From Actinomycetes bacterium (GTDB lineage Bacteria; Actinomycetota; Actinomycetes; Streptosporangiales; Streptosporangiaceae): DNA of 64,000 bases. Below the pieces are notes generated by a model that saw only the letters and a program-made list of their open reading frames with translations, was not told where the DNA came from and ran no database searches. Shown in pieces: positions 1-64,000 of the stretch. Location of the stretch: assembly GCA_021793235.1 (NCBI GenBank), contig JAJYTD010000004.1:124001-188000 (forward strand). The letters are read 5' to 3'. The position numbers and the translations under genes were made by a program. Each line of letters opens with the position of its first letter. Position 1 is the stretch's first letter.

Positions 1-681
1 GCCGAGCGCCCACAGGTCCGACTCCGGACCGACGGGACCGGCCTTGGCCCGTTCCGGAGGGATGTAAGACGGCGATCCGATGATTCGGCCGGACGTGGTC
101 AGCGCGGATTCGCCGGTCCAGGCCGCCAGGCCGAAGTCGGTGAGCACGACCCGCCCGCTCTCGCTGATCATCACGTTGCCCGGCTTGACATCGCGGTGCA
201 CGATGCCTTCGTCATGGGCGGCTTTCAACGCCTCGATCAGCTGCAGGCCGATCTCGGCCACCCGCTGGTATGGCAGCGGACCTGCGACCTGGATGATCTC
301 GGCGAGGGTGCGTGCGTGCACGAGCTCCATGACGATCCACGGCCGGTCGTCCTCGTCCACGACGTCGAGCACGGTGACCACCCCGGGGTGGGTCAGCCGA
401 GCCGCGACTCGGGCTTCGCGGGTAGTGCGCTGCAGGAGGGATTCGCGTTCGTCATCGCTCACATCCGTGGGCAGACGCAGTTCCTTGACCGCCACTTCCC
501 GGTCGAGCAGGAGGTCTGTGGCATGCCACACTGTGCCCACGCCGCCCCGGGCGATCTCTTCTCGGAGCTGGTAGCGCCCTTTGAGCACACGCTCCTGCGG
601 CCCTGCTTCGAGCGTTGCGGGGCACGTGGATTCGCGCGGCGTCCCGGGCCGCTCTGCTTCGGGATTCTCAGTGGGGGACAC
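1..681 (-). CDS. Serine/threonine protein kinase, N-terminal part (runs off the left edge)
   Basis: Hanks-type protein kinase that phosphorylates Ser/Thr of partner proteins; only the first 227 codons are present. Visible motifs are a glycine-rich loop (IARGGVGTV, residues 43-51), the VAVK lysine at 66, the catalytic loop HRDVKPGN (162-169, Asp164), DFG (182-184) and the P+1 element SPSYIPPE (203-210), so the catalytic core looks active. The GTG at 681 is the only start compatible with the in-frame TGA just upstream; there is no clear Shine-Dalgarno. A short proline-rich tail of about 30 residues precedes the kinase fold. The usual juxtamembrane, transmembrane or PASTA region would lie outside the window. 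Confidence 0.9.
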   Translation of the reverse strand, partial: MSPTENPEAERPGTPRESTCPATLEAGPQERVLKGRYQLREEIARGGVGTVWHATDLLLDREVAVKELRLPTDVSDDERESLLQRTTREARVAARLTHPGVVTVLDVVDEDDRPWIVMELVHARTLAEIIQVAGPLPYQRVAEIGLQLIEALKAAHDEGIVHRDVKPGNVMISESGRVVLTDFGLAAWTGESALTTSGRIIGSPSYIPPERAKAGPVGPESDLWALG

Positions 682-879
682 GGCTATTCAGCGAATCTGA
701 TCACGGGCCATGTCGGCCTCCTGCGGGCTCTCATCGTCGCGTTGGTATCGGAATGCACTACGGACCCTCGTTATATCAGCCAACAACGACATCTGAGCTG
801 GTGGTTGTCAGATCACAGTCGTATGGGTTCGGTTTCGTTATCTCCGCCCCCACAACCTCCATGCAGTGATTTACCTCTC

Positions 880-899
880 TTTTGCCACATTTTGCCACT
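880..899. promoter_or_regulatory. Tandem 10-bp direct repeat, possible operator
   Basis: Two adjacent copies of TTTTGCCAC plus one base lie in the 237-bp gap between the kinase start (681) and the end of the M16 gene (919). The gap is richer in A+T than its neighbours and holds a TATAAC-like hexamer on the minus strand at 770-775 that could serve the kinase. Function of the repeat is a guess. Confidence 0.25.
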
Positions 900-918
900 A
901 GGAGAGGTGAGGGAGGCG

Positions 919-2265
919 TCAACTCCACAGCGTCTCGGGGTCGCGGACACTGACCGGTCCGAGGTCGAGCTTGCGCAGCGATCCTTCCAGGTGCTCGGCG
1001 TCGCCGGCCACGATGACCACGGACTCGCGCGGCCGCAGGTAGTCGTGTGCGGCCGCATCGAGGTCCGCGGCGGTGAGCCGTTCGAAACCGGCGCGCAGCC
1101 GATCGACGTGGTCCTCGGGCAGGTCGTGTACGACCATCTCCACCAGGGCGCTCGCAAGGCTGCGCGGCGTGGAGTAGGCGACGGGGAGCCCGACCGTGTT
1201 GGACTCGCGGACCGCCGAAAGCTCGGCCTCGGTGACCCCCTCTGCCCGCAGCTTCTCGATCTCGGCGAGGGTCGCCGAGATCGAGTCGGCGGTGGTGGGC
1301 GCTTCCACCTGGGTGCTGATCAGAAACACCCCGCTGTCGCGGCGCAGGTCGAACCGGCACCCCACACCGTAGGTATAGCCGAGGCGCTCACGCAGCTCCA
1401 TGTTGAGCCGTGAGGTGAACATGCCGCCGAGGACGTCGCTCATACCGTCGGCCTTGGGCAGATCGATCTCGGAGCGGGAGGGGGCGCGGTGCGCCAGGAT
1501 GAGGGCCGACTGCACAGACCCCGGACGGTTCAGGACAACGATGCGGGGCAGGTCTCCGGGAGCGGATTCAGGCGGAGTGGTCGGTACGTCGGGCACCCGG
1601 GCCGCATCCCCGAAGACGGTCGCACCGAGTGTTTCCAGGTCGACGTCTGCCAGGTCGCCCACCACCACGAGGGTTCCGGCAACACCGGCGACGGCGTGGG
1701 CGTGGAAGTCGCTGACGAGCTCGGGGGTGACGCTCTGCAGCCGGACCGGGCCACCGCTGAGCGGAGTGGCGTAGCGGCCGGTGAAGAGCTGACCGCCGAT
1801 GGCGCGGGTGGCGAGCGTCGAGGCGACGGAGGCCTCCAGCCAGAAGCGCTCGAGCAATTGGTCGCGGCGCCGCACCACATCGTCGGGGCGCAGCGCCGGA
1901 GTGCGGACCGCCTCGGCGAGCAGCGCGACAGCGTCGCCGATCCGGGCGACGGGGGCGTCGACACCGGTGACGAAACTGTCCCAGGTGACGCGGGAGACCC
2001 ACTCGGCACCGTGGCGCTCCAGAGCGGGAGCCAGTGAGCTGTTGCCGTGGACCCCGTCTTCGAGTACCTCGCCGGTGAGCGTGGCGACACCCATGCGGTC
2101 GAGCGGCTCGGTGATCCCGCCCGCGGGCTGGATGAGCCGGATCGCGGCGAACCGCTGGCCGGGAACGTCGATGGCGACCACGGTCCCACCACCGACACGC
2201 AGGCGGCGGGGCTTGGGGAACGTGTAGGGCTGCGGAGCACCGGGCTCGGGACGGGACTGGAGCAT
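919..2265 (-). CDS. M16 family peptidase-like protein, non-catalytic subunit
   Basis: 448-residue insulinase/M16-fold protein. The position where the zinc motif HxxEH should sit reads TLTGEVLEDGVHG, so metal binding is lost. The R/Y pair typical of the partner subunit is kept in the C-terminal half (RERLGYTYGV). It follows the catalytic M16 gene by 56 bp on the same strand, the classic arrangement of a heterodimer in which one subunit carries zinc and the other supplies the R/Y substrate-binding residues. No signal peptide or membrane segment is seen, so the pair is probably cytoplasmic. The substrate is unknown. Confidence 0.85.
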   Translation of the reverse strand: MLQSRPEPGAPQPYTFPKPRRLRVGGGTVVAIDVPGQRFAAIRLIQPAGGITEPLDRMGVATLTGEVLEDGVHGNSSLAPALERHGAEWVSRVTWDSFVTGVDAPVARIGDAVALLAEAVRTPALRPDDVVRRRDQLLERFWLEASVASTLATRAIGGQLFTGRYATPLSGGPVRLQSVTPELVSDFHAHAVAGVAGTLVVVGDLADVDLETLGATVFGDAARVPDVPTTPPESAPGDLPRIVVLNRPGSVQSALILAHRAPSRSEIDLPKADGMSDVLGGMFTSRLNMELRERLGYTYGVGCRFDLRRDSGVFLISTQVEAPTTADSISATLAEIEKLRAEGVTEAELSAVRESNTVGLPVAYSTPRSLASALVEMVVHDLPEDHVDRLRAGFERLTAADLDAAAHDYLRPRESVVIVAGDAEHLEGSLRKLDLGPVSVRDPETLWS

Positions 2266-2321
2266 GCTGGAAACGACTCTTTCTTCGGCGTGTGCTCTGG
2301 CGGGCTGGACCTGGGACCGGA

Positions 2322-3632
2322 TCAGGCAGTGGTCGTGGACTCGTCGCTTGCTTCGGGGTCGAAGCGGACGACGAGCAGGTTCTCCGAGGTGAGGAGCCGC
2401 TTGGCTCCCGCCACGATCTCGTCGGTGGTGATATCGGCCCAGCGCTGGGGCCAGGTGTAGGCGAGTTCGGGGTCTCCGAAGAGCTGGGTGCAGCTGCTGA
2501 TCGCATCGGCGAGGCCGCTGGGGTGGGACAGGGACTGCAGGTGGTCCCGTTCGAGGATGGCGCGGGCGCGTTCCAGCTCCTCCGCTGAGACTCCCTCGGC
2601 GAGGGCGGCGATCTCCTCCGCCATCGCCGTTTCGAGTTCGTCCCCGCTGACGCCCTCACGGGCGATCATGTTGACCAGCATCAGGCTGGGTGTGTAGCGG
2701 AACGGCAGGAGGTCGGCCGCCGCGCCGCCGTCGTCGGCGGCGAGCCCCCGCTCGACGACGAGCCGGCGGTACAGCCGGCTTCCCTGGCCCTGGCCGAGAA
2801 TGGCCGAAAGCAGGTGCATGATGTCGAAATCGCGTTCGCCGTAAGGGGGAACGCGGTAGCCGAGGAACACCGCCGGTGCCGGGACGTTCTCGGTGACCAT
2901 GTCCCGGACGGGGCCGCCGATGAGGCCGTCGAGGGCGGCATCGGGTGCCTCGGCTGCGGTGGAGCGGGCGGGGATGCCGCCGAAGTAGCGTTCGACCCGC
3001 CCGCGCACGTCCTCGGGGTCGAGGTTGCTGACGACGGTCAGGACAAGGTTGTCCGGGCCGTAGTGGCGCTCGTGGAAGGAGAGGACGTAGTCGAGGTCGG
3101 CGGCGTCGAGGTCCTCCATCGATCCGATGGTCGGGTGGTGGTAGGGGTGGTTCTCGGGGTAGCCGAGGCGCAGGATCCGTTCGAGCGCGGTCCCGTAGGG
3201 AACGTTGTCGTAGCGCTGGCGGCGCTCGTTCTTGACGACGTCGCGCTGGTTGTCGAGGACCTCCTGGGTCACCCCCTCGCGCAGCGTGGCGAGCCGGTCG
3301 GCTTCCAGCCAGAGAACGAGGTCGAGGGCGTGCTCGGGAACGGTCTCGAAGTAGTTGGTGCGGTCGGTGGAGGTGGAGGCGTTGATGTCGCCACCGAGAC
3401 GCTCCACCGCCTCGAAGTGATCGCCCTTCTTGACGCTTCCGCTGCCCTGGAACATCAGGTGTTCGAAGAGGTGCGCGAAGCCGGTGCGGCCCGGGACCTC
3501 GTGCCGAGAGCCGACGCCGTACCAGAGGTTGACCGCGGCCACCTGACCGGTGGCCGCCGGGGCGGTCACCACGCGCAGCCCGTTGTCCAATGTGAACTGA
3601 CTGATCTGCGCCGCCGAACCGTTGGTGGACAC
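2322..3632 (-). CDS. M16 family zinc metallopeptidase, catalytic subunit
   Basis: 436-residue M16B-type peptidase. The inverted zinc motif HLFEH is at residues 54-58 and the distal glutamate lies in KNERR near residue 136. Length is normal for the family. I start it at the GTG of 3632 because an AAGGA sequence lies just upstream and the protein then begins a few residues before the conserved TLDNGLRVV strand; the frame is open for another 82 codons, but that part is Arg/Pro-rich and unlike the family. It is transcribed ahead of the zinc-less paralogue at 919-2265, and the two most likely form a peptide-degrading heterodimer. The 280 bases upstream hold no gene. Confidence 0.88.
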   Translation of the reverse strand: MSTNGSAAQISQFTLDNGLRVVTAPAATGQVAAVNLWYGVGSRHEVPGRTGFAHLFEHLMFQGSGSVKKGDHFEAVERLGGDINASTSTDRTNYFETVPEHALDLVLWLEADRLATLREGVTQEVLDNQRDVVKNERRQRYDNVPYGTALERILRLGYPENHPYHHPTIGSMEDLDAADLDYVLSFHERHYGPDNLVLTVVSNLDPEDVRGRVERYFGGIPARSTAAEAPDAALDGLIGGPVRDMVTENVPAPAVFLGYRVPPYGERDFDIMHLLSAILGQGQGSRLYRRLVVERGLAADDGGAAADLLPFRYTPSLMLVNMIAREGVSGDELETAMAEEIAALAEGVSAEELERARAILERDHLQSLSHPSGLADAISSCTQLFGDPELAYTWPQRWADITTDEIVAGAKRLLTSENLLVVRFDPEASDESTTTA

Positions 3633-3912
3633 CAGTCCTTGCACCCCTGTCTGCGCTTCGTGAGTCTTGTCCTCCTGCGCCTTGAGCCTATGCCCTCGGA
3701 CGGGTTTCCGCGCACTGTTCCACACCGGACCCGGCAACGCTGCCGGACTGCCCCGAGAGCAGAGCCCGCGCGCGGACGGCACCCCCCGTCCGTGGCCACC
3801 GGTCCGCCATGGCCGGTCCCCTCGGCGGCCCCGTCGTGGCGAAGACGGCACAGGAGCAGGCAGGACCCGTCGGCCCACACGGCGGGGCCGGTCTCACGGC
3901 ATGTTCGGGCCA

Positions 3913-4638
<726 letters not shown>

Positions 4639-5691
4639 TTAGAGGAGACCGTCCCACATCTGCTCGACGATGACCGCCCACCAGTTCTCCGGATCGCCGA
4701 ACACCGACGGATCGATTCCGGCGAGCCGGTCCTGGAATCGGGCGATCAGCTCTCCGGCCGCGTAGGGGTCCTTGCCCGCCACACGCGGCAGCGTCTCAGT
4801 GAGCAGGGCAAGGCAGCGCCCGAGCTCGGTGACGGAGGCATTGATGTAGCGCCCGGTCCCCGTACCGATGTCGGCCGCCCACACCCGGCCGATACCGTCT
4901 TCGGCCCCCGTGCACTGCACGGTGACGACGGCACCGCCGTCGCTACCGATCCGGACGTGTCCGGCGAGCGTCTCCATCGCCGGGCCGGCCGCTCGGGTGT
5001 TGCGTTGGCTCACGTGGGTGGCCGCATCGGTGAACAGTCCCCCGATGGGCGGGTGGCCGGGGGTGTCGGCGGCGAAGAAGTACGGGACGGTGACGGGCAG
5101 GCCGGCCGTGGCCAAAGTGGCGCGGGTCGGTTCGGGAAGAAGGGTGTGCGCCATGGCCGCCGGGTCGTACCGCTGCACCTCCGGGAATGTCTCCTCAAGC
5201 AGGCGCGCCAGTTCGCCATCTGCCATCGGGCCCTCTGATCGCGGGTCCGGGGAAAGCGGCGCCCGGTTGGCACGCGGCCGGGGGGTTCCGCCGGCGAGCC
5301 GACGCATCGTGTCGGCCTGTTCGACGAGCGCGGCCATACCCGCGGCCCGGGAGGGCTGGACGATCCCGTACTCATGCGAGTGGGACAGGCGCGCGTTGCG
5401 GAACGTCTCCCTGATGAACTTCATCCGGTAAGCGCCGGGAAGGTCCACGGGGCTCAGGTCGGAGTGAACGGCCACGACATCGTCGGCACGCACGCCCTTC
5501 CCACGCAGATCAGCCCAGATCCGAAACTCGGGGGGCGGAGTCCCCGCGCCGGAGAGTCCGTTGGCATAGGCTTCTTCTCCGTTGGCGTCGAGGTAGGTGA
5601 ACACCACCATGTTCCCCGGCCCGGTGACCGGCGGCTGCGCTGATCCGGGGCCGTGCGCGGCCCCGGTGTCTTCGTGCCGCTCCTGACTCAT
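4639..5691 (-). CDS. SUKH-4 family protein with an N-terminal degenerate nucleotide-deaminase-like domain
   Basis: 350 residues in two parts. Residues about 25-115 have the layout of the nucleic-acid/nucleotide deaminases of polymorphic toxins (strand, IWADL helix, VVAVHSDLSP strand-turn, LPGAYR, final HSHEYG), but the catalytic HxE reads PEF and the two zinc cysteines of the PCxxPGxYC segment are Val and Arg. Residues about 165-350 match the SUKH-4 immunity/SMI1-like fold (FPEV, PYFFAADTPG, GRYINASVTELGRCL, DPSVFGDPENWWAVIVEQMWDGLL). The start is supported by a GGAGGAGGG sequence 8 bases upstream. Family assignment is from pattern recognition; the role (immunity, toxin-derived binder or stress protein) is not known. 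Confidence 0.65.
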   Translation of the reverse strand: MSQERHEDTGAAHGPGSAQPPVTGPGNMVVFTYLDANGEEAYANGLSGAGTPPPEFRIWADLRGKGVRADDVVAVHSDLSPVDLPGAYRMKFIRETFRNARLSHSHEYGIVQPSRAAGMAALVEQADTMRRLAGGTPRPRANRAPLSPDPRSEGPMADGELARLLEETFPEVQRYDPAAMAHTLLPEPTRATLATAGLPVTVPYFFAADTPGHPPIGGLFTDAATHVSQRNTRAAGPAMETLAGHVRIGSDGGAVVTVQCTGAEDGIGRVWAADIGTGTGRYINASVTELGRCLALLTETLPRVAGKDPYAAGELIARFQDRLAGIDPSVFGDPENWWAVIVEQMWDGLL

Positions 5692-5829
5692 CCGGACGCC
5701 CTCCTCCTCTTCCCCCGGGCCGCGCCCGGTCGCTCTTCCAGAGCCCTCCTATTGGTCTTGACGCATTCTCCACGTGTCCGGATCCCTCCGCACTCGCGTT
5801 CGCGCCTCGAGGCCCCGGCCCGAGCGGTG

Positions 5830-7014
5830 TCAGCCCGCGAAGGCGCGGGTGAGGCGGGCGACCGCTTCGTCGAGGACCTCGTCGCGCTTGCAGAACGCGA
5901 ACCGGAGGAGGTGCCGGCCCTCGTCCTGGTTGTCGTAGAGGACTTGGGCGGGGACCGCGGCGACGCCGGCGCTGCGCGGCAGCTCCCGGGCCAGGTCGAT
6001 ACCGTCGGTGAAGCCGAGCGGGCGGATGTCGGCGAGCACGAAGTAGGTGCCCTGCGGCCGCAGGACCGCGAAGCCGGCGGCGCGCAGTCCCGCTGACAAG
6101 CGGTCGCGCTTGGCCTGCAGCGCCTCCCGCTGGGAGCGGACCCATTCCGTCTCGTCGCGGAGGGCGTCGGCCACGGCCAGCTGCAGGGCCCCATTGGCGG
6201 TGAAGGTGAGGAACTGGTTGACCGTCTGCACCGCGCGCACGAGCGGCGCGGGCCCCATGACCCAGCCCGTCTTCCATGCCGTGACGGAGAAGGTCTTGCC
6301 GACAGAGGAGATCGCCAGCGTCCTCTCCCGCATGCCCGGCAGGGAGGCCAGCGGGATGTGGGCGGTGCCGTCGAAGGTGAGGTGCTCGTAGACCTCATCG
6401 GTGAGGGCGATGAGGTCGTGGTCGCGGCACACCTCTGCGATGGTGTCGAGCTCGGCGCGGGTGAACACCGTCCCGGTCGGGTTGTGGGGGGAGTTCACGA
6501 TGATCATCCGGGTCCGCGGCCCGACGGCCGCGCGGAGATCAGCGGGGTCGAAGGTGAACCGCCCGGCCCGGTCCGGGCGCAGTGTGACGGGGCGCCGTAC
6601 GCCGCCGGCCAGAGCGATCACAGCAGCATAGGAGTCGTACATGGGCTCGAAGAGGACGACCTCGTCGCCGGGCTCGATCAGGCCGAGCACACCCGCCGCG
6701 ATACCGGCGGTGGCCCCAACGGTGATGTAGACCTCGCCGTCGGGTTCATAACCGATGCCGTAGCGGCGCTCCCGATCGGCGGCGACAGCGGCGCGTAGTT
6801 CCGCCCGCCCCGGGCCGGGCGGATACTGGTTGACACCGTCCTCGATACGATGCGCGGCGCCGCTGAGAAGGGATCGGGGCCCGTCGGTGTCAGGAAAGCC
6901 CTGTCCGAGGTTGACGGCTCCGGTCTCGGCAGCGATCCGACTCATCTCGGCGAAGATCGTCTCGCCGAAGGGACGCATGTGTGTGACAAGCGGTTCATCC
7001 ACAACGGGCAGCAT
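5830..7014 (-). CDS. PLP-dependent aminotransferase, class I/II
   Basis: 394-residue fold-type I aminotransferase. The PLP-binding lysine is K240 in SSVGKTFSVTAWKTGW, preceded by NSPHNPTG (174-181) and LTDEVYE (204-210). The overall pattern (VNLGQGFPDTDGP, NQYPPGPGRAELR) resembles kynurenine/glutamine aminotransferases and the actinobacterial DapC-like N-succinyldiaminopimelate aminotransferases; the substrate cannot be fixed from sequence. It stands alone on the minus strand with about 110-140 bp of non-coding DNA on both sides. Confidence 0.88.
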   Translation of the reverse strand: MLPVVDEPLVTHMRPFGETIFAEMSRIAAETGAVNLGQGFPDTDGPRSLLSGAAHRIEDGVNQYPPGPGRAELRAAVAADRERRYGIGYEPDGEVYITVGATAGIAAGVLGLIEPGDEVVLFEPMYDSYAAVIALAGGVRRPVTLRPDRAGRFTFDPADLRAAVGPRTRMIIVNSPHNPTGTVFTRAELDTIAEVCRDHDLIALTDEVYEHLTFDGTAHIPLASLPGMRERTLAISSVGKTFSVTAWKTGWVMGPAPLVRAVQTVNQFLTFTANGALQLAVADALRDETEWVRSQREALQAKRDRLSAGLRAAGFAVLRPQGTYFVLADIRPLGFTDGIDLARELPRSAGVAAVPAQVLYDNQDEGRHLLRFAFCKRDEVLDEAVARLTRAFAG

Positions 7015-7127
7015 AGACCGCGTGGCCGACGGGGCACTGCGGCCGCCGGTGGAACGACCCGCCGGTGACGGGCCCTCACCGCACCGGCAAGGCAGCGCTG
7101 TCGGCCGAAAAGCTGCGCGCCTGTGCG

Positions 7128-7511
7128 TCAGTTGCCCACTGTGCTGCGCGCCCGCTGGGCCCGGATCCTCTGCATGATGTCGCTGAGCCGCGCCATCTCT
7201 TCGTCGCTGAAGCTCTCGAGGAACCGCAGCATGGTGGTTCCAGGATCTCCGCAGCTGCTGAAGACCTCGCCCATCACCCGGGCGGTGTGCTCCTCACGTG
7301 ATTCACGCGGCCAGTACAGCCACGCCCGTCCGGACTTCTCCCGGTACAGCAGGCCCTTGTGGTACAGGATGTTGGTCACGGTCATGACGGTCGTATAGGC
7401 GACGTCGCGTTCGTAGTCCATGGATTCCCGCACCTCGCGGACGACGAGCGGGTTGTCGGCCGCCCACAGCGCATCCATGATCGCGGCTTCCAGCTCCCCG
7501 AACTCCTTCAC
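7128..7511 (-). CDS. BlaI/MecI/CopY family transcriptional repressor
   Basis: 127-residue winged-helix repressor. The N-terminal wHTH (FGELEAAIMDALW, YTTVMTVTNILYHKGLL) and the C-terminal dimerisation helices (FSDEEMARLSDIMQRIRAQ) are typical. I choose the GTG at 7511 because GGAGGG lies 5-6 bases upstream and the length then matches the family; longer starts at 7517 or 7547 are possible. In the family the repressor is often paired with a BlaR-type membrane sensor protease or controls copper or beta-lactam genes; no such partner lies beside it here, so the regulon is unknown. Confidence 0.88.
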   Translation of the reverse strand: MKEFGELEAAIMDALWAADNPLVVREVRESMDYERDVAYTTVMTVTNILYHKGLLYREKSGRAWLYWPRESREEHTARVMGEVFSSCGDPGTTMLRFLESFSDEEMARLSDIMQRIRAQRARSTVGN

Positions 7512-7702
7512 GTTCACCCTCCCCCTCCCCAGGCTCCGTGCCGCCATGCTAGGAGCGGGGCGGGCGAGCGCGCGGGGAAACGGAGCCGAGCGTGCAGATA
7601 CGCATTCCGCTCCCCGCCCGGCCGTTTCGTTTCACGGCCCCGTGCGGCGGCTCACCGCTGTTTCGCCGATCCTCGGCGCCGTTTCGACGGCCGCAGGCGG
7701 AT

Positions 7703-8614
7703 TCAGGTCCGCTTCTGGTAGTGCGCGTGCATCTGCTCGGTGACATTGCGGGGGATGACATAGGGGCGCTCGGCGTTGACCTCGGGCCAGTTGTCGCGGA
7801 GTTCTTCGGGCGTCCCGTGGCGCATGGCGGCACCCGGCCCTTCGGCGACGAAGACGCGGGCCACCCGGCCGCCCCCTACGGAGTAGGTCTCGCCGGTGGT
7901 CTCGCAGTCCTCATGTGCGAGCCAGACAACCGCGGGGGTGACCCGTTCCGGGCTGAGGAAGTCCTGGGCCCCGGCGGGCAGCATATCGTCGGTCATGCGC
8001 GTGTAGGCGGCGGGCGCGATCGCGTTGGCGGTGATGTCGTACTTGGCGCCTTCCACGGCCAGGGTCTTGGTCAGCCCGATGACCCCCATCTTGGCCGCGG
8101 CGTAGTTGCTCTGCCCGAAGCTGCCGAACAGGCCCGCGGGCGACGTGGTGTTGACGATGCGGCCGTAGCCGTTCTCCCGCATGTGGGCAAAGGCGGCGTG
8201 GGAGACAAGGAACGTACCGCGCAGGTGGACGCTGATGACGGCGTCCCAGTCCTGTGCGGTGATGTTCTTGAAGGACCTGTCGCGCAGGATCCCGGCGTTG
8301 TTGACGATGATGTCGACACGGCCGAAGGTGTCCACCGCCGAGTCCACGAGCGACTGCGCGCCGTCCTCGGTGGAGACGTCCTGGTTGTCGGCTTCGGCGG
8401 TCCCGCCCCTGCCGCGGGCCTCGGCCACGACTCGCTCAGCGGGACAGGCTCCGCCTTCGTCGCCGGTGCCAGGAGTGCCGTCCACGCCGGCGCCGACATC
8501 GTTGACGAGGACCTTCGCACCGCGCGCCGCGAGTTCGAGGGCATATGACCGGCCGAGTCCGTGGCCGGCTCCGGTGACGATGGCGACGCGGCCATCGAAC
8601 CGCAGTTCCGCCAT
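7703..8614 (-). CDS. Short-chain dehydrogenase (3-hydroxyacyl-CoA dehydrogenase type)
   Basis: 303-residue SDR. The NAD(P)-binding motif TGAGHGLGRSYALELA is at residues 14-29, NNAG follows, and the catalytic set is NTTS...SNYAAAK. The insertion after the second strand (VNDVGAGVDGTPG) and the longer C-terminal tail are like the dehydrogenase domains of peroxisomal multifunctional enzyme 2, so an acyl-CoA or steroid hydroxyl substrate is likely. Start ATG 8614 has GGAGG five bases upstream; the frame continues open to 9283 but that part is not coding. The PPOX gene at 8822 is divergent from it across a 207-bp promoter region. Confidence 0.87.
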   Translation of the reverse strand: MAELRFDGRVAIVTGAGHGLGRSYALELAARGAKVLVNDVGAGVDGTPGTGDEGGACPAERVVAEARGRGGTAEADNQDVSTEDGAQSLVDSAVDTFGRVDIIVNNAGILRDRSFKNITAQDWDAVISVHLRGTFLVSHAAFAHMRENGYGRIVNTTSPAGLFGSFGQSNYAAAKMGVIGLTKTLAVEGAKYDITANAIAPAAYTRMTDDMLPAGAQDFLSPERVTPAVVWLAHEDCETTGETYSVGGGRVARVFVAEGPGAAMRHGTPEELRDNWPEVNAERPYVIPRNVTEQMHAHYQKRT

Positions 8615-8821
8615 GTTTCCTCCAAGCTGCCGCATCAGGGAATGATGGCCGCGATCGGCCGCGGCGGTCAGGTTGTATCTACCCGTTTTACAGATCGGAC
8701 GCGCCAGGTGGCGGCTTGGATCCCAGGTGGCCAGAATACTGCTGCAGGCCGCGGATCCGGCTGATACGACGCGACGGCCCCGCCGGGCGTCCCTGTTGGA
8801 GAAGTTGGAGAAGGAGCCCCG

Positions 8822-9301
8822 ATGTCTGATGCGACCCATCGCCGCGCGCAGATCCGGTTCACACCGGAGGAGGTCGACACGTTTCTGAACGATCGGCACA
8901 AGGTGCAGGTGGCAACGGTGGGCAGGCACGGGGAACCGCACCTGTCGACGCTGTTCTACGCGATGGTGGACGGCCGGCTCGCTTTCTGGACCTATGCGGC
9001 GTCGCAGAAGGCCGTCAACCTGCGCCGGGACGAGCGCATGACCTGCCTCGTGGAAGACGGCGATTCCTACGGGGAACTGCGCGGGGTCGTGCTGTACGGC
9101 AGAGGAGAGGTCCTTGAGGACCCGGAAACCGTGCTGCGGGTGGGCACTGCGGCCACCGCGGCGATGACCGCGACCCCGGTGGCGGACCTGCAAACCCCCG
9201 AAGCCCAGGCCGAACTGGCCCGGTCCGGACGCAAGCGCGTTGCCGTATTCATGACTGTCGAACGTGTCGTGAGCTGGGACCACAGCAAACTGTCAACTTG
9301 A
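8822..9301 (+). CDS. Pyridoxamine 5'-phosphate oxidase-fold (PPOX/F420-type) protein
   Basis: 159-residue split-barrel flavin- or deazaflavin-binding protein. The N-terminal part (VQVATVGRHGEPHLSTLFYAMVDGRLAFWT) and the central LRRDERMTCLVEDGDSYGELRGVVLYGRGEV strand pair are characteristic. In actinobacteria this family often uses coenzyme F420 or binds heme or flavin; which cofactor applies here is not clear. AGGAG lies a few bases before the ATG. A short GC hairpin directly after the stop may end the transcript. Confidence 0.8.
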   Translation: MSDATHRRAQIRFTPEEVDTFLNDRHKVQVATVGRHGEPHLSTLFYAMVDGRLAFWTYAASQKAVNLRRDERMTCLVEDGDSYGELRGVVLYGRGEVLEDPETVLRVGTAATAAMTATPVADLQTPEAQAELARSGRKRVAVFMTVERVVSWDHSKLST

Positions 9302-9322
9302 CCCGGCCGTAAAGGACCGGGC
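9302..9322 (+). terminator. Short GC hairpin after the PPOX gene
   Basis: CCCGG and CCGGG flank a 10-base loop directly after the stop codon at 9301. There is no T tract, so termination is only suggested by position. Confidence 0.35.
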
Positions 9323-9460
9323 TGGGAAGTAGCGCCCAACCGGCTGCCGGGTGGGCTCCTCCGTCCAGACCCCCTTACGGGGGGCAGAGTCGCGCCGGTG
9401 TCCGGACCCAGGGAGTGAGCCAAAGGGGCCCGCCGAGTATGTCGGCCGGCCTTACGGGGG

Positions 9461-9617
9461 TTGCGGCAATGGGGGCCCTGCGAGCGCAGCGAGCAGGGAC
9501 CAGCTTGCCGCCGAACACACCAGAAACCACCTAGGCTTTACCCCAAACCCGGGCAACCGGCCTGCCCAGCGGCAAGCCGGCTCCGCTCGTTTCACTCACT
9601 CCGCCCCATTGCCGCAA
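9461..9617. repeat. MITE-like foldback element, copy 1
   Basis: The element is bounded by perfect 14-bp inverted ends, TTGCGGCAATGGGG at 9461-9474 and its complement at 9604-9617. Inside the ends the arms remain partly complementary (GAGCGCAGCGAG region and AGCTTGCCGCC/GGCGGCAAG). A second copy with the same ends and a very similar left arm of about 55 bp lies at 50252-50430. No transposase is inside; it is too short to code for one. It sits in the intergenic stretch before iolD, although one frame through it happens to stay open. Confidence 0.7.
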
Positions 9618-9644
9618 CCCGCAGGGCGAACGACCCGGCAAGCA

Positions 9645-9755
9645 GGGAGCGAGCCAAAGGGGCGCGCCGGTGTCTGGACTGAGGAGAACGCTGCGACCCC
9701 GGGGAGTGAGCCAAAGGGGCGCGCCGGTGTCTGGACTGAGGAGAACGCTGCGACC
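9645..9755. repeat. 57-bp-period tandem repeat, two copies
   Basis: Two nearly identical 54-bp blocks start at 9645 and 9702, a period of 57 bp (19 codons). Pieces of the same unit (GTGAGCCAAAGGGG and CGCCGGTGTCCGGAC) occur again at about 9390-9435, left of the foldback element. The period is a multiple of three, but no recognisable protein is encoded. Confidence 0.8.
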
Positions 9756-9761
9756 GAGGAA

Positions 9762-9986
9762 CGAGGGAGCGGCGGGCGACGAGGGAAGACACCGGCTTCA
9801 GGCGCCCCGGAGGTGAACGACCCAGAAAACACAGTACGAGGGAGCGGCGGGCGACGAGGGAAGGCACCGGCTTCAGGCGCCCCGGGGACGAATGACCCAG
9901 AAAACACGGTACGAGGGAGCGGCGGGCGACGAGGGAAGGCACCGGCTTCAGGCGCCCCGGAGATGAACGACCCAGAAAACACAGTA
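9762..9986. repeat. 75-bp tandem repeat, three copies, overlapping the iolD start
   Basis: Three direct repeats of exactly 75 bp occupy 9762-9836, 9837-9911 and 9912-9986 with only a few differences. Each ends with the bases that form the first codons of iolD (NDPENTV): copy 1 has a GTG, copy 2 has lost the start codon, and copy 3 carries the ATG at 9963. Because 75 is divisible by three, the repeats form an open in-frame 25-residue repeat upstream of IolD. They look like amplified copies of the gene's own 5' end and leader. Confidence 0.9.
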
Positions 9987-11852
9987 CGCCTGACCACCGC
10001 GCAGGCGCTGGTGCGGTTCCTGGCGGCACAGTACACCGAGCGCGACGGCGTCGAGCAGCGCCTGATCCCCGGTGTGTGGGGCATCTTCGGCCACGGCAAC
10101 GTCGCCGGTGTCGGCCAGGCGCTGCTGCAGGCCGCGACGACCGGTGCGGCCGATCTCCCCTACTACCTGGCCCGCAACGAACAGGGGATGGTGCACGCCG
10201 CGGTCGGGTTCGCGAAGATGCGCGACCGGTTGCAGACCTTGGCCTGCACCGCCTCGACCGGACCGGGCTCGACCAACATGGTCACCGGTGCGGCGCTGGC
10301 CACGACCAACCGCATCCCGGTGCTGCTGCTGCCCAGCGACATGTTCGCGACGCGGGTGCCCGACCCGGTGCTGCAGCAGTTGGAGGACCCCCGCGGCCAG
10401 GATGTGACGGTCAACGACGCACTGCGCCCGGTGTCGAAGTACTGGGATCGGATCGTCCGTCCGGAGCAGTTGATCCCGGCGGCCCTGGCCGCGATGCGGG
10501 TGCTCACCGACCAGGCGGAGACCGGGGCGGTGACCCTCTGCCTGCCGCAGGACGTGCAGGCCGAGGCCTTCGACTGGCCGGTGCGGTTCTTCCGCAGGCG
10601 CGTCTGGCACATCGACCGCCCGTTGCCGGAGCCGGCCGCACTGGCCCGCGCCGCGGCCGTGCTGCGCGGGGCCGAGCGGCCGCTGATCGTGGCCGGGGGC
10701 GGGGTCGTCTACTCCGGGGCGATGGCGGAGCTGCGGGCGTTCGCCGAGGCCACGGGCATCCCGGTGGCCGACACCCACGCCGGCAAGGGCGCGATCGCGT
10801 GGGACCACCCGTGCGCGGTCGGCGGTATCGGCTCCACCGGCACCAAGAGCGCCAACACCCTGGCCCGCGAGGCCGACGTGGTGCTGGGCATCGGCACCCG
10901 TTACAGCGATTTCACCACGGCCAGCCACACCGTCTTCGCCGATCCCGATGTGGCGTTCGTCAACCTCAATATCGCGCGGCTGGACGCGGCCAAGCACGCC
11001 GCCTGCCAGGTGGTCGCCGACGCGCGCACGGGCTTGGCGGCGCTGCGGCGGGAACTGGTCGGGTGGGAGGTCGATCCGGCCTACCGCGCCCGCACCCGCG
11101 ACTTGGCCGCGGAATGGGCCCGCATCACCGATGAGTGCTACTCCGCCGACCGCGGGCCGCTGCCCGCCCAGACGGCCGTGCTCGGCGCGCTCAACGAGAC
11201 CCTCGACGACCGCGACGTGGTGCTCAACGCGGCCGGGAGCATGCCCGGTGACCTGCAGATGCTGTGGCGTGCCCGGGACCCCAAGGCCTACCACGTCGAG
11301 TACGCCTACTCCTGCATGGGCTATGAGGTGGCCGGCGGAGTCGGAGTCAAGATGGCCGCCCCCGACCGCGACGTCGTCGTCCTGGTCGGCGACGGGTCCT
11401 ACCTGATGATGGCCCAGGAGATCGTCACCATGGTCGCCGAAGGCCTCAAGGTGATCATCGTCGTGGTGCAGAACCACGGGTTCGCCTCGATCGGGTCCTT
11501 GTCGGAGTCACTGGGCTCCCAGCGGTTCGGAACCAGGTACCGCTACCGCGACCAGGAGAGCGGGCTGCTCGACGGCGACGTGCTGCCCGTGGACCTCGCC
11601 GCCAACGCCGCCAGCCTCGGCGCCCAAGTGATCAGGGCCAACGGGATCGCGGAGTTCCGATCGGCGATCAAGCAGGCCAAGGCCGCCGCGGTCACCACCG
11701 TCGTGCACATCGAGACCGACATCTACGGTCCCAACCCGCCCTCCCACGCCTGGTGGGACGTGCCGGTGAGCGAGGTGTCCGACCTCGACAGCACGCGCGC
11801 GGCCCGCGCGGTCTACACCGACTCCAAGCGAACCCAGCGCCACTACCTGTGA
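9963..11852 (+). CDS. iolD: 3D-(3,5/4)-trihydroxycyclohexane-1,2-dione hydrolase (IolD)
   Basis: 629-residue ThDP-dependent enzyme of myo-inositol catabolism; it opens the ring of the diketo intermediate to 5-deoxy-glucuronate. Features are the N-terminal PYR domain (PYYLARNEQGMVHAAVGFAK), the central domain, and the PP domain with the ThDP motif GDGSYLMM ending in NHGFASIG. I start at ATG 9963 because the conserved N-terminus (LTTAQALVRFLAAQ) begins eight residues later; the frame is open upstream through tandem repeats, and no proper ribosome site precedes 9963 (GGAG abuts the ATG). iolA follows after 21 bp. Confidence 0.93.
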   Translation: MNDPENTVRLTTAQALVRFLAAQYTERDGVEQRLIPGVWGIFGHGNVAGVGQALLQAATTGAADLPYYLARNEQGMVHAAVGFAKMRDRLQTLACTASTGPGSTNMVTGAALATTNRIPVLLLPSDMFATRVPDPVLQQLEDPRGQDVTVNDALRPVSKYWDRIVRPEQLIPAALAAMRVLTDQAETGAVTLCLPQDVQAEAFDWPVRFFRRRVWHIDRPLPEPAALARAAAVLRGAERPLIVAGGGVVYSGAMAELRAFAEATGIPVADTHAGKGAIAWDHPCAVGGIGSTGTKSANTLAREADVVLGIGTRYSDFTTASHTVFADPDVAFVNLNIARLDAAKHAACQVVADARTGLAALRRELVGWEVDPAYRARTRDLAAEWARITDECYSADRGPLPAQTAVLGALNETLDDRDVVLNAAGSMPGDLQMLWRARDPKAYHVEYAYSCMGYEVAGGVGVKMAAPDRDVVVLVGDGSYLMMAQEIVTMVAEGLKVIIVVVQNHGFASIGSLSESLGSQRFGTRYRYRDQESGLLDGDVLPVDLAANAASLGAQVIRANGIAEFRSAIKQAKAAAVTTVVHIETDIYGPNPPSHAWWDVPVSEVSDLDSTRAARAVYTDSKRTQRHYL

Positions 11853-11873
11853 CGCCCCTTACGGAGGAAGAAC

Positions 11874-13370
11874 GTGAACACCATCCAGCACTGGATCAAC
11901 GGGGCCGCCACACCCGCCGGATCCACCCGCACCGCTCCGGTGTGGAACCCGGCAACGGGGGAGCAGCAGGCACAGGTACTGCTGGCCGATCCGGCCGATG
12001 TCGACACCGCCGTCTCCGCCGCCGCGAAGGCGTTCGAATCCTGGCGCGAGTCCTCGCTGACCACCCGCACCCGCGTCATGTTCCGGCTGCGCGAACTGCT
12101 CGTCGAGCACGAGGACGAACTGGCCCGGACCGTAGCCGCCGAGCACGGCAAGGTGGTCGACGACGCCCGGGGTGAGATCGTGCGCGGCCGTGAGGTCGTC
12201 GAGTACGCGTGCGGGATCATCAGCGCGCTCAAGGGCGGCTACTCCGACCAGGTCTCCACCGGAGTCGATTCCTTCTCGTTCCGCCAGCCCCTGGGTGTGG
12301 TCGCCGGGATCACCCCGTTCAACTTCCCGGTCATGGTGCCGCTGTGGATGCACCCCATCGCCATCGCCTGCGGCAACACCTTCGTGCTGAAGCCGAGCGA
12401 GCGCGACCCGTCGGCCTCGAACATCATGGCGCGGCTCTACGCCGAGGCGGGCCTGCCCGACGGTGTGTTCAACGTCGTGCACGGCGCCAAGCCGGCGGTC
12501 GACCGCCTCCTGGACCACCCCGATATCGAGGCCGTGTCCTTTGTCGGCTCCACCCCGATCGCCAGGTACGTGCACGAGAAGGCGACCGCGTCGGGCAAGC
12601 GTGTGCAGGCCCTGGGCGGCGCCAAGAACCACGCCGTGGTGCTCCCCGACGCCGACCTGGAGTTCGCCGCGAACCACCTCACCGCCGCCGCTTTCGGCTC
12701 CGCCGGGCAGCGCTGCATGGCGGTCTCCGCGGCGGTGGCCGTGGGCGGGGCGGCCGACGCCCTGATCCCGGTGCTGGCGGAGAAGGCCACGGCGGTCACG
12801 GTTGGTCCCGGGCAGGACCCTTCCAGCGAAATGGGGCCGGTCATCACCGCACAGGCCCGCGACCGCGTCGCCGGGTACGTGGCCTCGGGAGCCGAGGACG
12901 GTGCGGTGGTGGTCGTCGACGGTCGTGAACTGGCGGTGCCCGGCCACGAAGGCGGGTTCTTCATCGGCCCCACCCTGCTGGACCGGGTCACGCCCGAGAT
13001 GGGGGTCTACCGCGACGAGGTGTTCGGCCCGCTGCTGGTGGTCGTGCGCGCCGCGGATCTGGACGAGGCGATCGGACTCATCAACGCCAACCCCTACGGC
13101 AACGGCACGGCGATCTTCACCAGCGACGGCGAATCGGCCCGCAGGTTCCAGCGCGAGGTCAAGGTCGGCATGGTCGGGGTGAACGTGCCGATCCCCGTGC
13201 CGATGTCGCACTACTCCTTCGGCGGCTGGAAGGACTCGCTGTTCGGCGACACCCATATCCACGGTCCCGAAGGCGTCGGCTTCTACACCCGGGCCAAGGT
13301 CGTCACGAGCCGATGGCCGCACGTCGACCGGTCCGTCGAGGCCGCCTTCGACTTCCCCACCCACGGCTGA
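11874..13370 (+). CDS. iolA: CoA-acylating methylmalonate-semialdehyde dehydrogenase
   Basis: 498-residue aldehyde dehydrogenase superfamily member that converts malonate semialdehyde (from inositol) or methylmalonate semialdehyde (from valine) with CoA and NAD to acetyl-CoA or propionyl-CoA. The catalytic cysteine is near residue 281 in GSAGQRCM; ITPFNFPVMVPLWM and KNHAVVLPDAD are signature stretches of the MmsA/IolA subgroup. GGAGG lies seven to eleven bases before the GTG start. Its place between iolD and the iolE-like gene points to inositol breakdown as its main role. Confidence 0.93.
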   Translation: MNTIQHWINGAATPAGSTRTAPVWNPATGEQQAQVLLADPADVDTAVSAAAKAFESWRESSLTTRTRVMFRLRELLVEHEDELARTVAAEHGKVVDDARGEIVRGREVVEYACGIISALKGGYSDQVSTGVDSFSFRQPLGVVAGITPFNFPVMVPLWMHPIAIACGNTFVLKPSERDPSASNIMARLYAEAGLPDGVFNVVHGAKPAVDRLLDHPDIEAVSFVGSTPIARYVHEKATASGKRVQALGGAKNHAVVLPDADLEFAANHLTAAAFGSAGQRCMAVSAAVAVGGAADALIPVLAEKATAVTVGPGQDPSSEMGPVITAQARDRVAGYVASGAEDGAVVVVDGRELAVPGHEGGFFIGPTLLDRVTPEMGVYRDEVFGPLLVVVRAADLDEAIGLINANPYGNGTAIFTSDGESARRFQREVKVGMVGVNVPIPVPMSHYSFGGWKDSLFGDTHIHGPEGVGFYTRAKVVTSRWPHVDRSVEAAFDFPTHG

Positions 13371-13410
13371 CACCGCCCCACGCAGCGACGCGAATGAAAA
13401 GGAGACCCAG

Positions 13411-14322
13411 ATGACCGACAAACTGGTCCTCGGATCGGCACCGGACTCCTGGGGGGTGTGGTTCCCCGAGGACGAGCACCAGACGCCCTGGAACCGCTTC
13501 CTCGACGAACTCACCGAAGCCGGCTACGAGTGGCTCGAACTCGGCCCCTACGGCTACCTCCCCACCGACCCCCGGCAGCTCGCCGACGAGGTCGGCAAGA
13601 GGAACCTGAAGGTGTCCGGCGGCACCGTGTTCGGGGCCCTGCACCGTCCGGACGCCTGGGACGACATGCTCTCCACGGTCCGCAAGGTCGCCGAGCTGAC
13701 CGCGGCCGTGGGAGCGCACCACCTGGTGTTCATCCCGCCGATGTTCCGCGATGAGAAGACCTGGGAGTACATCGAGTCGCCGACTCTGGACGAGGAGGCG
13801 TGGAAGGCGCTGCACCGCGGTGCCAATGAACTCGGCAAAATCCTGCGCAACGACTACGACGTCCAGCTGTGCCTGCACTCCCACGCCGACAGCCACATCC
13901 AGACCCAGCCCGAGATCGAGCGGTTCCTCGACGGGACCGACCCCGAGCACGTCTCGCTGTGCCTGGACACCGGACACGTCGCCTACGGGGGCGGTGACGC
14001 CGTGGACCTGATCCGCCGCTACGCGGAACGCATCGGCTACGTGCACATCAAACAGATGGACCCCGATGTGCTCCGGCAGGTCGCCGAGGAGGACCTTTCC
14101 TTCGGAGAGGCGGTCAAGCGCGGTGTGTGCGTTGAGCCGCCGGCGGGCGAGCCCGCCCCCGCCTCGGTCATCGAGGCGCTGAACGAGGTCGACGCCCGGG
14201 TCTTCGTGATCGTCGAGCAGGACCTCTACCCGTGCGAACCCGATGTCCCGCTGCCCATCGCGCTGCGCACCCGGAAGTATCTGAACAGCTGCGGGCTGGG
14301 AGCCCGCTACCAGAAGGCGTGA
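13411..14322 (+). CDS. iolE: Sugar phosphate isomerase/epimerase, IolE-like (inosose dehydratase)
   Basis: 303-residue TIM-barrel of the AP-endonuclease-2 family. GSAPDSWGVWFP at the N-terminus, YEWLELGPYGYLP, HSHADSHIQTQ, CLDTGHVAYGGGD and YVHIKQMDP mark the metal-binding barrel of the IolE/IolI group. IolE dehydrates 2-keto-myo-inositol. Position after iolD and iolA supports that role, but the IolI or IolH isomerases share the fold, so the symbol is tentative. A GGAGA sequence precedes the ATG. Confidence 0.75.
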   Translation: MTDKLVLGSAPDSWGVWFPEDEHQTPWNRFLDELTEAGYEWLELGPYGYLPTDPRQLADEVGKRNLKVSGGTVFGALHRPDAWDDMLSTVRKVAELTAAVGAHHLVFIPPMFRDEKTWEYIESPTLDEEAWKALHRGANELGKILRNDYDVQLCLHSHADSHIQTQPEIERFLDGTDPEHVSLCLDTGHVAYGGGDAVDLIRRYAERIGYVHIKQMDPDVLRQVAEEDLSFGEAVKRGVCVEPPAGEPAPASVIEALNEVDARVFVIVEQDLYPCEPDVPLPIALRTRKYLNSCGLGARYQKA

Positions 14323-14507
14323 CCCGCCTCAGGGCGTGTCCGCCGAAATGATTCGGTGGATACTCCCCAGCCCCCGCCGGATCCGGGCCGAAGGCCCCCG
14401 CAGGCCACAAGCCCGCCGGAAGGCCCGGACCCTCGCCCGCCATAACACCTGCCACCTGCAGAAAGTATGTTCCATCCCCCTTCGCATTCTTCTGAGAGGT
14501 TCCCGAA

Positions 14508-15485
14508 ATGAACCGGTTCCGCAGACTCTCCCTCATCGCCGGGGCCGCGAGCCTCGCTCTGGCCGCCTCCGCCTGCAGCTCCCAGGGAGGCGCGCAGGAA
14601 GATGAGGCCGACGGCGTTGACATGCCGGAGCTGACCATCGCGATGATCACCCACCAGGTTCCCGGAGACACCTTCTGGGACCTGGTCCGCGCCGGCGCCG
14701 AGGACGCCGCGGCCAAGAGCAACATCACCCTGGAGTACTCCTCCGACCCCGAGGCCGCCAAGCAGGCGACCCTCATCCAGACCGCGATCGACAAGGAGGT
14801 CGACGGCATCGCGATCACCCTGGCCAAGCCGGACGCGCTGCAAGAGGTGATCGACAAGGCCAACGACGCCGGCATTCCGGTGGTGGGCCTCAACGCGGGC
14901 ATCGAACACTGGGAGGAGGCCGGCCTCACGGAGTACTTCGGTGCCGATGAGACCCTCGCCGGCGAGGCGTTCGGCGAACGGCTGACCGAGGTGGGGGCGG
15001 AAAAGGCGCTGTGCGTGATCCACGAGCAGGGCCATGTCGCGCTGGAGACCCGCTGCAAGTCCCTCGCCGAGACCTTCGAGGGCGACTCGGAGACCCTCTA
15101 CGTCGACGGAGCCAGCATGCCCGACGTCAAGTCCGGCATCACCTCCAAACTCCAGGAGGACGACGAGATCGACTACGTCGCCACGCTGGGCGCCCCGTAT
15201 GCGATGTCCGCGATCGACGCGGTGAGCGAGGCCGAAAGCGACGCCAAGATCGCCACCTTCGACACCAACAAGGACCTTGTCGGCGCGGTCCAGGACGGCC
15301 ACATCGAATGGGCGATCGACCAGCAGCCCTACCTGCAGGGGTACCTGGCCGTGGACGGGCTGTGGCTCTACAACACCAACGGCAACGTCTCCGGCGGTGG
15401 TCAGCCGGTGCTGACCGGACCGAGCTTCATCGACGAGACCAACATCGACTCCGTGGCCGAGTACGCGGAGAAGGGGACCCGGTGA
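14508..15485 (+). CDS. Sugar ABC transporter substrate-binding lipoprotein
   Basis: 325 residues. The signal peptide ends in a lipobox (LAASAC, lipid-anchored Cys near residue 23), followed by a periplasmic-binding type 1 domain of the ribose/inositol class (VPGDTFWDLVRAGAEDAAAK, IDKEVDGIAITLAKPDALQEVIDKANDAGIPVVGLN, DQQPYLQGYLAVDGL). It is the first gene of a binding protein-permease-ATPase set with gaps of 7 bp each, following the iol genes by 185 bp. The likely ligand is myo-inositol or a related cyclitol, inferred only from context. The 185-bp gap holds no gene. Confidence 0.9.
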   Translation: MNRFRRLSLIAGAASLALAASACSSQGGAQEDEADGVDMPELTIAMITHQVPGDTFWDLVRAGAEDAAAKSNITLEYSSDPEAAKQATLIQTAIDKEVDGIAITLAKPDALQEVIDKANDAGIPVVGLNAGIEHWEEAGLTEYFGADETLAGEAFGERLTEVGAEKALCVIHEQGHVALETRCKSLAETFEGDSETLYVDGASMPDVKSGITSKLQEDDEIDYVATLGAPYAMSAIDAVSEAESDAKIATFDTNKDLVGAVQDGHIEWAIDQQPYLQGYLAVDGLWLYNTNGNVSGGGQPVLTGPSFIDETNIDSVAEYAEKGTR

Positions 15486-15492
15486 GTCATCG

Positions 15493-16560
15493 ATGAGCCA
15501 GACACTGACCGCGAAAGCACCCGCTTCGGGGGGCGGCGACTCCGAGAAGACCCTCAGAGTCGGTCGGCGCTCCCTGCTGTGGCGCTTCCTCGCCCGGCCA
15601 GAAGTCGGCTCGCTGATCGGCGCCGTCGTCGTGTTCGCTGTGTTCTTCACGGTGGCGGCGCCGTTCCGGCAGGCATCGTCGTTCTCGACGGTGCTGTACG
15701 CGAGCTCGACGATCGGCATCATGGCCGTGGCCGTGGCACTGCTGATGATCGGTGGGGAGTTCGACCTGTCCGCCGGTGTCGCGGTGATCACCTCGGCACT
15801 GACGGCCGGGATCGTCAGCTTCCAGCTCTCGCTCAACGTGTGGGCGGGCGCGGGGCTGGCCCTCGTGGTGTCACTGGCCATCGGATTCCTCAACGGGTGG
15901 ATCCTGATCCGCACGAAGCTGCCCAGCTTCCTGGTGACACTGTCGATGTTTCTGATGCTGCAGGGCCTCAACATCGCCGTGACCAAGATGATCACCGGCA
16001 GCGTGTCCACCGACAGCATCAACGACATGGACGGGTTCGACTCAGCGCGGGCGGTCTTCGCCTCCGACATTCCCATCGGGCCCGTCAACGTCCGGATCAC
16101 CGTGCTGTGGTGGCTGCTGTTCGCCGCCATCGCCACATGGGTGCTGGCCCGCACCCGGGTGGGCAACTGGATCTATGCCGTCGGGGGCAGCGCCGAAAGC
16201 GCCCGCGCCGTCGGAGTCCCGGTCGCCAAGGTCAAGATCGGCCTGTTCATGACCGTCGGGTTCTTCGCCTGGTTCAGCGGGATGCACCTGCTGTTCGCCT
16301 CCGGCGTCCAGCAGTCCGGTGAGGGCGTGGGCAACGAACTGCTCTACATCATGGCCGCGGTGGTCGGCGGCTGTCTGCTCACCGGCGGCTACGGCACCGT
16401 GGTCGGCGCGGTCATCGGTGCCTTCATCTACGGCATGACCAGGCAGGGCATCGTCTACGCCGGCTGGGACAACAACTGGATCATGTTCTTCGTCGGAGCG
16501 ATGCTGCTGCTGGCCGTCGTCGTCAACATGTGGGTCCGCACCCAGACGAGTAAGAGGTGA
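15493..16560 (+). CDS. Sugar ABC transporter permease (RbsC family)
   Basis: 355-residue integral membrane protein with about eight to ten hydrophobic segments, starting with [39 protein letters not shown] and the EAA-like [21 protein letters not shown] are typical of the ribose/xylose/inositol permease family. It forms the translocation channel with the ATPase encoded 7 bp downstream. Confidence 0.9.
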
Positions 16561-16567
16561 GCATGAG

Positions 16568-17461
16568 GTGAGCACGATGACGGATACCCCCGCGGCGGCC
16601 CCGGATAAGGACACCGGCCGACAGCCGGTACTGGAGCTCCGCGATGTCGGCAAGTCCTTCGGCAACATCCGGGCGCTGTCCGGGATCAACCTGAAGGTCG
16701 GCGCGGAAGAGGTCACCTGCATCCTCGGCGACAACGGAGCGGGCAAGTCCACCCTCATCAAGATCATCGCGGGTCTGTACCCGCCGACCGAGGGCGCGTA
16801 CCTGGTGGACGGCGGACCGGTGGCCTTCACGTCGCCGCGCGAGGCACTGGACCGCGGAATCGCCACCGTCTACCAGGACCTGGCGATGGTGCCGCTCATG
16901 CCGGTGTGGCGCAACTTCTTCCTCGGTTCGGAGATCCGTACCGGTTTCGGCCCCTTCCGCATGCTGGACGTGCGCAGGATGCGCCGTATCGCCGACGAGG
17001 AACTGAAGAAGATGGGCATCGACCTGCCCGACATCGACGCGCCCGTGGCCAACCTCTCCGGTGGTCAGCGGCAGGTCGTGGCGATCGCCCGCGCGGTCTA
17101 CTTCGGTGCCCGCGTACTGATCCTGGACGAGCCCACCGCCGCGCTCGGTGTCAAGCAGTCCGGGGTGGTGCTCAAGTACATCAAGGCCGCGCGGGAGGCC
17201 GGGCTCGGCGTCATCTTCATTACGCACAACCCGCACCACGCGTACATGGTCGGTGACCACTTCGTGGTGATCAAGCTCGGCCGGATGGAACTGGACGCGC
17301 CGCGCTCCGCGCTCTCCTTGGACGACCTCGCCCACCACATGGCCGGCGGAGCTGAGCTCGACGCTTTGCAGCACGAGCTCAAGCAGGACCAGCCCGCCCC
17401 GGCCGCTGCGCGGCAGGGCGCCGAGCCCGGTGCGGCTACCCCCGTTGCGCAAGAGGAGTGA
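16568..17461 (+). CDS. Sugar ABC transporter ATP-binding protein, single-domain
   Basis: 297 residues. Walker [10 protein letters not shown], signature LSGGQRQ, Walker B VLILDEPT and the switch His in FITHNPHH are present. RbsA-type ATPases usually contain two tandem ATPase domains; this one has a single domain, as in the FrcA/inositol-type importers, and would act as a homodimer. The last 40 residues are Ala/Pro/Gln-rich. GTG 16568 or ATG 16577 may be the start. Confidence 0.9.
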
Positions 17462-17471
17462 CGATGGCCGT

Positions 17472-17488
17472 CCGGCGCTCTGCGCCGG
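17472..17488 (+). terminator. Possible terminator hairpin after the inositol transporter operon
   Basis: CCGGCGC-TCT-GCGCCGG forms a 7-bp stem 10 bases after the ATPase stop. It is followed by A and G rather than T, so termination is uncertain. Confidence 0.35.
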
Positions 17489-17619
17489 AAAAGGGGGCCG
17501 AGGCCGCCGTTGGTCCGTACCTGTTCCGCGGCCTGCCTGCCGTGTGCCCGGAACCGGTCTGGAATTCACACCGAACCTCGTTCTAGTGTACGGCGGTGCG
17601 AGTCTGTAAAGTGCGGCGC

Positions 17620-18393
17620 ATGGAGCTGAATGGAGTTGCCGCCCTCGTATCCGGCGGCGCAAGCGGGCTGGGCGAGGCCACCGCCAAGGAACTGGCCTCC
17701 GCCGGTGCCACCGTTGTCATCGCCGACCTTGACGCCGAGCGCGGCGAAGCGCTGGCCAAGGAGGTCGGGGGCGTTTTCGCGGCCACCGACGTGTCGGACG
17801 AGAACCAGGTCGAGGCCGCCGTGCAGGCCGCCGTCGACACCGGGAAACCCCTGCGCGTGGCCGTGTCCTGCGCCGGTATCGGCTGGGCGACACGCACGGT
17901 CGACCGTGCCGGCCAACCGCACGACCTCGCCGGCTACAAGAAGGTCATCGACGTCAACCTGATCGGCACGTTCAACGTGGTGCGCCTGGCCGCCGCAGCG
18001 ATGGCCAAGACCGATCCGATCAACGAGGACGGCGAGCGCGGTGCGATCGTCAACACCGCCTCACTCGCCGGAATCGAAGGCCAGATCGGACAGATCGCCT
18101 ACTCGTCGTCCAAGGGCGGCATCATCGGCATGACCGTCCCTGCCGCGCGCGACCTCGCCGCGATCGGCGTGCGGGTGAACACCGTCGCTCCGGGCATCCT
18201 CGACACCCCTATTTACGGGCAGGGCCCCGAATCCGAGGCGTTCAAGGAGCGTCTGGCCGCGCCCGTCCCGTTCCCCAAGCGCCTGGGCACCGCCGCCGAG
18301 TTCGGCAGGCTGGTCCGCTCGCTGCTGGAGATCAGCTACATCAACGCCGAGGTCGTCCGCATCGACGGCGGCCTGCGCATGCAGCCGAAGTAG
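17620..18393 (+). CDS. Short-chain dehydrogenase (17-beta-HSD10/3-hydroxyacyl-CoA dehydrogenase type)
   Basis: 257-residue SDR. The nucleotide motif [16 protein letters not shown], the [10 protein letters not shown] segment and the catalytic NTASLAG...AYSSSKGG set are intact. The insertion [17 protein letters not shown] and the ending [14 protein letters not shown] are those of type-10 3-hydroxyacyl-CoA dehydrogenases, which oxidise short-chain 3-hydroxyacyl-CoA with NAD. It is followed after 10 bp by a crotonase, which supports a beta-oxidation step. ATG 17620 has no clear ribosome site; GTG 17596 is an alternative. Confidence 0.88.
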
Positions 18394-18403
18394 GGGGTCG
18401 GCC

Positions 18404-19162
18404 ATGGAGGTGCTCTACACGGCCGAGGACGGCGTCGCCGTCATCACGATCAACCGGCCCGAGGCCAAGAACGCCGTCAACGCCGCGGTGGCCGCGGGGA
18501 TCGCCGAAGCCCTGGACGACCTGGATGCGCGGGCCGATCTGACCGTCGGCATCATCACCGGCGCCGGCGGGACCTTCTGCGCGGGAATGGACCTGAAGGC
18601 CTTCATGCAGGGCGAGGTGCCCGTCGTCGAAGGGCGCGGGTTCGCCGGGTTCGCCCAGCGCCCGCCGCAGAAGCCGCTGATCGCGGCGGTGGAGGGCTAC
18701 GCCCTTGCGGGCGGCTTCGAAACCGTGCTGGCCTGCGACCTGGTGGTGGCCGCCGAGGATGCCAAGTTCGGCATCCCCGAGGTCAAGCGCGGCCTGGTCG
18801 CGGCCGGTGGTGGGCTGCTGCGGCTGCAGCACCGGATCCCGCGCAATATCGCCATGGAGTTCGCCCTCACCGGCGACTTCGTGGCGGCACCCCGGATGGC
18901 CGAGCTGGGGCTGGTCAACGAGGTCACCCCGAGCGGCGGAGCCCTTGAGGGTGCCAAGGCGCTGGCCGGGCGGGTGGCGGCCAACGCCCCGATGTCGGTC
19001 CGGGTCTCCAAGCAGGTCATCGCAGAATCCGACGACTGGTCCGCCGATGAGATGTGGGCCGAGCAGGACGAGCGCACCGGCCCGGTCTTCACCAGCCATG
19101 ACGCCATGGAGGGTGCCGCGGCCTTCGCTGAGAAGCGCCGGCCCGAGTGGAAGGGCCGATGA
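18404..19162 (+). CDS. Enoyl-CoA hydratase/isomerase family protein (crotonase)
   Basis: 252-residue crotonase-fold protein that hydrates trans-2-enoyl-CoA or carries out a related reaction. GAGGTFCAGMDLKAF provides the first oxyanion-hole segment and AVEGYALAGGFETVLACDLVVAAEDAKFGIPEV the second with the catalytic region. It lies 10 bp after the SDR gene, so the two would catalyse consecutive steps of fatty or branched acyl-CoA oxidation. A strong hairpin follows the gene. Confidence 0.88.
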   Translation: MEVLYTAEDGVAVITINRPEAKNAVNAAVAAGIAEALDDLDARADLTVGIITGAGGTFCAGMDLKAFMQGEVPVVEGRGFAGFAQRPPQKPLIAAVEGYALAGGFETVLACDLVVAAEDAKFGIPEVKRGLVAAGGGLLRLQHRIPRNIAMEFALTGDFVAAPRMAELGLVNEVTPSGGALEGAKALAGRVAANAPMSVRVSKQVIAESDDWSADEMWAEQDERTGPVFTSHDAMEGAAAFAEKRRPEWKGR

Positions 19163-19195
19163 AGGGCCGATAGGGTCCGTGCGGGCCCAGTGACG

Positions 19196-19224
19196 GGGCG
19201 CCCCCTCTGGCGAGGCGGGCGCCC
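19196..19224 (+). terminator. Rho-independent-type terminator of the SDR-crotonase pair
   Basis: GGGCGCCC at 19196 pairs with GGGCGCCC at 19217-19224, extended by CCTC/GAGG with one bulged C and a TGGC loop. TTT follows. It stands 33 bases after the crotonase stop. Confidence 0.65.
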
Positions 19225-19449
19225 TTTCCGTGCTGGGCGCCGTGCCGGGCGATGGGGCGCGGCGAGTGCGGCTCCTGGCGCGGCCCGGGCAGGGCCGAAG
19301 CGCTTGCTTTACCGGCTCCGGATACGCGGCCAATGAACGGTCAGCCGCGGGTGGGGAAAAGGAAAACGCTCCTTCCGCTCCTTCCGCGCCCGAGCGGTCA
19401 GCACATTCGCGCCCACGGAAGAAGATAACACCCGCCATACGTGCGCTTC

Positions 19450-19497
19450 GCGGCAAAGAAGCATTCCTCCGCAGAGGAGAATTCCCTTCTTTGCCGC
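19450..19497. promoter_or_regulatory. 12-bp perfect inverted repeat upstream of the teichoic acid operon
   Basis: GCGGCAAAGAAG at 19450-19461 is mirrored at 19486-19497; the 24-base loop can form a smaller CTC/GAG stem. It lies in the 480-bp gap between the crotonase terminator and the first teichoic acid gene, which is clearly richer in A+T than the genes around it and otherwise empty. It could be an operator or a transcript hairpin. No T tract follows. Confidence 0.4.
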
Positions 19498-19703
19498 CCA
19501 TTAATTTCCTGATGTTTCAGTAATCGATTTTCTTACTCTCCGGTGATAATCGAGCAAAATGATCCCGTGTGACATATGAAGTCCCTGTTCACCGGGGATG
19601 TCTCTATTTGCGCCGGTGAACCTCCGCGGTAGACCGCTGCAAGCCGCACAGGTGCGCTTCCCGATCGACAGGTGCCCGACCGCAACCCAATTCGGGAGTA
19701 GAA

Positions 19704-21212
19704 GTGGCCGTTCGTACTGGTTTCCAACGTGCTCATCGTTCCGCACCCCGGACCGTGGCCGTCATCCTGGCCGGGGGCAGCGGCCAACGTATCGGCCTGT
19801 CCACGCCCAAGCAGCTCTTGAAGATCGCCGGCAAGACGATCCTGGAGCACACGCTGGCCGTGTTCGCCCAGGCACCGGGAATCGACGAGATCCTGGTGAT
19901 GATGAACCCGGGGTTCGTCGCCGATGCCGAGGCGATCGTCGCGAAGGCCGGCCTGGACCCGACCACCCGGGTACTGCCCGGGAGCACGTCGCGCAACGCC
20001 ACCACGCAGCTCGCGCTCGACGCGCTGGACCACTACGCGTCCGACAGCACCAACGTGCTGTTCCACGACGCCGTGCGGCCGCTGCTGTCCCAGCGGATCA
20101 TCGCCGACTGCGTCACCGCGCTGCAGGACTACGCGGCGGTCGACGTCGCGATCCCCTCATCGGACACCATCATCCAGGTCGACGACGGTGTCATCACCGA
20201 CGTACCGCAGCGGTCCCGGCTGCGCCGCGGCCAGACCCCGCAGGCGTTCCGGCTCGGCACCATCCGCGACGCCTACGCCCGCGCCTGGCGCGACCCGGCC
20301 TTCGAGGCCACCGACGACTGCACGGTCGTGCTGCGCTACCTGCCCGAGACGCCCATCTACGTCGTCGAAGGCGAAGAGCAGAACATGAAGGTCACCCAGC
20401 CGGTCGACATCTTCATCGCCGACAAGCTCTTCCAGCTCGCCTCGGCCGCCACGCCGACGTTCACCGGTACGGACTACACCGAGCACATGTCCGGTGCGAC
20501 GGTCGTCGTCTTCGGCGGCAGCTACGGAATCGGCGCGGGCGTCGCCGACCTCGCCGAGGAGCACGGAGCCCGGGTGTTCCGCTACTCGCGCGGCGCCACC
20601 CGGACCAACGTCGCCAACTTCGACGACGTCGCCGCCGCCCTGGCCCAGGCGCACGCCGCGACAGGCCGGATCGACCACGTCGTCAACACGGCCGGGATCC
20701 TCAGGGTCGGCCGCCTCGACCAGACCGATGCCGCAGCCATCGACGAGGCGCTGCGGGTGAACTACCTGGCGCCGGTGCACATCGCCCGGGCCGCGTTCCC
20801 CTACCTCGCCCAGACGCAGGGCCACCTGCTGCTGTACACGTCCAGCTCCTACACCCGGGGAAGAGCCGACTACAGCCTGTACTCCTCGGCGAAGGCGGCC
20901 ACCGTCAACCTCACCCAGGCGCTCGCCGACGAATGGTCGGACAGCAAAGTCCGCATCAACTGCATCAACCCGGAACGCGCCCGCACCCCGATGCGCGCCC
21001 AGGCCTTCGGGGAGGAGCCCGCCAACAGCCTGCTCAGCGCGGAGAAAGTCGCGGCGGCCTCGATCGATGTGCTGCTCTCCGACCTGACCGGGCAGGTCGT
21101 CGACGTCCGCAAAGAAGACCTGCCGTCCTCTGCCGAAGTGGTGGTGCCCCCATCGCCCGCACCGGCTACGGCGGCCGCATCGGCCACGGCGGTAACGGCG
21201 GCCGCGAAATGA
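19704..21212 (+). CDS. Bifunctional D-ribitol-5-phosphate cytidylyltransferase / ribulose-5-phosphate reductase
   Basis: 502-residue fusion. Residues about 17-245 are an IspD/TarI-like cytidylyltransferase (VILAGGSGQRIG, PKQLLKIAGK, FHDAVRPL, SRLRRGQTPQAF). Residues about 255-460 are an SDR (FGGSYGIGAGVADLAE, NTAGILRVGR, catalytic YSSAK). The same fusion is known from Haemophilus Acs1/Bcs1, which reduces ribulose-5-phosphate and activates ribitol-5-phosphate to CDP-ribitol. The last 40 residues are Ala/Pro-rich. GGGAG lies six bases before the GTG start. It is first in a three-gene operon whose next start overlaps its stop (ATGA). Confidence 0.85.
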   Translation: MAVRTGFQRAHRSAPRTVAVILAGGSGQRIGLSTPKQLLKIAGKTILEHTLAVFAQAPGIDEILVMMNPGFVADAEAIVAKAGLDPTTRVLPGSTSRNATTQLALDALDHYASDSTNVLFHDAVRPLLSQRIIADCVTALQDYAAVDVAIPSSDTIIQVDDGVITDVPQRSRLRRGQTPQAFRLGTIRDAYARAWRDPAFEATDDCTVVLRYLPETPIYVVEGEEQNMKVTQPVDIFIADKLFQLASAATPTFTGTDYTEHMSGATVVVFGGSYGIGAGVADLAEEHGARVFRYSRGATRTNVANFDDVAAALAQAHAATGRIDHVVNTAGILRVGRLDQTDAAAIDEALRVNYLAPVHIARAAFPYLAQTQGHLLLYTSSSYTRGRADYSLYSSAKAATVNLTQALADEWSDSKVRINCINPERARTPMRAQAFGEEPANSLLSAEKVAAASIDVLLSDLTGQVVDVRKEDLPSSAEVVVPPSPAPATAAASATAVTAAAK

Positions 21213-23383
21213 GGCCGCACCTCGATTTCGGCTTCACGGGCTGGACGGTGCTGATCGGCCTCGGCCTCGGCTTCGCGGGCATGCTCGCGGGGGCACTGGC
21301 CGCGAACCCGTGGATCTTCTTGGCCGCGGCCGTGCTCTGCTACGCGATGGACATCAGGCTGCAGGGCGGGCACCCGGCGACCGCGAACCTGCTCTCCCAG
21401 CTGCGGGCGGGCATCACCTCCCGCGCGCTGATACGCCAACTGCTGCTGCTCGGCCTCCTTGCTGGCCTGTCCCCGACCACCGGGTTCTGGTGGAGCCTGG
21501 TCTGCATCGTCATCCTGTTCACGCTGCAGTTCCTCTACGGGGGGATAGCCCGCCGGCTGCGGGCGCTGCGCCGGCTTCCGGTGATCACCCGCAACATCGG
21601 CCTGGACGCGCTGGCCATTCCGAACAGTCCGCCATCGCTGCTGGTCAACAACGCCATGGCGCGCCTGCTGCTGCTCGACGCGGCGCTCCTGTTCGGCGGC
21701 GCCGCCGCAGTGGCGGCGTCCTCGATCACGCCCGTGCTGATCGGCGGCGCGGTTTCCATCGCGGCGACCCTGTCGGCGCTGGCCGCGGTGCTGGCGCACT
21801 TCCTCCGGGCCCGCCGCATTCCCGGTGCCGAGGCCGTCATGGGCCACGTCCAGGAGTGGATCGACGGCTACCGGCCAGAGGTCGTGCTCTACTTCACCGG
21901 GTCGGCCGATTCCGCCTACCAGGCGAACATGTGGCTGGAGTCGATCGAACGGCTGCCCGAACGCTCGATCATCGTGCTGCGCGAGCGCGCCATCGCCGCC
22001 CAGCTCGCCGCGACCCCCGTCCCGGTGCTCTGCGTGCCCGCGGCCACTGACCTGATGGCGCTGGACTTCGGGCCGGCGCGGGTGGCGCTCTACCCCGCCA
22101 ATACCGGAAAGAACATCCACATGTTGCGCAATCCGCTGCTCCAGCACGTCTTCATCGGGCACGGCGACAGCGACAAGATCGCCAGCATCAACCCGTTCAG
22201 CAAGGTCTACGACGAGGTGTGGACCGCGGGCAAGGCCGGACGCGACCGCTACTCAACGGCCCAGGTGGGCGTCCGGGACGACGAGATCGTCGAGGTCGGG
22301 CGCCCCCAGCTCACCGAGATCCGCACCGACACCGCACCGCACACCGTCCCGACCGTGCTGTACGCGCCGACATGGGAGGGCTGGACCGACGACCCCGGCA
22401 ACACCTCGCTGATCACGGCGGGGCCGGCGCTCATCGCCCGGCTGCTCGCGGCCGAACCGCGTGTCCGCGTGCTCTACAAGCCGCACCCGTTCACCGGTAT
22501 CCGCGACCCGCGTGCCCGCAAGGCGCACCTGCGGATCATCGCGATGCTCGCCGCGGCCGACCGGGGCCGCCCCACGGGGAAGGCCCCGGCCCGACTGGCC
22601 GAACTGGACCGCCGGCTCGCCGCCGCCGACTCCGTCGACACCACGGTCGACGAGGCGCAGCGCTCCAGAGACGCGGGGGGCGCCGACCCGGCCGCGGCGG
22701 CGCGGGTGCGCGCGCTCTCCGCGGAATGGCACCGCATCTACTGGGAGCACCGCACCGACCACGAGCACCTGGTGATCGAGGGGCCGCGGCCGCACCTCTA
22801 CTCGTGCTTCAACCAAGCGGACCTGCTGATCAGCGACATCTCCAGCGTGGTCGCCGACTTCATCGCCAGCGGGAAACCATATGCCATCACCAACTGCGAA
22901 GGCACCGGTGACGAGGAGTTCCGGACCGAGCACCCCAGCTGCGGCGCTGCGTTCCTGCTGGGCGAGGACGGCTGCGGACTGGAGGAGGCGCTCCAGGCGC
23001 TGCGCGACCCCGCCGCCGACCGGTTCGCCCACGCCCGGCGGGAGCTCAAGACCTACCTGCTGGGCCCCGAAGAACCGGACGCGCAGAGCCGCTTCGGTGC
23101 GGCAGTGGCCGACCTGTACCGCAGGGCGGCAGCCAAGCGCCCTGTCGTCGACGGCGCGGCGGCGTCCGCCGCCGCGGTCCCGGGGGCCGATGGCGCGGTC
23201 GGCCCGGTGACCGGGGCGGTGACCGACCGCGCTGGTACAGCGAAGACCGCTGTGCCTCTGGCGAGAAGGAACGAGCGCAGTGAAGCCGACGGGCACACGG
23301 CGGTGTCCGGCACCGCCCCAGGTACCGAGGAGCCGTGCTTAGATGAGAAGAATTCTGCTGCGGTCCAAGAAGGACCCCTTTGA
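21209..23383 (+). CDS. CDP-glycerol/CDP-ribitol phosphotransferase family protein (TagF/TarL-like) with N-terminal membrane domain
   Basis: 724 residues. The N-terminal 200 residues carry several hydrophobic segments (about 10-45, 70-108, 150-195); the C-terminal part has the polymerase pattern of TagF-type enzymes (VLYAPTWEGWTDD, VLYKPHPFTGI, ADLLISDISSVVADFIASGKPYAITN). It would polymerise ribitol phosphate onto a lipid carrier at the membrane, using CDP-ribitol from the preceding gene. An insertion of about 90 residues splits the catalytic region, and the last 80 residues are low-complexity. The ATG overlaps the upstream stop, and the pyruvyltransferase start lies inside its 3' end. Confidence 0.82.
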   Translation: MRPHLDFGFTGWTVLIGLGLGFAGMLAGALAANPWIFLAAAVLCYAMDIRLQGGHPATANLLSQLRAGITSRALIRQLLLLGLLAGLSPTTGFWWSLVCIVILFTLQFLYGGIARRLRALRRLPVITRNIGLDALAIPNSPPSLLVNNAMARLLLLDAALLFGGAAAVAASSITPVLIGGAVSIAATLSALAAVLAHFLRARRIPGAEAVMGHVQEWIDGYRPEVVLYFTGSADSAYQANMWLESIERLPERSIIVLRERAIAAQLAATPVPVLCVPAATDLMALDFGPARVALYPANTGKNIHMLRNPLLQHVFIGHGDSDKIASINPFSKVYDEVWTAGKAGRDRYSTAQVGVRDDEIVEVGRPQLTEIRTDTAPHTVPTVLYAPTWEGWTDDPGNTSLITAGPALIARLLAAEPRVRVLYKPHPFTGIRDPRARKAHLRIIAMLAAADRGRPTGKAPARLAELDRRLAAADSVDTTVDEAQRSRDAGGADPAAAARVRALSAEWHRIYWEHRTDHEHLVIEGPRPHLYSCFNQADLLISDISSVVADFIASGKPYAITNCEGTGDEEFRTEHPSCGAAFLLGEDGCGLEEALQALRDPAADRFAHARRELKTYLLGPEEPDAQSRFGAAVADLYRRAAAKRPVVDGAAASAAAVPGADGAVGPVTGAVTDRAGTAKTAVPLARRNERSEADGHTAVSGTAPGTEEPCLDEKNSAAVQEGPL

Positions 23384-24731
23384 GGTGGTGACTCCCGGCG
23401 AGGTCATCCAGAAGAACCTGTTCGGCAGCAACGCCGGAAACCTGATCTTCAGCGAAGCCGCGCACAAGCTACTGACCACCGCCGACACAGAGGTCGTCGC
23501 CAACAGGTTCCGGGCGGATCCAAAGGACGCCGGCCGGATCAACGAAGAGTACGACGTCTTCGTCGTTCCGCTGGCGAACGCGTTCCGGCTCTCCTTCGAA
23601 CCGCAGCTCATCTCGCTGACACGGTTGATCGAGCGACTGAAGATCCCCGTGGTGGTCCTCGGTGTCGGTGCGCAGTCCGGCCTCGACTACGACCCCAAGC
23701 GGCTGCGCAGCATCGACGGGTCGGTTACCAGGTTCGTCTCCGCGGTACTGGACCGGTCCCCGTCGATCGGGGTCCGAGGCGAGTTCACCCAGATGTATCT
23801 GAACAGCTTGGGCTTCAAGGATGTCGAGGTCATCGGGTGTCCGTCGATGTTCATGAACGGCGGCGACCTCCGCGTCGAGAAAGCAGGGCCCTCGCTCGAC
23901 AGCGGCTCCAGGCTCGCCCTCTCGGCATCCCGGAGCGCCCTCAGGACGGGCGATGTCGGCAGCGTCGTGATGGCCAACTACGAGCGCTACCCGAACATGA
24001 CCTACATCGCCCAGGAGACCACGGACCTGGAACTGCTGTACTGGGGCGACGCTTCGGAGACGACCGACCGGAACGCCCCGATGCCGGTGCACCGGACCCA
24101 CCCGCTGTTCCGCGAAGACCGGGTTCGTGTGTACCTCGACCCGACAACCTGGATCGACGATCTCCGGGGCTACGATTTCGCGTTCGGCACCCGAATCCAC
24201 GGGACCATCGCCGCGCTGCTCGCCGGGACACCGGGTGTGGTGCTCTGCCACGACTCGCGCACCCTGGAGCTGTGCCGGTACTTCGACATCCCGCACGAAC
24301 GGATGTCCGACATGCCGCTGGACGTCGACGCCGCGAAGCTTTACGAGGAGGCCGACTACAGCGCCCTCCACAGCGGCCACAAGGAGCGTTTCGACCGCTT
24401 CACCTCGTACTTGGCCGCACACGGCCTGGACCATGTGTTCGCCGAGGGCGGTGACCGCGGCGCCGCTTTCGAGGCTCGGCGGCGCGAGACCGACTTTCCT
24501 CCGGGCATCGGTTCCTGGACGGCGGGTGAGGGCAACGACATCGGCTCCCGCATCGGCTGGCTCAAGGAGAACCAGGCCAAGTCCGAACGGCGCATAGCCG
24601 AACTGACCGAGAAGGTCGCGAAGCTGGAGAAGCGCGCCGGGCGCGCGGCCAAGGGGCCCGAGCACGTCGAGAGCGCAGGCCCCTACCGTGCGGCCCGCAG
24701 GGTATTGGACAGGGTCCTGAAGGTTCGCTGA
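23343..24731 (+). CDS. Polysaccharide pyruvyl transferase family protein
   Basis: 462 residues. The pattern GSNAGNLIFSEA, VVLGVGAQSG, SIGVRGEFT, and FAFGTRIHGTIAALLAGTPGVVLCHDSRT is that of the CsaB/WcaK-type ketal pyruvyltransferases, which put pyruvate from PEP onto a sugar or polyol of a surface polymer. Residues about 390-425 are a predicted coiled coil (LKENQAKSERRIAELTEKVAKLEKR). The start overlaps the polymerase gene by 41 bases. Context says it decorates the ribitol teichoic acid; pyruvate ketals on teichoic acids are known in actinomycetes. Confidence 0.85.
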   Translation: MRRILLRSKKDPFEVVTPGEVIQKNLFGSNAGNLIFSEAAHKLLTTADTEVVANRFRADPKDAGRINEEYDVFVVPLANAFRLSFEPQLISLTRLIERLKIPVVVLGVGAQSGLDYDPKRLRSIDGSVTRFVSAVLDRSPSIGVRGEFTQMYLNSLGFKDVEVIGCPSMFMNGGDLRVEKAGPSLDSGSRLALSASRSALRTGDVGSVVMANYERYPNMTYIAQETTDLELLYWGDASETTDRNAPMPVHRTHPLFREDRVRVYLDPTTWIDDLRGYDFAFGTRIHGTIAALLAGTPGVVLCHDSRTLELCRYFDIPHERMSDMPLDVDAAKLYEEADYSALHSGHKERFDRFTSYLAAHGLDHVFAEGGDRGAAFEARRRETDFPPGIGSWTAGEGNDIGSRIGWLKENQAKSERRIAELTEKVAKLEKRAGRAAKGPEHVESAGPYRAARRVLDRVLKVR

Positions 24732-24814
24732 CCGGATTGTGGCGCGGCCCCGGGCGGGCCGAGCGGAAAGGCCCGATGGCCGCCGGGGCGGGCGGGAGAC
24801 GCCGTCTGGACCTG

Positions 24815-25378
24815 TCAGGGCTGGGGGACGCGCAGCGTGCGCAGGAGTGTGGCCAGTAGGTCGTAGTAGCCGACGAGGGTGATGATTTCGACCGCGCCGG
24901 CCTCGCCGAAGTGGGCTTCGGCGGCGGAGTAGCACGCGTCGGAGGCGTCGCGGTCGCGGAGCAGGGACCGGGCGAAGTCGAGCGCGGCCCGGTCGGCGGC
25001 GGTGAAGGAGCCCGGTGTCGCGTGGCCGCCCAGGGCCGCGATCTCGTCTTCGGTGATGCCGACCGCGACTGCCGTGCGCCGATGAGCGAACCACTCGAAC
25101 TCGCTGGCGCGAGCAGTGGCCACGGCCAGGATGATGATCTCGCGTACGCGTGCGGACAGCGACATCCGCGATCCGACGGCCGCGCTCAGGTTCTGCAGTG
25201 CCGCGCCCACGCCCGGCGCGGCCAGCATCGCGTTGAAGGGACCGTGCAGCCGTCCCTTGTCATCGGTGAGCTCGAACGGCGGTTCGAGGCCGTACTTGCG
25301 TATCACGCCGTCGTAGATCGCCTGCTGTTCCGCTGACAATTCGTCAGGGGAGTACCAGTGGATTCGCCCATGTCGCAC
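24815..25378 (-). CDS. Carboxymuconolactone decarboxylase (CMD) family protein
   Basis: 187-residue all-helical AhpD/CMD-fold protein (FNAMLAAPGVGAALQNLSAAV, SLSARVREIIILAVATARASEFEWFAHRRTAVAVGI, VEIITLVGYYDLLATLLRTLRVP). The CxxC pair of AhpD peroxidases is absent, so it fits the decarboxylase-like or uncharacterised branch. I start it at GTG 25378, where the conserved part begins; the frame stays open to 25594 without family similarity. A CATAAT hexamer six bases upstream and the lack of a ribosome site suggest a leaderless mRNA. Confidence 0.82.
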   Translation of the reverse strand: MRHGRIHWYSPDELSAEQQAIYDGVIRKYGLEPPFELTDDKGRLHGPFNAMLAAPGVGAALQNLSAAVGSRMSLSARVREIIILAVATARASEFEWFAHRRTAVAVGITEDEIAALGGHATPGSFTAADRAALDFARSLLRDRDASDACYSAAEAHFGEAGAVEIITLVGYYDLLATLLRTLRVPQP

Positions 25379-25384
25379 AGGACG

Positions 25385-25390
25385 ATTATG
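25385..25390 (-). promoter_or_regulatory. Candidate -10 element for a leaderless CMD transcript
   Basis: CATAAT on the minus strand ends six bases before GTG 25378, placing a predicted transcription start at or next to the start codon. The -35 region is not recognisable. Confidence 0.35.
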
Positions 25391-25972
25391 CCCCGGAGGG
25401 TGACCGTTCCAGGCGGCGGCACCGCCTGTTCCCGGAATGGATCCGTCGCTTCGATGGCCGTCCACCGCGGCACGACCCCTTTTCGAGCAGGTAGGACCTT
25501 CAGTTGCGGTGGATTTTCGGTGGTCGCGGGAGTAGGAAACCGCCGTGCCACGCCCGGCGTGGCCAGCCGAGACTAGCAAGGAAAACCGGCACATCGCACA
25601 TCTCGCCGGTTTGTTCGCGGTGGATGATCTATTTGCGGAACATGGCTAATATTGCCGTGAATATGGGCGTTGCCACGCCTTGCCGCCGGTGCCTTTGGTA
25701 TCGCCAAGATCCGGCGATACCTCTGTCACCAGGCGAAATGAGCAGGAAAGAGGTGTACCGCGATCCGGAATTGGAAGTGGCGGAACAGTTCGCCGCACCG
25801 TATATGCGCTGCTGCGCGGCTGTAGCGCCACAGGGGCACCGGACACTTCCATTGTTAGACGGTCACCAAGAGAACCCGACATAGCTACTCAGCGGCCGTG
25901 AAGGCCAGCATCGCGACCCGTATCGGCGCCGTGCTGTGCCCGGCCCGCACAACGAAACGGACTCGGAGCCTG
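25391..25972. other. Intergenic region before the P450 pair
   Basis: About 580 bases without a confident gene, A+T-richer than its neighbours from 25570 on. It holds a 9-bp inverted repeat (25697-25721) and a 48-codon open frame at 25738-25884 (starts MSRKEVYRDPELE) that has no ribosome site and no known relatives that I recognise. Confidence 0.4.
25697..25721. promoter_or_regulatory. 9-bp perfect inverted repeat, candidate operator
   Basis: GGTATCGCC-AAGATCC-GGCGATACC lies about 250 bases before the first P450 start. The size and symmetry suit a dimeric regulator; the regulator is unknown. Confidence 0.4.
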
Positions 25973-27328
25973 ATGACCCACTACCCCTCGTCGACACGGC
26001 CCGTACCGATCTATGACCCCTCGATCACCAAAGACTCTGACGCGTTATGGGCCAAACTGCTCGCCGAATACCCGGGCGGGCTGGTGCCGGTCCAGGTGGA
26101 GCCCGACCCGAACGTGACCGGGTGGCTCACCATCACCTATGACATGACCCGCCGCGTCATGGAAAGCCCCGAGTTCACCCGTGATTCTCGCCACTGGGGT
26201 GCCCTCAAGGCCGGCCGGATCCCCGATGATTCGCCCACGCTGGCCAACTGCCGGCACCGCCCCAACGCCCTGTTGAACGATGGCGAACTGCACCTTCGCT
26301 ACCGCAACAGCCTGGTCAACGCACTGGAAGCCAACGCCAGGGGAGACCAGGGCCGGGCGCTGAACCAGATCGGCCTGGTCGCCGACCGGATCATCGACAC
26401 CTTCTGTGCGGCGGGTGAAGCCGAGCTGATCTCCCAGTACGCCTTCCACCTGCCGACGCTGGCCCTGTGCCGCCTGGTCGGCCTGAACGTCAGCGAGGGC
26501 GTGCAGGTGTGCACCCAGATGGCGCGGTTCTGGGAGGGCGGACCGGAGGCGGCCAAAGCCAACGAAGAACTGATGAATTTGATGGCGGCCGTGGTCCGTA
26601 CACGGCGTCAGAAACCCGGCGGCGATGTCGCCTCCCTGATGATCGAAGACGGGCTCACCGACGAGGAGGTCCTCAACCAGACCGCCCTGCTCTTCGGCAG
26701 CTCCCATGCGCCGATAACCCACCTTGTCGGCAACACCCTCGCCCGGCTGCTGAGTGAATTCTCCACCGAGCGCGCGGGCCTGTTCCTGCAGATCCCCGAG
26801 ACCATCAACACGATCCTGTGGGAGGACCCCCCGTATCTGTGCGTGCCCGCACGCTGGACCACCGACCACATCGAACTGGGCGGATACCGGCTTCCGCCCG
26901 GTGAGCTGCTGGTGGTGGGATTCGGGCCCGCCCACTACGAGCTGCTGACGAACAGCGATGTGGACCCCCGTACCTCCCAGGTGCACCTGGGGTGGGGGGC
27001 GGGCCGGCACCGCTGCCCCTCCGCCGGCCGCGACCTCGGTCTGGCCCTGGCCGAGGTCGGGGTGGCCCGGCTGCTGCGCCGCCTGCCCGACATCAAGCTG
27101 GGCGAGGGCCTCGACCCCGACCAGCTGCCCCGTCGCCTGAGCACTGACGTGTCCGGGCTGAGCAGGCTTCCCGTCAGCTTCACCCCCACTGCTCCCATTG
27201 ACAAGGGAGATCCGTGGAACCTCGCGGACCTGTCCGGATTGACCCCCGCGGCATCGGCCACAACACCCCAGCCCAAACGCTTGGGGATACTGACCCGGTT
27301 GCTAAGGTCGATCTTGCCGGGAGACTGA
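25973..27328 (+). CDS. Cytochrome P450-like protein, conservon (CvnE) type, copy 1
   Basis: 451 residues. The heme loop reads HLGWGAGRHRCPS, with the thiolate Cys at 348. The K-helix ExxR is missing: the segment is ETINTILWEDPP (about 276-287), and the I-helix acid/alcohol pair is replaced by FGSSHAP. Stretches such as DSRHW, DDSPTL, the LWxDPP motif and the HLxWxAGxHxCP heme loop are those of the P450s encoded in Streptomyces conservons, which also lack ExxR. ATG 25973 has GGAG five bases upstream. No cvnA-D genes lie nearby. A nearly identical-length paralogue follows at 27899. Confidence 0.8.
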   Translation: MTHYPSSTRPVPIYDPSITKDSDALWAKLLAEYPGGLVPVQVEPDPNVTGWLTITYDMTRRVMESPEFTRDSRHWGALKAGRIPDDSPTLANCRHRPNALLNDGELHLRYRNSLVNALEANARGDQGRALNQIGLVADRIIDTFCAAGEAELISQYAFHLPTLALCRLVGLNVSEGVQVCTQMARFWEGGPEAAKANEELMNLMAAVVRTRRQKPGGDVASLMIEDGLTDEEVLNQTALLFGSSHAPITHLVGNTLARLLSEFSTERAGLFLQIPETINTILWEDPPYLCVPARWTTDHIELGGYRLPPGELLVVGFGPAHYELLTNSDVDPRTSQVHLGWGAGRHRCPSAGRDLGLALAEVGVARLLRRLPDIKLGEGLDPDQLPRRLSTDVSGLSRLPVSFTPTAPIDKGDPWNLADLSGLTPAASATTPQPKRLGILTRLLRSILPGD

Positions 27329-27404
27329 GGTTCAAGGCCGTCACCCGCCACGCCGAACCGCGTGAGGTCGCGGGCGGCACCGAGGCCCACCAGCGCGGTG
27401 CCGA

Positions 27405-27590
27405 GTACGGGCGGGCACGGGGGCCGGTTCATGTGCCGGGTGCCCTCTGGCCCGCCTCGAACTGAATGCCGCCCTGCCCCGCGTGTTCGAGCGGTTCCCC
27501 GGACTCGCGCTCGCCCCCACCGATACCCCGCTGCCCCCGGTGGAGAGCCGGATGATGAACCCTCCCCGGCATCTCCCGGTTCTCCCGAAC
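27405..27590 (+). pseudogene. Relic of the C-terminus of a third cytochrome P450
   Basis: One frame reads GTGAGSCAGCPLARLELNA and continues through ALPRVFERFPGLALA to RHLPVLP, which is the heme-loop, L-helix and C-terminal strand of an ordinary bacterial P450 (FGxGxHxCxGxxLARLEL). The Phe and His of the heme loop are changed, nothing upstream belongs to a P450, and no stop follows at the expected place. It differs from the two flanking paralogues (which lack PLARLEL), so it is not part of their duplication. The rest of the 570-bp gap 27329-27898 holds no gene. Confidence 0.6.
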
Positions 27591-27898
27591 CGGGCCGCGG
27601 GCCGACCGGCCGCAGGCACGCCTGCTCCGGCCCTGCTTTCCCGGGTCCGGAGCAGGCCCGGTCCTCCCCGGCCCCCTGCCGCCTCGCCGCGGACGCAGCG
27701 GCGTCAACGAAGGCCACCGCAGTACAGCACGTACCGCCGGAGGTTAGGGGTATGGTCATACGGTCCGTTGAATCGGTGGTGGCCGGCCCGCCGATCGCAT
27801 GGGCATCGACACCAACGTTTCAGCGGTTGCGGGAGCACGGCCGTGCAACCGCACCGGTGACGCGTTGTACCCTTTGCACGACTGACCGAATCGGACTT

Positions 27899-29254
27899 AT
27901 GCCTTCCCATCCCCCTGAAACACGGCCTGTCCCACTCTACGACCCCACGGCCATCAGCGACTACACCGCACTCTGGGCCAAGCTGCTCGCGGAGTACCCG
28001 GGCGGACTGGTGCCGGTCCAACTGGAACCCGACCCGAACGTGACCGGGTGGCTGACCATCACCCACGCCATGACCCGCCACGTCATGGAAAGCCCCGAGT
28101 TCACCCGCGACGCCCGCCACTGGGCCGCTCTGCAAGCCGGGCGGATTCCCGAGGACTCGCCCACCCTGGCCAACTGCGGCCCCCGCCCCAACGCGCTGAC
28201 GAGCGAGGGCGATCTGCATCTTCGCTACCGAAGCAGCCTGGTCAACGCCCTGGAAGCCAACGCCAAGGGCGGCCAGGGCCGGGTCCTGAACCAGATCGGC
28301 CTGGTCGCCGACCGGATCATCGACACCTTCTGCGAAGCGGGCAGGGTCGACCTGATCCCCCAGTACGCGTCCTATCTGCCGATGCTGGCCCTGTGCCGCC
28401 TGGTCGGGCTGAACGCCAGCGAAGGCGTGCAACTGTGCACCCAGATGGGGCGGATCTGGGACGGCGGGCCGGAAACGGCCCACGCATACGGGGAACTGCT
28501 GAGCCTGCTGCGGACCGTGGCCCGCACACGCCGCCGGAATCCCGGCAACGATATCGCCTCCCACATGATCAACGACGGGCTCACCGACGAGGAGGTCACC
28601 TATCAGGTCGCCCTGGTCTTCGCCACCTCCCAGGACCCTGTCGCCCACCTCATCGGCAACACCCTCGCCCAGTTGCTGCGCGATTTCTCCGCTGAACACG
28701 CGGGCCTGTTCCTGCAGATCCCCGAGACCATCAACACGATCCTGTGGCGGGACCCGCCGATCCGGTTCGTGCCCGGGCGCTGGACCACCGAACCCGTCGA
28801 ACTGGGCGGCTACCGGCTGCCGCCCGGTGAGCTGCTGGTGCTGGGGTTCGGCCCGGCCCACTACGACCTGTTGACCACGGCCGCCGTCGACCCCCGTACC
28901 TCCCAAGTGCACCTCGGATGGGGGGCGGGTCGGCACCGCTGCCCTGTCACCGGCCGCGATACCGGGCTGGCCCTGGCCGAGGTCGGGGTGGCCCGGCTGC
29001 TGCGCCGCCTGCCCGACATCAAGCTGGAAGAGGGGGTCGACCCCGACCGCCTGCCGCGCCGCCTCTCCGTGGACGTGTCCGGGCTGAGCAGCCTTCCCGT
29101 CCGCTTCACCCCCACAGCCCCCATCGACAAGGGAGATCCGTGGAGGCTTTCGAGCCTCTCGGGACTGACCCCCGCGGCATCGACCACGGAATCGCAGCAT
29201 GAACGCTCGGGGCTGCTGGCCCGGTTGCTGAGACTGATCCTGCCGGGGAACTGA
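27899..29254 (+). CDS. Cytochrome P450-like protein, conservon (CvnE) type, copy 2
   Basis: 451 residues, the same length as the protein at 25973 and about three quarters identical by eye. Heme loop HLGWGAGRHRCPV has the Cys; ExxR is again replaced (ETINTILWRDPP). The C-terminus (PIDKGDPW, SGLTPAAS, LLARLLRLILPG) is shared with copy 1, including a short amphipathic tail that might touch a membrane. The frame is open for 179 codons before ATG 27899, but that stretch includes the P450 relic in another frame and is not coding. The pair arose by tandem duplication; substrates and redox partners are unknown. Confidence 0.8.
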   Translation: MPSHPPETRPVPLYDPTAISDYTALWAKLLAEYPGGLVPVQLEPDPNVTGWLTITHAMTRHVMESPEFTRDARHWAALQAGRIPEDSPTLANCGPRPNALTSEGDLHLRYRSSLVNALEANAKGGQGRVLNQIGLVADRIIDTFCEAGRVDLIPQYASYLPMLALCRLVGLNASEGVQLCTQMGRIWDGGPETAHAYGELLSLLRTVARTRRRNPGNDIASHMINDGLTDEEVTYQVALVFATSQDPVAHLIGNTLAQLLRDFSAEHAGLFLQIPETINTILWRDPPIRFVPGRWTTEPVELGGYRLPPGELLVLGFGPAHYDLLTTAAVDPRTSQVHLGWGAGRHRCPVTGRDTGLALAEVGVARLLRRLPDIKLEEGVDPDRLPRRLSVDVSGLSSLPVRFTPTAPIDKGDPWRLSSLSGLTPAASTTESQHERSGLLARLLRLILPGN

Positions 29255-29389
29255 GCCGCGCAGCCGTTCGGCGGCGGGAACGCGGCGCGCCCACCGCGCT
29301 CCCGCCGCCGATGACCCCGGACCGGTCGGCGGTCCCGGCCGATATCGAGGCCGCCTCGCCTGAGCCCCGGTCGGCCGGGACCACCGCGC

Positions 29390-29403
29390 ATGACATCTGT
29401 CAT
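29390..29403. promoter_or_regulatory. ATGACA-TC-TGTCAT inverted repeat, candidate response-regulator operator
   Basis: A perfect 6+6 bp palindrome with a 2-bp centre lies about 85 bases before the ABC ATPase start. Sites of this kind (TGAC/GTCA half sites) precede ABC exporter genes controlled by NarL/DesR-type regulators in other Gram-positives. The regulator at 32750-33355 is the obvious candidate. This link is inferred. Confidence 0.5.
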
Positions 29404-29486
29404 TCCGCCTCCGCTGCGAATGTCAGCTCGCGGTGGTGACAACGGCGTCTACCGGGAGGAGCGGCGCGCCCGGCAAGCTGGTCCAC

Positions 29487-30461
29487 ATGAGCACGGCAGA
29501 GCAGACACCCCCCACCACAACCGCGATCAGCGTCCGCGACCTGCGGCAGAGCTACGGCGACTTCGAAGCCGTCGCGGGCATCTCCTTCGACGTCGCCCCG
29601 GGCGAGCTGTTCGCCCTGCTGGGGACCAACGGCGCCGGAAAAACCACCACCATCGAAACCCTTGAGGGGTTCCGGCGGCCAACAGGCGGCAGCGTCCGGA
29701 TCTTCGGCACCGACCCCTTCGGCCGGCCCGCCGCGCTCCGCGAGCGCATGGACGCCGTCCTGCAGCACAGCGGACACTTCCCGGAGCTCACCGTCGCCGA
29801 GACCATCGACCTCTCCCGCGACCTCGCGGCCGACCCCATGGACGGCGAGGAGGTCCTGGAGCTCATCGGCCTCACCGACAAGGCGAAGGTCGCCATCCGC
29901 CAGCTGTCCGGCGGCCAGAAGCGCCGACTCGACCTGGGGCTGGCCGTGCTCTCCCGCCCCGAGGTGCTCTTCCTGGACGAGCCCACCACCGGTATGGACC
30001 CCGAGGCGCGCCGCTCCACCTGGGACATCATCGCCGACCTCGTCGAACAGGGCGCCGCCGTCCTGCTCACGACGCACTACCTCGAAGAAGCCGAACGGCT
30101 CGCCGACCGGCTGGCGATCATGCACAAGGGCGAGGTCAGGATCGAGGGGACCCTGCGCGACGTCGTCGTCGGGTGGGGAGACCGCATCGCCTTCCTCCTC
30201 CCCGCCGACGTGCGCTCCGCCGACCTCCCGGAACTGCCCGGGGCCACCTCCGAGGTCGAACTGCGCGGCGAGGAGGCCTGGGCGACCTACACCGTCCGCG
30301 GCGACGACACCGAAAGCCGCGCCCACCACGCCATGGCGGCGCTGGTCGCCTGGGCCCAGACCTGTGGCCTCACCCTGCGCCGACTGGAAATGCGCTCCGC
30401 GTCGCTGGAAGACGTCTTCCTGAGCGTGGCCGACGGCGCAGCAGACCTGGTGTCCGGCTGA
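29487..30461 (+). CDS. ABC transporter ATP-binding protein (DrrA/CcmA-like exporter)
   Basis: 324 residues. Walker A GTNGAGKTT, signature LSGGQKRR, Walker B VLFLDEPTTGMDPEARR and switch TTHYLEEAERLADR are intact. The C-terminal 100 residues form the extra domain of DrrA-type exporters. ATG 29487 is preferred over GTG 29433, although its ribosome site is weak. The permease follows 53 bp later and a two-component system comes next, so this is a sensor-regulated exporter of the daunorubicin-resistance class. Substrate unknown. Confidence 0.88.
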   Translation: MSTAEQTPPTTTAISVRDLRQSYGDFEAVAGISFDVAPGELFALLGTNGAGKTTTIETLEGFRRPTGGSVRIFGTDPFGRPAALRERMDAVLQHSGHFPELTVAETIDLSRDLAADPMDGEEVLELIGLTDKAKVAIRQLSGGQKRRLDLGLAVLSRPEVLFLDEPTTGMDPEARRSTWDIIADLVEQGAAVLLTTHYLEEAERLADRLAIMHKGEVRIEGTLRDVVVGWGDRIAFLLPADVRSADLPELPGATSEVELRGEEAWATYTVRGDDTESRAHHAMAALVAWAQTCGLTLRRLEMRSASLEDVFLSVADGAADLVSG

Positions 30462-30514
30462 ACGGCCACCGCCCCCCGCCCCAGTCCCGCCCCGACATCC
30501 TGGAGAAGATCCTC

Positions 30515-31369
30515 GTGGCCACCACAGCCGAGACGGTCCCGGCACCCGCCACCCGAACGGTACGGACGCCGGTCAGCACACTCCGCCAGATGCTGCGGCT
30601 CACCCGCGTCGAGTTCACCCTCTTCTACCGCTACCGCATGGCGCTCTACATCGCGGTACTCCCGCTGGTCTTCCTGTTCCCCGCGCTCAGCATGCCCGAG
30701 GGCGAGAACGCCGTGGGAGTGGACAACGGAGCCCACTACCTCGCTTCGGTGTTCATCCTGACGGCCATGACCGTCGGCATCATCCACATGCCCAATGTGT
30801 ACGCCGCCCGGCGCGAGTCCATGCTGCTCAAGCGGTTCCGCGCGAGCGGGGTCGCACCGGTCGCCATGTTCGGCGCGACGACGCTCTCCGTGCTGGGGGT
30901 CGTCATCGCCCTGTCCGCGGTGATCACCGGAGTGCTCGCCGCGCATTTCGGTGAGTCCCCGCACGCCCCTGTGCTGCTGCTTTTCACCACCACGCTGTCG
31001 ACGGTGCTGATGTGCCTGTTCGGGTTGGCATTCACCCGGCTCGCGCGCAACGCCGAAAGCGCGCAGATCATCACCATGGCCCCGTTCCTCGTGCTCCTCG
31101 CGATCAGCGGGGCGCTCGTACCGGTCGAGATGATGCCGGACCGCGTGGCGGACGTGCTGTCGCTGCTGCCGATGCTGCCCGCCGTGGACATCGTCCGCAG
31201 CGCCTACTTCGGCCTGGACCTCTTCTCCGGCCCGGAGCAGGCCACCGCCGCCACCGGCCTGGAGCTGTGGGTCGCCGCGGCCCCGTCGCTGCTGGTCCTG
31301 CTCGCCTGGACGGGGATCGCCGCCTACCTGGTGCGCTACTTCCGCTGGGACCCCCGCCAGGGGAAGTGA
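30515..31369 (+). CDS. ABC-2 type exporter permease (DrrB-like)
   Basis: 284-residue membrane protein with six predicted helices (for example ALYIAVLPLVFLFPAL, ASVFILTAMTVGIIHM, VLGVVIALSAVITGVLAAHF, ITMAPFLVLLAISGALVP, LLVLLAWTGIAAYLV). The motif VYAARRESMLLKRFRASGV is the conserved ABC-2 coupling region. GTG 30515 has GGAGAAG seven bases before it. It pairs with the ATPase directly upstream. Confidence 0.88.
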   Translation: MATTAETVPAPATRTVRTPVSTLRQMLRLTRVEFTLFYRYRMALYIAVLPLVFLFPALSMPEGENAVGVDNGAHYLASVFILTAMTVGIIHMPNVYAARRESMLLKRFRASGVAPVAMFGATTLSVLGVVIALSAVITGVLAAHFGESPHAPVLLLFTTTLSTVLMCLFGLAFTRLARNAESAQIITMAPFLVLLAISGALVPVEMMPDRVADVLSLLPMLPAVDIVRSAYFGLDLFSGPEQATAATGLELWVAAAPSLLVLLAWTGIAAYLVRYFRWDPRQGK

Positions 31370-31416
31370 CCGGCCACCGCTGAGGAGACAACGGGCGCGC
31401 GTCCTCGGCGGTCAGC

Positions 31417-31445
31417 GCGGGGCCGACGAGACGGGCCGGCCCCGC
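31417..31445. terminator. GC-rich hairpin between the exporter and the two-component genes
   Basis: GCGGGGCCG and CGGCCCCGC form a 9-bp perfect stem with an 11-base loop in the 118-bp gap. No T tract; it may cause partial termination between the two gene pairs. Confidence 0.4.
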
Positions 31446-31487
31446 GACACGCGGTTAGGGTGATGCGCGGGCCAGGGAAGGGGACCG

Positions 31488-32753
31488 ATGCGGGATACGG
31501 AAGGCGGTGCGGGGCCGGAGAGGGCCTCCGACCGGTTCGACCAGCGGCGGTTGCGGTTCGTGCGGTGGGTGGTGTTCAGCGCGTTCATCTTGATCGCCCT
31601 CCAGATCCCGTTCTTCGCGACCGTGGCGGTGGCCGCCTCGGCCGGCGAAGACGGTCCCGCGCTGTGGCGCACGATTACCGGCGCGGTGCTCAGCGTTCCG
31701 CTGATGCTGTGCACGATCCGCCTGCTCAGCCAGCGCATGGGCCGGGACCGCGTCTGCAGCGGGCCGGGATTCTGGGGGTCGTTCGCTCTTCTCCTGGCCA
31801 CAGTGGCGGCCTTGGACCTCGGTTTCTTGGCGATGTTCACCGCCGCGACATGGTGGTCGGTCGCCGCTGTCTCCGTACCCCGGCGGTGGATCACCGTGCC
31901 GACGGTGGTCCTGCTGGCCCTCCCGTGGATCCGCGCTGCCTTCTGGCTTCCCGAAACAAACTGGCTCCTGGTGCTGCTCGTCTGGTCGGTGGGGGCCGGC
32001 TGGACGCTGGTCGTCCTGCTCGGCAACCTCGGCACCCTGTGGATGTGGGACCTCACCAATGAGGCGATCCTCGGCAGGGAGGCCCGGGCACGGCTCGCGG
32101 TGAGCGAGGAGCGGCTGCGGTTCGCCCGCGACATGCACGACCTGCTCGGCCACAGCCTCTCCGCCATCGCGGTGCAGAGCGAACTCGCGGCGCGGCTGGC
32201 CGAGCGCGACCCGCGGCGCGCGGCGCAGGAGATGCGTTCGGCACAGCGGCTCGCGCGCGAGGCGCTGCGCGAGGTCCGGGCCGCGGTCAGCGGGTATCGG
32301 GAAGTGGACCTCGACGCCGAGACGGCCAACGTCCACCAGATCCTCACCGCCACCGGAGTACGCTGCTCGGTCACCGGACGGGCCGAGGACATCCCCGCCG
32401 AGCTGAGGGGCCTCGCCGCGTGGGTGATCCGCGAGGCCGGCACCAACGCCATCCGGCACAGTTCGGCCAAGCGCTGCGATATCGTCATCCGGCACGAGGG
32501 GGGCGCCGCCGTCATCGAGGTGTACAACGACGGTGCTTCCGGTTCGGGCGCGGACACCTCCATCGGCTACGGCAACGGTCTGTCCGGCCTGGCCGAGCGC
32601 GTCGCGGCCGCTCGCGGCACGCTGACGGCCAGCCGCAGCGGCGCGGACGGATTCCTGCTCAGGGCCGTCCTGCCGGTGGAGCCCGGCGCGGACCGCGAAC
32701 ACATTCCGGCGCGGGCGCCCAAAGAAGCGGAACGAGAGGAAACGCGCGCGTGA
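31488..32753 (+). CDS. Sensor histidine kinase, HisKA_3 (DesK/NarX-like) family
   Basis: 421 residues. Five hydrophobic segments occupy residues about 25-165. The dimerisation/phosphoacceptor motif is FARDMHDLLGHSLSAI, His near residue 216, and the ATPase domain has EAGTNAIRHS and GNGLSGLAERV. The sensor part has no extracellular domain, so it probably senses within the membrane, as DesK does. Its stop overlaps the response-regulator start by four bases (GTGA). Confidence 0.9.
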   Translation: MRDTEGGAGPERASDRFDQRRLRFVRWVVFSAFILIALQIPFFATVAVAASAGEDGPALWRTITGAVLSVPLMLCTIRLLSQRMGRDRVCSGPGFWGSFALLLATVAALDLGFLAMFTAATWWSVAAVSVPRRWITVPTVVLLALPWIRAAFWLPETNWLLVLLVWSVGAGWTLVVLLGNLGTLWMWDLTNEAILGREARARLAVSEERLRFARDMHDLLGHSLSAIAVQSELAARLAERDPRRAAQEMRSAQRLAREALREVRAAVSGYREVDLDAETANVHQILTATGVRCSVTGRAEDIPAELRGLAAWVIREAGTNAIRHSSAKRCDIVIRHEGGAAVIEVYNDGASGSGADTSIGYGNGLSGLAERVAAARGTLTASRSGADGFLLRAVLPVEPGADREHIPARAPKEAEREETRA

Positions 32754-33355
32754 TCCGCATCGTGCTCGCCGACAATGAGCATCTTGTCCGGGGGGCCATC
32801 GCCGCTCTGCTGGGGCTGGAGGACGACCTGGAGGTCGTCGCCGAAGTCGGCCGGGGTGACGAGGTGGCGGCGGTGGTCCGGGCGCACGGCGCCGACATCG
32901 CCGTGCTGGACATCGAGATGCCCGGCGCCACCGGCCTGGAGGTCGCCGGGCGGCTGCAAGAGAGCGCGCCGGAGTGCGGCGTGCTGATATTGACGAGCTT
33001 CGGCCGCCCCGGCTACCTGCGCCGCGCCCTGGACGCGGGTGCGCGCGGCTTCCTCGCCAAGGACTCTCCAGTAGAGGAGCTGGCCGGCGCGATCCGCAAG
33101 GTGCACGCCGGCGGCCGCTACATCGACACCGAACTCGCCGCGGCCGCGATGACATCGGGCGACAACCCGCTGACCATCCGCGAGACCGAGGTGCTCAAAG
33201 CCGCCGCCGACGGGTTCCAGGTCGCCGAGATCGCCCGGACCCTCCACCTCACCGAGGGGACGGTGCGCAACTACCTGTCGAGCGCCATCACCAAGACCGG
33301 TGCCACCAACCGCCTGGGCGCCATCCGCGCCGCCCAGAGCATGGGATGGTTGTGA
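32750..33355 (+). CDS. Response regulator, NarL/FixJ (DesR-like) family
   Basis: 201 residues. The receiver domain has the phosphoacceptor Asp54 (VLDIEMPG) and conserved Lys in AKDSP; the LuxR-type HTH is at about 140-200 (NPLTIRETEVLKAAADGFQVAEIARTL). It is translationally coupled to the kinase. The last 51 bases of the gene and the 64 after it recur at 40243-40354, marking the left edge of a candidate island. It probably binds the ATGACA/TGTCAT site at 29390. Confidence 0.9.
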   Translation: MIRIVLADNEHLVRGAIAALLGLEDDLEVVAEVGRGDEVAAVVRAHGADIAVLDIEMPGATGLEVAGRLQESAPECGVLILTSFGRPGYLRRALDAGARGFLAKDSPVEELAGAIRKVHAGGRYIDTELAAAAMTSGDNPLTIRETEVLKAAADGFQVAEIARTLHLTEGTVRNYLSSAITKTGATNRLGAIRAAQSMGWL

Positions 33356-33419
33356 GCATCATGGACGGAGAGAAGCTGCGCGGACTCGCCGAGGAGTTCG
33401 ACAACACGGACCAGAGTGA
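33305..33419. repeat. Left direct repeat of the island
   Basis: 115 bp that recur as 112 bp at 40243-40354. The first part codes for the last residues of the response regulator (TNRLGAIRAAQSMGWL) and differs from the right copy at a few mostly silent bases and by one missing codon; the last 70 bases, after the stop, are identical in both. Confidence 0.85.
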
Positions 33420-33498
33420 TTCGCTGAGCCTGCCCAACAAGTGGAGCCGGTGGAGGCCGCGTTGTCCCGGCTCGTTGGTGACAGGTGAAACATCCTGA
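33352..33498 (+). CDS. Small antitoxin-like frame, probably truncated
   Basis: 48 residues beginning VSIMDGEKLRGLAEEFDNTD, with a GTG that overlaps the stop of the response regulator. The opening resembles the N-terminus of BrnA/CopG-type ribbon-helix-helix antitoxins, in which LAExxDxTDxS precedes the DNA-binding part. After about 23 residues the resemblance ends, exactly where the repeat shared with 40354 ends, so the gene appears to have been cut by insertion or recombination. Family assignment is tentative. Confidence 0.35.
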   Translation: MSIMDGEKLRGLAEEFDNTDQSDSLSLPNKWSRWRPRCPGSLVTGETS

Positions 33499-33575
33499 TG
33501 GGTGCTTGAAACAGGTGAGGGCCTTCTGGTTCCGGTGTGGATTGCGAAGTCTGCACCGACGCTCAGGAGGCCCTC

Positions 33576-33725
33576 ATGATCCACCGTAACGCCCCGCTCA
33601 CCCCGACCGGACGTCTGCGCCTGGCCCGACGACCTCCTGGACTGGTGCAACTACCATCGACCCCACACCGGTATCGGAGGCCAGGTTCCAGCAGACCGCG
33701 TCACCAACCTCTCTGAACAACACAT
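33576..33725 (+). pseudogene. IS481-family transposase remnant with internal deletion
   Basis: AGGAGG precedes ATG 33576, and the first 17 codons (MIHRNAPLTPTGRLRLA) match the start of IS481-type transposases. They run straight into DDLLDWCNYHRPHTGIGG and VPADRVTNLSEQ, the C-terminus of the same family, in a shifted frame. Around 250 central residues including the DDE core are gone. The sequence from about 33480 is probably the left IS end; I could not define the terminal repeats. Confidence 0.65.
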
Positions 33726-33770
33726 CCTTTGCTCACCGTGGCATTGTGTCCACAGGTTAGAGGACGGAGC

Positions 33771-34328
33771 TTACGGTTCATGCGTTGCTGAATCCAGAAC
33801 CCATTCGTCGTCCAGGATCGAATGAACGACGGAATCGCGCCATGCGCCTCGGGTCCACAGATGCCGACGGATGCGCCCCTCCTCCACCATCCCGGCTCTG
33901 CGCATGATGTGTTCGGAAGCTTGGTTCTCCGGAGACCGAGCACCCCATATCCGCTTGAGCCCTAAGCTGTCGAAGCCAAGCCGGAGAAGGAGCCCAACAA
34001 GCCCGCTGCCCAGTCCTTGGCCCCACAAGTCAGGACGGAGTGCGAACCCGACCTGAGCGCTATGGGGGCGTTCGTCCACAGCCAGGCGACCAACGCCAAC
34101 AAGGCGATCCTCCTGTACGGCAGCGAGCATGTAGACGCTGCGGTCCTTCTGCTCAGCATCGGAGATCGCTGCCTCGATGAGAGCAACGCACTGTTCCCTG
34201 GTGCGTGGTGTGAATGACAGATGCGCGACGGCCTTCCGATCACCGTAGACCTTGACAAGGTCATCGACATCGGTTGGCCGCATCTCCCGAAGGGTGAGCC
34301 TGTCACTGGAGAGTTCGACTGGATACAT
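33771..34328 (-). CDS. GNAT family N-acetyltransferase (RimJ/RimL type)
   Basis: 185 residues. LSSDRLTLREMRPTDVDDL at the N-terminus, the acetyl-CoA-binding LRPDLWGQGLGSGLVGLLLRLGF and the NQASEHIMRRAGMVEEGRIRRH segment define the family, whose members acetylate protein N-termini, small amines or antibiotics. It is 10 bp downstream of the HTH-TPR gene on the same strand. Target unknown. Confidence 0.85.
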   Translation of the reverse strand: MYPVELSSDRLTLREMRPTDVDDLVKVYGDRKAVAHLSFTPRTREQCVALIEAAISDAEQKDRSVYMLAAVQEDRLVGVGRLAVDERPHSAQVGFALRPDLWGQGLGSGLVGLLLRLGFDSLGLKRIWGARSPENQASEHIMRRAGMVEEGRIRRHLWTRGAWRDSVVHSILDDEWVLDSATHEP

Positions 34329-34338
34329 GTCCGGCAGG

Positions 34339-35823
34339 TTAGCGCCCCGGGGTCAAGGCCGACGCTGGAGTCTGGCTGTACGCTTCGATCTCCTGACGCA
34401 GCCGGGAGGCGGCTTTGCTCCCCGTGTAGTCGGAGCTCCGCAAAGCGGCATGCACCCGCATGACGCTGTTCACCACTCCGGCCACCCTCCTCGTGGCGGG
34501 TAGACCCAGGACCGGGCCAAGGGCTTCTGCGGCACCTTCGACCTCGCCCAAGGACGCCCGCGCATAGCTAAGGTCGGCGCGTGCCCCGGCCTCGTCTTGG
34601 TAAGCCCAATCGTCGGACCCTGCGACAGCCGCGGCCTCATAGAGGCCAACAGCCTCCTGAGCGACCTGCTGAGCTTGCTCCTCGTCCCCGGGAATCCAGA
34701 TCTGCGTCTCAGCTCCGTAGTAGAGCTGGCGGCAGTGTGCGAAGCGCATGAGACCGCCAAACTCATCCAAGTCGTCCGTGCGCAGCCCTTCGCGTAGGGT
34801 CGTGGCCACCTGGAGGTCGTTGAGCGCACGATCTCCGTTGCCGAGCGATGCCCACGTGCGGGCACTCTGGGACATGAGCCAGATGGCGGCCGTACCGGTG
34901 CGCTCCGTCGCCAGGTCACGTGCCAATTCCGCGTACCTGGCGGCCTCCGTGGGCCATCCCGCCCAGTAGGCCATCAGGCTCTGCTGGGCACGGATTCGGA
35001 CTCGGAGTCCATCATGATCGGCGTTGTCCGCGCAGATAAACGCAGTACGGGCCTGCTTCATCGCTGCGTGTGGATCACCGAGGTCATGGCTTGCCTTCGC
35101 AAGCATCATGCTCAGGAGACCACTCAACAGGTACAGGTCCCTGGTCTGATTAGGGCGCTGACGTCCCTCCAGCAGCATGAACGCCACCTCCTGAGCCTCG
35201 ATGAGGTCTCCCAAGACTTCGTGGAGAGGAGCCTGGGGATAGGTCCTCGCGAGTCTGGATACCTCTTCGAAGAGTTCCTGAATGGTTTCCACCCCCACAT
35301 TCGTCCCTTCTGCCATCGCTCCGAACCTCATCGCACGCTTCGCGGCCATATCGATCTGCCTTTCCGGGGGTAGCGATCTACTCTCCCTGGTTATGGGGGG
35401 TTTTGGCTGCCCCAGGTCTGATCGGAGGGGTTCGATAGGAGCGAGCTGGCTTCCGACTCTTTTGAGGACGTTTTGCTCATGCTCGCTCAGCTTGTCGAAC
35501 CCCTCGGGGGTCAACAGCCTTCGGGGAGAAGTTCCGTACAACGCCGCCAAGGCCACGACCTGTGACGCTTGCGGTGCCCGTCCCCCTACCTCTGGCCAGA
35601 GTTCCATGCGGCTGAGCCCTGCCTGGTCCAGCGGAAGACCGGCTGCGGAAGCGCGGTACCGATCGGTTGCCTCGGCCTGGCTCCATCCGTGCAGGTGTCG
35701 ATAGGCCGCGAGGGGTGAGCATCCGCAGCGAATGCGGATCTCATCGGCGATTTCGTCATTCGCGCGACCTTGCTCGCGCATTCGGTCGCGCAGTTTCCGG
35801 AGCTGGGATTTCGTCCACTTCAT
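34339..35823 (-). CDS. Helix-turn-helix regulator with C-terminal TPR-like domain
   Basis: 494 residues. The N-terminal 95 residues hold an HTH-like region (IRCGCSPLAAYRHLHGWSQAEATDRYRASAA, GLSRMELWP, ALAALYGTSPRRLLTPE), here preceded by a basic helix (KSQLRKLRDRMREQGRANDEIADEIR). Residues about 190-480 are a helical repeat region (YLLSGLLSMMLAKASHDLGD, ALNDLQVATTLREGL, ARADLSYARASLGEVEGAAEALG). GAGGAGAG six bases upstream supports ATG 35823. It is divergent from the ATPase gene at 36084; this pairing is common in actinomycetes and suggests joint function, possibly small-molecule or peptide-sensed regulation. Confidence 0.78.
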   Translation of the reverse strand: MKWTKSQLRKLRDRMREQGRANDEIADEIRIRCGCSPLAAYRHLHGWSQAEATDRYRASAAGLPLDQAGLSRMELWPEVGGRAPQASQVVALAALYGTSPRRLLTPEGFDKLSEHEQNVLKRVGSQLAPIEPLRSDLGQPKPPITRESRSLPPERQIDMAAKRAMRFGAMAEGTNVGVETIQELFEEVSRLARTYPQAPLHEVLGDLIEAQEVAFMLLEGRQRPNQTRDLYLLSGLLSMMLAKASHDLGDPHAAMKQARTAFICADNADHDGLRVRIRAQQSLMAYWAGWPTEAARYAELARDLATERTGTAAIWLMSQSARTWASLGNGDRALNDLQVATTLREGLRTDDLDEFGGLMRFAHCRQLYYGAETQIWIPGDEEQAQQVAQEAVGLYEAAAVAGSDDWAYQDEAGARADLSYARASLGEVEGAAEALGPVLGLPATRRVAGVVNSVMRVHAALRSSDYTGSKAASRLRQEIEAYSQTPASALTPGR

Positions 35824-36083
35824 GCAGCTCTCCTCGGGGTTGTTATCCAGACTGCCCGAAACGACGAGAACCGCAACCAGGTCATCGCTAAGCGCACCCT
35901 CGGTTCGACATAAAAAGGCGCGCCGCATCAGCAAAACAGTAGCTCGAAGGTGGCGGCAGTGGCATAAAAACCATGCTTGCGCACCCAGTGATTTGTCGTC
36001 GCTCTCGGTGTTCGATCGGAGCCACAGGCAGGAGAGGAACAGTCCAGGGCTTACGCAGCACGACTTAGACGATTGAGGCGCGG

Positions 36084-36623
36084 ATGACGACCGCAACACG
36101 GATGAAGACTATGGACGACAAGAAACAGAGTGATCGGGCTAGTGGCAATACGTCACCGATGCTGCCGTGCCGGGGGCCTGGCTACTCTATGATGCCCGAG
36201 CTCGGAAAGGCCGGTCGCCGTCACGCCGCGAGATTCGGGCACACGCCATCACAGGTCCGTGCGGCTCGGCATTGGGTGCAGGTGATCACCGGGCTTCCCC
36301 GAGGCGAAGCCGACGTGCTCGAACTGGTGCTCTCAGAACTGGTGACTAATGCCCTGCGGCATACGGCCTCAGGGCAGGAAGGCCGTTTCACTGTCACGAT
36401 CGCTTACCTCGACAACGACGCGGTCCGCCTCGCTGTCGGGGACGACGGTCCTCGGCACGGTGATGAACCCACCGTTCCCCACGTGCGTCCGGTTGATCCC
36501 GGACTGGAACATGGACGCGGCCTTGCGCTGGTGGAGCGCCTCAGTCGGCACTGGGGGTTCTTGGGTATCCATGGCTCTCCGCTCACAGTGTGGGTGGTCG
36601 TCTCCCGAATGGCAATGCGGTGA
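36084..36623 (+). CDS. ATP-binding protein of the RsbW/anti-sigma kinase-like (HATPase_c) family
   Basis: 179 residues. The GHKL fold is seen in LELVLSELVTNALRHT (N box), VGDDGPRHGD (G1) and HGRGLALVERLSRHWGF (G2). Such single-domain ATPases act as anti-sigma kinases or as unknown regulators beside HTH genes in actinomycetes. GAGG lies six bases before the ATG. The next gene starts inside its stop codon (GTGA). Confidence 0.82.
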   Translation: MTTATRMKTMDDKKQSDRASGNTSPMLPCRGPGYSMMPELGKAGRRHAARFGHTPSQVRAARHWVQVITGLPRGEADVLELVLSELVTNALRHTASGQEGRFTVTIAYLDNDAVRLAVGDDGPRHGDEPTVPHVRPVDPGLEHGRGLALVERLSRHWGFLGIHGSPLTVWVVVSRMAMR

Positions 36624-36955
36624 GGGAGCGCGCAGACGATGGCCGGACCCCTGTTGATGATGAGGCACAGTACGCGATCGCGCACCGACTCCAGCAAGCT
36701 CACGGAACCCACTGGCTCGTGTTCTGGGGGCCTGGGAGCCGTGCCTACTGGGCTTTCTACCGAGGCAAAGAGCACGTACGACCTCAATCGGCCCCCACAC
36801 CAGCGTCCCTGCATTGGTCGATGCTCCACATCCAGCAACAGATGGGGCTGGGTGTGGGCGGTGCTCCGATGGGGCGGATCAGGGAAAGATCTCCGTTTTC
36901 CGGACTCCGGACGGACACTGCCGCTTCCCTCAGAAAGATATCGATTTCGTGCTGA
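36620..36955 (+). CDS. Small conserved protein of the HTH/ATPase locus
   Basis: 111 residues, function unknown. The part HRLQQAHGTHWLVFWGPGSR followed by AYWAFYRG is a Trp-rich core that I recall from small proteins next to HTH-ATPase pairs in streptomycetes. The start overlaps the ATPase stop by four bases, indicating translational coupling. No signal peptide or membrane helix is seen. The 230 bases after it hold no gene but should contain the promoter of 37187. Confidence 0.6.
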   Translation: MRERADDGRTPVDDEAQYAIAHRLQQAHGTHWLVFWGPGSRAYWAFYRGKEHVRPQSAPTPASLHWSMLHIQQQMGLGVGGAPMGRIRERSPFSGLRTDTAASLRKISISC

Positions 36956-37186
36956 CCGAAGCCCTGACGCTGGTCCGATGACCAACAACGGCGTGTGTCT
37001 CGGGCAGCTTCTCGGCTCCTTCTACTCCGGACGGGTGACCCCTGACCCCGGGACTCGTTCGGTAACGGTGGCATGGCACAGCAGTGCCTGTGTGGCGGTG
37101 CGTATTGGCATTCTCACCGCTCCGCGCATCGCACCCGTGCCATCTCCATCACCCCTTCGCCAGAGAAAATCAGAGAGGACCCCCAG

Positions 37187-37930
37187 ATGTCCGTCACGCT
37201 GAACCCGGTGACCCTGACCATTCCGGATCACCGTTTCGACCCCCGATGGAACCGCATCACCGGGATGTCGGTCGAAGGCGACACGATCACCATCGAGCCC
37301 GAGAAGTACTTCTTCCGACTGGAGTCCGATGCCTGGCGGGTGATCGAATGGGACAAGGTTGTCACTGAGCTTCTCCACGTCAACGAGACCTCCGAGTCGG
37401 CCATCGAGCAGATCGCTTTGGAGTACATCGCTCAGAATTCCCACATCACCAACGACCCCGCTGAGGTCCTGAGCATCGCTTGGCAGGTCTACAGCTACCT
37501 CTTCCGCGAGGAGCACCTGGCCTCGCTGGGCATCGACGGGATCACCGCAGACCATCTCCGGATGCTTGCGGAGGTCTCGACCTTCACCGCTCTGAACAAG
37601 GTCGAGGATGACGGTCAAATCAGCATCGTGGGTCCCACCTGGTTCTTCGCGGACACGGCGCAGGTCATCTATGACCTGGACGAACCCACAACCGAGTTGC
37701 TGGATGAGGTCTTCCACGGTGCTTGGTTCAACGAGTATCGGCGCATCGAGGGTGTCAAGGCCCACGCGGCCCTCGGCGGACGCCTGGTGCACGGGTGCCA
37801 GTCCGCCCCTGACAGGCGCGGCGGAGTCGTGGCGCCCTACGGCACGAACATGAAGCGGTTCCGAGATGAGCTGGACTCGTTCCGGGACACCTGGCTCACG
37901 ACGGTTCAGTCGTACGGCGAGCAGTCTTGA
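37187..37930 (+). CDS. Uncharacterised protein, first gene of the island operon
   Basis: 247 residues, acidic, without membrane segments or a domain I recognise. N-terminal strands (VTLTIPDHRFDPRWNRITGM, TITIEPEKYFFRLE) are followed by a helical middle (SESAIEQIALEYIAQ, LSIAWQVYSYLFREEHLASLGIDG) and a region with HGAWFNEYRRIEG and VHGCQ. AGAGAGGA lies seven bases before ATG 37187. A strong hairpin separates it from the APH-like gene, so it may be made in excess over the downstream products. Confidence 0.7.
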   Translation: MSVTLNPVTLTIPDHRFDPRWNRITGMSVEGDTITIEPEKYFFRLESDAWRVIEWDKVVTELLHVNETSESAIEQIALEYIAQNSHITNDPAEVLSIAWQVYSYLFREEHLASLGIDGITADHLRMLAEVSTFTALNKVEDDGQISIVGPTWFFADTAQVIYDLDEPTTELLDEVFHGAWFNEYRRIEGVKAHAALGGRLVHGCQSAPDRRGGVVAPYGTNMKRFRDELDSFRDTWLTTVQSYGEQS

Positions 37931-37946
37931 CGAACCACTCTCCCAA

Positions 37947-37975
37947 GGGGCTCTCCGGCGTCCCCGGAGAGCCCC
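37947..37975 (+). terminator. Strong intercistronic hairpin
   Basis: GGGGCTCTCCGG and its complement form a perfect 12-bp stem with a 5-base loop, 16 bases after the stop at 37930 and 22 before the next GTG. No T run follows, so it may be a terminator with read-through or an mRNA-stabilising hairpin. Confidence 0.6.
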
Positions 37976-37997
37976 GATCCGATACAAGGAGTCACAC

Positions 37998-38915
37998 GTG
38001 CGTTCAGCCGACACCGAAGGTATGCGCGGCGAACTACTCGGCTCATCCGGCATGAGTGCGGATTTCGTAGAGGCGAAGGCGCTGCATAGCTGGGAGCTCT
38101 CACATGTGGAGCGCTTGATCCTGACGGACGGGACCACCATCATCTTCAAGTGCGCCACTGAGCCCTTCACGCATGAACATGAGGCACTGATCGGAGCCTG
38201 GCAGGCGGGCGTGGGCGTTCCCCGATTGATCAAGTTCTTCCGGTCAGGGACCACCTTGGCGATGCTGATGGAGGACCTGGGTGAACCCGACCAGGAGGCT
38301 ACGGATGAGCACGGCATCACCGCAGCCGTGCAGCTTCACTCCGCAGCGATCCCGCCGTCTCTTCCCCAAGCCGATAACAAGTGGTTGGCCTCCCTCCCGC
38401 AAAGGGCGATGCGTACCCTAGACCTTCTGAATGAACAGGGCCGATGGTCTGATGCCGACGACATCAGGGAGGCACTGCGCGACATCGACCGCGCGGCTTC
38501 CCAGCGAGCAGAGGGCACGACGACCGCACCCTATGGATGGGTCCACTCGGAGTTTCACCCCGAGAGCCTGCTCGTGCGCGATGGGCGCGTCCGTCTCTAC
38601 GATCTCGCCCGTGCTTTCCACGGGCCGTGCCTTCTCGATCTCGCATCCTGGCACGGAACCGTCGAAGCACCTGACCCTGACCGAACCCGCGAGTTCCTGG
38701 AGTCCTACGTCGAGGCTGGAGGCAGCGCCAGCGCCCTCACACGCCGTGGCGGCCTGAAGCCGCAGGACTGGGCACTCGGATGGCACAGGGTGTGGGCTCT
38801 GGAATGGTTCCTCGCCCAGGCCCTGGTCTGGATCGGTGACGTCTCGGCCGATCACGCCTACATGAACGTGGTCCGTCGCCACACCCACGATGCGGCGTAT
38901 CTCCTCAACATCTGA
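37998..38915 (+). CDS. Aminoglycoside phosphotransferase (APH)-fold protein
   Basis: 305 residues of the APH/choline-kinase fold (LMEDLGEPD hinge, VQLHSAAIP, YGWVHSEFHPESLLVRDGRVRLYDLARAFHG split as catalytic and metal segments). The catalytic loop, normally HGDxHxxN, reads HSEFHPES, so Asp is Glu and Asn is Ser, and the second metal site reads YDLARA. Activity is therefore doubtful. AAGGAG lies six bases before GTG 37998. It precedes the HAD gene by 18 bp. Confidence 0.72.
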   Translation: MRSADTEGMRGELLGSSGMSADFVEAKALHSWELSHVERLILTDGTTIIFKCATEPFTHEHEALIGAWQAGVGVPRLIKFFRSGTTLAMLMEDLGEPDQEATDEHGITAAVQLHSAAIPPSLPQADNKWLASLPQRAMRTLDLLNEQGRWSDADDIREALRDIDRAASQRAEGTTTAPYGWVHSEFHPESLLVRDGRVRLYDLARAFHGPCLLDLASWHGTVEAPDPDRTREFLESYVEAGGSASALTRRGGLKPQDWALGWHRVWALEWFLAQALVWIGDVSADHAYMNVVRRHTHDAAYLLNI

Positions 38916-38933
38916 TCTCTGGAGGACGGTCCC

Positions 38934-39563
38934 ATGGCAGGGAGCCCCCCGTATCTGCTGATCGACGTCGACGGAGTTCTCAACCCGTTCCCCGGCCCAG
39001 GCGGTTCTGTACCACCGGAGTACCACCCACACCGAGTCGCCTTCAAGGGCCATCAGGACGTACCGGTCTGGCTCAACCCACACCACGGGGTCACGATCAA
39101 CGCCCTGAGCTCCACGGGCACCATCCGACCGCTCTGGGCAACGAGCTGGGGAGCCGAGGCGAACCTCCTGATCGCACCACACGTGAACATGCCCCAGATG
39201 CCACACATCGACTTGGGCACACCCGACATCTCAACGCCCCACCCTCACGGTTACCTCTGGAAGCGCGACCCGGTGGCCGATTGGCTCAAGGACGAAGCTG
39301 TCGCCTGGATCGACGACGACTTCGCACAGCCGGACTACGACTGGGCCATGGAGCGAACCTTGCTCGGTGTTCCCACGCTACTGATCCAGCCTGACCCATA
39401 TGCAGGTCTACAGCATCACCATATCGCGGCCGTTCGGCTCTGGGCTATTGCTGTCATGCGGGACTACGACACCTATGGGAGCCATCATGAGCGCCCCCTT
39501 GCAGACCCACGAGACCCAGTTGCTCCGGACATCCAGCGGAGTCCACGTTCCGATCGACCGTGA
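38934..39563 (+). CDS. HAD-family phosphatase, Swiss-Army-Knife RNA repair type
   Basis: 209 residues. The HAD motif I is LIDVDGVLN near the N-terminus, motif II lies in LWATSWG and motif IV is WIDDDF. This compact arrangement with PLWATSWGAEAN matches the HAD domain family found in Swiss Army Knife RNA repair proteins, where it acts as an end-processing phosphatase. As a stand-alone protein its substrate is open. GGAGG lies ten bases before the ATG. Its 3' end overlaps the following gene by 77 bases. Confidence 0.75.
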   Translation: MAGSPPYLLIDVDGVLNPFPGPGGSVPPEYHPHRVAFKGHQDVPVWLNPHHGVTINALSSTGTIRPLWATSWGAEANLLIAPHVNMPQMPHIDLGTPDISTPHPHGYLWKRDPVADWLKDEAVAWIDDDFAQPDYDWAMERTLLGVPTLLIQPDPYAGLQHHHIAAVRLWAIAVMRDYDTYGSHHERPLADPRDPVAPDIQRSPRSDRP

Positions 39564-39972
39564 CCTCGTTCCGCTGATCCTCCGCCTCTGGTCCCTCGGC
39601 TTGAATACCAGAGCCAGTTGTCAGAACTTCGGCGAATCGTTGGAGGACTCAGGCCCGGGAATACCTCCGGGCGATCCACGGTGGAGCGCCTTCTACGCCG
39701 ATCGAGTGTGGTTGAAGCTGTCACCGGCCCCCGCCGAACACCTGATTACCCTTCTTGGCGCGGATAAGGAACTCAGCATCGCCATGAACGAATGGGGCAG
39801 GGCAGCATCCTGGCTTTGCATGCGCCCTGTTGTACCGGACGTCTACGGCGGACCAGCGCGAACCCGGGACACTCACCTCTTCTTCCCACGAAAGCATCTC
39901 GATCATGTGGTGGAAGTGCTCGGCAGGTCGGAATCGGTTCCGTTCCAGCCAGATTCGGTGAGAACCGGGTGA
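39487..39972 (+). CDS. Uncharacterised small protein with an NTRASCQ motif
   Basis: 161 residues. The segment VPLILRLWSLGLNTRASCQ near residues 26-44 is a pattern met in small phage- and island-borne proteins of unknown function, often with Cys and Gln at the same place. The rest has no recognisable domain. GGGAG six bases before ATG 39487 supports the start, which lies inside the HAD gene in another frame. It is last in the operon; a terminator follows. Confidence 0.6.
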   Translation: MSAPLQTHETQLLRTSSGVHVPIDRDLVPLILRLWSLGLNTRASCQNFGESLEDSGPGIPPGDPRWSAFYADRVWLKLSPAPAEHLITLLGADKELSIAMNEWGRAASWLCMRPVVPDVYGGPARTRDTHLFFPRKHLDHVVEVLGRSESVPFQPDSVRTG

Positions 39973-40029
39973 GTTCCTCCCCGCCCTCAAGTGAGCAAGG
40001 ATTCATCTCCGCAGTAGTCACAGATAATG

Positions 40030-40062
40030 GGGCCTCGCTCGGTGAACCGGGTGAGGCCCTTT
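40030..40062 (+). terminator. Rho-independent terminator of the island operon
   Basis: GGGCCTC/GAGGCCC stem with an inner CGGT/ACCG stem, then TTT. It lies 58 bases after the stop at 39972. Confidence 0.7.
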
Positions 40063-40242
40063 GTGCCGCAGACTGAGCACGGCTCCGGACGCCGACGGAC
40101 CCCAGCAGTGGCACCAGGGCGTGCCGCGCGGTGCGGGTGGCCCCCAGCGTGGCTCTGGCCGACCCACGGTGCCTAGCGTTGATGGGAGTTTTCTGAACCT
40201 CCTGCGGACATGGCGAAGGGCGCCAAGGATTGGTGTGTGACG

Positions 40243-40354
40243 ACCAACCTGGGCGCCATTCGCACCGCCCAGAGCATGGGGTGGTTGTGAGCATCATGGA
40301 CGGAGAGAAGCTGCGCGGACTCGCCGAGGAGTTCGACAACACGGACCAGAGTGA
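40243..40354. repeat. Right direct repeat of the island
   Basis: 112-bp copy of 33305-33419. Its first part encodes TNLGAIRTAQSMGWL and a stop, a response-regulator tail lacking one codon, and its last 70 bases repeat the antitoxin-like start exactly. Upstream of it no other part of a response regulator is seen. The 433-bp gap 39973-40405 otherwise holds only the terminator. Confidence 0.85.
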
Positions 40355-40405
40355 AGTAGTGGGTGTGCGCCTTCGCTCCTTCGTTTGCCACCCCCCGCGT
40401 CTTGG

Positions 40406-42583
40406 TCAAAGGAACCGCAGGACCAGCATTGCCGTGTCGTCGGTGTGGCCGCCGGGGGCGAACTCCTCCAGGTCGCGGTCGAGGCGGACGATGACGGCCT
40501 GGGCGGTGAGGCCCGAACAGTGGGAGAAGATGTCCATCAGGCCTTCGTCGCCGAGCATGTCGGCATTGTGGCGGCGCTCGGTCACACCGTCGGTCACCGC
40601 GAGGAGTACGTCGCCGGAGGCGGCCTCGATGGTCTCGGTGTAGAAGTCGACGTCCTCGAACGCGCCCAGCAGCGGCTGTGAGGTACCCAGGGATGCCACC
40701 TCGCCTTTCCGGTTGAGCTTCAGCGGGAGCGGGTGGCCCGCCGAGACCAGGCGGATGCGCATGCCCTCACCCGGCTCGCCCATCGGCGTCATCTCGCCGT
40801 AGAGCATGGTGAGGAACCGGGTCGTGGTGTTCTCGTCCAGAATGGCCATGTTCAGCCGACGCATGATGTGGGCCGGCGAGAACCCCTCGCGAGCCAGCGC
40901 GCGGAGAGTGTGCCGGGCCAGGCCGGTGACGGCGGCCGCGGTCGGTCCGGTGCCGCAGACGTCGCCGATCGCGAAGCACCAGCGGCCATCGGCGGCGAAG
41001 ATGTCGTAGAAGTCGCCGCCCACCACGGTGCGCTCGTCAGCGGAACGGTAGAACACGGCGTGGTCGACACCGGGAATGTCCGGTTCCTTCTCCTTGGCGG
41101 GGAGCAGGCTGCGTTGGAGGGCCTCGCTCATGGAGGTCTGCCCCTCGTAGAGCCGTGCGTTCTCCATCGCCGACGACACCCGGCTGGCCAGGTCGTCGAC
41201 AACGTCCACGTCCTCGCGGGGGAAGTCCTCCTCCGTGTTCTTGCCCAGGGTCATCCGGCCGAGCGTCCGGCCGTGCGCGATCAGCGGAATGCTGATCGCG
41301 GGGCTCTCCGCCAGCTCCAGTGTCAGCTCGTCGGTCAGCCCCGCGGCGGTGAGCATGTCCTTGTCCCACAGCGGGCCCGGTACACGCTGCTCCGGGGGCG
41401 GCATTTCGGTGAGCAGGGCGCGCAGCACGTCGTTGTAGTTCTCGTTGCTGTGCATGGTGTGCACCAGCCGCGGAGTCCCCAGATCGTTGACGGTGTGCAC
41501 GGCGCACCAGGCGCCCAGCCGCGACGTGATCAACTGCGCGGCCAGCGCCGCCGTCTTCTGCTCGTCCAGCGTCCCGGTGAGCAGGTCGCTGGCCTCGGCG
41601 AGGAAGCTCAGGCTGGCCCGCCGGGCCAGCTCCACCTCGGCCAGCCGCGCGCGTTCCATGGGCAGCGCGATGCGGTCGGCCCCCTCCTGCAGCCGGCGGG
41701 CCGCGGTGTCCCCGAAGTGCCGGATGCGCCGTGACGCGACACCGATCAGGCCGGTGACCCGGCCTTCGACGATGAGCGGAGCGGTGACCAGGGAGCGCAT
41801 GCCCGCTTTGGAGAGCCGGCCGCTGTGCGCCCGAGCGATCATCAGGTCATCGTTGATGACCGCGCCGGGGGCCGGCGCGACCGAGGGGAATGTCTCTTCG
41901 GTGCGGCTGCGGAACGAGCGCCAGGGGCCGCTGGTCAGTCCGGTGGCGGCGCGGAGTTCCCACTCGGTCTCATCGGTGGTGGCCAGCGCGATGTAGGCGG
42001 CGTCGCCGCCCAGGGCCGACCGGGCGTACTCGACGGTGCGGTCCAGCAATTCCGGCAGGGAGAGCCGAGCGGCCAGAGCGGCGTCCAGCGCGGCCCACGG
42101 GTTGGGCTTCACCGTCCGGCGGCGCGGCGGACGGGTCGGCAGCGGGGGCGCGAGTTCGGTCCCGGTCGGCTCGTCCTGGATCCGGAACCAGACGGCTTTG
42201 TCGTCCTTGCTGTAGCTGACACCCCACGTTGTGGCGAGTGCACCGGCGAGGGCGAGGCCCAGTCCGCCGTTGCGTCCGTTGTCAGTGGAGGGAGAGGTGT
42301 CCACGGACAAGGGGCCCGCTTTGGGAACGGCGCGTTCGGGGACACGGTCGGCCACCACCACCTCGACCGCGTCCGGCAGGCGCCGGATGGTCAGCTCCAG
42401 CATGCTCTCCGCGTGGATGACCGCGTTCGTCACCAGTTCGCTGGCGAGCAGGATGATGTCATCGGTCGAATGCTCCACACCCCAGTCCCGCAGCGTCTCA
42501 AGGACGAACAGTCGGGCATCGCCCGCTGTCTCGGGAGCGGGTGAGAACTCGCGGTGGGCGACCTTTATCGCATCATGTGGCAT
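40406..42583 (-). CDS. Multidomain SpoIIE-type serine phosphatase with N-terminal ATPase and GAF domains
   Basis: 725 residues. Order: RsbW-like HATPase (about 5-140; ILLASELVTNAVIHAES, GGLGLALAGALA), two GAF-like regions (about 165-320 and 330-490), and a PP2C/SpoIIE phosphatase (about 505-725) with GGDFYDIF, GDVCGTGPTAA and GGHTDDTAML metal motifs intact. One protein thus carries both a kinase-like and a phosphatase module of the partner-switching kind, which act on STAS anti-sigma antagonists such as that at 50633. Soluble. It is divergent from the hybrid kinase at 42953. Confidence 0.88.
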   Translation of the reverse strand: MPHDAIKVAHREFSPAPETAGDARLFVLETLRDWGVEHSTDDIILLASELVTNAVIHAESMLELTIRRLPDAVEVVVADRVPERAVPKAGPLSVDTSPSTDNGRNGGLGLALAGALATTWGVSYSKDDKAVWFRIQDEPTGTELAPPLPTRPPRRRTVKPNPWAALDAALAARLSLPELLDRTVEYARSALGGDAAYIALATTDETEWELRAATGLTSGPWRSFRSRTEETFPSVAPAPGAVINDDLMIARAHSGRLSKAGMRSLVTAPLIVEGRVTGLIGVASRRIRHFGDTAARRLQEGADRIALPMERARLAEVELARRASLSFLAEASDLLTGTLDEQKTAALAAQLITSRLGAWCAVHTVNDLGTPRLVHTMHSNENYNDVLRALLTEMPPPEQRVPGPLWDKDMLTAAGLTDELTLELAESPAISIPLIAHGRTLGRMTLGKNTEEDFPREDVDVVDDLASRVSSAMENARLYEGQTSMSEALQRSLLPAKEKEPDIPGVDHAVFYRSADERTVVGGDFYDIFAADGRWCFAIGDVCGTGPTAAAVTGLARHTLRALAREGFSPAHIMRRLNMAILDENTTTRFLTMLYGEMTPMGEPGEGMRIRLVSAGHPLPLKLNRKGEVASLGTSQPLLGAFEDVDFYTETIEAASGDVLLAVTDGVTERRHNADMLGDEGLMDIFSHCSGLTAQAVIVRLDRDLEEFAPGGHTDDTAMLVLRFL

Positions 42584-42952
42584 TGTGAAGCCGTACGGTC
42601 TCTTTCAGCGTCGAGTGGGCGGCCGCGTCCCCCGGCGGTAGCAGAACGATCACCCCACATTCCCTATTTCGTCCTCCGCCGGTTCCGGCGATATCTGCCC
42701 GGCCGCTTCAGGAACAGGTAGGAACAGCGATGCAATCATGATGTCAGAACGTGCATGTAGTGAGGAGCCCGGCCGCATAACGTGAAATCCAGAAGTCCAT
42801 CCCCCGTGGACGAGACGGCGCGCCTTCGGTGCGCCGTAGTGCGGTGTACCGAAAGCCACGGCGGTGTTCCCGCCGACCGCCCGCGCACAACGGTCCCCCG
42901 GCTCCACCGCCGGGTGGTAGACGCCCACGTTGAGGAGTAGAGGAGGGGATCC
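42584..42952. other. Divergent intergenic region
   Basis: 369 bases between the SpoIIE phosphatase and the hybrid kinase, which point away from each other, so promoters of both should lie here. GAGGAGTAGAGGAGGGG before 42953 is the kinase ribosome site. I saw no clear operator. Confidence 0.5.
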
Positions 42953-45900
42953 ATGTCCGAGGTCACCACTCGAGTACCGCAGCCGGAAGAACAGTTGGAC
43001 GAGCTGCTCGACGCCCTGTACAGCATGCGCGACGGTGATTTCAGCGTACGGCTGAACACCCGAAGGGACGGTCGGGCCGGCGAGATCGCGTCGGTGTTCA
43101 ACCAGGTACTCGACCACTGCGAGCAACTGAGCAGTGAACTGCAGCGTGTGGGCACCGTCGTCAGCACCGAGGGCAGGCTCAACGAACGCGTCTCGGTCAG
43201 TCCGGCGCGAGGAGCGTGGGGCACGAGCGTGCGGTCGCTCAACCAGCTGCTCGACGAGGTCAACGAACCGGTGACCGCGGTCGCCCGGATCCTCGACGCC
43301 GTGGCCGGGGGCGATCTGTCCCAGCGGGTGGACCTCACCAACCGGTACGGTTCCCTGAACGGCGATCTGCTCCGCCTCGCCACGTCGGTCAACCGCATGG
43401 CCGACCAGATGCACAGCTTCACCAACGAGGTCACCCGGGTGGCGCGTGAAGTGGGCACCGAGGGCAAGCTGGGCGGCAGCGCGCAGGTCGACGGCGTCTC
43501 GGGGGCATGGCGGGACGTCACCGAATCGGTCAACCAGATGGCGGCGCGGCTCACCGCCCAGGTGCGCGACATCTCCACGGTGACGTCGGCCGTGGCAAAG
43601 GGCGATCTGGGCCGCAAGGTGACGGTGAACGTCCAGGGCGAGATGCTTCAGCTCAAGGACACCGTCAACACCATGGTGGACCAGTTGTCGACGTTCGGCG
43701 ACGAGGTCACCCGGGTGGCGCGTGAGGTGGGCACCGAGGGCAAGCTGGGCGGTCGGGCCAACGTCAAGGGCGTCTCGGGCATCTGGAAGGACCTCACCGA
43801 CAACGTCAACTCCATGGCCGACAACCTCACCAATCAGGTGCGGGATATCTCCCAGGTCACTACGGGCGTTGCGCGGGGCGATCTGAGCCGCAAGGTGACC
43901 GTGGACGTCCAGGGCGAGATGCTTCAGCTCAAGGACACCGTCAACACGATGGTCGACCAGCTCGACTCGTTCGCCGACGAGGTCACCCGGGTGGCGCGTG
44001 AGGTGGGCACCGAGGGCAAGCTGGGCGGTCGGGCCAACGTCAAGGGCGTCTCGGGCATCTGGAAGGACCTCACCGACAACGTCAACTCCATGGCCAACAG
44101 CCTGACCTACCAGGTGCGCAACATCTCTCAGGTCACCACCGCCGTCGCCAGGGGCGATCTGAGTAAGAAGATCACCGTTGACGCCCAAGGTGAGATGCTT
44201 CAGCTCAAGGACACCGTCAACACGATGGTCGACCAGCTGGAGTCCTTCGCCGGCGAGGTGACCCGCATGGCGCGCGAGGTGGGCACCGAGGGGACGCTGG
44301 GCGGCCAGGCGCACGTGCGCGGCGTGTCCGGGGTGTGGAAGGACCTCACCGACAACGTCAACTCCATGGCCAACAACCTCACCCACCAGGTGCGCCAGAT
44401 CTCCATCGTCACGCGAGCCGTCGCCAACGGGGACCTCACCAAGAAGGTCACGGTCAACGCCAAGGGCGAGATCCTCGAGCTCAAGGACACCATCAACACG
44501 ATGGTGGACCAGCTCGACTCGTTCGCCGACGAGGTCACCAGGATGGCCCGCGAGGTCGGCACCGAGGGCCAGCTCGGCGGCCGCGCTGACGTGAAGGGCG
44601 TCATGGGGACCTGGAAGGACCTCACCGAGAACGTCAACTCGATGTCGCACAACCTCACCACGCAGGTGCGCAACATCTCCCAGGTGACGTCGGCGGTGGC
44701 CAAGGGCGACCTGAGCAAGAAGATCACCATTGACGCCCAAGGCGAGATCCTCGAACTCAAGGACACCGTGAACACCATGGTGGACCAGTTGTCCGCGTTC
44801 GCCACGGAGGTGACACGGGTCGCCCATGAGGTGGGCAGTGAGGGGCAGCTCGGCGGCCAGGCCAAGGTCGAGGGTGTGACCGGAACGTGGAAGCAGCTCA
44901 CCGACAGCGTGAACGAGCTGGCCGGCAACCTCACCACACAGGTGCGCGCGATCGGCGAGGTCGCCAGCGCGGTCACCCGGGGCGACCTGACCCGCAACAT
45001 CCAGGTCGACGCCCGCGGCGAGATGCAGCAGCTCAAGGACAACATCAACCTGATGGTGAGCAACCTGCGCGAGACCACCGCGGCACAGCGCGACGAGGAC
45101 TGGCTGAAGAGCAACCTCGCCCGCGTCTCCGGCCTCATCCAGGGCCACCGCGACCTCAACGAGCTGGCCCGGCTGATCATCACCGAGGTGACACCGCTGG
45201 TGCGGGCCCAGTACGGCGCCTGCTTCCTGCCCGAGGAGAAGGACGACGAGGAGACGTTCCGCCTCTACGCGAGCTTCGGCTACCGGCCTGACGGGCCCCG
45301 CCGCCTGCAGTCCGGGACCGGCCTGGTCGGCGAGGTCATCGCGCAGAAGAAGGAGATCATCGTCCACGATGTTCCGCCGGGCTACGTGAAGATCGAGTCC
45401 GGGCTCGGGAGCGCGCCGCCGCTGACGATCGTGATCCTGCCGATCATCTCCGAGGGGCGCGCGCTCGGCGCCATCGAACTCGGCTCCTACAGCCAGTTCC
45501 GCGAAGTCCACCTCGACTTCCTGCGCCAGCTCATGGCCCAGATCGGGACCACGATCAATACGATCCTGGCCAACTCCAAGACCGAATACCTGCTGCTGCA
45601 GTCCCGCCAGTTGACCAACGCCCTGCAGGAGCGCTCCAACGAGCTGCAGCGCCAGCAGGAGGAGCTGCGCCGCAAGAACGCGGAGCTGCACAGCAAGGCG
45701 GGCCAGCTCGCCAGCCAGAACCGGGCGATCGAGCTGCAGAACCGGCAGATCGAGCGGGCGCGGCGCTCCCTGGAGGACCGGGCCCACCAGCTGCAGATCT
45801 CCTCGAAGTACAAGTCCGAGTTCCTCGCGAACATGTCGCACGAGCTGCGCACCCCGTTGAACAGCCTGTTGATCCTGGCCCGGCTGCTGGCCGACAACAG

Positions 45901-47215
45901 CGAGCAGAACCTCACGTCCAAGCAGGTGGAGTTCGCGCAGACCATCCACAAAGCGGGCAACGACCTGCTCCAGCTCATCGACGAGATCCTGGACCTGGCC
46001 AAGGTCGAGGCGGGGCGCGCGGAGGTGCGGCCGGCCGATGTGTCGATCAGCCAACTGGTCGACTACGTCGAGGCGTCGTTCCGCCCGATGACCGCGGAGC
46101 GAGGGCTCGCGTTCGCCGTGGAAGTCTCCCCCGACATCCCCGACTACCTGTGGACCGACGAGCAGCGGCTGCAGCAGATCCTGCGCAATCTGCTGTCCAA
46201 CGCGGTCAAGTTCACCGCCTCGGGCGAGGTGCGGCTGCTGATCGAACCCGCGTGGGCGATCGACGACGCCGACCTCGACAGGTTCGGTGAGAACGAGGAG
46301 GTCATCGCGTTCTCGGTGACCGACACCGGCATCGGCATCTCCGCCGATAAGCTGCAGGTCATCTTCGAAGCGTTCCACCAAGGCGACGGCGGGACCATCC
46401 GCCGCTACGGCGGCACCGGGCTCGGCCTGTCTATCAGCCGCAACTTCGCGCGGCTGCTGGGCGGGGAGATCCAGGTGAACAGCGTCGTTGGCGAGGGCAG
46501 CACGTTCACCCTGCTGCTGCCGGTCCGGTTGCCGGAAAGAGCAGCGGAAGGCCTGGCGGAGGAGTCGACGAAGACCGTACCGGCGCTGGTCTCCGCCTCG
46601 CGGTCGGGGATGGAGCCGTTCATCGAGGAAGCCGTGGAGATCGCGGACAGCCCCGCCGACCTCGGCTCCCTGGAGCTGGATAAGGAAGCGGCGGAGCTCG
46701 AGCCGGTTCCGGTCCCGGTGCTCAAGACCACCGATGAGGTGGATGAGGGCGCCGACCAGGCCGACACGGAGGTGCGTGACGATCCCGAACGCGACGCTGT
46801 GCTGGCCGGCAAGCAGGTGCTGATCGTCGATGACGACATCCGCAACGTGTTCGCGCTGACCAGCGCGTTGGAAGCGCATGGGCTGCGCGTACTCTACGCG
46901 GACAACGGAAACTCAGGTATCGAGAAACTGGAAGCCAACGAGGACGTCGAGCTGGTCCTGATGGACATCATGATGCCTGAACTCGACGGGAACGAGACGA
47001 CCCGCATCATCCGGGAGATGCCGCAGTTCGCGGAACTGCCGATCATCTCGCTCACGGCCAAGGCGATGCAGGGCGATCGGGAGATCAGCCTGGAGGCGGG
47101 GGCGTCGGACTACGTGACCAAGCCGGTGGATCTCGACCACCTGCTGGATGTGATCCGGAAGTGGTTGGATCGGGGCGAGTCCAAAGACCGTACGGACAAT
47201 GAGCAGGAGCAGTAG
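42953..47215 (+). CDS. Soluble hybrid histidine kinase with tandem HAMP repeats (Nik1-like)
   Basis: 1420 residues with no membrane segment. Order: about seven HAMP-type units (residues about 20-705, each with GDL...VNTMVDQL), GAF (about 730-880), a coiled coil (about 880-955), HisKA with the phosphoacceptor in [14 protein letters not shown] (about 960), HATPase (about 1060-1190; [26 protein letters not shown]), an acidic linker and a receiver domain with Asp near 1338 ([12 protein letters not shown]). Poly-HAMP hybrid kinases sense osmotic or envelope stress in fungi and occur in actinomycetes. The response regulator starts two bases after its stop. Confidence 0.92.
43301..45069. repeat. 276-bp tandem repeats coding for HAMP units
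   Basis: The codons for the GDL motif recur at 43592, 43868, 44144, 44420, 44696 and 44972, exactly 276 bp (92 codons) apart, after a first diverged unit at 43301. Neighbouring units at 43700-43850 and 43976-44126 are almost identical in DNA as well as protein, which points to recent unequal exchange or gene conversion. Confidence 0.85.
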
Positions 47216-47217
47216 CC

Positions 47218-47856
47218 GTGCCGCAGAAGGCCAATATTCTCCTCGTGGACGATCGCGACGAGAACCTCACTGCCCTGGAGGCGATCCTCACCTCCCTTGA
47301 TCAGAACCTGGTACGCGCCAACTCGGGCGAACAGGCGCTGAAAGCCCTATTGGAGGAGGATTTCGCGGTCATCCTGCTCGACGTGGTGATGCCCGGGATG
47401 GATGGGTTCGAGACCGCGGCCCACATCAAGCAGCGGGAGAAGACCAAGGACGTTCCGATCATCTTCTTGACCGGGACGGGGATCGACCGCCACAAGGTGT
47501 TCCGGGGGTATGCCTCGCGGGCGATCGACTACCTCACCAAACCGTTCGACCCGTGGGTGCTGCGCTCCAAGGTCGAGGTCTTCGTGGAACTGCACCACAT
47601 CAAGCAGCAGTTGCGCGAACAGTCGCGGATGCTCCAACGCGAGCTGTCGGCCGAAACCGGCGAATCGGCCGGTCCGGTCGCCGCGCGCCTGCACCGCAGA
47701 GTCGCCGACGTCAACGCCAATCTCAAGTTGTTGCGCGAGCTGGCCGTCACCGATGAGCGCGAGACCGACGACCGTACGATCGAGGCGGTCCGCGACCTCG
47801 ACCGGTCGGTCGCGCAGTTGACGACCCTGGTCGAAGCACTGCACGGTCCCGAGTAA
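47218..47856 (+). CDS. Response regulator with C-terminal coiled region, partner of the hybrid kinase
   Basis: 212 residues. Receiver domain with DD at 11-12, phosphoacceptor Asp55 (VILLDVVMPG) and the TGTGIDRHKVFRGYASRAIDYLTKPF switch region. The remaining 80 residues are helical (HHIKQQLREQSRMLQRELS, NANLKLLRELAV) without an HTH, so output is through protein contact. GTG start two bases after the kinase stop, with GGAG upstream; tight coupling makes this the phosphorelay partner. Confidence 0.88.
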   Translation: MPQKANILLVDDRDENLTALEAILTSLDQNLVRANSGEQALKALLEEDFAVILLDVVMPGMDGFETAAHIKQREKTKDVPIIFLTGTGIDRHKVFRGYASRAIDYLTKPFDPWVLRSKVEVFVELHHIKQQLREQSRMLQRELSAETGESAGPVAARLHRRVADVNANLKLLRELAVTDERETDDRTIEAVRDLDRSVAQLTTLVEALHGPE

Positions 47857-47916
47857 GGGGCCTCGCTGTTGGGCGGTCTGCGCAGCAGGAGCCGGTGGGA
47901 GCCCGCGGGCAGTCCC

Positions 47917-47978
47917 GGTCCGGCCGGCGTCCCCGCCGGCCGGACCCTTCACCGCGGCCGCGGTGAAGGGTCCGGCCG
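47917..47978. terminator. Overlapping palindromes between convergent genes, probable bidirectional terminator
   Basis: A 13-bp perfect hairpin (47917-47929 with 47934-47946) overlaps a 42-bp perfect palindrome (47937-47978, centre 47957/47958). They lie between the response regulator ending at 47856 and the PAS-GAF gene ending at 47986. The two structures share the segment 47937-47946 and exclude each other. Confidence 0.7.
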
Positions 47979-47985
47979 CGGCCGC

Positions 47986-49236
47986 TCACCCGGTGGGGCG
48001 GGGCGGCAGCGCCAGCCCTATGTGCTCGCCGATCTCCTCGATCAGGCCGAGATCGGCGAGGCGGAACGAGCCCCGGTTGCTCCGCCGGATCAGCGTCAAC
48101 GCGCCGCGCACACCGCGGCTTCCGCGCAGCGGCACGCACATCAGCGACCCCGCGCCCAACGCGCTGAGAACAGGTGCGCCCTCGCGGTCCTGCCCGAGCA
48201 CGCCCTCGTCCTCGATCAACTGGCTGAGAACCGACTTCCCGGTGGTCAGCACGTCGCGCGGAACCGCAGAGCGCAGCGGGTCCAGCGACTCCAGGAGCCC
48301 GCGGCTGTCATCACCGGGCGGCCCGGCCACGATCGCGCGCCGCGCCTGCTCGGCGTTGTCGGGCAGGTCACAGATGTCGATGATCACCCAGTCCGCGTAG
48401 GAGTCGGCGAGCAGCGCGGCCGCGTCGTCCAGCGCCAGCGGCTGTCCGGCGCCGCCCGGTCCCGCACTGCGCAGCAGCAGGCGCGTCATCCTGGTCAGCA
48501 CATCGAGACGGCGCGCGGCCAGTACGACGACCTGGTCCTCGACCTCGGATTCCAGCGGCGCGGGCCCTTCATCGCCCGCGTCGTTCAGCGGCGGCGACAT
48601 CACCACCAGGACCAGCGGAGCCGCCTCGGTCGGGACGTCCAACCGGGTGAGGGTCAGGTGTACGTCCTCGGCCCACCCGCGCTGCGCCAGCCGGGACTCG
48701 AACGAGGCGGATTCACCGCTTCGGATCACCGCGGCGAGCCAGGACCGCATGGCCGCTCGGCGGCGCAGATCCACGAAGTTGGAGAACGGCTTCCCGGTCA
48801 GGTAGCCGCTCGTACTGCCCAGCCGGTCGGCGCCGATCGCGTTGATCCTGCGGATGTAGCCCTCGTGGTCCAGTAGCACCACCGGCACGCTGAGCTCGGT
48901 GAAGACCGAGCGCAGTACCGCACGCTCGTCGTCGCCGCCGGGGCGGCGTGGTGTGTGGGGCCCGTTGCCGGAGGTGAGGTGCTGTGCGCAGTCCTGGAGC
49001 AGGTGCTCGGCGAATCCGAGTTCGGCGAGCGCGGCTTCGGCCGTTCCGGCGGCGTCGTCGGGGTACATGGCGTGCGTGTTGCGCAGTGCCGCCGCCCGGT
49101 CGCTCAGCTCGGTGATCTGCCGCTGCAGATCTGCGGGATTCTCCGGCACGCTGGGGGCTCCATACTCCTGAGACGGTTCGGGCCTGTCCGCGACGTGCAC
49201 TGACGCGGTGCCCCGCATTGACGCTAACGCATGCAC
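47986..49236 (-). CDS. PAS and GAF domain sensor protein
   Basis: 416 residues. A helical N-terminus (about 30-90) precedes a PAS domain (about 108-215; LSVPVVLLDHEGYIRRINAIGADRLG, YLTGKPFSNFVD) and a GAF domain (about 250-410; DSYADWVIIDICDLPD, AGSLMCVPLRGSRGVRGALTLIRR). No output domain follows, so it likely works through protein partners in the surrounding stress-signalling cluster. GTG 49236 is preferred because GGAG lies eight bases upstream; ATG 49218 has no ribosome site. It diverges from the GAF-ANTAR gene. Confidence 0.8.
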   Translation of the reverse strand: MHALASMRGTASVHVADRPEPSQEYGAPSVPENPADLQRQITELSDRAAALRNTHAMYPDDAAGTAEAALAELGFAEHLLQDCAQHLTSGNGPHTPRRPGGDDERAVLRSVFTELSVPVVLLDHEGYIRRINAIGADRLGSTSGYLTGKPFSNFVDLRRRAAMRSWLAAVIRSGESASFESRLAQRGWAEDVHLTLTRLDVPTEAAPLVLVVMSPPLNDAGDEGPAPLESEVEDQVVVLAARRLDVLTRMTRLLLRSAGPGGAGQPLALDDAAALLADSYADWVIIDICDLPDNAEQARRAIVAGPPGDDSRGLLESLDPLRSAVPRDVLTTGKSVLSQLIEDEGVLGQDREGAPVLSALGAGSLMCVPLRGSRGVRGALTLIRRSNRGSFRLADLGLIEEIGEHIGLALPPRPTG

Positions 49237-49349
49237 GAGGTGCTCCGGATGGCGGTCGGCGGCGGCTACCGTGGAGCCGGGCCAATGCGGCCTATGCCGT
49301 GCCCGCGCCCAAGGCTGCGGGCACGGGGCCGGGAGGAGGGGGTGGGCCG

Positions 49350-50111
49350 ATGTGGACCGAACGCCTCGCGCGCGAAATCGGCATGCTCGGACAGGCGGAC
49401 AACAGTACTCCGGAACGGGCGCTGGACCAGATGAGCACGGCCGCGGCGCGCGGTGTGCCCGGCTGTTCGGCGGCGCTCGTCGTCATCTGGCACGATGTCG
49501 GTCCCGGAGACGAGCGCTCCGAGGAGGTCGCCGGCCGCCACGTCGTCGTGGACTACGGCGCCTCCCATTCCGATCTGGCCACCGCCTTCGAGCACCAGTA
49601 CACGACCGACGAAGGGCCGACGGTCGAGGCGGTCCGCGAGATGCGGCCGGTGCATGTGGGCGATGTACTGCGTGAAGACCGATGGCCGAACTACACGAGT
49701 ATGGCGGTGCAGTGCGGTGACCGCTCCTCCGTGACGTTCCCGTGCGAACTGGAGGGCGAGGTCGTGACGTTCGGGGTGCACGCGGGGCGGGCCGATGCCT
49801 TCGACGCGGCCGTGATGGCTCCGCTCGTGGCGCTGCTGGCCGAGCACGCGGCGATGGCCCTGCACAGCGCGGGGCGCTATACCGACGTGGCGCGCGAGGC
49901 CGCGCACATGCGCCGCGCCATGTCCGTTCGTGCCGTCATCGACCAGGCGAAGGGGATCATCATGCACGCCCGCGGGTGCGATGCCGGTGAGGCGTTCGAA
50001 GAACTGCGCAGGGTGGCCCAGCGCAACCGGATGAAGGTTGCGGATGTGGCACGCAGCCTGGTGTCGGAGCACGCTGCCAGTACCGCGCCGGGGGTTTCCC
50101 GCCGATCTTGA
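49350..50111 (+). CDS. GAF and ANTAR domain protein (RNA-binding antiterminator)
   Basis: 253 residues. GAF domain about 25-180, then an ANTAR domain (about 185-240; MRRAMSVRAVIDQAKGIIMHARGCDAGEAFEELRRVAQ). ANTAR dimers bind paired hexaloop RNA hairpins to prevent termination. GGGAGGAGGGGG before ATG 49350 is a strong ribosome site. The stop codon lies within the stem of a large hairpin (50104-50159), which may be its terminator or part of an RNA control element. Confidence 0.9.
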   Translation: MWTERLAREIGMLGQADNSTPERALDQMSTAAARGVPGCSAALVVIWHDVGPGDERSEEVAGRHVVVDYGASHSDLATAFEHQYTTDEGPTVEAVREMRPVHVGDVLREDRWPNYTSMAVQCGDRSSVTFPCELEGEVVTFGVHAGRADAFDAAVMAPLVALLAEHAAMALHSAGRYTDVAREAAHMRRAMSVRAVIDQAKGIIMHARGCDAGEAFEELRRVAQRNRMKVADVARSLVSEHAASTAPGVSRRS

Positions 50112-50159
50112 CGCTGTGCACGTGTGAGCCGCGTTTCAGACGTGCACAGCGCCAAGATC
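50104..50159 (+). terminator. 20-bp hairpin spanning the stop codon of the ANTAR gene
   Basis: Bases 50104-50123 pair with 50140-50159 with one mismatch, loop of 16. The TGA at 50109-50111 is inside the 5' arm. A G-rich stretch follows instead of T. Confidence 0.6.
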
Positions 50160-50251
50160 ATTGGTGGTTATGGGGTGCTGGGGTTGGTTCGGTGGGTGGC
50201 TTTGTGGGGAAGCCGGGTGGGGCCGCTGTCGTGTTCGGGCTGCCTTGGTGT

Positions 50252-50430
50252 TTGCGGCAATGGGGGCCTTGTGAGCGCAGCGAGCAGGGACCAGCGTGCC
50301 GCTGAGCAGACCGGTACTTTTTTGGTGGCAGGGCCCCGGAAATCGTGGTGGCGGTCTGGCTTTTTGGTGCCGGGCGTGTGTGGCGGCAAGCTGGCATCCC
50401 TCGCTGCGCTCGGGATGCCCCATTGCCGCA
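50252..50430. repeat. MITE-like foldback element, copy 2
   Basis: Ends TGCGGCAATGGGG (50253-50265) and the complement (50418-50430). The left arm matches that of copy 1 at 9461 over about 55 bases with a handful of differences; the right arm shows GGCGGCAAGCTGG and CTCGCTGCGCTC, which pair with the left arm. The middle differs between copies. It sits between the ANTAR and STAS genes; CGCCCCATTGCCGCT at 50986-51000 may be a stray end. Confidence 0.7.
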
Positions 50431-50632
50431 GCCCCCGCGATGGCCCCGTCGGCATAGAAGCGTCAGCGCGGAAGGAGCCGTATCGGTGCGGTGACGGCCG
50501 GGAACCGAATCTGTCCGCATGCCGCCCGTGGGGTTAGGGTTGGCGGATGGAGTCCCCAACCTGTTCGAGCACGATCCGGCGACCAGGGCAGCCGGATCCT
50601 GCGGGCGTGCCCGGTGCCCGAGGAGCGTGAGC

Positions 50633-50983
50633 GTGTCGGCCGATATCTCGATCCGCACCGAAGGCGACGTGGTGGTGGTCACCCCGGCGGGTGACCTCGA
50701 TGCGGTCACCTCGCCCGGCCTCGCCGCGGTCCTGGAACCGATCCTCGGCGCCGAGGATCCGTGTCGGGGCGTGGTGATCGATTTCTCCAAGGTGGGCTTC
50801 TGCGACTCCCGCTGTATCGGCGTCCTCGTGTCGTCCTATCGCCACGCGCGCGACCGGGGCATCGGCCTCGCGGTCTCGGCCCCCCAGCGCACCGTTCACC
50901 GGCTCTTTGCGATCGCTGGAATCGACCAGGTCATCACCATCGAGGACGACACCCAAGACGCAATGGAAACCGTCCTGGCCTGA
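50633..50983 (+). CDS. STAS domain anti-sigma factor antagonist
   Basis: 116 residues covering one STAS domain (VVVVTPAGDLDAVTSPGLAAVL, GVVIDFSKVGFCDSRCIGVLVSSY). The phosphorylatable Ser is S81-type, in the CDSRCIG turn, where SpoIIAA/RsbV have DSSG. It would bind an anti-sigma kinase when unphosphorylated and be reset by a SpoIIE phosphatase such as that at 40406. GTG 50633 has GAGGAG seven bases upstream. Confidence 0.85.
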   Translation: MSADISIRTEGDVVVVTPAGDLDAVTSPGLAAVLEPILGAEDPCRGVVIDFSKVGFCDSRCIGVLVSSYRHARDRGIGLAVSAPQRTVHRLFAIAGIDQVITIEDDTQDAMETVLA

Positions 50984-51151
50984 GGCGCCCCATTGCCGCT
51001 GGACATATCGGTCACCTGGGCGGCGTTCCTGGGTGATCTGAAGGCTGACGGCTTCTAGTCCCCACTTAGTCCCACTCGGCTTCTTCGTCCCCTTGCCGCT
51101 GCTGCTTGGCGCGCGCGTCCGAGGCGAGCCGGCCGTGGACAGGGAACACGG

Positions 51152-52099
51152 TCATCTTCCGGTGCGGAAGTGCAGGCGGATGCGGGATCCGTGGGGGCCG
51201 CCGCTGACCTCCATGAAATCGCAGAGCTGGCGGGTGATCCACAGGCCGTATCCGCGCGAGCTGAGCGGGTCGGTCGGGAAGTAGCCGCTGAGCGGGTCGG
51301 TGAGGTCGCCGCGCTCGTCGAAGACATCGCAGACGATCCACTCGGCCGAGCGCCACAGGGTGATCGTGCCTTTGCCCGCGCCGTGCTCCAAGACGTTGGC
51401 GGCCAGTTCGTTCACCGCCGTCACCAGGTCGCCGACACGGTCCCGGGGGAGGTCGGTCGATTCTGCCAAGGCGCCGATGTCCTCGCGTAGCGAGGGCAGG
51501 TCCGAGCGGATGTCCAGGGACCGCGGGACACCCGCCGGAACAGGCAGCGGCCGTGCGATGTCGGGTGCGCTGAACGCCGCCGGGTCCTGGTGGTCGGGGC
51601 TGGGGACCTCGCCTTCACGGGTGAGCAGCAGGGGATGGGTGCGCCGCACGGTCTCCCGGACGGCGGGCGGAGCCACCCGTATGTCGTGCAGGCATATCAG
51701 GTGCAGTCGCGCACCGGCCAGCACAGTAGGCAGTACCGATTCCAACCGGTGCCACTCGCGCAGCTGGACAGGATCCCGCGCGGGCAGTACCGGCTCGCCG
51801 ATGACCGTGGTACGGCGCGTTTTCGACCTCTGCGCCAGTCGGTGCAGTGCCGCGAGGGCGCGGCCGGGGGCGTCGTAGAGGTCGCTGCGGGCAGCAAAGA
51901 GCACAGAGGCGCGTTCGTGGCCGTGGAGCCTGGGCCCCAGCGCGGCACGGGTCGCGGGGGCCACTGCCATAACGACCTCTCCGCCGTCGCTGACAGCGGA
52001 CCGGACCCAGGGCAGGACCAGGTCGTGCAGGTCCGTGTCCGATTCGAAGAACACTCCGCGGTGCTCGAATCCTCCTGCGGCCGCCGATTCCGCGGTCAT
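51152..52099 (-). CDS. Anti-sigma factor RsbA-like protein (MEDS plus HATPase domains)
   Basis: 315 residues. N-terminal MEDS-type sensory domain (about 10-165; HRGVFFESDTDLHDLVLPWVRSAV, LICLHDIRVAPPAV) and C-terminal RsbW-like ATPase (about 190-315; VTAVNELAANVLEHGAGKG, SRGYGLWITRQLCDFMEVS). Such proteins hold a sigma factor inactive or phosphorylate a STAS partner; the STAS gene lies 170 bp away on the other strand. No sigma gene is adjacent. Confidence 0.85.
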   Translation of the reverse strand: MTAESAAAGGFEHRGVFFESDTDLHDLVLPWVRSAVSDGGEVVMAVAPATRAALGPRLHGHERASVLFAARSDLYDAPGRALAALHRLAQRSKTRRTTVIGEPVLPARDPVQLREWHRLESVLPTVLAGARLHLICLHDIRVAPPAVRETVRRTHPLLLTREGEVPSPDHQDPAAFSAPDIARPLPVPAGVPRSLDIRSDLPSLREDIGALAESTDLPRDRVGDLVTAVNELAANVLEHGAGKGTITLWRSAEWIVCDVFDERGDLTDPLSGYFPTDPLSSRGYGLWITRQLCDFMEVSGGPHGSRIRLHFRTGR

Positions 52100-52177
52100 C
52101 GTCTCATCCCGGGCGTCCTTTCCAGCCTGAGCTGAATTCGACCGGTGTGCGCGGCACCCGGAACCGGTATGCCGACG

Positions 52178-52198
52178 GGGCGGTCCGCTGGACCGCCC
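52178..52198 (-). terminator. Hairpin after the glycosyltransferase gene
   Basis: GGGCGGTCC and GGACCGCCC form a 9-bp stem with a 3-base loop ten bases beyond the end of the glycosyltransferase (52208). Confidence 0.55.
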
Positions 52199-52207
52199 TG
52201 CCGCGCC

Positions 52208-53458
52208 CTAGTGTGCATCATCTCCTGCCGCGAGGGGTAGGGCGTCCTCCTGCGGGCAGGCGTGCGCGTAGACGCGTTCGGTTTCGGCGGCCACGCGCTG
52301 CCAGGTGAACCTGGATTCCGCGCGGTCGGCTCCCGCGATTCCGTAGGCGGCGCGCATCGTGCTCCCGCTGGACGTCAGCCCGTGCAGGGCGCGGGCGATC
52401 GTGTTGGGCCCGACGCTGCGCAGCAGTACACCGGTTGTTCCGTGCAGTACGGCGCCGGGGATGCTGCCGCTGGCTTTGCCGATGATGGGCAGCCCGCACG
52501 CCATCGCCTCCAGCACGGCACCGCCGTACGGGTCGTAGGGGGCGGCGGAGACGTAGACGTCGGCGGAGCGCAGCAGCTTCGGCAGCTCCTTGCGGTCGAT
52601 GGGGCCGGTCAGGGTGACACGGTCGTCCACACCGGCCTCCTTGGCCAGGAATTTCAGGCGGCCGGCGTCCTCGTCGAGCGCGAGTTCCACCGGAGCGGGG
52701 TCGGCCACGATCGCCAGTTCGGCGTCGGGGAGCCGGGTCAGGGCCTCGATCAGTACATCGGCGCCGCTGCCGGAAGCCAGCCCCGTCACAGAGATGATGC
52801 GGGTCCGCTCGCCGCGGCGGCTGTGCCAGGGTTCCGCGGTGGTGCTGCCCTCGACACTGAAGTGGTCGGTGTCCACACCGAAGGGCACCACGCTGACACG
52901 CCCGCGCGGCACTCCCATGCGGGCCAGCTCGAACCGCTGGTCGGCGGAGTTGACCACGATGGCGTCGGCCCGCCCGGCGATCGCCGCCTCCATGCGGGCA
53001 CGGTCAGGGTACTTGGGCAGGCCCGCGCGTTGTTCGGCGACGTTGAGCGAGTGGAAGGTCTGCACGATCGGCGGCGCGGACCCGTTTTCGCGGGTGTCGC
53101 GGGCCGCGGACAGTGCGGCCAGTCCGCTGGTCCAGCCGAACGCGTGCACGACATCGGGGCCGCTGTCGACCAAGCGGTCCTTCAGCGCGGTGGCGAAGGC
53201 ACCGGTGTGGTCGGCGGCCCGGTCCGCGGTGACAGCGCTTTCGGGACCGGCCGCGATGTGCTCGACGTTGACGCCGCGCCCCATACGGGAGCGGTCCGGT
53301 AGGTCGGGGGCGTTCCTGCGGGAGAAGACGGTGACGCGGTGGCCGCGCTTGGCGAGGTGCCGTGAGATGGCGGAGATGTGGACGCTTTCACCGCAGGTCG
53401 GTTCCCCCTTGTGGGCGGAGAGGGGATTGGTGTGTTCGGCGATCAGGGCGATCTTCAC
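52208..53458 (-). CDS. Glycosyltransferase, GT4 family
   Basis: 416 residues, GT-B fold. N-terminal KIALIAEHTNPL and CGESVHISAISRHLAKRGHRVTVFSR, the C-terminal nucleotide-sugar motif YDPYGGAVLEAMACGLPIIG with the EX7E glutamates region. Such proteins make glycolipids, exopolysaccharides or compatible solutes. GTG 53458 with GAGGAG seven bases upstream fits the conserved N-terminus; the frame is open to 53509. Soluble, no partner genes nearby. Donor and acceptor unknown. Confidence 0.87.
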   Translation of the reverse strand: MKIALIAEHTNPLSAHKGEPTCGESVHISAISRHLAKRGHRVTVFSRRNAPDLPDRSRMGRGVNVEHIAAGPESAVTADRAADHTGAFATALKDRLVDSGPDVVHAFGWTSGLAALSAARDTRENGSAPPIVQTFHSLNVAEQRAGLPKYPDRARMEAAIAGRADAIVVNSADQRFELARMGVPRGRVSVVPFGVDTDHFSVEGSTTAEPWHSRRGERTRIISVTGLASGSGADVLIEALTRLPDAELAIVADPAPVELALDEDAGRLKFLAKEAGVDDRVTLTGPIDRKELPKLLRSADVYVSAAPYDPYGGAVLEAMACGLPIIGKASGSIPGAVLHGTTGVLLRSVGPNTIARALHGLTSSGSTMRAAYGIAGADRAESRFTWQRVAAETERVYAHACPQEDALPLAAGDDAH

Positions 53459-53977
53459 GTAGTGCTCCTCGTGGTGGGACGACGACCTGGTGCCTTCGCC
53501 TGAGTCCACCCGTAGGGCTGGGCCTGCTGGGAAAGGGATTCCGGGCGGCAGCGGATCCGGAACAGCTTTCCGAACAGGCCCTGCTCTGTCCGCCGCGGTG
53601 GCAGCGGCAAAAAGGCGAGTGAGGGGGCCCGGACGAACGGGTGGACAGGCGAGCGGCCAGGAAGGAGAGAGAAGAGAAGAAAGGGAGGACGCATGAGAAT
53701 CACACCAATGGTCGTTCGCCAGAAAACGAATGCGCTGCCCGTCCGGCGGCGAAGCCGGGGCGCGAACGCGCGAAGAACGTGGTGTGTCTGCGTCTTAGAC
53801 ACCCAGTAGGGCTATTCTGCCAGACCGTTCCCGCGCCGGACAACAGTGCTGTGACGTGCCGGTATGTGAGCCCGGGGACAGCGGGCGCAGTCGGGTGGTG
53901 TTTGCGCTGGTGCGTCAGGGGCACGGTGGGCGGCGATGGAAGACACGAAATGCGACATATGAGGACGGAGGGTAAAG
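53459..53977. other. Intergenic region between divergent genes
   Basis: About 520 bases without a supported gene. It holds a small inverted repeat, GTGTCT at 53784-53789 and AGACAC at 53797-53802, and the GGAGGG ribosome site of the SDR-like gene. Confidence 0.4.
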
Positions 53978-54850
53978 ATGAGCGGGCGTCCACCCGGGCG
54001 GGCGCCGGGCCGCGGCGCGTTGCGGAACGCGGTGCCGGACCCACTGCCCGATTACTCTGCGGGAAGAGTGCTGCCGGGCAGGCGTGTCCTGGTCGCCGGA
54101 GGCATCGGGGAAGGGCACGGCCGGGCGGTCGCGGTCGCACTGGCCAAGGAGGGCGCGGCCGTCGCCGTCGCCGACTCCACGGGGCGCGCCGGCCTCCCCC
54201 CGGGTGCGTGGCCGCTGACAGGCCATGCCGAAGACGGCCCGGTGGCCGCCACCGGCCGACTGCTCTCGGAGCTGGGCGCGTGTTCTTTGGCGCTCCACTG
54301 TGATCTGCTCAATGAGAGCGACTGCCGGGGCGCGGCGGCGCATACCGCACTGGAGTTCGGGGCCATCGACACGCTCGCCATCTGCGCCAGGACCGAGTCC
54401 GGTGCGGGCGGTCCGTTGTCCGGCGCCGGCGGCTACGGGGGGTACGCCCCGCGCATGCCCCTCCACAGCGTTCTGTGGCTGGTGCGGGCCGCGCAGGTGT
54501 TCATGGCCGAGGGGGCGTCAGTCGTTCTCATGGGGCCGGAAGCCGACCGCTCGGGCCCGTCGGATCCGCTGGACGCCGCAGCGGGGGCCTCAGGTGCCGC
54601 GGGCCTGACCCGTTCCCTGGCGAAAGCGCTCCAGGGGCGCGGTGTCCGCGTCAACTGCGTGGTTCCGGGGCTCGACGGTCCCGGTGATATCGCGGCCGCA
54701 TACGTTGATCTCGCAGGTCCGAGCGGCCGCCACGGAACCGGCGGGGTACTGCCTGTCGCGGAGGTTCTGCGCACGCGGATCTGCGCGGCTCCGAACGGCG
54801 GGCGAGGCACTCGCGATGAAGGTGTCCGAAACCGTACCTTTGGAGAGTGA
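53978..54850 (+). CDS. SDR-fold protein lacking the catalytic Tyr/Lys
   Basis: 290 residues. Rossmann start VLVAGGIGEGHGRAVAVALAKEG and the later GLTRSLAKALQGRGVRVNCVVPG follow the SDR plan, but where YxxxK should stand the sequence reads DAAAGASGAAG. A catalytically dead, perhaps regulatory or ligand-binding member is likely. The first 30 residues are Arg/Pro-rich and the end is irregular. GGAGGG six bases before ATG 53978 and codon bias support that it is expressed. Confidence 0.65.
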   Translation: MSGRPPGRAPGRGALRNAVPDPLPDYSAGRVLPGRRVLVAGGIGEGHGRAVAVALAKEGAAVAVADSTGRAGLPPGAWPLTGHAEDGPVAATGRLLSELGACSLALHCDLLNESDCRGAAAHTALEFGAIDTLAICARTESGAGGPLSGAGGYGGYAPRMPLHSVLWLVRAAQVFMAEGASVVLMGPEADRSGPSDPLDAAAGASGAAGLTRSLAKALQGRGVRVNCVVPGLDGPGDIAAAYVDLAGPSGRHGTGGVLPVAEVLRTRICAAPNGGRGTRDEGVRNRTFGE

Positions 54851-55025
54851 AACTCGCGCGGTAACTGCGCATCAGGGCGTTTTCCGTCATGATGTACGCG
54901 GATTTTGACCACGATCAGCGGTCCACCGATACGGTTGCATGATCAACGCGCTTCGGCCGCCGTCCGGACGAGGCGCCGGTTGGGACCATTCGGCGGGTGC
55001 TGCCGACGAAACGGGAGGTAGGCGT

Positions 55026-55787
55026 ATGGGTGTCGCTGGCGGGGAAGTCACGGTCACAGCCCTAACGCACCGAGGCGCTGTACGTCCGGCGAACGAAGAC
55101 GCCGTGGTCATGGGGCCGCTCACCATTGCCAGCGCGAGTATGGCGATGCCGGTCCGGTGCGTGCTGCCGGTGAGCGAGCCGGTGATCCTCGCCGTGGCCG
55201 ACGGGCTCGGCGGACACGCCGCCGGTGAGATCGCCTCAGAACACGCGGTCCACCGCATGGCCGAGATGAGCCCTCGGCTGTCCTCTCCCGACGACGTCGG
55301 CGTCCTCCTGAAGAACATCGACGAGGAGATCAAGGACCACGCCACCCAGCACGCCGAGTTCTCCGGGATGGGGACGACCGTAGCGGGGATGCTGCTGAAC
55401 AACGACGGGAACTTCTGGTTCAACGTCGGCGACTCGCGCACCTACCGGTTGGAGGGGACGCGACTGCGGCAGCTCTCGCAGGACGACTCCCCGCCTCTGC
55501 CCCCGTCGGAGGACGGCAAGCCCGTCACCACGAATTTCATCACCCAGTCGCTCGGCGGCAGCGGGGCGACGGCGATGGTCCCGCACGTGGGCCGCGACCA
55601 CGATCCCGACCCGAGCACGTGGCTCATGTGCAGCGACGGCCTCTCCGACCTGGTGGCGCTGGAGGACATGGAGCAGATCATCGCCGAGGCCGGCAGCGAC
55701 GAGGTCGCCGTGCACGCCCTCTGGCAGGCCGCCATGGAGGGCTCCGGCCGCGACAACATCAGCATTCTCCTCGCCCGCCGCGTCTGA
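55026..55787 (+). CDS. PP2C-family serine/threonine protein phosphatase
   Basis: 253 residues. Metal and catalytic motifs are complete: RPANEDA, AVADGLGGHAAGE, GMGTTVAG, FNVGDSRTY, CSDGLSDL and GRDNISILLARR. It removes phosphate from Ser/Thr and would oppose Hanks kinases such as the one at the left edge. GGGAGGT seven bases before ATG 55026 decides the start. No membrane helix. Confidence 0.9.
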   Translation: MGVAGGEVTVTALTHRGAVRPANEDAVVMGPLTIASASMAMPVRCVLPVSEPVILAVADGLGGHAAGEIASEHAVHRMAEMSPRLSSPDDVGVLLKNIDEEIKDHATQHAEFSGMGTTVAGMLLNNDGNFWFNVGDSRTYRLEGTRLRQLSQDDSPPLPPSEDGKPVTTNFITQSLGGSGATAMVPHVGRDHDPDPSTWLMCSDGLSDLVALEDMEQIIAEAGSDEVAVHALWQAAMEGSGRDNISILLARRV

Positions 55788-55879
55788 TAGCGGGCAGCGG
55801 GAACGCGCGGCAGGCGCTCGGATGCGCCATCGCGGCGACCCGGGAGCACTACCCCGGGCCGCCCCTCTGCGATGTGGCC

Positions 55880-56494
55880 CTATGCGCCGTCTGATCCGCC
55901 GGGCCGGTTGCGCATCCGTACGATCAGGATGATGACCAGCGCGAGGATGGCGATCCCGCCGACGACGCCGGCGACCGGGCCGAACGCCGACATCGGATCC
56001 GCTGTGCTCGTGTCCCCGGGGGATGCCTCCGCCTCATCCGAGCCCTGCGCGTCCGCTGGTGCGGACTCCTGTGCCGACTCTTCCGCGGGCTCCTCGGGGA
56101 CGGCCTCCTCAGTGAGCGTGAACGCCATCTCCTCCTCGATCGGGTGCCCGTCAGCGGAGACGATCCGGTAGCCGACGGTGTACTCGCCGGCGGTCTCCAG
56201 CGGCTGCAGCGCGACCGACGCTGTGTTGCCGTCGACCTCGACATCGCCGTCCTCGTAGGTCGCATCGTCTGGACCGGTGACCACGATGGTGTTGTTGCCC
56301 TCGCCCACGTCGGCGTTGAAGGTGAGAACGACCTCTTCAGGCGCGCTGTCGAGTTCGGCGCCGTCTTCAGGGGAGGAGTCGATGAGGGTGTTGTGCGCGA
56401 GGGCGGGGGAAGCGGCCCCGAACCCCAGGAGCAGGGCGGCCGAGAGCGAGCCGATCAGTACGGCGCCGCGCCGCGCCGTGAATGTGTGCGTCAT
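55880..56494 (-). CDS. CopC-domain copper-resistance-like secreted protein
   Basis: 204 residues. Signal peptide 1-33 ending ASPALA, so the mature protein begins HNTL, giving the N-terminal His copper ligand of CopC. The CopC domain (about 34-130) includes SSPEDGAELDSAPEEVVLTFNADV and the VSADGHPIEEEMAFTL end with Asp-Gly-His. A Glu/Ala/Ser-rich linker leads to a C-terminal membrane anchor (VVGGIAILALVIILIVRMRNR). GGAAGG seven bases before ATG 56494. No CopD-type permease is adjacent. Confidence 0.87.
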   Translation of the reverse strand: MTHTFTARRGAVLIGSLSAALLLGFGAASPALAHNTLIDSSPEDGAELDSAPEEVVLTFNADVGEGNNTIVVTGPDDATYEDGDVEVDGNTASVALQPLETAGEYTVGYRIVSADGHPIEEEMAFTLTEEAVPEEPAEESAQESAPADAQGSDEAEASPGDTSTADPMSAFGPVAGVVGGIAILALVIILIVRMRNRPGGSDGA

Positions 56495-56650
56495 CGAAGA
56501 CCTTCCAAGCCGGGGATGTTCGTCCGTGGAATGCGCGTCGGTGCGCAGGGACCGCACGTACGAACCTAGCTGAGGGCGCGGGGTGTGGGAATGAGGCCCT
56601 CGCGGGGGGCATGGCGGCCCCGCCGGCCGTCGTTGGCCGCCGGTATCGGT

Positions 56651-56914
56651 TCAGCTCGCCGGAGCCAGCTCCCGGCGCATGTACCGGCGGTCCTCCGGTG
56701 TGGTCCCACCCCAGACGCCGTGTGCTTCTCCGGCGCGCAGCGCCCATTGCAGGCATTCCCTGCGGACCGCGCAGGTGCGGCAGATGGCCTTGGCGAGCTC
56801 GACGTCGTTCCGTCCCGGGCCGGTGGTGCTCACGGGAAAGAACAGCTCTGGGTCGTACTGGCGGCATGCTCCCTGCGCGACCCAGTCTTCGCTTTCGTGG
56901 TAAAGGCGGTTCAC
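56651..56914 (-). CDS. WhiB-family iron-sulfur transcriptional regulator
   Basis: 87 residues. Four cluster cysteines at 17, 45, 48 and 54 (C-x27-C-x2-C-x5-C), the turn GVWGG at 66-70 and a basic C-terminus (RRYMRRELA). Size and sequence resemble the WhiB1/WblE group. GTG 56914 has GGAGG seven bases upstream; the frame extends to 57136 without family similarity. The [4Fe-4S] cluster would make it respond to NO or oxygen and bind sigma region 4. An inverted repeat lies 116 bases upstream of the start. Confidence 0.92.
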   Translation of the reverse strand: MNRLYHESEDWVAQGACRQYDPELFFPVSTTGPGRNDVELAKAICRTCAVRRECLQWALRAGEAHGVWGGTTPEDRRYMRRELAPAS

Positions 56915-57029
56915 CAGGTGCCTCCGTTTCCTGGCTCGTGTCCCTCGTTCGGGGCGGCGGACCCTGCCGCCCTTGAGGTTGTGGAATTCGCGCGTGCGGA
57001 CAGGGGGCCGCAGCGCTTCTCGACTCATC

Positions 57030-57054
57030 GTAGTACTACATTCGGTCGTACTAC
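57030..57054. promoter_or_regulatory. GTAGTAC-N11-GTACTAC inverted repeat upstream of whiB-like gene
   Basis: A 7-bp perfect inverted repeat (57030-57036, 57048-57054), which also contains a direct repeat of TACTACA. It lies in the leader or promoter region of the gene at 56914 and suits a dimeric regulator. Confidence 0.5.
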
Positions 57055-57240
57055 AGGGAGTCTGCCAAAGAAATCGTCCTACCTTCAAGCTCTGAGCTGC
57101 GCTGTTGCGCGAGGGGGCGGTGGATTCGCGCCCCATGCGGTGCGGGGGCCTCGCGTACTCCGAGTCTGTTGCGAGGATTCACCCGAATTTGTGTGGTGTA
57201 AAACACATTTAAAATCCACTGCGGACCCCCCTATGTTTGA

Positions 57241-57269
57241 CCGTTCAGAGGCACAATTTCTCTGAACGG
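57241..57269. terminator. 10-bp hairpin between whiB-like gene and ect operon
   Basis: CCGTTCAGAG-N9-CTCTGAACGG in an A+T-rich stretch (57180-57265) of the 582-bp gap 56915-57496. It could end antisense transcripts or serve as an operator; no gene is next to it. Confidence 0.4.
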
Positions 57270-57469
57270 TTCTCCGCCGCTCCGGCGCGGGCCACCCCTG
57301 GGCGGCGGCCCGAATCCGCTGGTGAGTCCGGCGTGTGCGGCGGTTGTGCGAGCATGGTTCCGTTCCCCGGCGGCGACAACGGATAGTGACGACGGGCGCC
57401 TAAATAGACGAGCCCTACCCGGGGAAGCATCCTCGAAACATCCGCCGCTGAATCAGGGAAAACGCTGTT

Positions 57470-57492
57470 CAGGAACGTTCGCTATGTTCCTG
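57470..57492 (+). promoter_or_regulatory. Candidate ect promoter with overlapping operator
   Basis: CAGGAAC-N9-GTTCCTG is a 7-bp perfect inverted repeat. A TATGTT -10-like hexamer (57483-57488) lies inside it, eight bases before the GTG of ectA, so transcription would start at or next to the codon and a bound repressor would block it. Confidence 0.5.
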
Positions 57493-57496
57493 GGAC

Positions 57497-58090
57497 GTGT
57501 CACATCAACATGCCGAACCCAAAGATCCCGCCGCCTCTTTGGATGACCCCGGAGTAGTCGCCAGCGGTGCGGGGCCCGACGGCGTGCGCATCGCGCCGCC
57601 GGTCCTAGACGATGGGCGGCACCTCTGGCGGCTGGCCCGCGACGCGGGACTCGATGTCAATTCGCCCTATGCCTACGCCCTGTGGTGCAGGGATTTCGCG
57701 GCGACCACCGTCACCGCCCGCGACGAGGAAGGCCGACTGCGCGGGTTCGTCACCGGTTACGTGCGCCCGGACGCCGCGGACACCTACTTCCTCTGGCAGG
57801 TGGCGGTCGATGCCGAATTCCGCGGCCGCCGCCTGGCGCGCCGCATGCTCGACCACATCGGCGACCGCATCGTCGCCCGAGGACTGACGCACCTGGAGGC
57901 GACGGTCACTCCGGACAACACCGCCTCACGAGCGCTGTTCGCCTCCTTCGCCCGCGACCACGGCGCAGAGCCCGAGTGGACACCGCTCTTCGAGCGCGAG
58001 CACTTCCCGTGCGAGGACTCCGGTGCGCACGAACCCGAAGACCTCGTGCGCATCGGTCCACTGCGCCCCGCACGCGACCGATCGTCCTGA
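57497..58090 (+). CDS. ectA: L-2,4-diaminobutyrate N-gamma-acetyltransferase
   Basis: 197 residues, GNAT fold. LDVNSPYAYALWCRDFAATTV, FVTGYVRPDAADTYFLWQVAVD and RGRRLARRML are hallmark EctA stretches. It acetylates L-2,4-diaminobutyrate from EctB, the second step of ectoine synthesis. The N-terminal 40 residues are variable. GTG 57497 lacks a ribosome site, consistent with a leaderless message from the -10 at 57483. First gene of ectABCD. Confidence 0.93.
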   Translation: MSHQHAEPKDPAASLDDPGVVASGAGPDGVRIAPPVLDDGRHLWRLARDAGLDVNSPYAYALWCRDFAATTVTARDEEGRLRGFVTGYVRPDAADTYFLWQVAVDAEFRGRRLARRMLDHIGDRIVARGLTHLEATVTPDNTASRALFASFARDHGAEPEWTPLFEREHFPCEDSGAHEPEDLVRIGPLRPARDRSS

Positions 58091-58159
58091 CCGCCCCCCG
58101 CCGTCACAGCCGCGAGCCCACGAGCCCGGAGCCTGGGGAAAGGAACCAAGGAACACACG

Positions 58160-59425
58160 ATGGAGATCTTCGACCGCCTCGAATCCGAAGTCCGCAGCTA
58201 CTGCCGTAGCTGGCCGGCTGTCTTCAACGAGGCGCGCGGCAGCTACATCTACGACGAATCGGGGCGCCCCTACCTCGACTTCTTCGCGGGTGCCGGCTCG
58301 CTCAACTACGGACACAACAACCCCGAACTGAAAGCCGAACTCCTCGACTACCTCATAGGCGACTCGGTGGTGCACAGCCTGGACGCCTACAGCGTGGCCA
58401 AACGGGACTTCCTGCAGACCTTCGGCGATGTCGTACTCGGCCCGCGCGGACTGGACTACAAGGTGCAGTTCCCCGGACCCGCCGGAAACAACGCGGTCGA
58501 GGCCGCGCTGAAACTGGCCCGCAAATACACCGGGCGCGAAACCGTCATCAGCTTCACCAACGGCTTCCACGGCATGACGCTCGGAGCCCTCGCCGTGACC
58601 GGAAACTCCATGAAGCGGGGCGGTGCCGGGGTGCCGCTGAGCCACGCGGCCACCATGCCGTTCGACAACTACATGGACGGCAAGACGCCGGACTTCCTGT
58701 GGCTGCGCAGCCTGCTGGAGGACAGCGGCAGCGGCCTGGACGCGCCGGCCGCGGTCATCGTCGAGACGGTGCAGGGCGAGGGCGGCATCAACGTCGCCAG
58801 CGCCGAATGGCTGCGCGGCCTGTCCGCACTCTGCAAGGAGTACGACATCCTGCTCATCGTGGACGACATCCAGATGGGCTGCGGCCGTACCGGTCCGTTC
58901 TTCAGCTTCGAGCACGCCGGGATCGAGCCGGACATCGTCACCCTCTCCAAGTCCATCAGCGGCTACGGCATCCCGCTCGCGCTCACGCTGTTCAAACGGG
59001 AGCTGGACGTCTGGGACCCGGGCGAGCACAACGGAACCTTCCGCGGCCCCAACCCGGCCTTCGTCACCGGCACCGCCGCGCTGAACACCTTCTGGCGCGA
59101 TGACGCCCTGCAGCAGCAGACCCTGGCCAAGGGCGAGCTCATCGAGGCGCGGCTCACCGCCCTCGCCGAGGAGCTGGCCGACGCCGGCGCCCACGTCCGC
59201 GGCCGCGGGATGGCCCGCGGCATCGCCTTCACGCAGGAAGGGGCGGCCAAGCAGGTGAGCCGGGGCGCGTTCGAGCGCGGGCTGCTGCTGGAGACGTCGG
59301 GGCCCGAAGACGAGGTCGCCAAACTCCTCCCGCCGCTCACGGCGACCGAGGAAGAGCTGGAGCAGGGGCTGGAGATTATTGCCGAAGCAGCCCGGGACGC
59401 CGTGAAAATTCCACAGCCAGCGTAA
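58160..59425 (+). CDS. ectB: Diaminobutyrate-2-oxoglutarate transaminase
   Basis: 421 residues, class III PLP aminotransferase. PLP lysine K264 in [22 protein letters not shown] before it, [22 protein letters not shown] for phosphate binding. It makes L-2,4-diaminobutyrate from aspartate semialdehyde and glutamate, the first step of ectoine synthesis. It follows ectA by 69 bp and GGAAAGGAA precedes the ATG. Confidence 0.95.
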
Positions 59426-59552
59426 CCGGAAACCCTGGCGCGCGGGTACGGGAACTGCACAATTGCTCTGGAGGCTGCGGGACTTGCGGAGTCCTCCCCA
59501 AGCCCCTGCCTTCAGGGCAACGCAGGACGAATTGAGAAGAGGAGTAGGCACC

Positions 59553-59951
59553 TTGATCGTGCGCAGCTTGAGCGACATCGACGGAACCGACGCCGATGTC
59601 CAGACGGAGACATGGCGGAGCCGCCGCATCGTCCTGGCCAAGGACGGTGTGGGCTTCTCCTTCCATGAAACCGTGCTGTACGCGGGCACCGAGACGAGCA
59701 TGTGGTACGCCAACCACATCGAACTGGTGCACTGCATCGAGGGTGAGGCCGAAGTCACCAACGACGAGACCGGCGAAACCCACCTCATCACGCCGGGGAC
59801 GCTCTACCTCCTCAACGGCCATGAGCACCACACCGTCCGTCCCAAGACCGACTTCCGTGTCCTGTGCGTCTTCAACCCGCCCGTGACGGGGCGCGAAGTG
59901 CACGACGAGAACGGGGTGTACCCGCTGCTGACCGAAGAGGGCCAGGCATAG
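59553..59951 (+). CDS. ectC: L-ectoine synthase
   Basis: 132-residue cupin ([11 protein letters not shown] at the start, [36 protein letters not shown]). It cyclises N-gamma-acetyl-diaminobutyrate to ectoine using a metal. The conserved N-terminus and GAGGAG upstream make TTG 59553 the start (GTG 59559 is possible). 127 bp after ectB. Confidence 0.94.
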
Positions 59952-60087
59952 GCGCACAACCGCACCGCACGCGGGCGGGGCGTGCCTCCGCGCCCCGCCC
60001 GCGTCCTCCCCACCCGTGCCAGAACCGACCGAAGAACAGGTACGACGCCGATACGACAAAGGAGCGGAAGCCCCTCAGGGCATAGCC

Positions 60088-61002
60088 ATGACGACTGCGT
60101 TGATGACCCGATCCGAGCAGCCGACCCTGGACGACTACCCGACCCGTAAGAACCACACGCCGGCACTGCTGTACCGCAAGGACGCCACAGTGTGGGGAGA
60201 AGCCGGGGACGGCCCCCTGGAGCACGAGGACCTGGCCGGCTATGACCAGAAGGGCTACCTCCAGATCGGGTCCCTGCTCAACCCCGAGGAGCTGGAGAAG
60301 TACCGGGGCGAGCTGCACCGCCTCAGCGGGGACCGGGAACTGAAGAGGGATGAGCGCGTCGTCGTCGAGCGTGCGTCCGACGAGGTTCGTTCCATCTTCG
60401 AGGTGCACAAGATCAGCCCGGTCTTCGCCGATCTGGTGCGCGATCCGCGTATCATCGGCCGCGCCCGCCAGATCCTCGGTTCCGATGTCTACGTGCACCA
60501 GAGCCGCGTCAACTACAAGCCCGGCTTCGGCGGCGCGGATTTCTTCTGGCACTCCGATTTCGAGACCTGGCACGCCGAGGACGGGATGCCCCGGATGCGC
60601 GCGGTCAGCATCTCGATCGCCCTGACCGACAATTACCAGCACAACGGTGCGTTGATGATCATGCCGGGCTCGCACCGGACCTTCGTCTCCTGCGTCGGTG
60701 AGACCCCAAAGGACCACTATCGTGCGTCACTGAAGACTCAGGAGATCGGCACCCCGGACCAGGGCAGCCTGTCCATCCTCGCGGGCAAGCACGGAATCGA
60801 TGTGCTGACCGGGCCCGCGGGCGGGGCGATCATGTTCGACTCCAACTGCATGCACGGCTCCAACGGCAACATCACGCCGTTTCCCCGCTCGAACATCTTC
60901 ATTGTCTTCAACAGCGTGGACAACACCTGTGTCGAGCCCTTCGCGGCGCCGAAGCCGAGGCCGTCCTTCCTGGGTGCGCGCGATTTCACCCCGGTGAAAT
61001 AG
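60088..61002 (+). CDS. ectD: Ectoine hydroxylase
   Basis: 304-residue Fe(II)/2-oxoglutarate dioxygenase that makes 5-hydroxyectoine. Iron ligands are H155 and D157 (FFWHSDFETWH) and H256 (CMHGSNGN); the signature FxWHSDFETWHxEDGMP is complete. ATG 60088 gives the normal length; an in-frame GTG at 60016 would add 24 residues. Last gene of the operon, 136 bp after ectC, closed by a strong hairpin. Confidence 0.95.
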   Translation: MTTALMTRSEQPTLDDYPTRKNHTPALLYRKDATVWGEAGDGPLEHEDLAGYDQKGYLQIGSLLNPEELEKYRGELHRLSGDRELKRDERVVVERASDEVRSIFEVHKISPVFADLVRDPRIIGRARQILGSDVYVHQSRVNYKPGFGGADFFWHSDFETWHAEDGMPRMRAVSISIALTDNYQHNGALMIMPGSHRTFVSCVGETPKDHYRASLKTQEIGTPDQGSLSILAGKHGIDVLTGPAGGAIMFDSNCMHGSNGNITPFPRSNIFIVFNSVDNTCVEPFAAPKPRPSFLGARDFTPVK

Positions 61003-61067
61003 GCAGCGCCTATGCGCGGGTCCGGGTAGCCGGACTCGCGCCAGCCAGTCGGCCGAACCCGCTGGCC

Positions 61068-61098
61068 GAGCCGCCGCCCGCTTCCCGGGCGGCGGCTC
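61068..61098 (+). terminator. Terminator hairpin of the ect operon
   Basis: A 13-bp perfect stem, GAGCCGCCGCCCG with its complement, around a CTTCC loop, 66 bases after the ectD stop. No T tract, as is common in actinomycetes. Confidence 0.65.
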
Positions 61099-61120
61099 GC
61101 CGCTGTGCGACCCTGGGGCC

Positions 61121-61585
61121 ATGGCACGACTGCTCATCGTTCACCACACGGCCTCGCCGGCGACGCAGACCATGCTCGAAGCCGTCCTGGAGGGGGCGCG
61201 CAACGACGACATCGAAGGGGTCGAGGCCGTGACCCGGCCGGCGCTGGGGGCGACGGCCGCGGATCTTCTCGCGGCGGACGCGGTCATCCTCGGCACCCCC
61301 GCGAACATCGGATACATGTCCGGCGCGCTGAAGCACTTCTTCGACACGGTGTACTACCCGTGCCTGTCCGACACCACCGGCCTGCCCTACGCGCTCTACG
61401 TGCACGGCAACAACGACACGGCGGGAGCCGTGCGCGCCGTGGAGTCGATCGCCAAGGGGATGTCCTGGGAGCGGCACCGGCCTCCGGTCACCGTTGTCGG
61501 GGCGCCTTCCCGAGAGGACCGGGAGGCGTGCTGGGAACTGGGGGCCGTCACCGCGCTGGCGGCCTTAGACAGATGCGGCGATTGA
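61121..61585 (+). CDS. Flavodoxin-fold NAD(P)H-dependent oxidoreductase-like protein
   Basis: 154 residues. IVHHTASPATQTMLEAVLEGA (phosphate loop), VILGTPANIGYMSGALKHFFDTVYYP and YVHGNNDTAGAVRAVESIAKG match flavodoxin/WrbA-type FMN proteins. It probably carries FMN and transfers electrons; the partner is unknown. It starts 22 bp after the ect terminator. Confidence 0.8.
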   Translation: MARLLIVHHTASPATQTMLEAVLEGARNDDIEGVEAVTRPALGATAADLLAADAVILGTPANIGYMSGALKHFFDTVYYPCLSDTTGLPYALYVHGNNDTAGAVRAVESIAKGMSWERHRPPVTVVGAPSREDREACWELGAVTALAALDRCGD

Positions 61586-61660
61586 CGACATACCGCTTTC
61601 ATTTCGTCACTCGTGGTTCCTCTCGGGGCAGACTGGGATCTCGAACCGGGGGAGAAGCAG

Positions 61661-62587
61661 GTGACGAAGGCGTATGGACAGCTACTGCGGTGGGGCCTGG
61701 TCGGCCTCACGATCGTGCTGGTGGCCGTGCTTGCGGGGCTTCCGCCGCAGGTGATCTTCTGGGGCGAGGGCCTGCTGGCGGGAGGCGTGTTCTTCCCCAC
61801 CGCCATCGGCCTGGTTCTGCTGTGGGCGTTCAGTTCCCGCGACCAGCGCGGCGACCTCGACAAGCGGGTCGGGCTCACCCTGGGCGGGCACCCGGTCCAC
61901 ATCGAACTGGCATGGCTGATGACCGCGCTGCTGTGCTTCCTCGGCGGCACGATCGGCCTGTCCCGCCTTTTCGCGATGGTGCTCCCACCGGCCCTGTTCG
62001 TGACGGCGATGCCCGTGGTCCGCTTCGTCTTCCTGTTCGCGATGCCGATCCTGTTCACCGACCGGGCAGGGCGCACCCTGCGCCGGCACGGAGCGGGCAT
62101 GCAGAACCTGGCCATGAACGTGACCGAGCGGTGGCGGTGGATGGGGGCCGTGCCCGTCCTGTGCTGCCTGGGACTCACAGCGGCGTCGGCGTACCCGGTG
62201 GACGAACCCTTACCGGATGCGCCCTCACCGGCCGCGCTCATCGCCACGGTGCTGGTGGCGTTCATCGCGATCGCGGTCCCCGAGGAGGTCTTCTTCCGCG
62301 CCATGCTGCAGACCCGCCTGGAGCAGGTCGCCGGCCGGTGGCCCGCGATCCTGCTGACCTCCTGCGTTTTCGCCTTCACCTACGCGGTCTTGAACGACTA
62401 CGTCGAACTCACTCCGCTGCCCCCCCAGTTCTCCGAGAACCTTCCGGCCGCGCTGGAGACCTACGGCGTATTCGGTCTGCTGCTCGGATACATGTGGGTG
62501 TGCTACCGGAACATATGGCTGAACATAGTGCTGCGCGGCTCCCTGATCACCCTGCTGGTAGCGCCGACAGTGCGGCTGGTGACGTGA
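61661..62587 (+). CDS. CPBP/Abi-family intramembrane protease-like protein
   Basis: 308 residues with about eight hydrophobic segments. The EExxxR motif is present (E208, E209, R213 in PEEVFFRAML), but the His residues of motifs 2 and 3 are not found: the segments read FAFTYAV and RNIWLNIVLR. Proteolysis is therefore doubtful. GTG 61661 has GGGGGAG upstream; a longer start at 61613 is possible. Such proteins act in prenyl-protein processing, bacteriocin immunity or envelope control. Confidence 0.75.
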   Translation: MTKAYGQLLRWGLVGLTIVLVAVLAGLPPQVIFWGEGLLAGGVFFPTAIGLVLLWAFSSRDQRGDLDKRVGLTLGGHPVHIELAWLMTALLCFLGGTIGLSRLFAMVLPPALFVTAMPVVRFVFLFAMPILFTDRAGRTLRRHGAGMQNLAMNVTERWRWMGAVPVLCCLGLTAASAYPVDEPLPDAPSPAALIATVLVAFIAIAVPEEVFFRAMLQTRLEQVAGRWPAILLTSCVFAFTYAVLNDYVELTPLPPQFSENLPAALETYGVFGLLLGYMWVCYRNIWLNIVLRGSLITLLVAPTVRLVT

Positions 62588-62633
62588 ACCGGGGCCCGGG
62601 CGGCATGCCGCGCGCGGCTGGGAGGATGGCCCC

Positions 62634-63071
62634 ATGGCCGAACACAAGGTGTCGCGGAGCGTCGTGATCGACGCCCCCGCGGAGACGATCTTCGACATCA
62701 TCGCCGACCCCCGGCGCCACCCCGAATTCGACGGTTCCGGCACCGTGCGCGAATTGGTCACCGGCCCCGAGCGGCTCGGGCCCGAAGCGCGCTTCAGCAT
62801 GGGCATGACGATGGGCCTGCCCTACCGCATGGCCAACCGCGTGGTGGAGTTCACCGCCGACCGCCTGCTGGCCTGGCGCCACCTCGGCCCGCACCGCTGG
62901 CGGTGGGAGCTGGAGCCGCTGGCGGACGGAACCACCCGGGTGACCGAGACCTTCGACTACTCCTTCGGCGGATCGCTCTTCTACATCCTGATGGGGATGC
63001 CGTCACGCAACGCCCGCGGCATCGAGCACACCCTGCCCCGCCTCAAGCGCCTCGCCGAGAACAGCCGCTGA
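62634..63071 (+). CDS. SRPBCC (START/Bet v1-like) family protein
   Basis: 145 residues. KVSRSVVIDAPAETIFDIIADPRRHPEFDGSG at the start and the WRWELEPLADGTTRVTETFDYSF strand pair with a C-terminal helix define a polyketide-cyclase-like ligand-binding barrel. Ligand unknown. It is 46 bp after the CPBP gene. Confidence 0.85.
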   Translation: MAEHKVSRSVVIDAPAETIFDIIADPRRHPEFDGSGTVRELVTGPERLGPEARFSMGMTMGLPYRMANRVVEFTADRLLAWRHLGPHRWRWELEPLADGTTRVTETFDYSFGGSLFYILMGMPSRNARGIEHTLPRLKRLAENSR

Positions 63072-63140
63072 GCATCCCGCGCCGCAGCACGGTGCGCTGA
63101 CCGGAGCGGCAAAGGGCCCGCCCGTGCCAGACTTGGGATC

Positions 63141-64000
63141 ATGCGTTCCTCTTTCGCCGAAGCCCGCGTCGACCTGGACGCGATCAGTGAGAACATCGCC
63201 CTGCTGGGGCGCCGCGCATCGGGTGCGCAGACCATGGGAGTGGTCAAGGCCGACGGCTACGGCCACGGCCTGCTGCCCGCGGCCCGAGCGCTGCTCGCCG
63301 GCGGGGCGACTTGGCTGGGTACCGCGTTCATCGAGGAAGCGATGGAACTGCGGGCCGCCGGGCTGGACGCGCCCGCGATCGCCTGGATCGTCCCTCCGGG
63401 TGCGCCGCTGGCCGCCGCGATCGATGCCGACATCGACCTGGGTGTCAGTACCCGCGGCCTCATCGACGACATCGCGGCCGCGGCCCGGGACCTCGGCCGG
63501 CCCGCGCGCGTACACCTCAAGGCCGACACCGGAATGAGCCGCGGCGGCGTCACCGCCGAGTACTGGCCCGATACGGTGGCCGCGGCGGCGCGCGCTGAGG
63601 CTGAGGGACTGCTCCGCGTCGTCGGGCTGTTCTCCCACTTCGCGTGCTCCGACGAGCCCGGCCACCCCTCCATCGCCGCGCAGATCCGCGTCTTCCACGA
63701 GGCGTTGGAGATCGCGGACAAGGCCGGACTCCGCCCCGAGGTGCGGCACCTGGCGAACTCCGCGGCCACCCTCACCCTCCCCGAGGCCCACTTCGACCTG
63801 GTCCGCCCCGGGATCGCGAGCTACGGGCTGAGCCCCATACCCGGCCTGACCGGAACCGGGCTCCGCCCGGCCATGACTCTGCGGGCCGCGGTCGCCCTGG
63901 TCAAAAGAGTTCCCGCGGGCAGTGGCGTCTCCTACGGGTACCGCTACACCACCGACCGGGCCACCAACCTGGCGCTGGTTCCGCTGGGCTACGGCGACGG
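63141..64000 (+). CDS. alr: Alanine racemase, N-terminal part (runs off the right edge)
   Basis: Fold-type III PLP enzyme that supplies D-alanine for peptidoglycan. The PLP lysine is K36 in GVVKADGYGHG; HLKADTGMSRGG and FSHFACSDEPGHP follow, then LANSAAT and VRPGIASYG. About 286 codons are present, ending in the LVPLGYGDG stretch just before the C-terminal domain whose catalytic Tyr lies outside. ATG 63141 has only a weak ribosome site (GGGA). Confidence 0.94.
   Translation, partial: MRSSFAEARVDLDAISENIALLGRRASGAQTMGVVKADGYGHGLLPAARALLAGGATWLGTAFIEEAMELRAAGLDAPAIAWIVPPGAPLAAAIDADIDLGVSTRGLIDDIAAAARDLGRPARVHLKADTGMSRGGVTAEYWPDTVAAAARAEAEGLLRVVGLFSHFACSDEPGHPSIAAQIRVFHEALEIADKAGLRPEVRHLANSAATLTLPEAHFDLVRPGIASYGLSPIPGLTGTGLRPAMTLRAAVALVKRVPAGSGVSYGYRYTTDRATNLALVPLGYGD

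Follow-up and report, generated by a model that had tools for sequence, protein, structure and literature searches.

A probably acquired gene block between desR- and rsbU-like genes of a Nocardiopsis-like bacterium, flanked by direct repeats that may be a scar of illegitimate joining

Background

Capture of foreign DNA by homology-facilitated illegitimate recombination, or by Ku-dependent joining, is known from experiments. Such events share with the locus described here foreign DNA at a microhomology, a short target duplication and the presence of a Ku gene, the difference being that our case is known from its scar alone. Regulatory sets made of an XRE regulator and an RsbW-like ATPase (WhiJ/NsdA-type) occur in actinobacteria; our locus resembles them in that the regulator gene is divergent from a HATPase_c_2 gene, but here this pair is linked to an unnamed four-gene operon encoding an uncharacterised protein (gUNK), a phosphotransferase-like protein, a HAD-like protein and a second uncharacterised protein. 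Decayed AICEs with cargo and two repeats have also been described, with repeats of up to 94 nt and with protein genes among their sites (PMC9513070, PMC3218068), and 93-nt repeats flank one actinomycete ICE (PMC9513070). Our locus is like a defective AICE or CIME in having cargo between two direct repeats, no integrase and an intact target gene, but it differs from one in its non-tRNA site, in the fusion of IS982 to desR by microhomology at its right border, and in that no int, rep or tra remnant is recognised in it.

A foreign block in the desR-rsbU gap

The window, that is, the whole 64,000-nt stretch of DNA that was analysed, comes from a Nocardiopsis-like bacterium in which a foreign block of ~6.8 kb lies between two chromosomal neighbour genes (Table 1). 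In the closest relatives (Nocardiopsis, Streptomonospora and Marinactinospora), desR is followed by the convergent rsbU-like gene and then by the gene of a large HAMP-repeat kinase, and the gap between desR and rsbU is no longer than 300 bp in 42 of the 60 related loci, a set in which some genomes are present twice. The window keeps both neighbours, 7 kb apart, and removal of the block together with a repeat copy would leave a gap of about 115 bp. Since the gap is short in most of these related loci, the block is an insertion at this point. The empty site would consist of desR, the 64 bp that follow its stop codon, AGTAGTGGG... and rsbU, with one repeat copy. The preliminary description had proposed to look for such an empty site in related genomes. 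The related loci do carry desR and rsbU without the block, but a site with a single repeat copy was not found, the 64 bp being matchless in 343 family genomes and the genus being represented by the window's own genome alone.

The block has a GC content of 62.6%, against 70.9% in the left flank and 67.4% in the right flank, and the GC3 of its genes is 0.65-0.84, against 0.89-0.92 in desK, desR, rsbU, the ABC gene and the HAMP kinase gene. GC content and codon usage (as GC3), which had been suggested as a check along the interval, thus both set the block apart from its flanks. The main reading frames of the block are open and unbroken. An accessory block at a non-tRNA site, as originally proposed, is supported by this composition, by the empty layout in relatives and by the recurrence of the cassette elsewhere, and we regard the block as probably acquired horizontally.

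Other genes lie in the desR-rsbU gap in some relatives. In N. potens (locus L035, 10001-14300), an entire second desKR pair and an ABC transporter are found between desR and rsbU, and locus L037 also has a second desR there. The gap of Nocardiopsaceae YIM 96095 (locus L068, 10607-16848) contains genes resembling a Mrp-type antiporter operon, named by eye, so the gap appears to be a recurrent place for extra genes. HicAB-like genes, also named by eye, are located in the gap at 5581-6123 of L085 and at 6347-6798 of L075. A further RHH-like ORF of L085 (MEPVDIVRLSEGFDTCDQSA) resembles by eye a 20-codon frame in the window's repeat.

Table 1. Positions in the window of the block, its borders and its neighbours
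Feature	Position	Strand	Evidence and remarks
desR-like LuxR-family response regulator gene	32750..33355	+	Pfam Response_reg and GerE; 76-89% identity to Nocardiopsaceae orthologues
Left direct repeat copy	33313..33419	+	desR tail (43 bp) and 64 bp downstream; 104/107 versus right copy
38-bp segment between left repeat and IS481 end	33420..33457	.	No IS481 match left of ~33458-33461
IS481 internal-deletion derivative	33458..33724	+	Its ends match those of an IS481 on a Streptomyces plasmid at 84% and 83%
GNAT acetyltransferase gene (185 aa)	33771..34328	-	PF13302, E 6e-24
NsdA-family-like TPR regulator gene (494 aa, XRE-like N-terminus)	34339..35823	-	NF053720, E 2e-18, below curated cut-off; start 35823
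RsbW-like HATPase gene (anti-sigma kinase type)	36084..36623	+	PF13581, E 1e-15
Small Trp-rich protein gene (HWLVFWGPGSRAYWAFYRG)	36590..36955	+	Adjoins the ATPase gene in Streptomonospora locus L174 too; 61% over 51 aa
gUNK, uncharacterised (247 aa)	37187..37930	+	Homologues 47-67% identical
Phosphotransferase-like protein gene (297 aa)	38022..38915	+	Same-position gene on a Streptomycetaceae plasmid annotated as aminoglycoside phosphotransferase family
HAD-like protein gene (209 aa)	38934..39563	+	PF18143, E 9e-6, just under cut-off
Uncharacterised protein gene (165 aa), last of operon	39475..39972	+	Homologues in the same order in L170 and L174
Hairpin, candidate operon terminator	40029..40062	+	14-bp stem, -29 kcal/mol, z -4.3
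Truncated 5' end of IS982-family element	~40174..40257	+	80-91% to multicopy elements in own and related genomes
Right direct repeat copy	40248..40354	+	104/107 versus left copy; two copies in genome
rsbU-like GAF/SpoIIE phosphatase gene	40406..42583	-	Pfam SpoIIE, GAF and HATPase_c_2; native convergent neighbour of desR

The direct repeats and their borders

A repeat search of the window paired 33300-33419 with 40235-40354 at 93% identity, and a position-by-position comparison gave a sharp core of 107 bp (33313-33419 versus 40248-40354), 104 of them identical, with an E-value of ~4e-46; outward of 33313 and 40248, on the upstream side, no significant homology was found between the copies. The direct repeats that had been described around the block at a response-regulator gene are therefore real. 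The core is made up of the final 43 bp of desR and the 64 bp 3' of its stop codon, and desR is intact in the window, so that the left repeat opens with its tail. All three mismatches between the copies (33325, 33329 and 33346) fall in the 43-bp desR tail, and the 64 bp past the stop codon match at 64 of 64 positions. No third copy was found in the 4.8-Mb genome, and the core has no meaningful match in phages, plasmids, viral contigs or the 343 family genomes; the 64-bp stretch by itself likewise has no counterpart among the latter. The window harbors no tRNA or tmRNA, which bears out the non-tRNA nature of the site, and no RNA family was found across it. Through RecA recombination between the 107-bp repeats, the block could still be lost at low frequency.

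The preliminary description had seen an antitoxin-like start downstream of desR, which is not established by our results: a 20-codon frame is present in both copies with no full gene, its DNA is absent from the 343 family genomes, and short peptide searches found nothing elsewhere. The antitoxin reading has in its favor a by-eye likeness only, to an RHH-like ORF in the desR-rsbU gap of N. chromatogenes, and we did not retain it.

The DNA that adjoins the right repeat on its left has multicopy matches, often at contig ends, in the window's own genome and in 19 related genomes. The alignment of these copies gives the 5' end of the element as CTAGATCGTTGATGGG...GTGACGACCAACCTGGACGCCCTT, and annotated relatives place the encoded transposase start VTTNLDALLTALYVHLDDH in the IS982 family. 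This fragment is absent from the preliminary description. IS982 is fused in frame to the desR tail (VTTNL, then GAIRTAQSMGWL), and at the switch point the IS982 sequence CCTGGaCGCC and the desR sequence CCTGGgCGCC agree in 9 of 10 bp, a microhomology. As the IS982 start runs into the desR tail, the right repeat begins where the truncated IS982 joined desR. Of the three mismatches between the repeats, two (33325 C/T and 33329 G/A) carry the base of most IS982 copies, a coincidence that could be due to chance (~1 in 9). The multicopy matches at contig ends had raised the idea of an rRNA leader in the right arm, which we rejected, since Rfam was negative and the start of an IS982 transposase is encoded there.

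At the left border (33419/33420), no partner sequence was found, nor any microhomology comparable to that of the right border. The IS481 relic noted previously, which lies on this side of the block, is confirmed as a 267-bp, MITE-like form with an internal deletion, in which both terminal inverted repeats are kept and ~820 bp are lost.

Possible routes of entry

We favor, with a probability of roughly 0.6, an entry of the block by illegitimate recombination rather than by a site-specific integrase, the repeat being the scar of a microhomology-assisted joining. One end of the incoming DNA would have lain within the truncated IS982, whose transposase start (ACCAACCTGGaCGCC) would have been joined to the desR tail (CCTGGgCGCC) over ~10 bp of microhomology; the other end would have been joined 107 bp further downstream, or may already have been continuous through desR-homologous donor DNA. 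A target stretch of ~107 bp would thereby have been duplicated, with desR left intact. The fusion of IS982 to desR at a 9/10 microhomology speaks for illegitimate joining rather than a clean att site of an integrase, and since the genome has a Ku gene, end joining is available. We infer a single event, with a join mediated by microhomology, either through end joining or through homology-facilitated illegitimate recombination. On the other hand, the left border and the unexplained 38 bp at 33420-33457 count against this explanation. Homologous exchange, one of the routes proposed earlier, could explain one end, where desR would be the anchor, but leaves the IS982 join unaccounted for. If illegitimate joining is the correct reading, an att-like repeat pair can be a joining scar at an IS fragment, which calls for caution in automatic island calling.

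Alternatively, the end of desR might have been duplicated in tandem recently, the island inserted between the two copies, and a deletion then have run from inside IS982 into the second desR, and the final structure would look identical. The locus does duplicate, as the second desR in the gap of the close relatives L035 and L037 attests; however, the duplicate known in these relatives is old, with ~76% identity to the window's desR, against 88%, whereas here the 64 bp downstream are identical. This course would also need three events instead of one, and we consider it unlikely. The duplication would have to be recent in any case, given the identity of these 64 bp and the agreement of the right tail with the desR of the window at 40 of 43 positions, against 36 of 43 at most with those of relatives. 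For these reasons we rejected an ancient desKR duplication as the source of the right copy, and the collapse of an ancient tandem duplication, which had been suggested before, is likewise disfavored.

A decayed integrative element (an AICE or ICE remnant, CIME-like) would explain the repeats as attL and attR, made by a tyrosine integrase at the 3' end of desR, with the integrase later lost. The repeat length and the restored target gene fit such an element, 93-nt repeats being known to flank actinomycete integrative elements (PMC9513070), and a serine-recombinase fragment and ParB are encoded near the cassette in the Streptomonospora locus. However, an att site does not predict an IS982 truncated exactly at the core and fused to desR by microhomology, and the same fusion, which forms the right repeat's inner border, disfavors the entry by an outside recombinase that had been considered previously. 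No integrase was found in the island ORFs by Pfam and PHROG searches, in the block by tblastn with the genome's own integrases, or elsewhere in the window, in agreement with the earlier statement that the block contains none, and no rep or traB/FtsK-like transfer gene of the AICE type was recognised among the block's proteins. Likewise, with this genome's integrases as the only queries, no integrase was found within the retrieved sequence around desR in 78 related loci, and searches of family genomes, phages, plasmids and viral contigs gave no copy of the putative att core. All in all, an integrative element appears quite improbable to us. Vertical inheritance of the locus with chance repeats has nothing in its favor beyond uneven sampling of taxa, with a single genome from the genus, and is already contradicted by the repeat E-value of 4e-46, the foreign composition and the relatives that lack the block at this site, so it can hardly be true.

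A recurring gene cassette

The genes of the block, from the GNAT gene to that of the 165-aa protein (Table 1), make up a coherent cassette. The NsdA-like regulator scores 66.9 bits against the NF053720 cut-off of 75, and is thus a relative rather than a member of that family. Together with the anti-sigma-type ATPase, it suggests, from the protein families involved, that the operon may be under the control of a developmental or stress signal. Searches of Pfam, NCBIfam, PHROGs and PADLOC assigned the gUNK protein to no family, a profile search against PDB returned chance-level matches only, and its single-sequence fold is unusable (pLDDT 38). The phosphotransferase-like protein has no Pfam match. 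For the terminator noted in the preliminary description, a strong stem is confirmed, but it is followed by a short T run only and is absent from the terminator scan list.

L170 shares the complete order gUNK, phosphotransferase, HAD and uncharacterised protein, and L171, L172, L173, L174 and L176 share parts of it, at unrelated places. In Marinactinospora thermotolerans (L179), a GNAT gene, a regulator fragment, a broken gUNK gene, a phosphotransferase gene and a HAD fragment follow one another, which is a decayed copy of the cassette. We found gUNK in 13 of the 199 genomes searched, the window's own included, and none in phages or viral contigs. The gene is also located on two Streptomyces-type plasmids, with the phosphotransferase gene alongside it on one of them, and in Streptomonospora (L174) a gene with a ParB domain and a serine-recombinase zinc ribbon are found close to the cassette unit. 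The cassette might tentatively be viewed as an undescribed, widely travelling functional system that takes any available route to move among plasmids, prophage- or ICE-like regions and chromosomes, although we hold this to be rather doubtful. What emerges from the comparison is an unnamed cassette of actinobacterial genes that recurs and has at its center a protein family without annotation. In L172, a CRISPR-like repeat array and Cas-like genes (12800-19400) adjoin the gUNK homologue.
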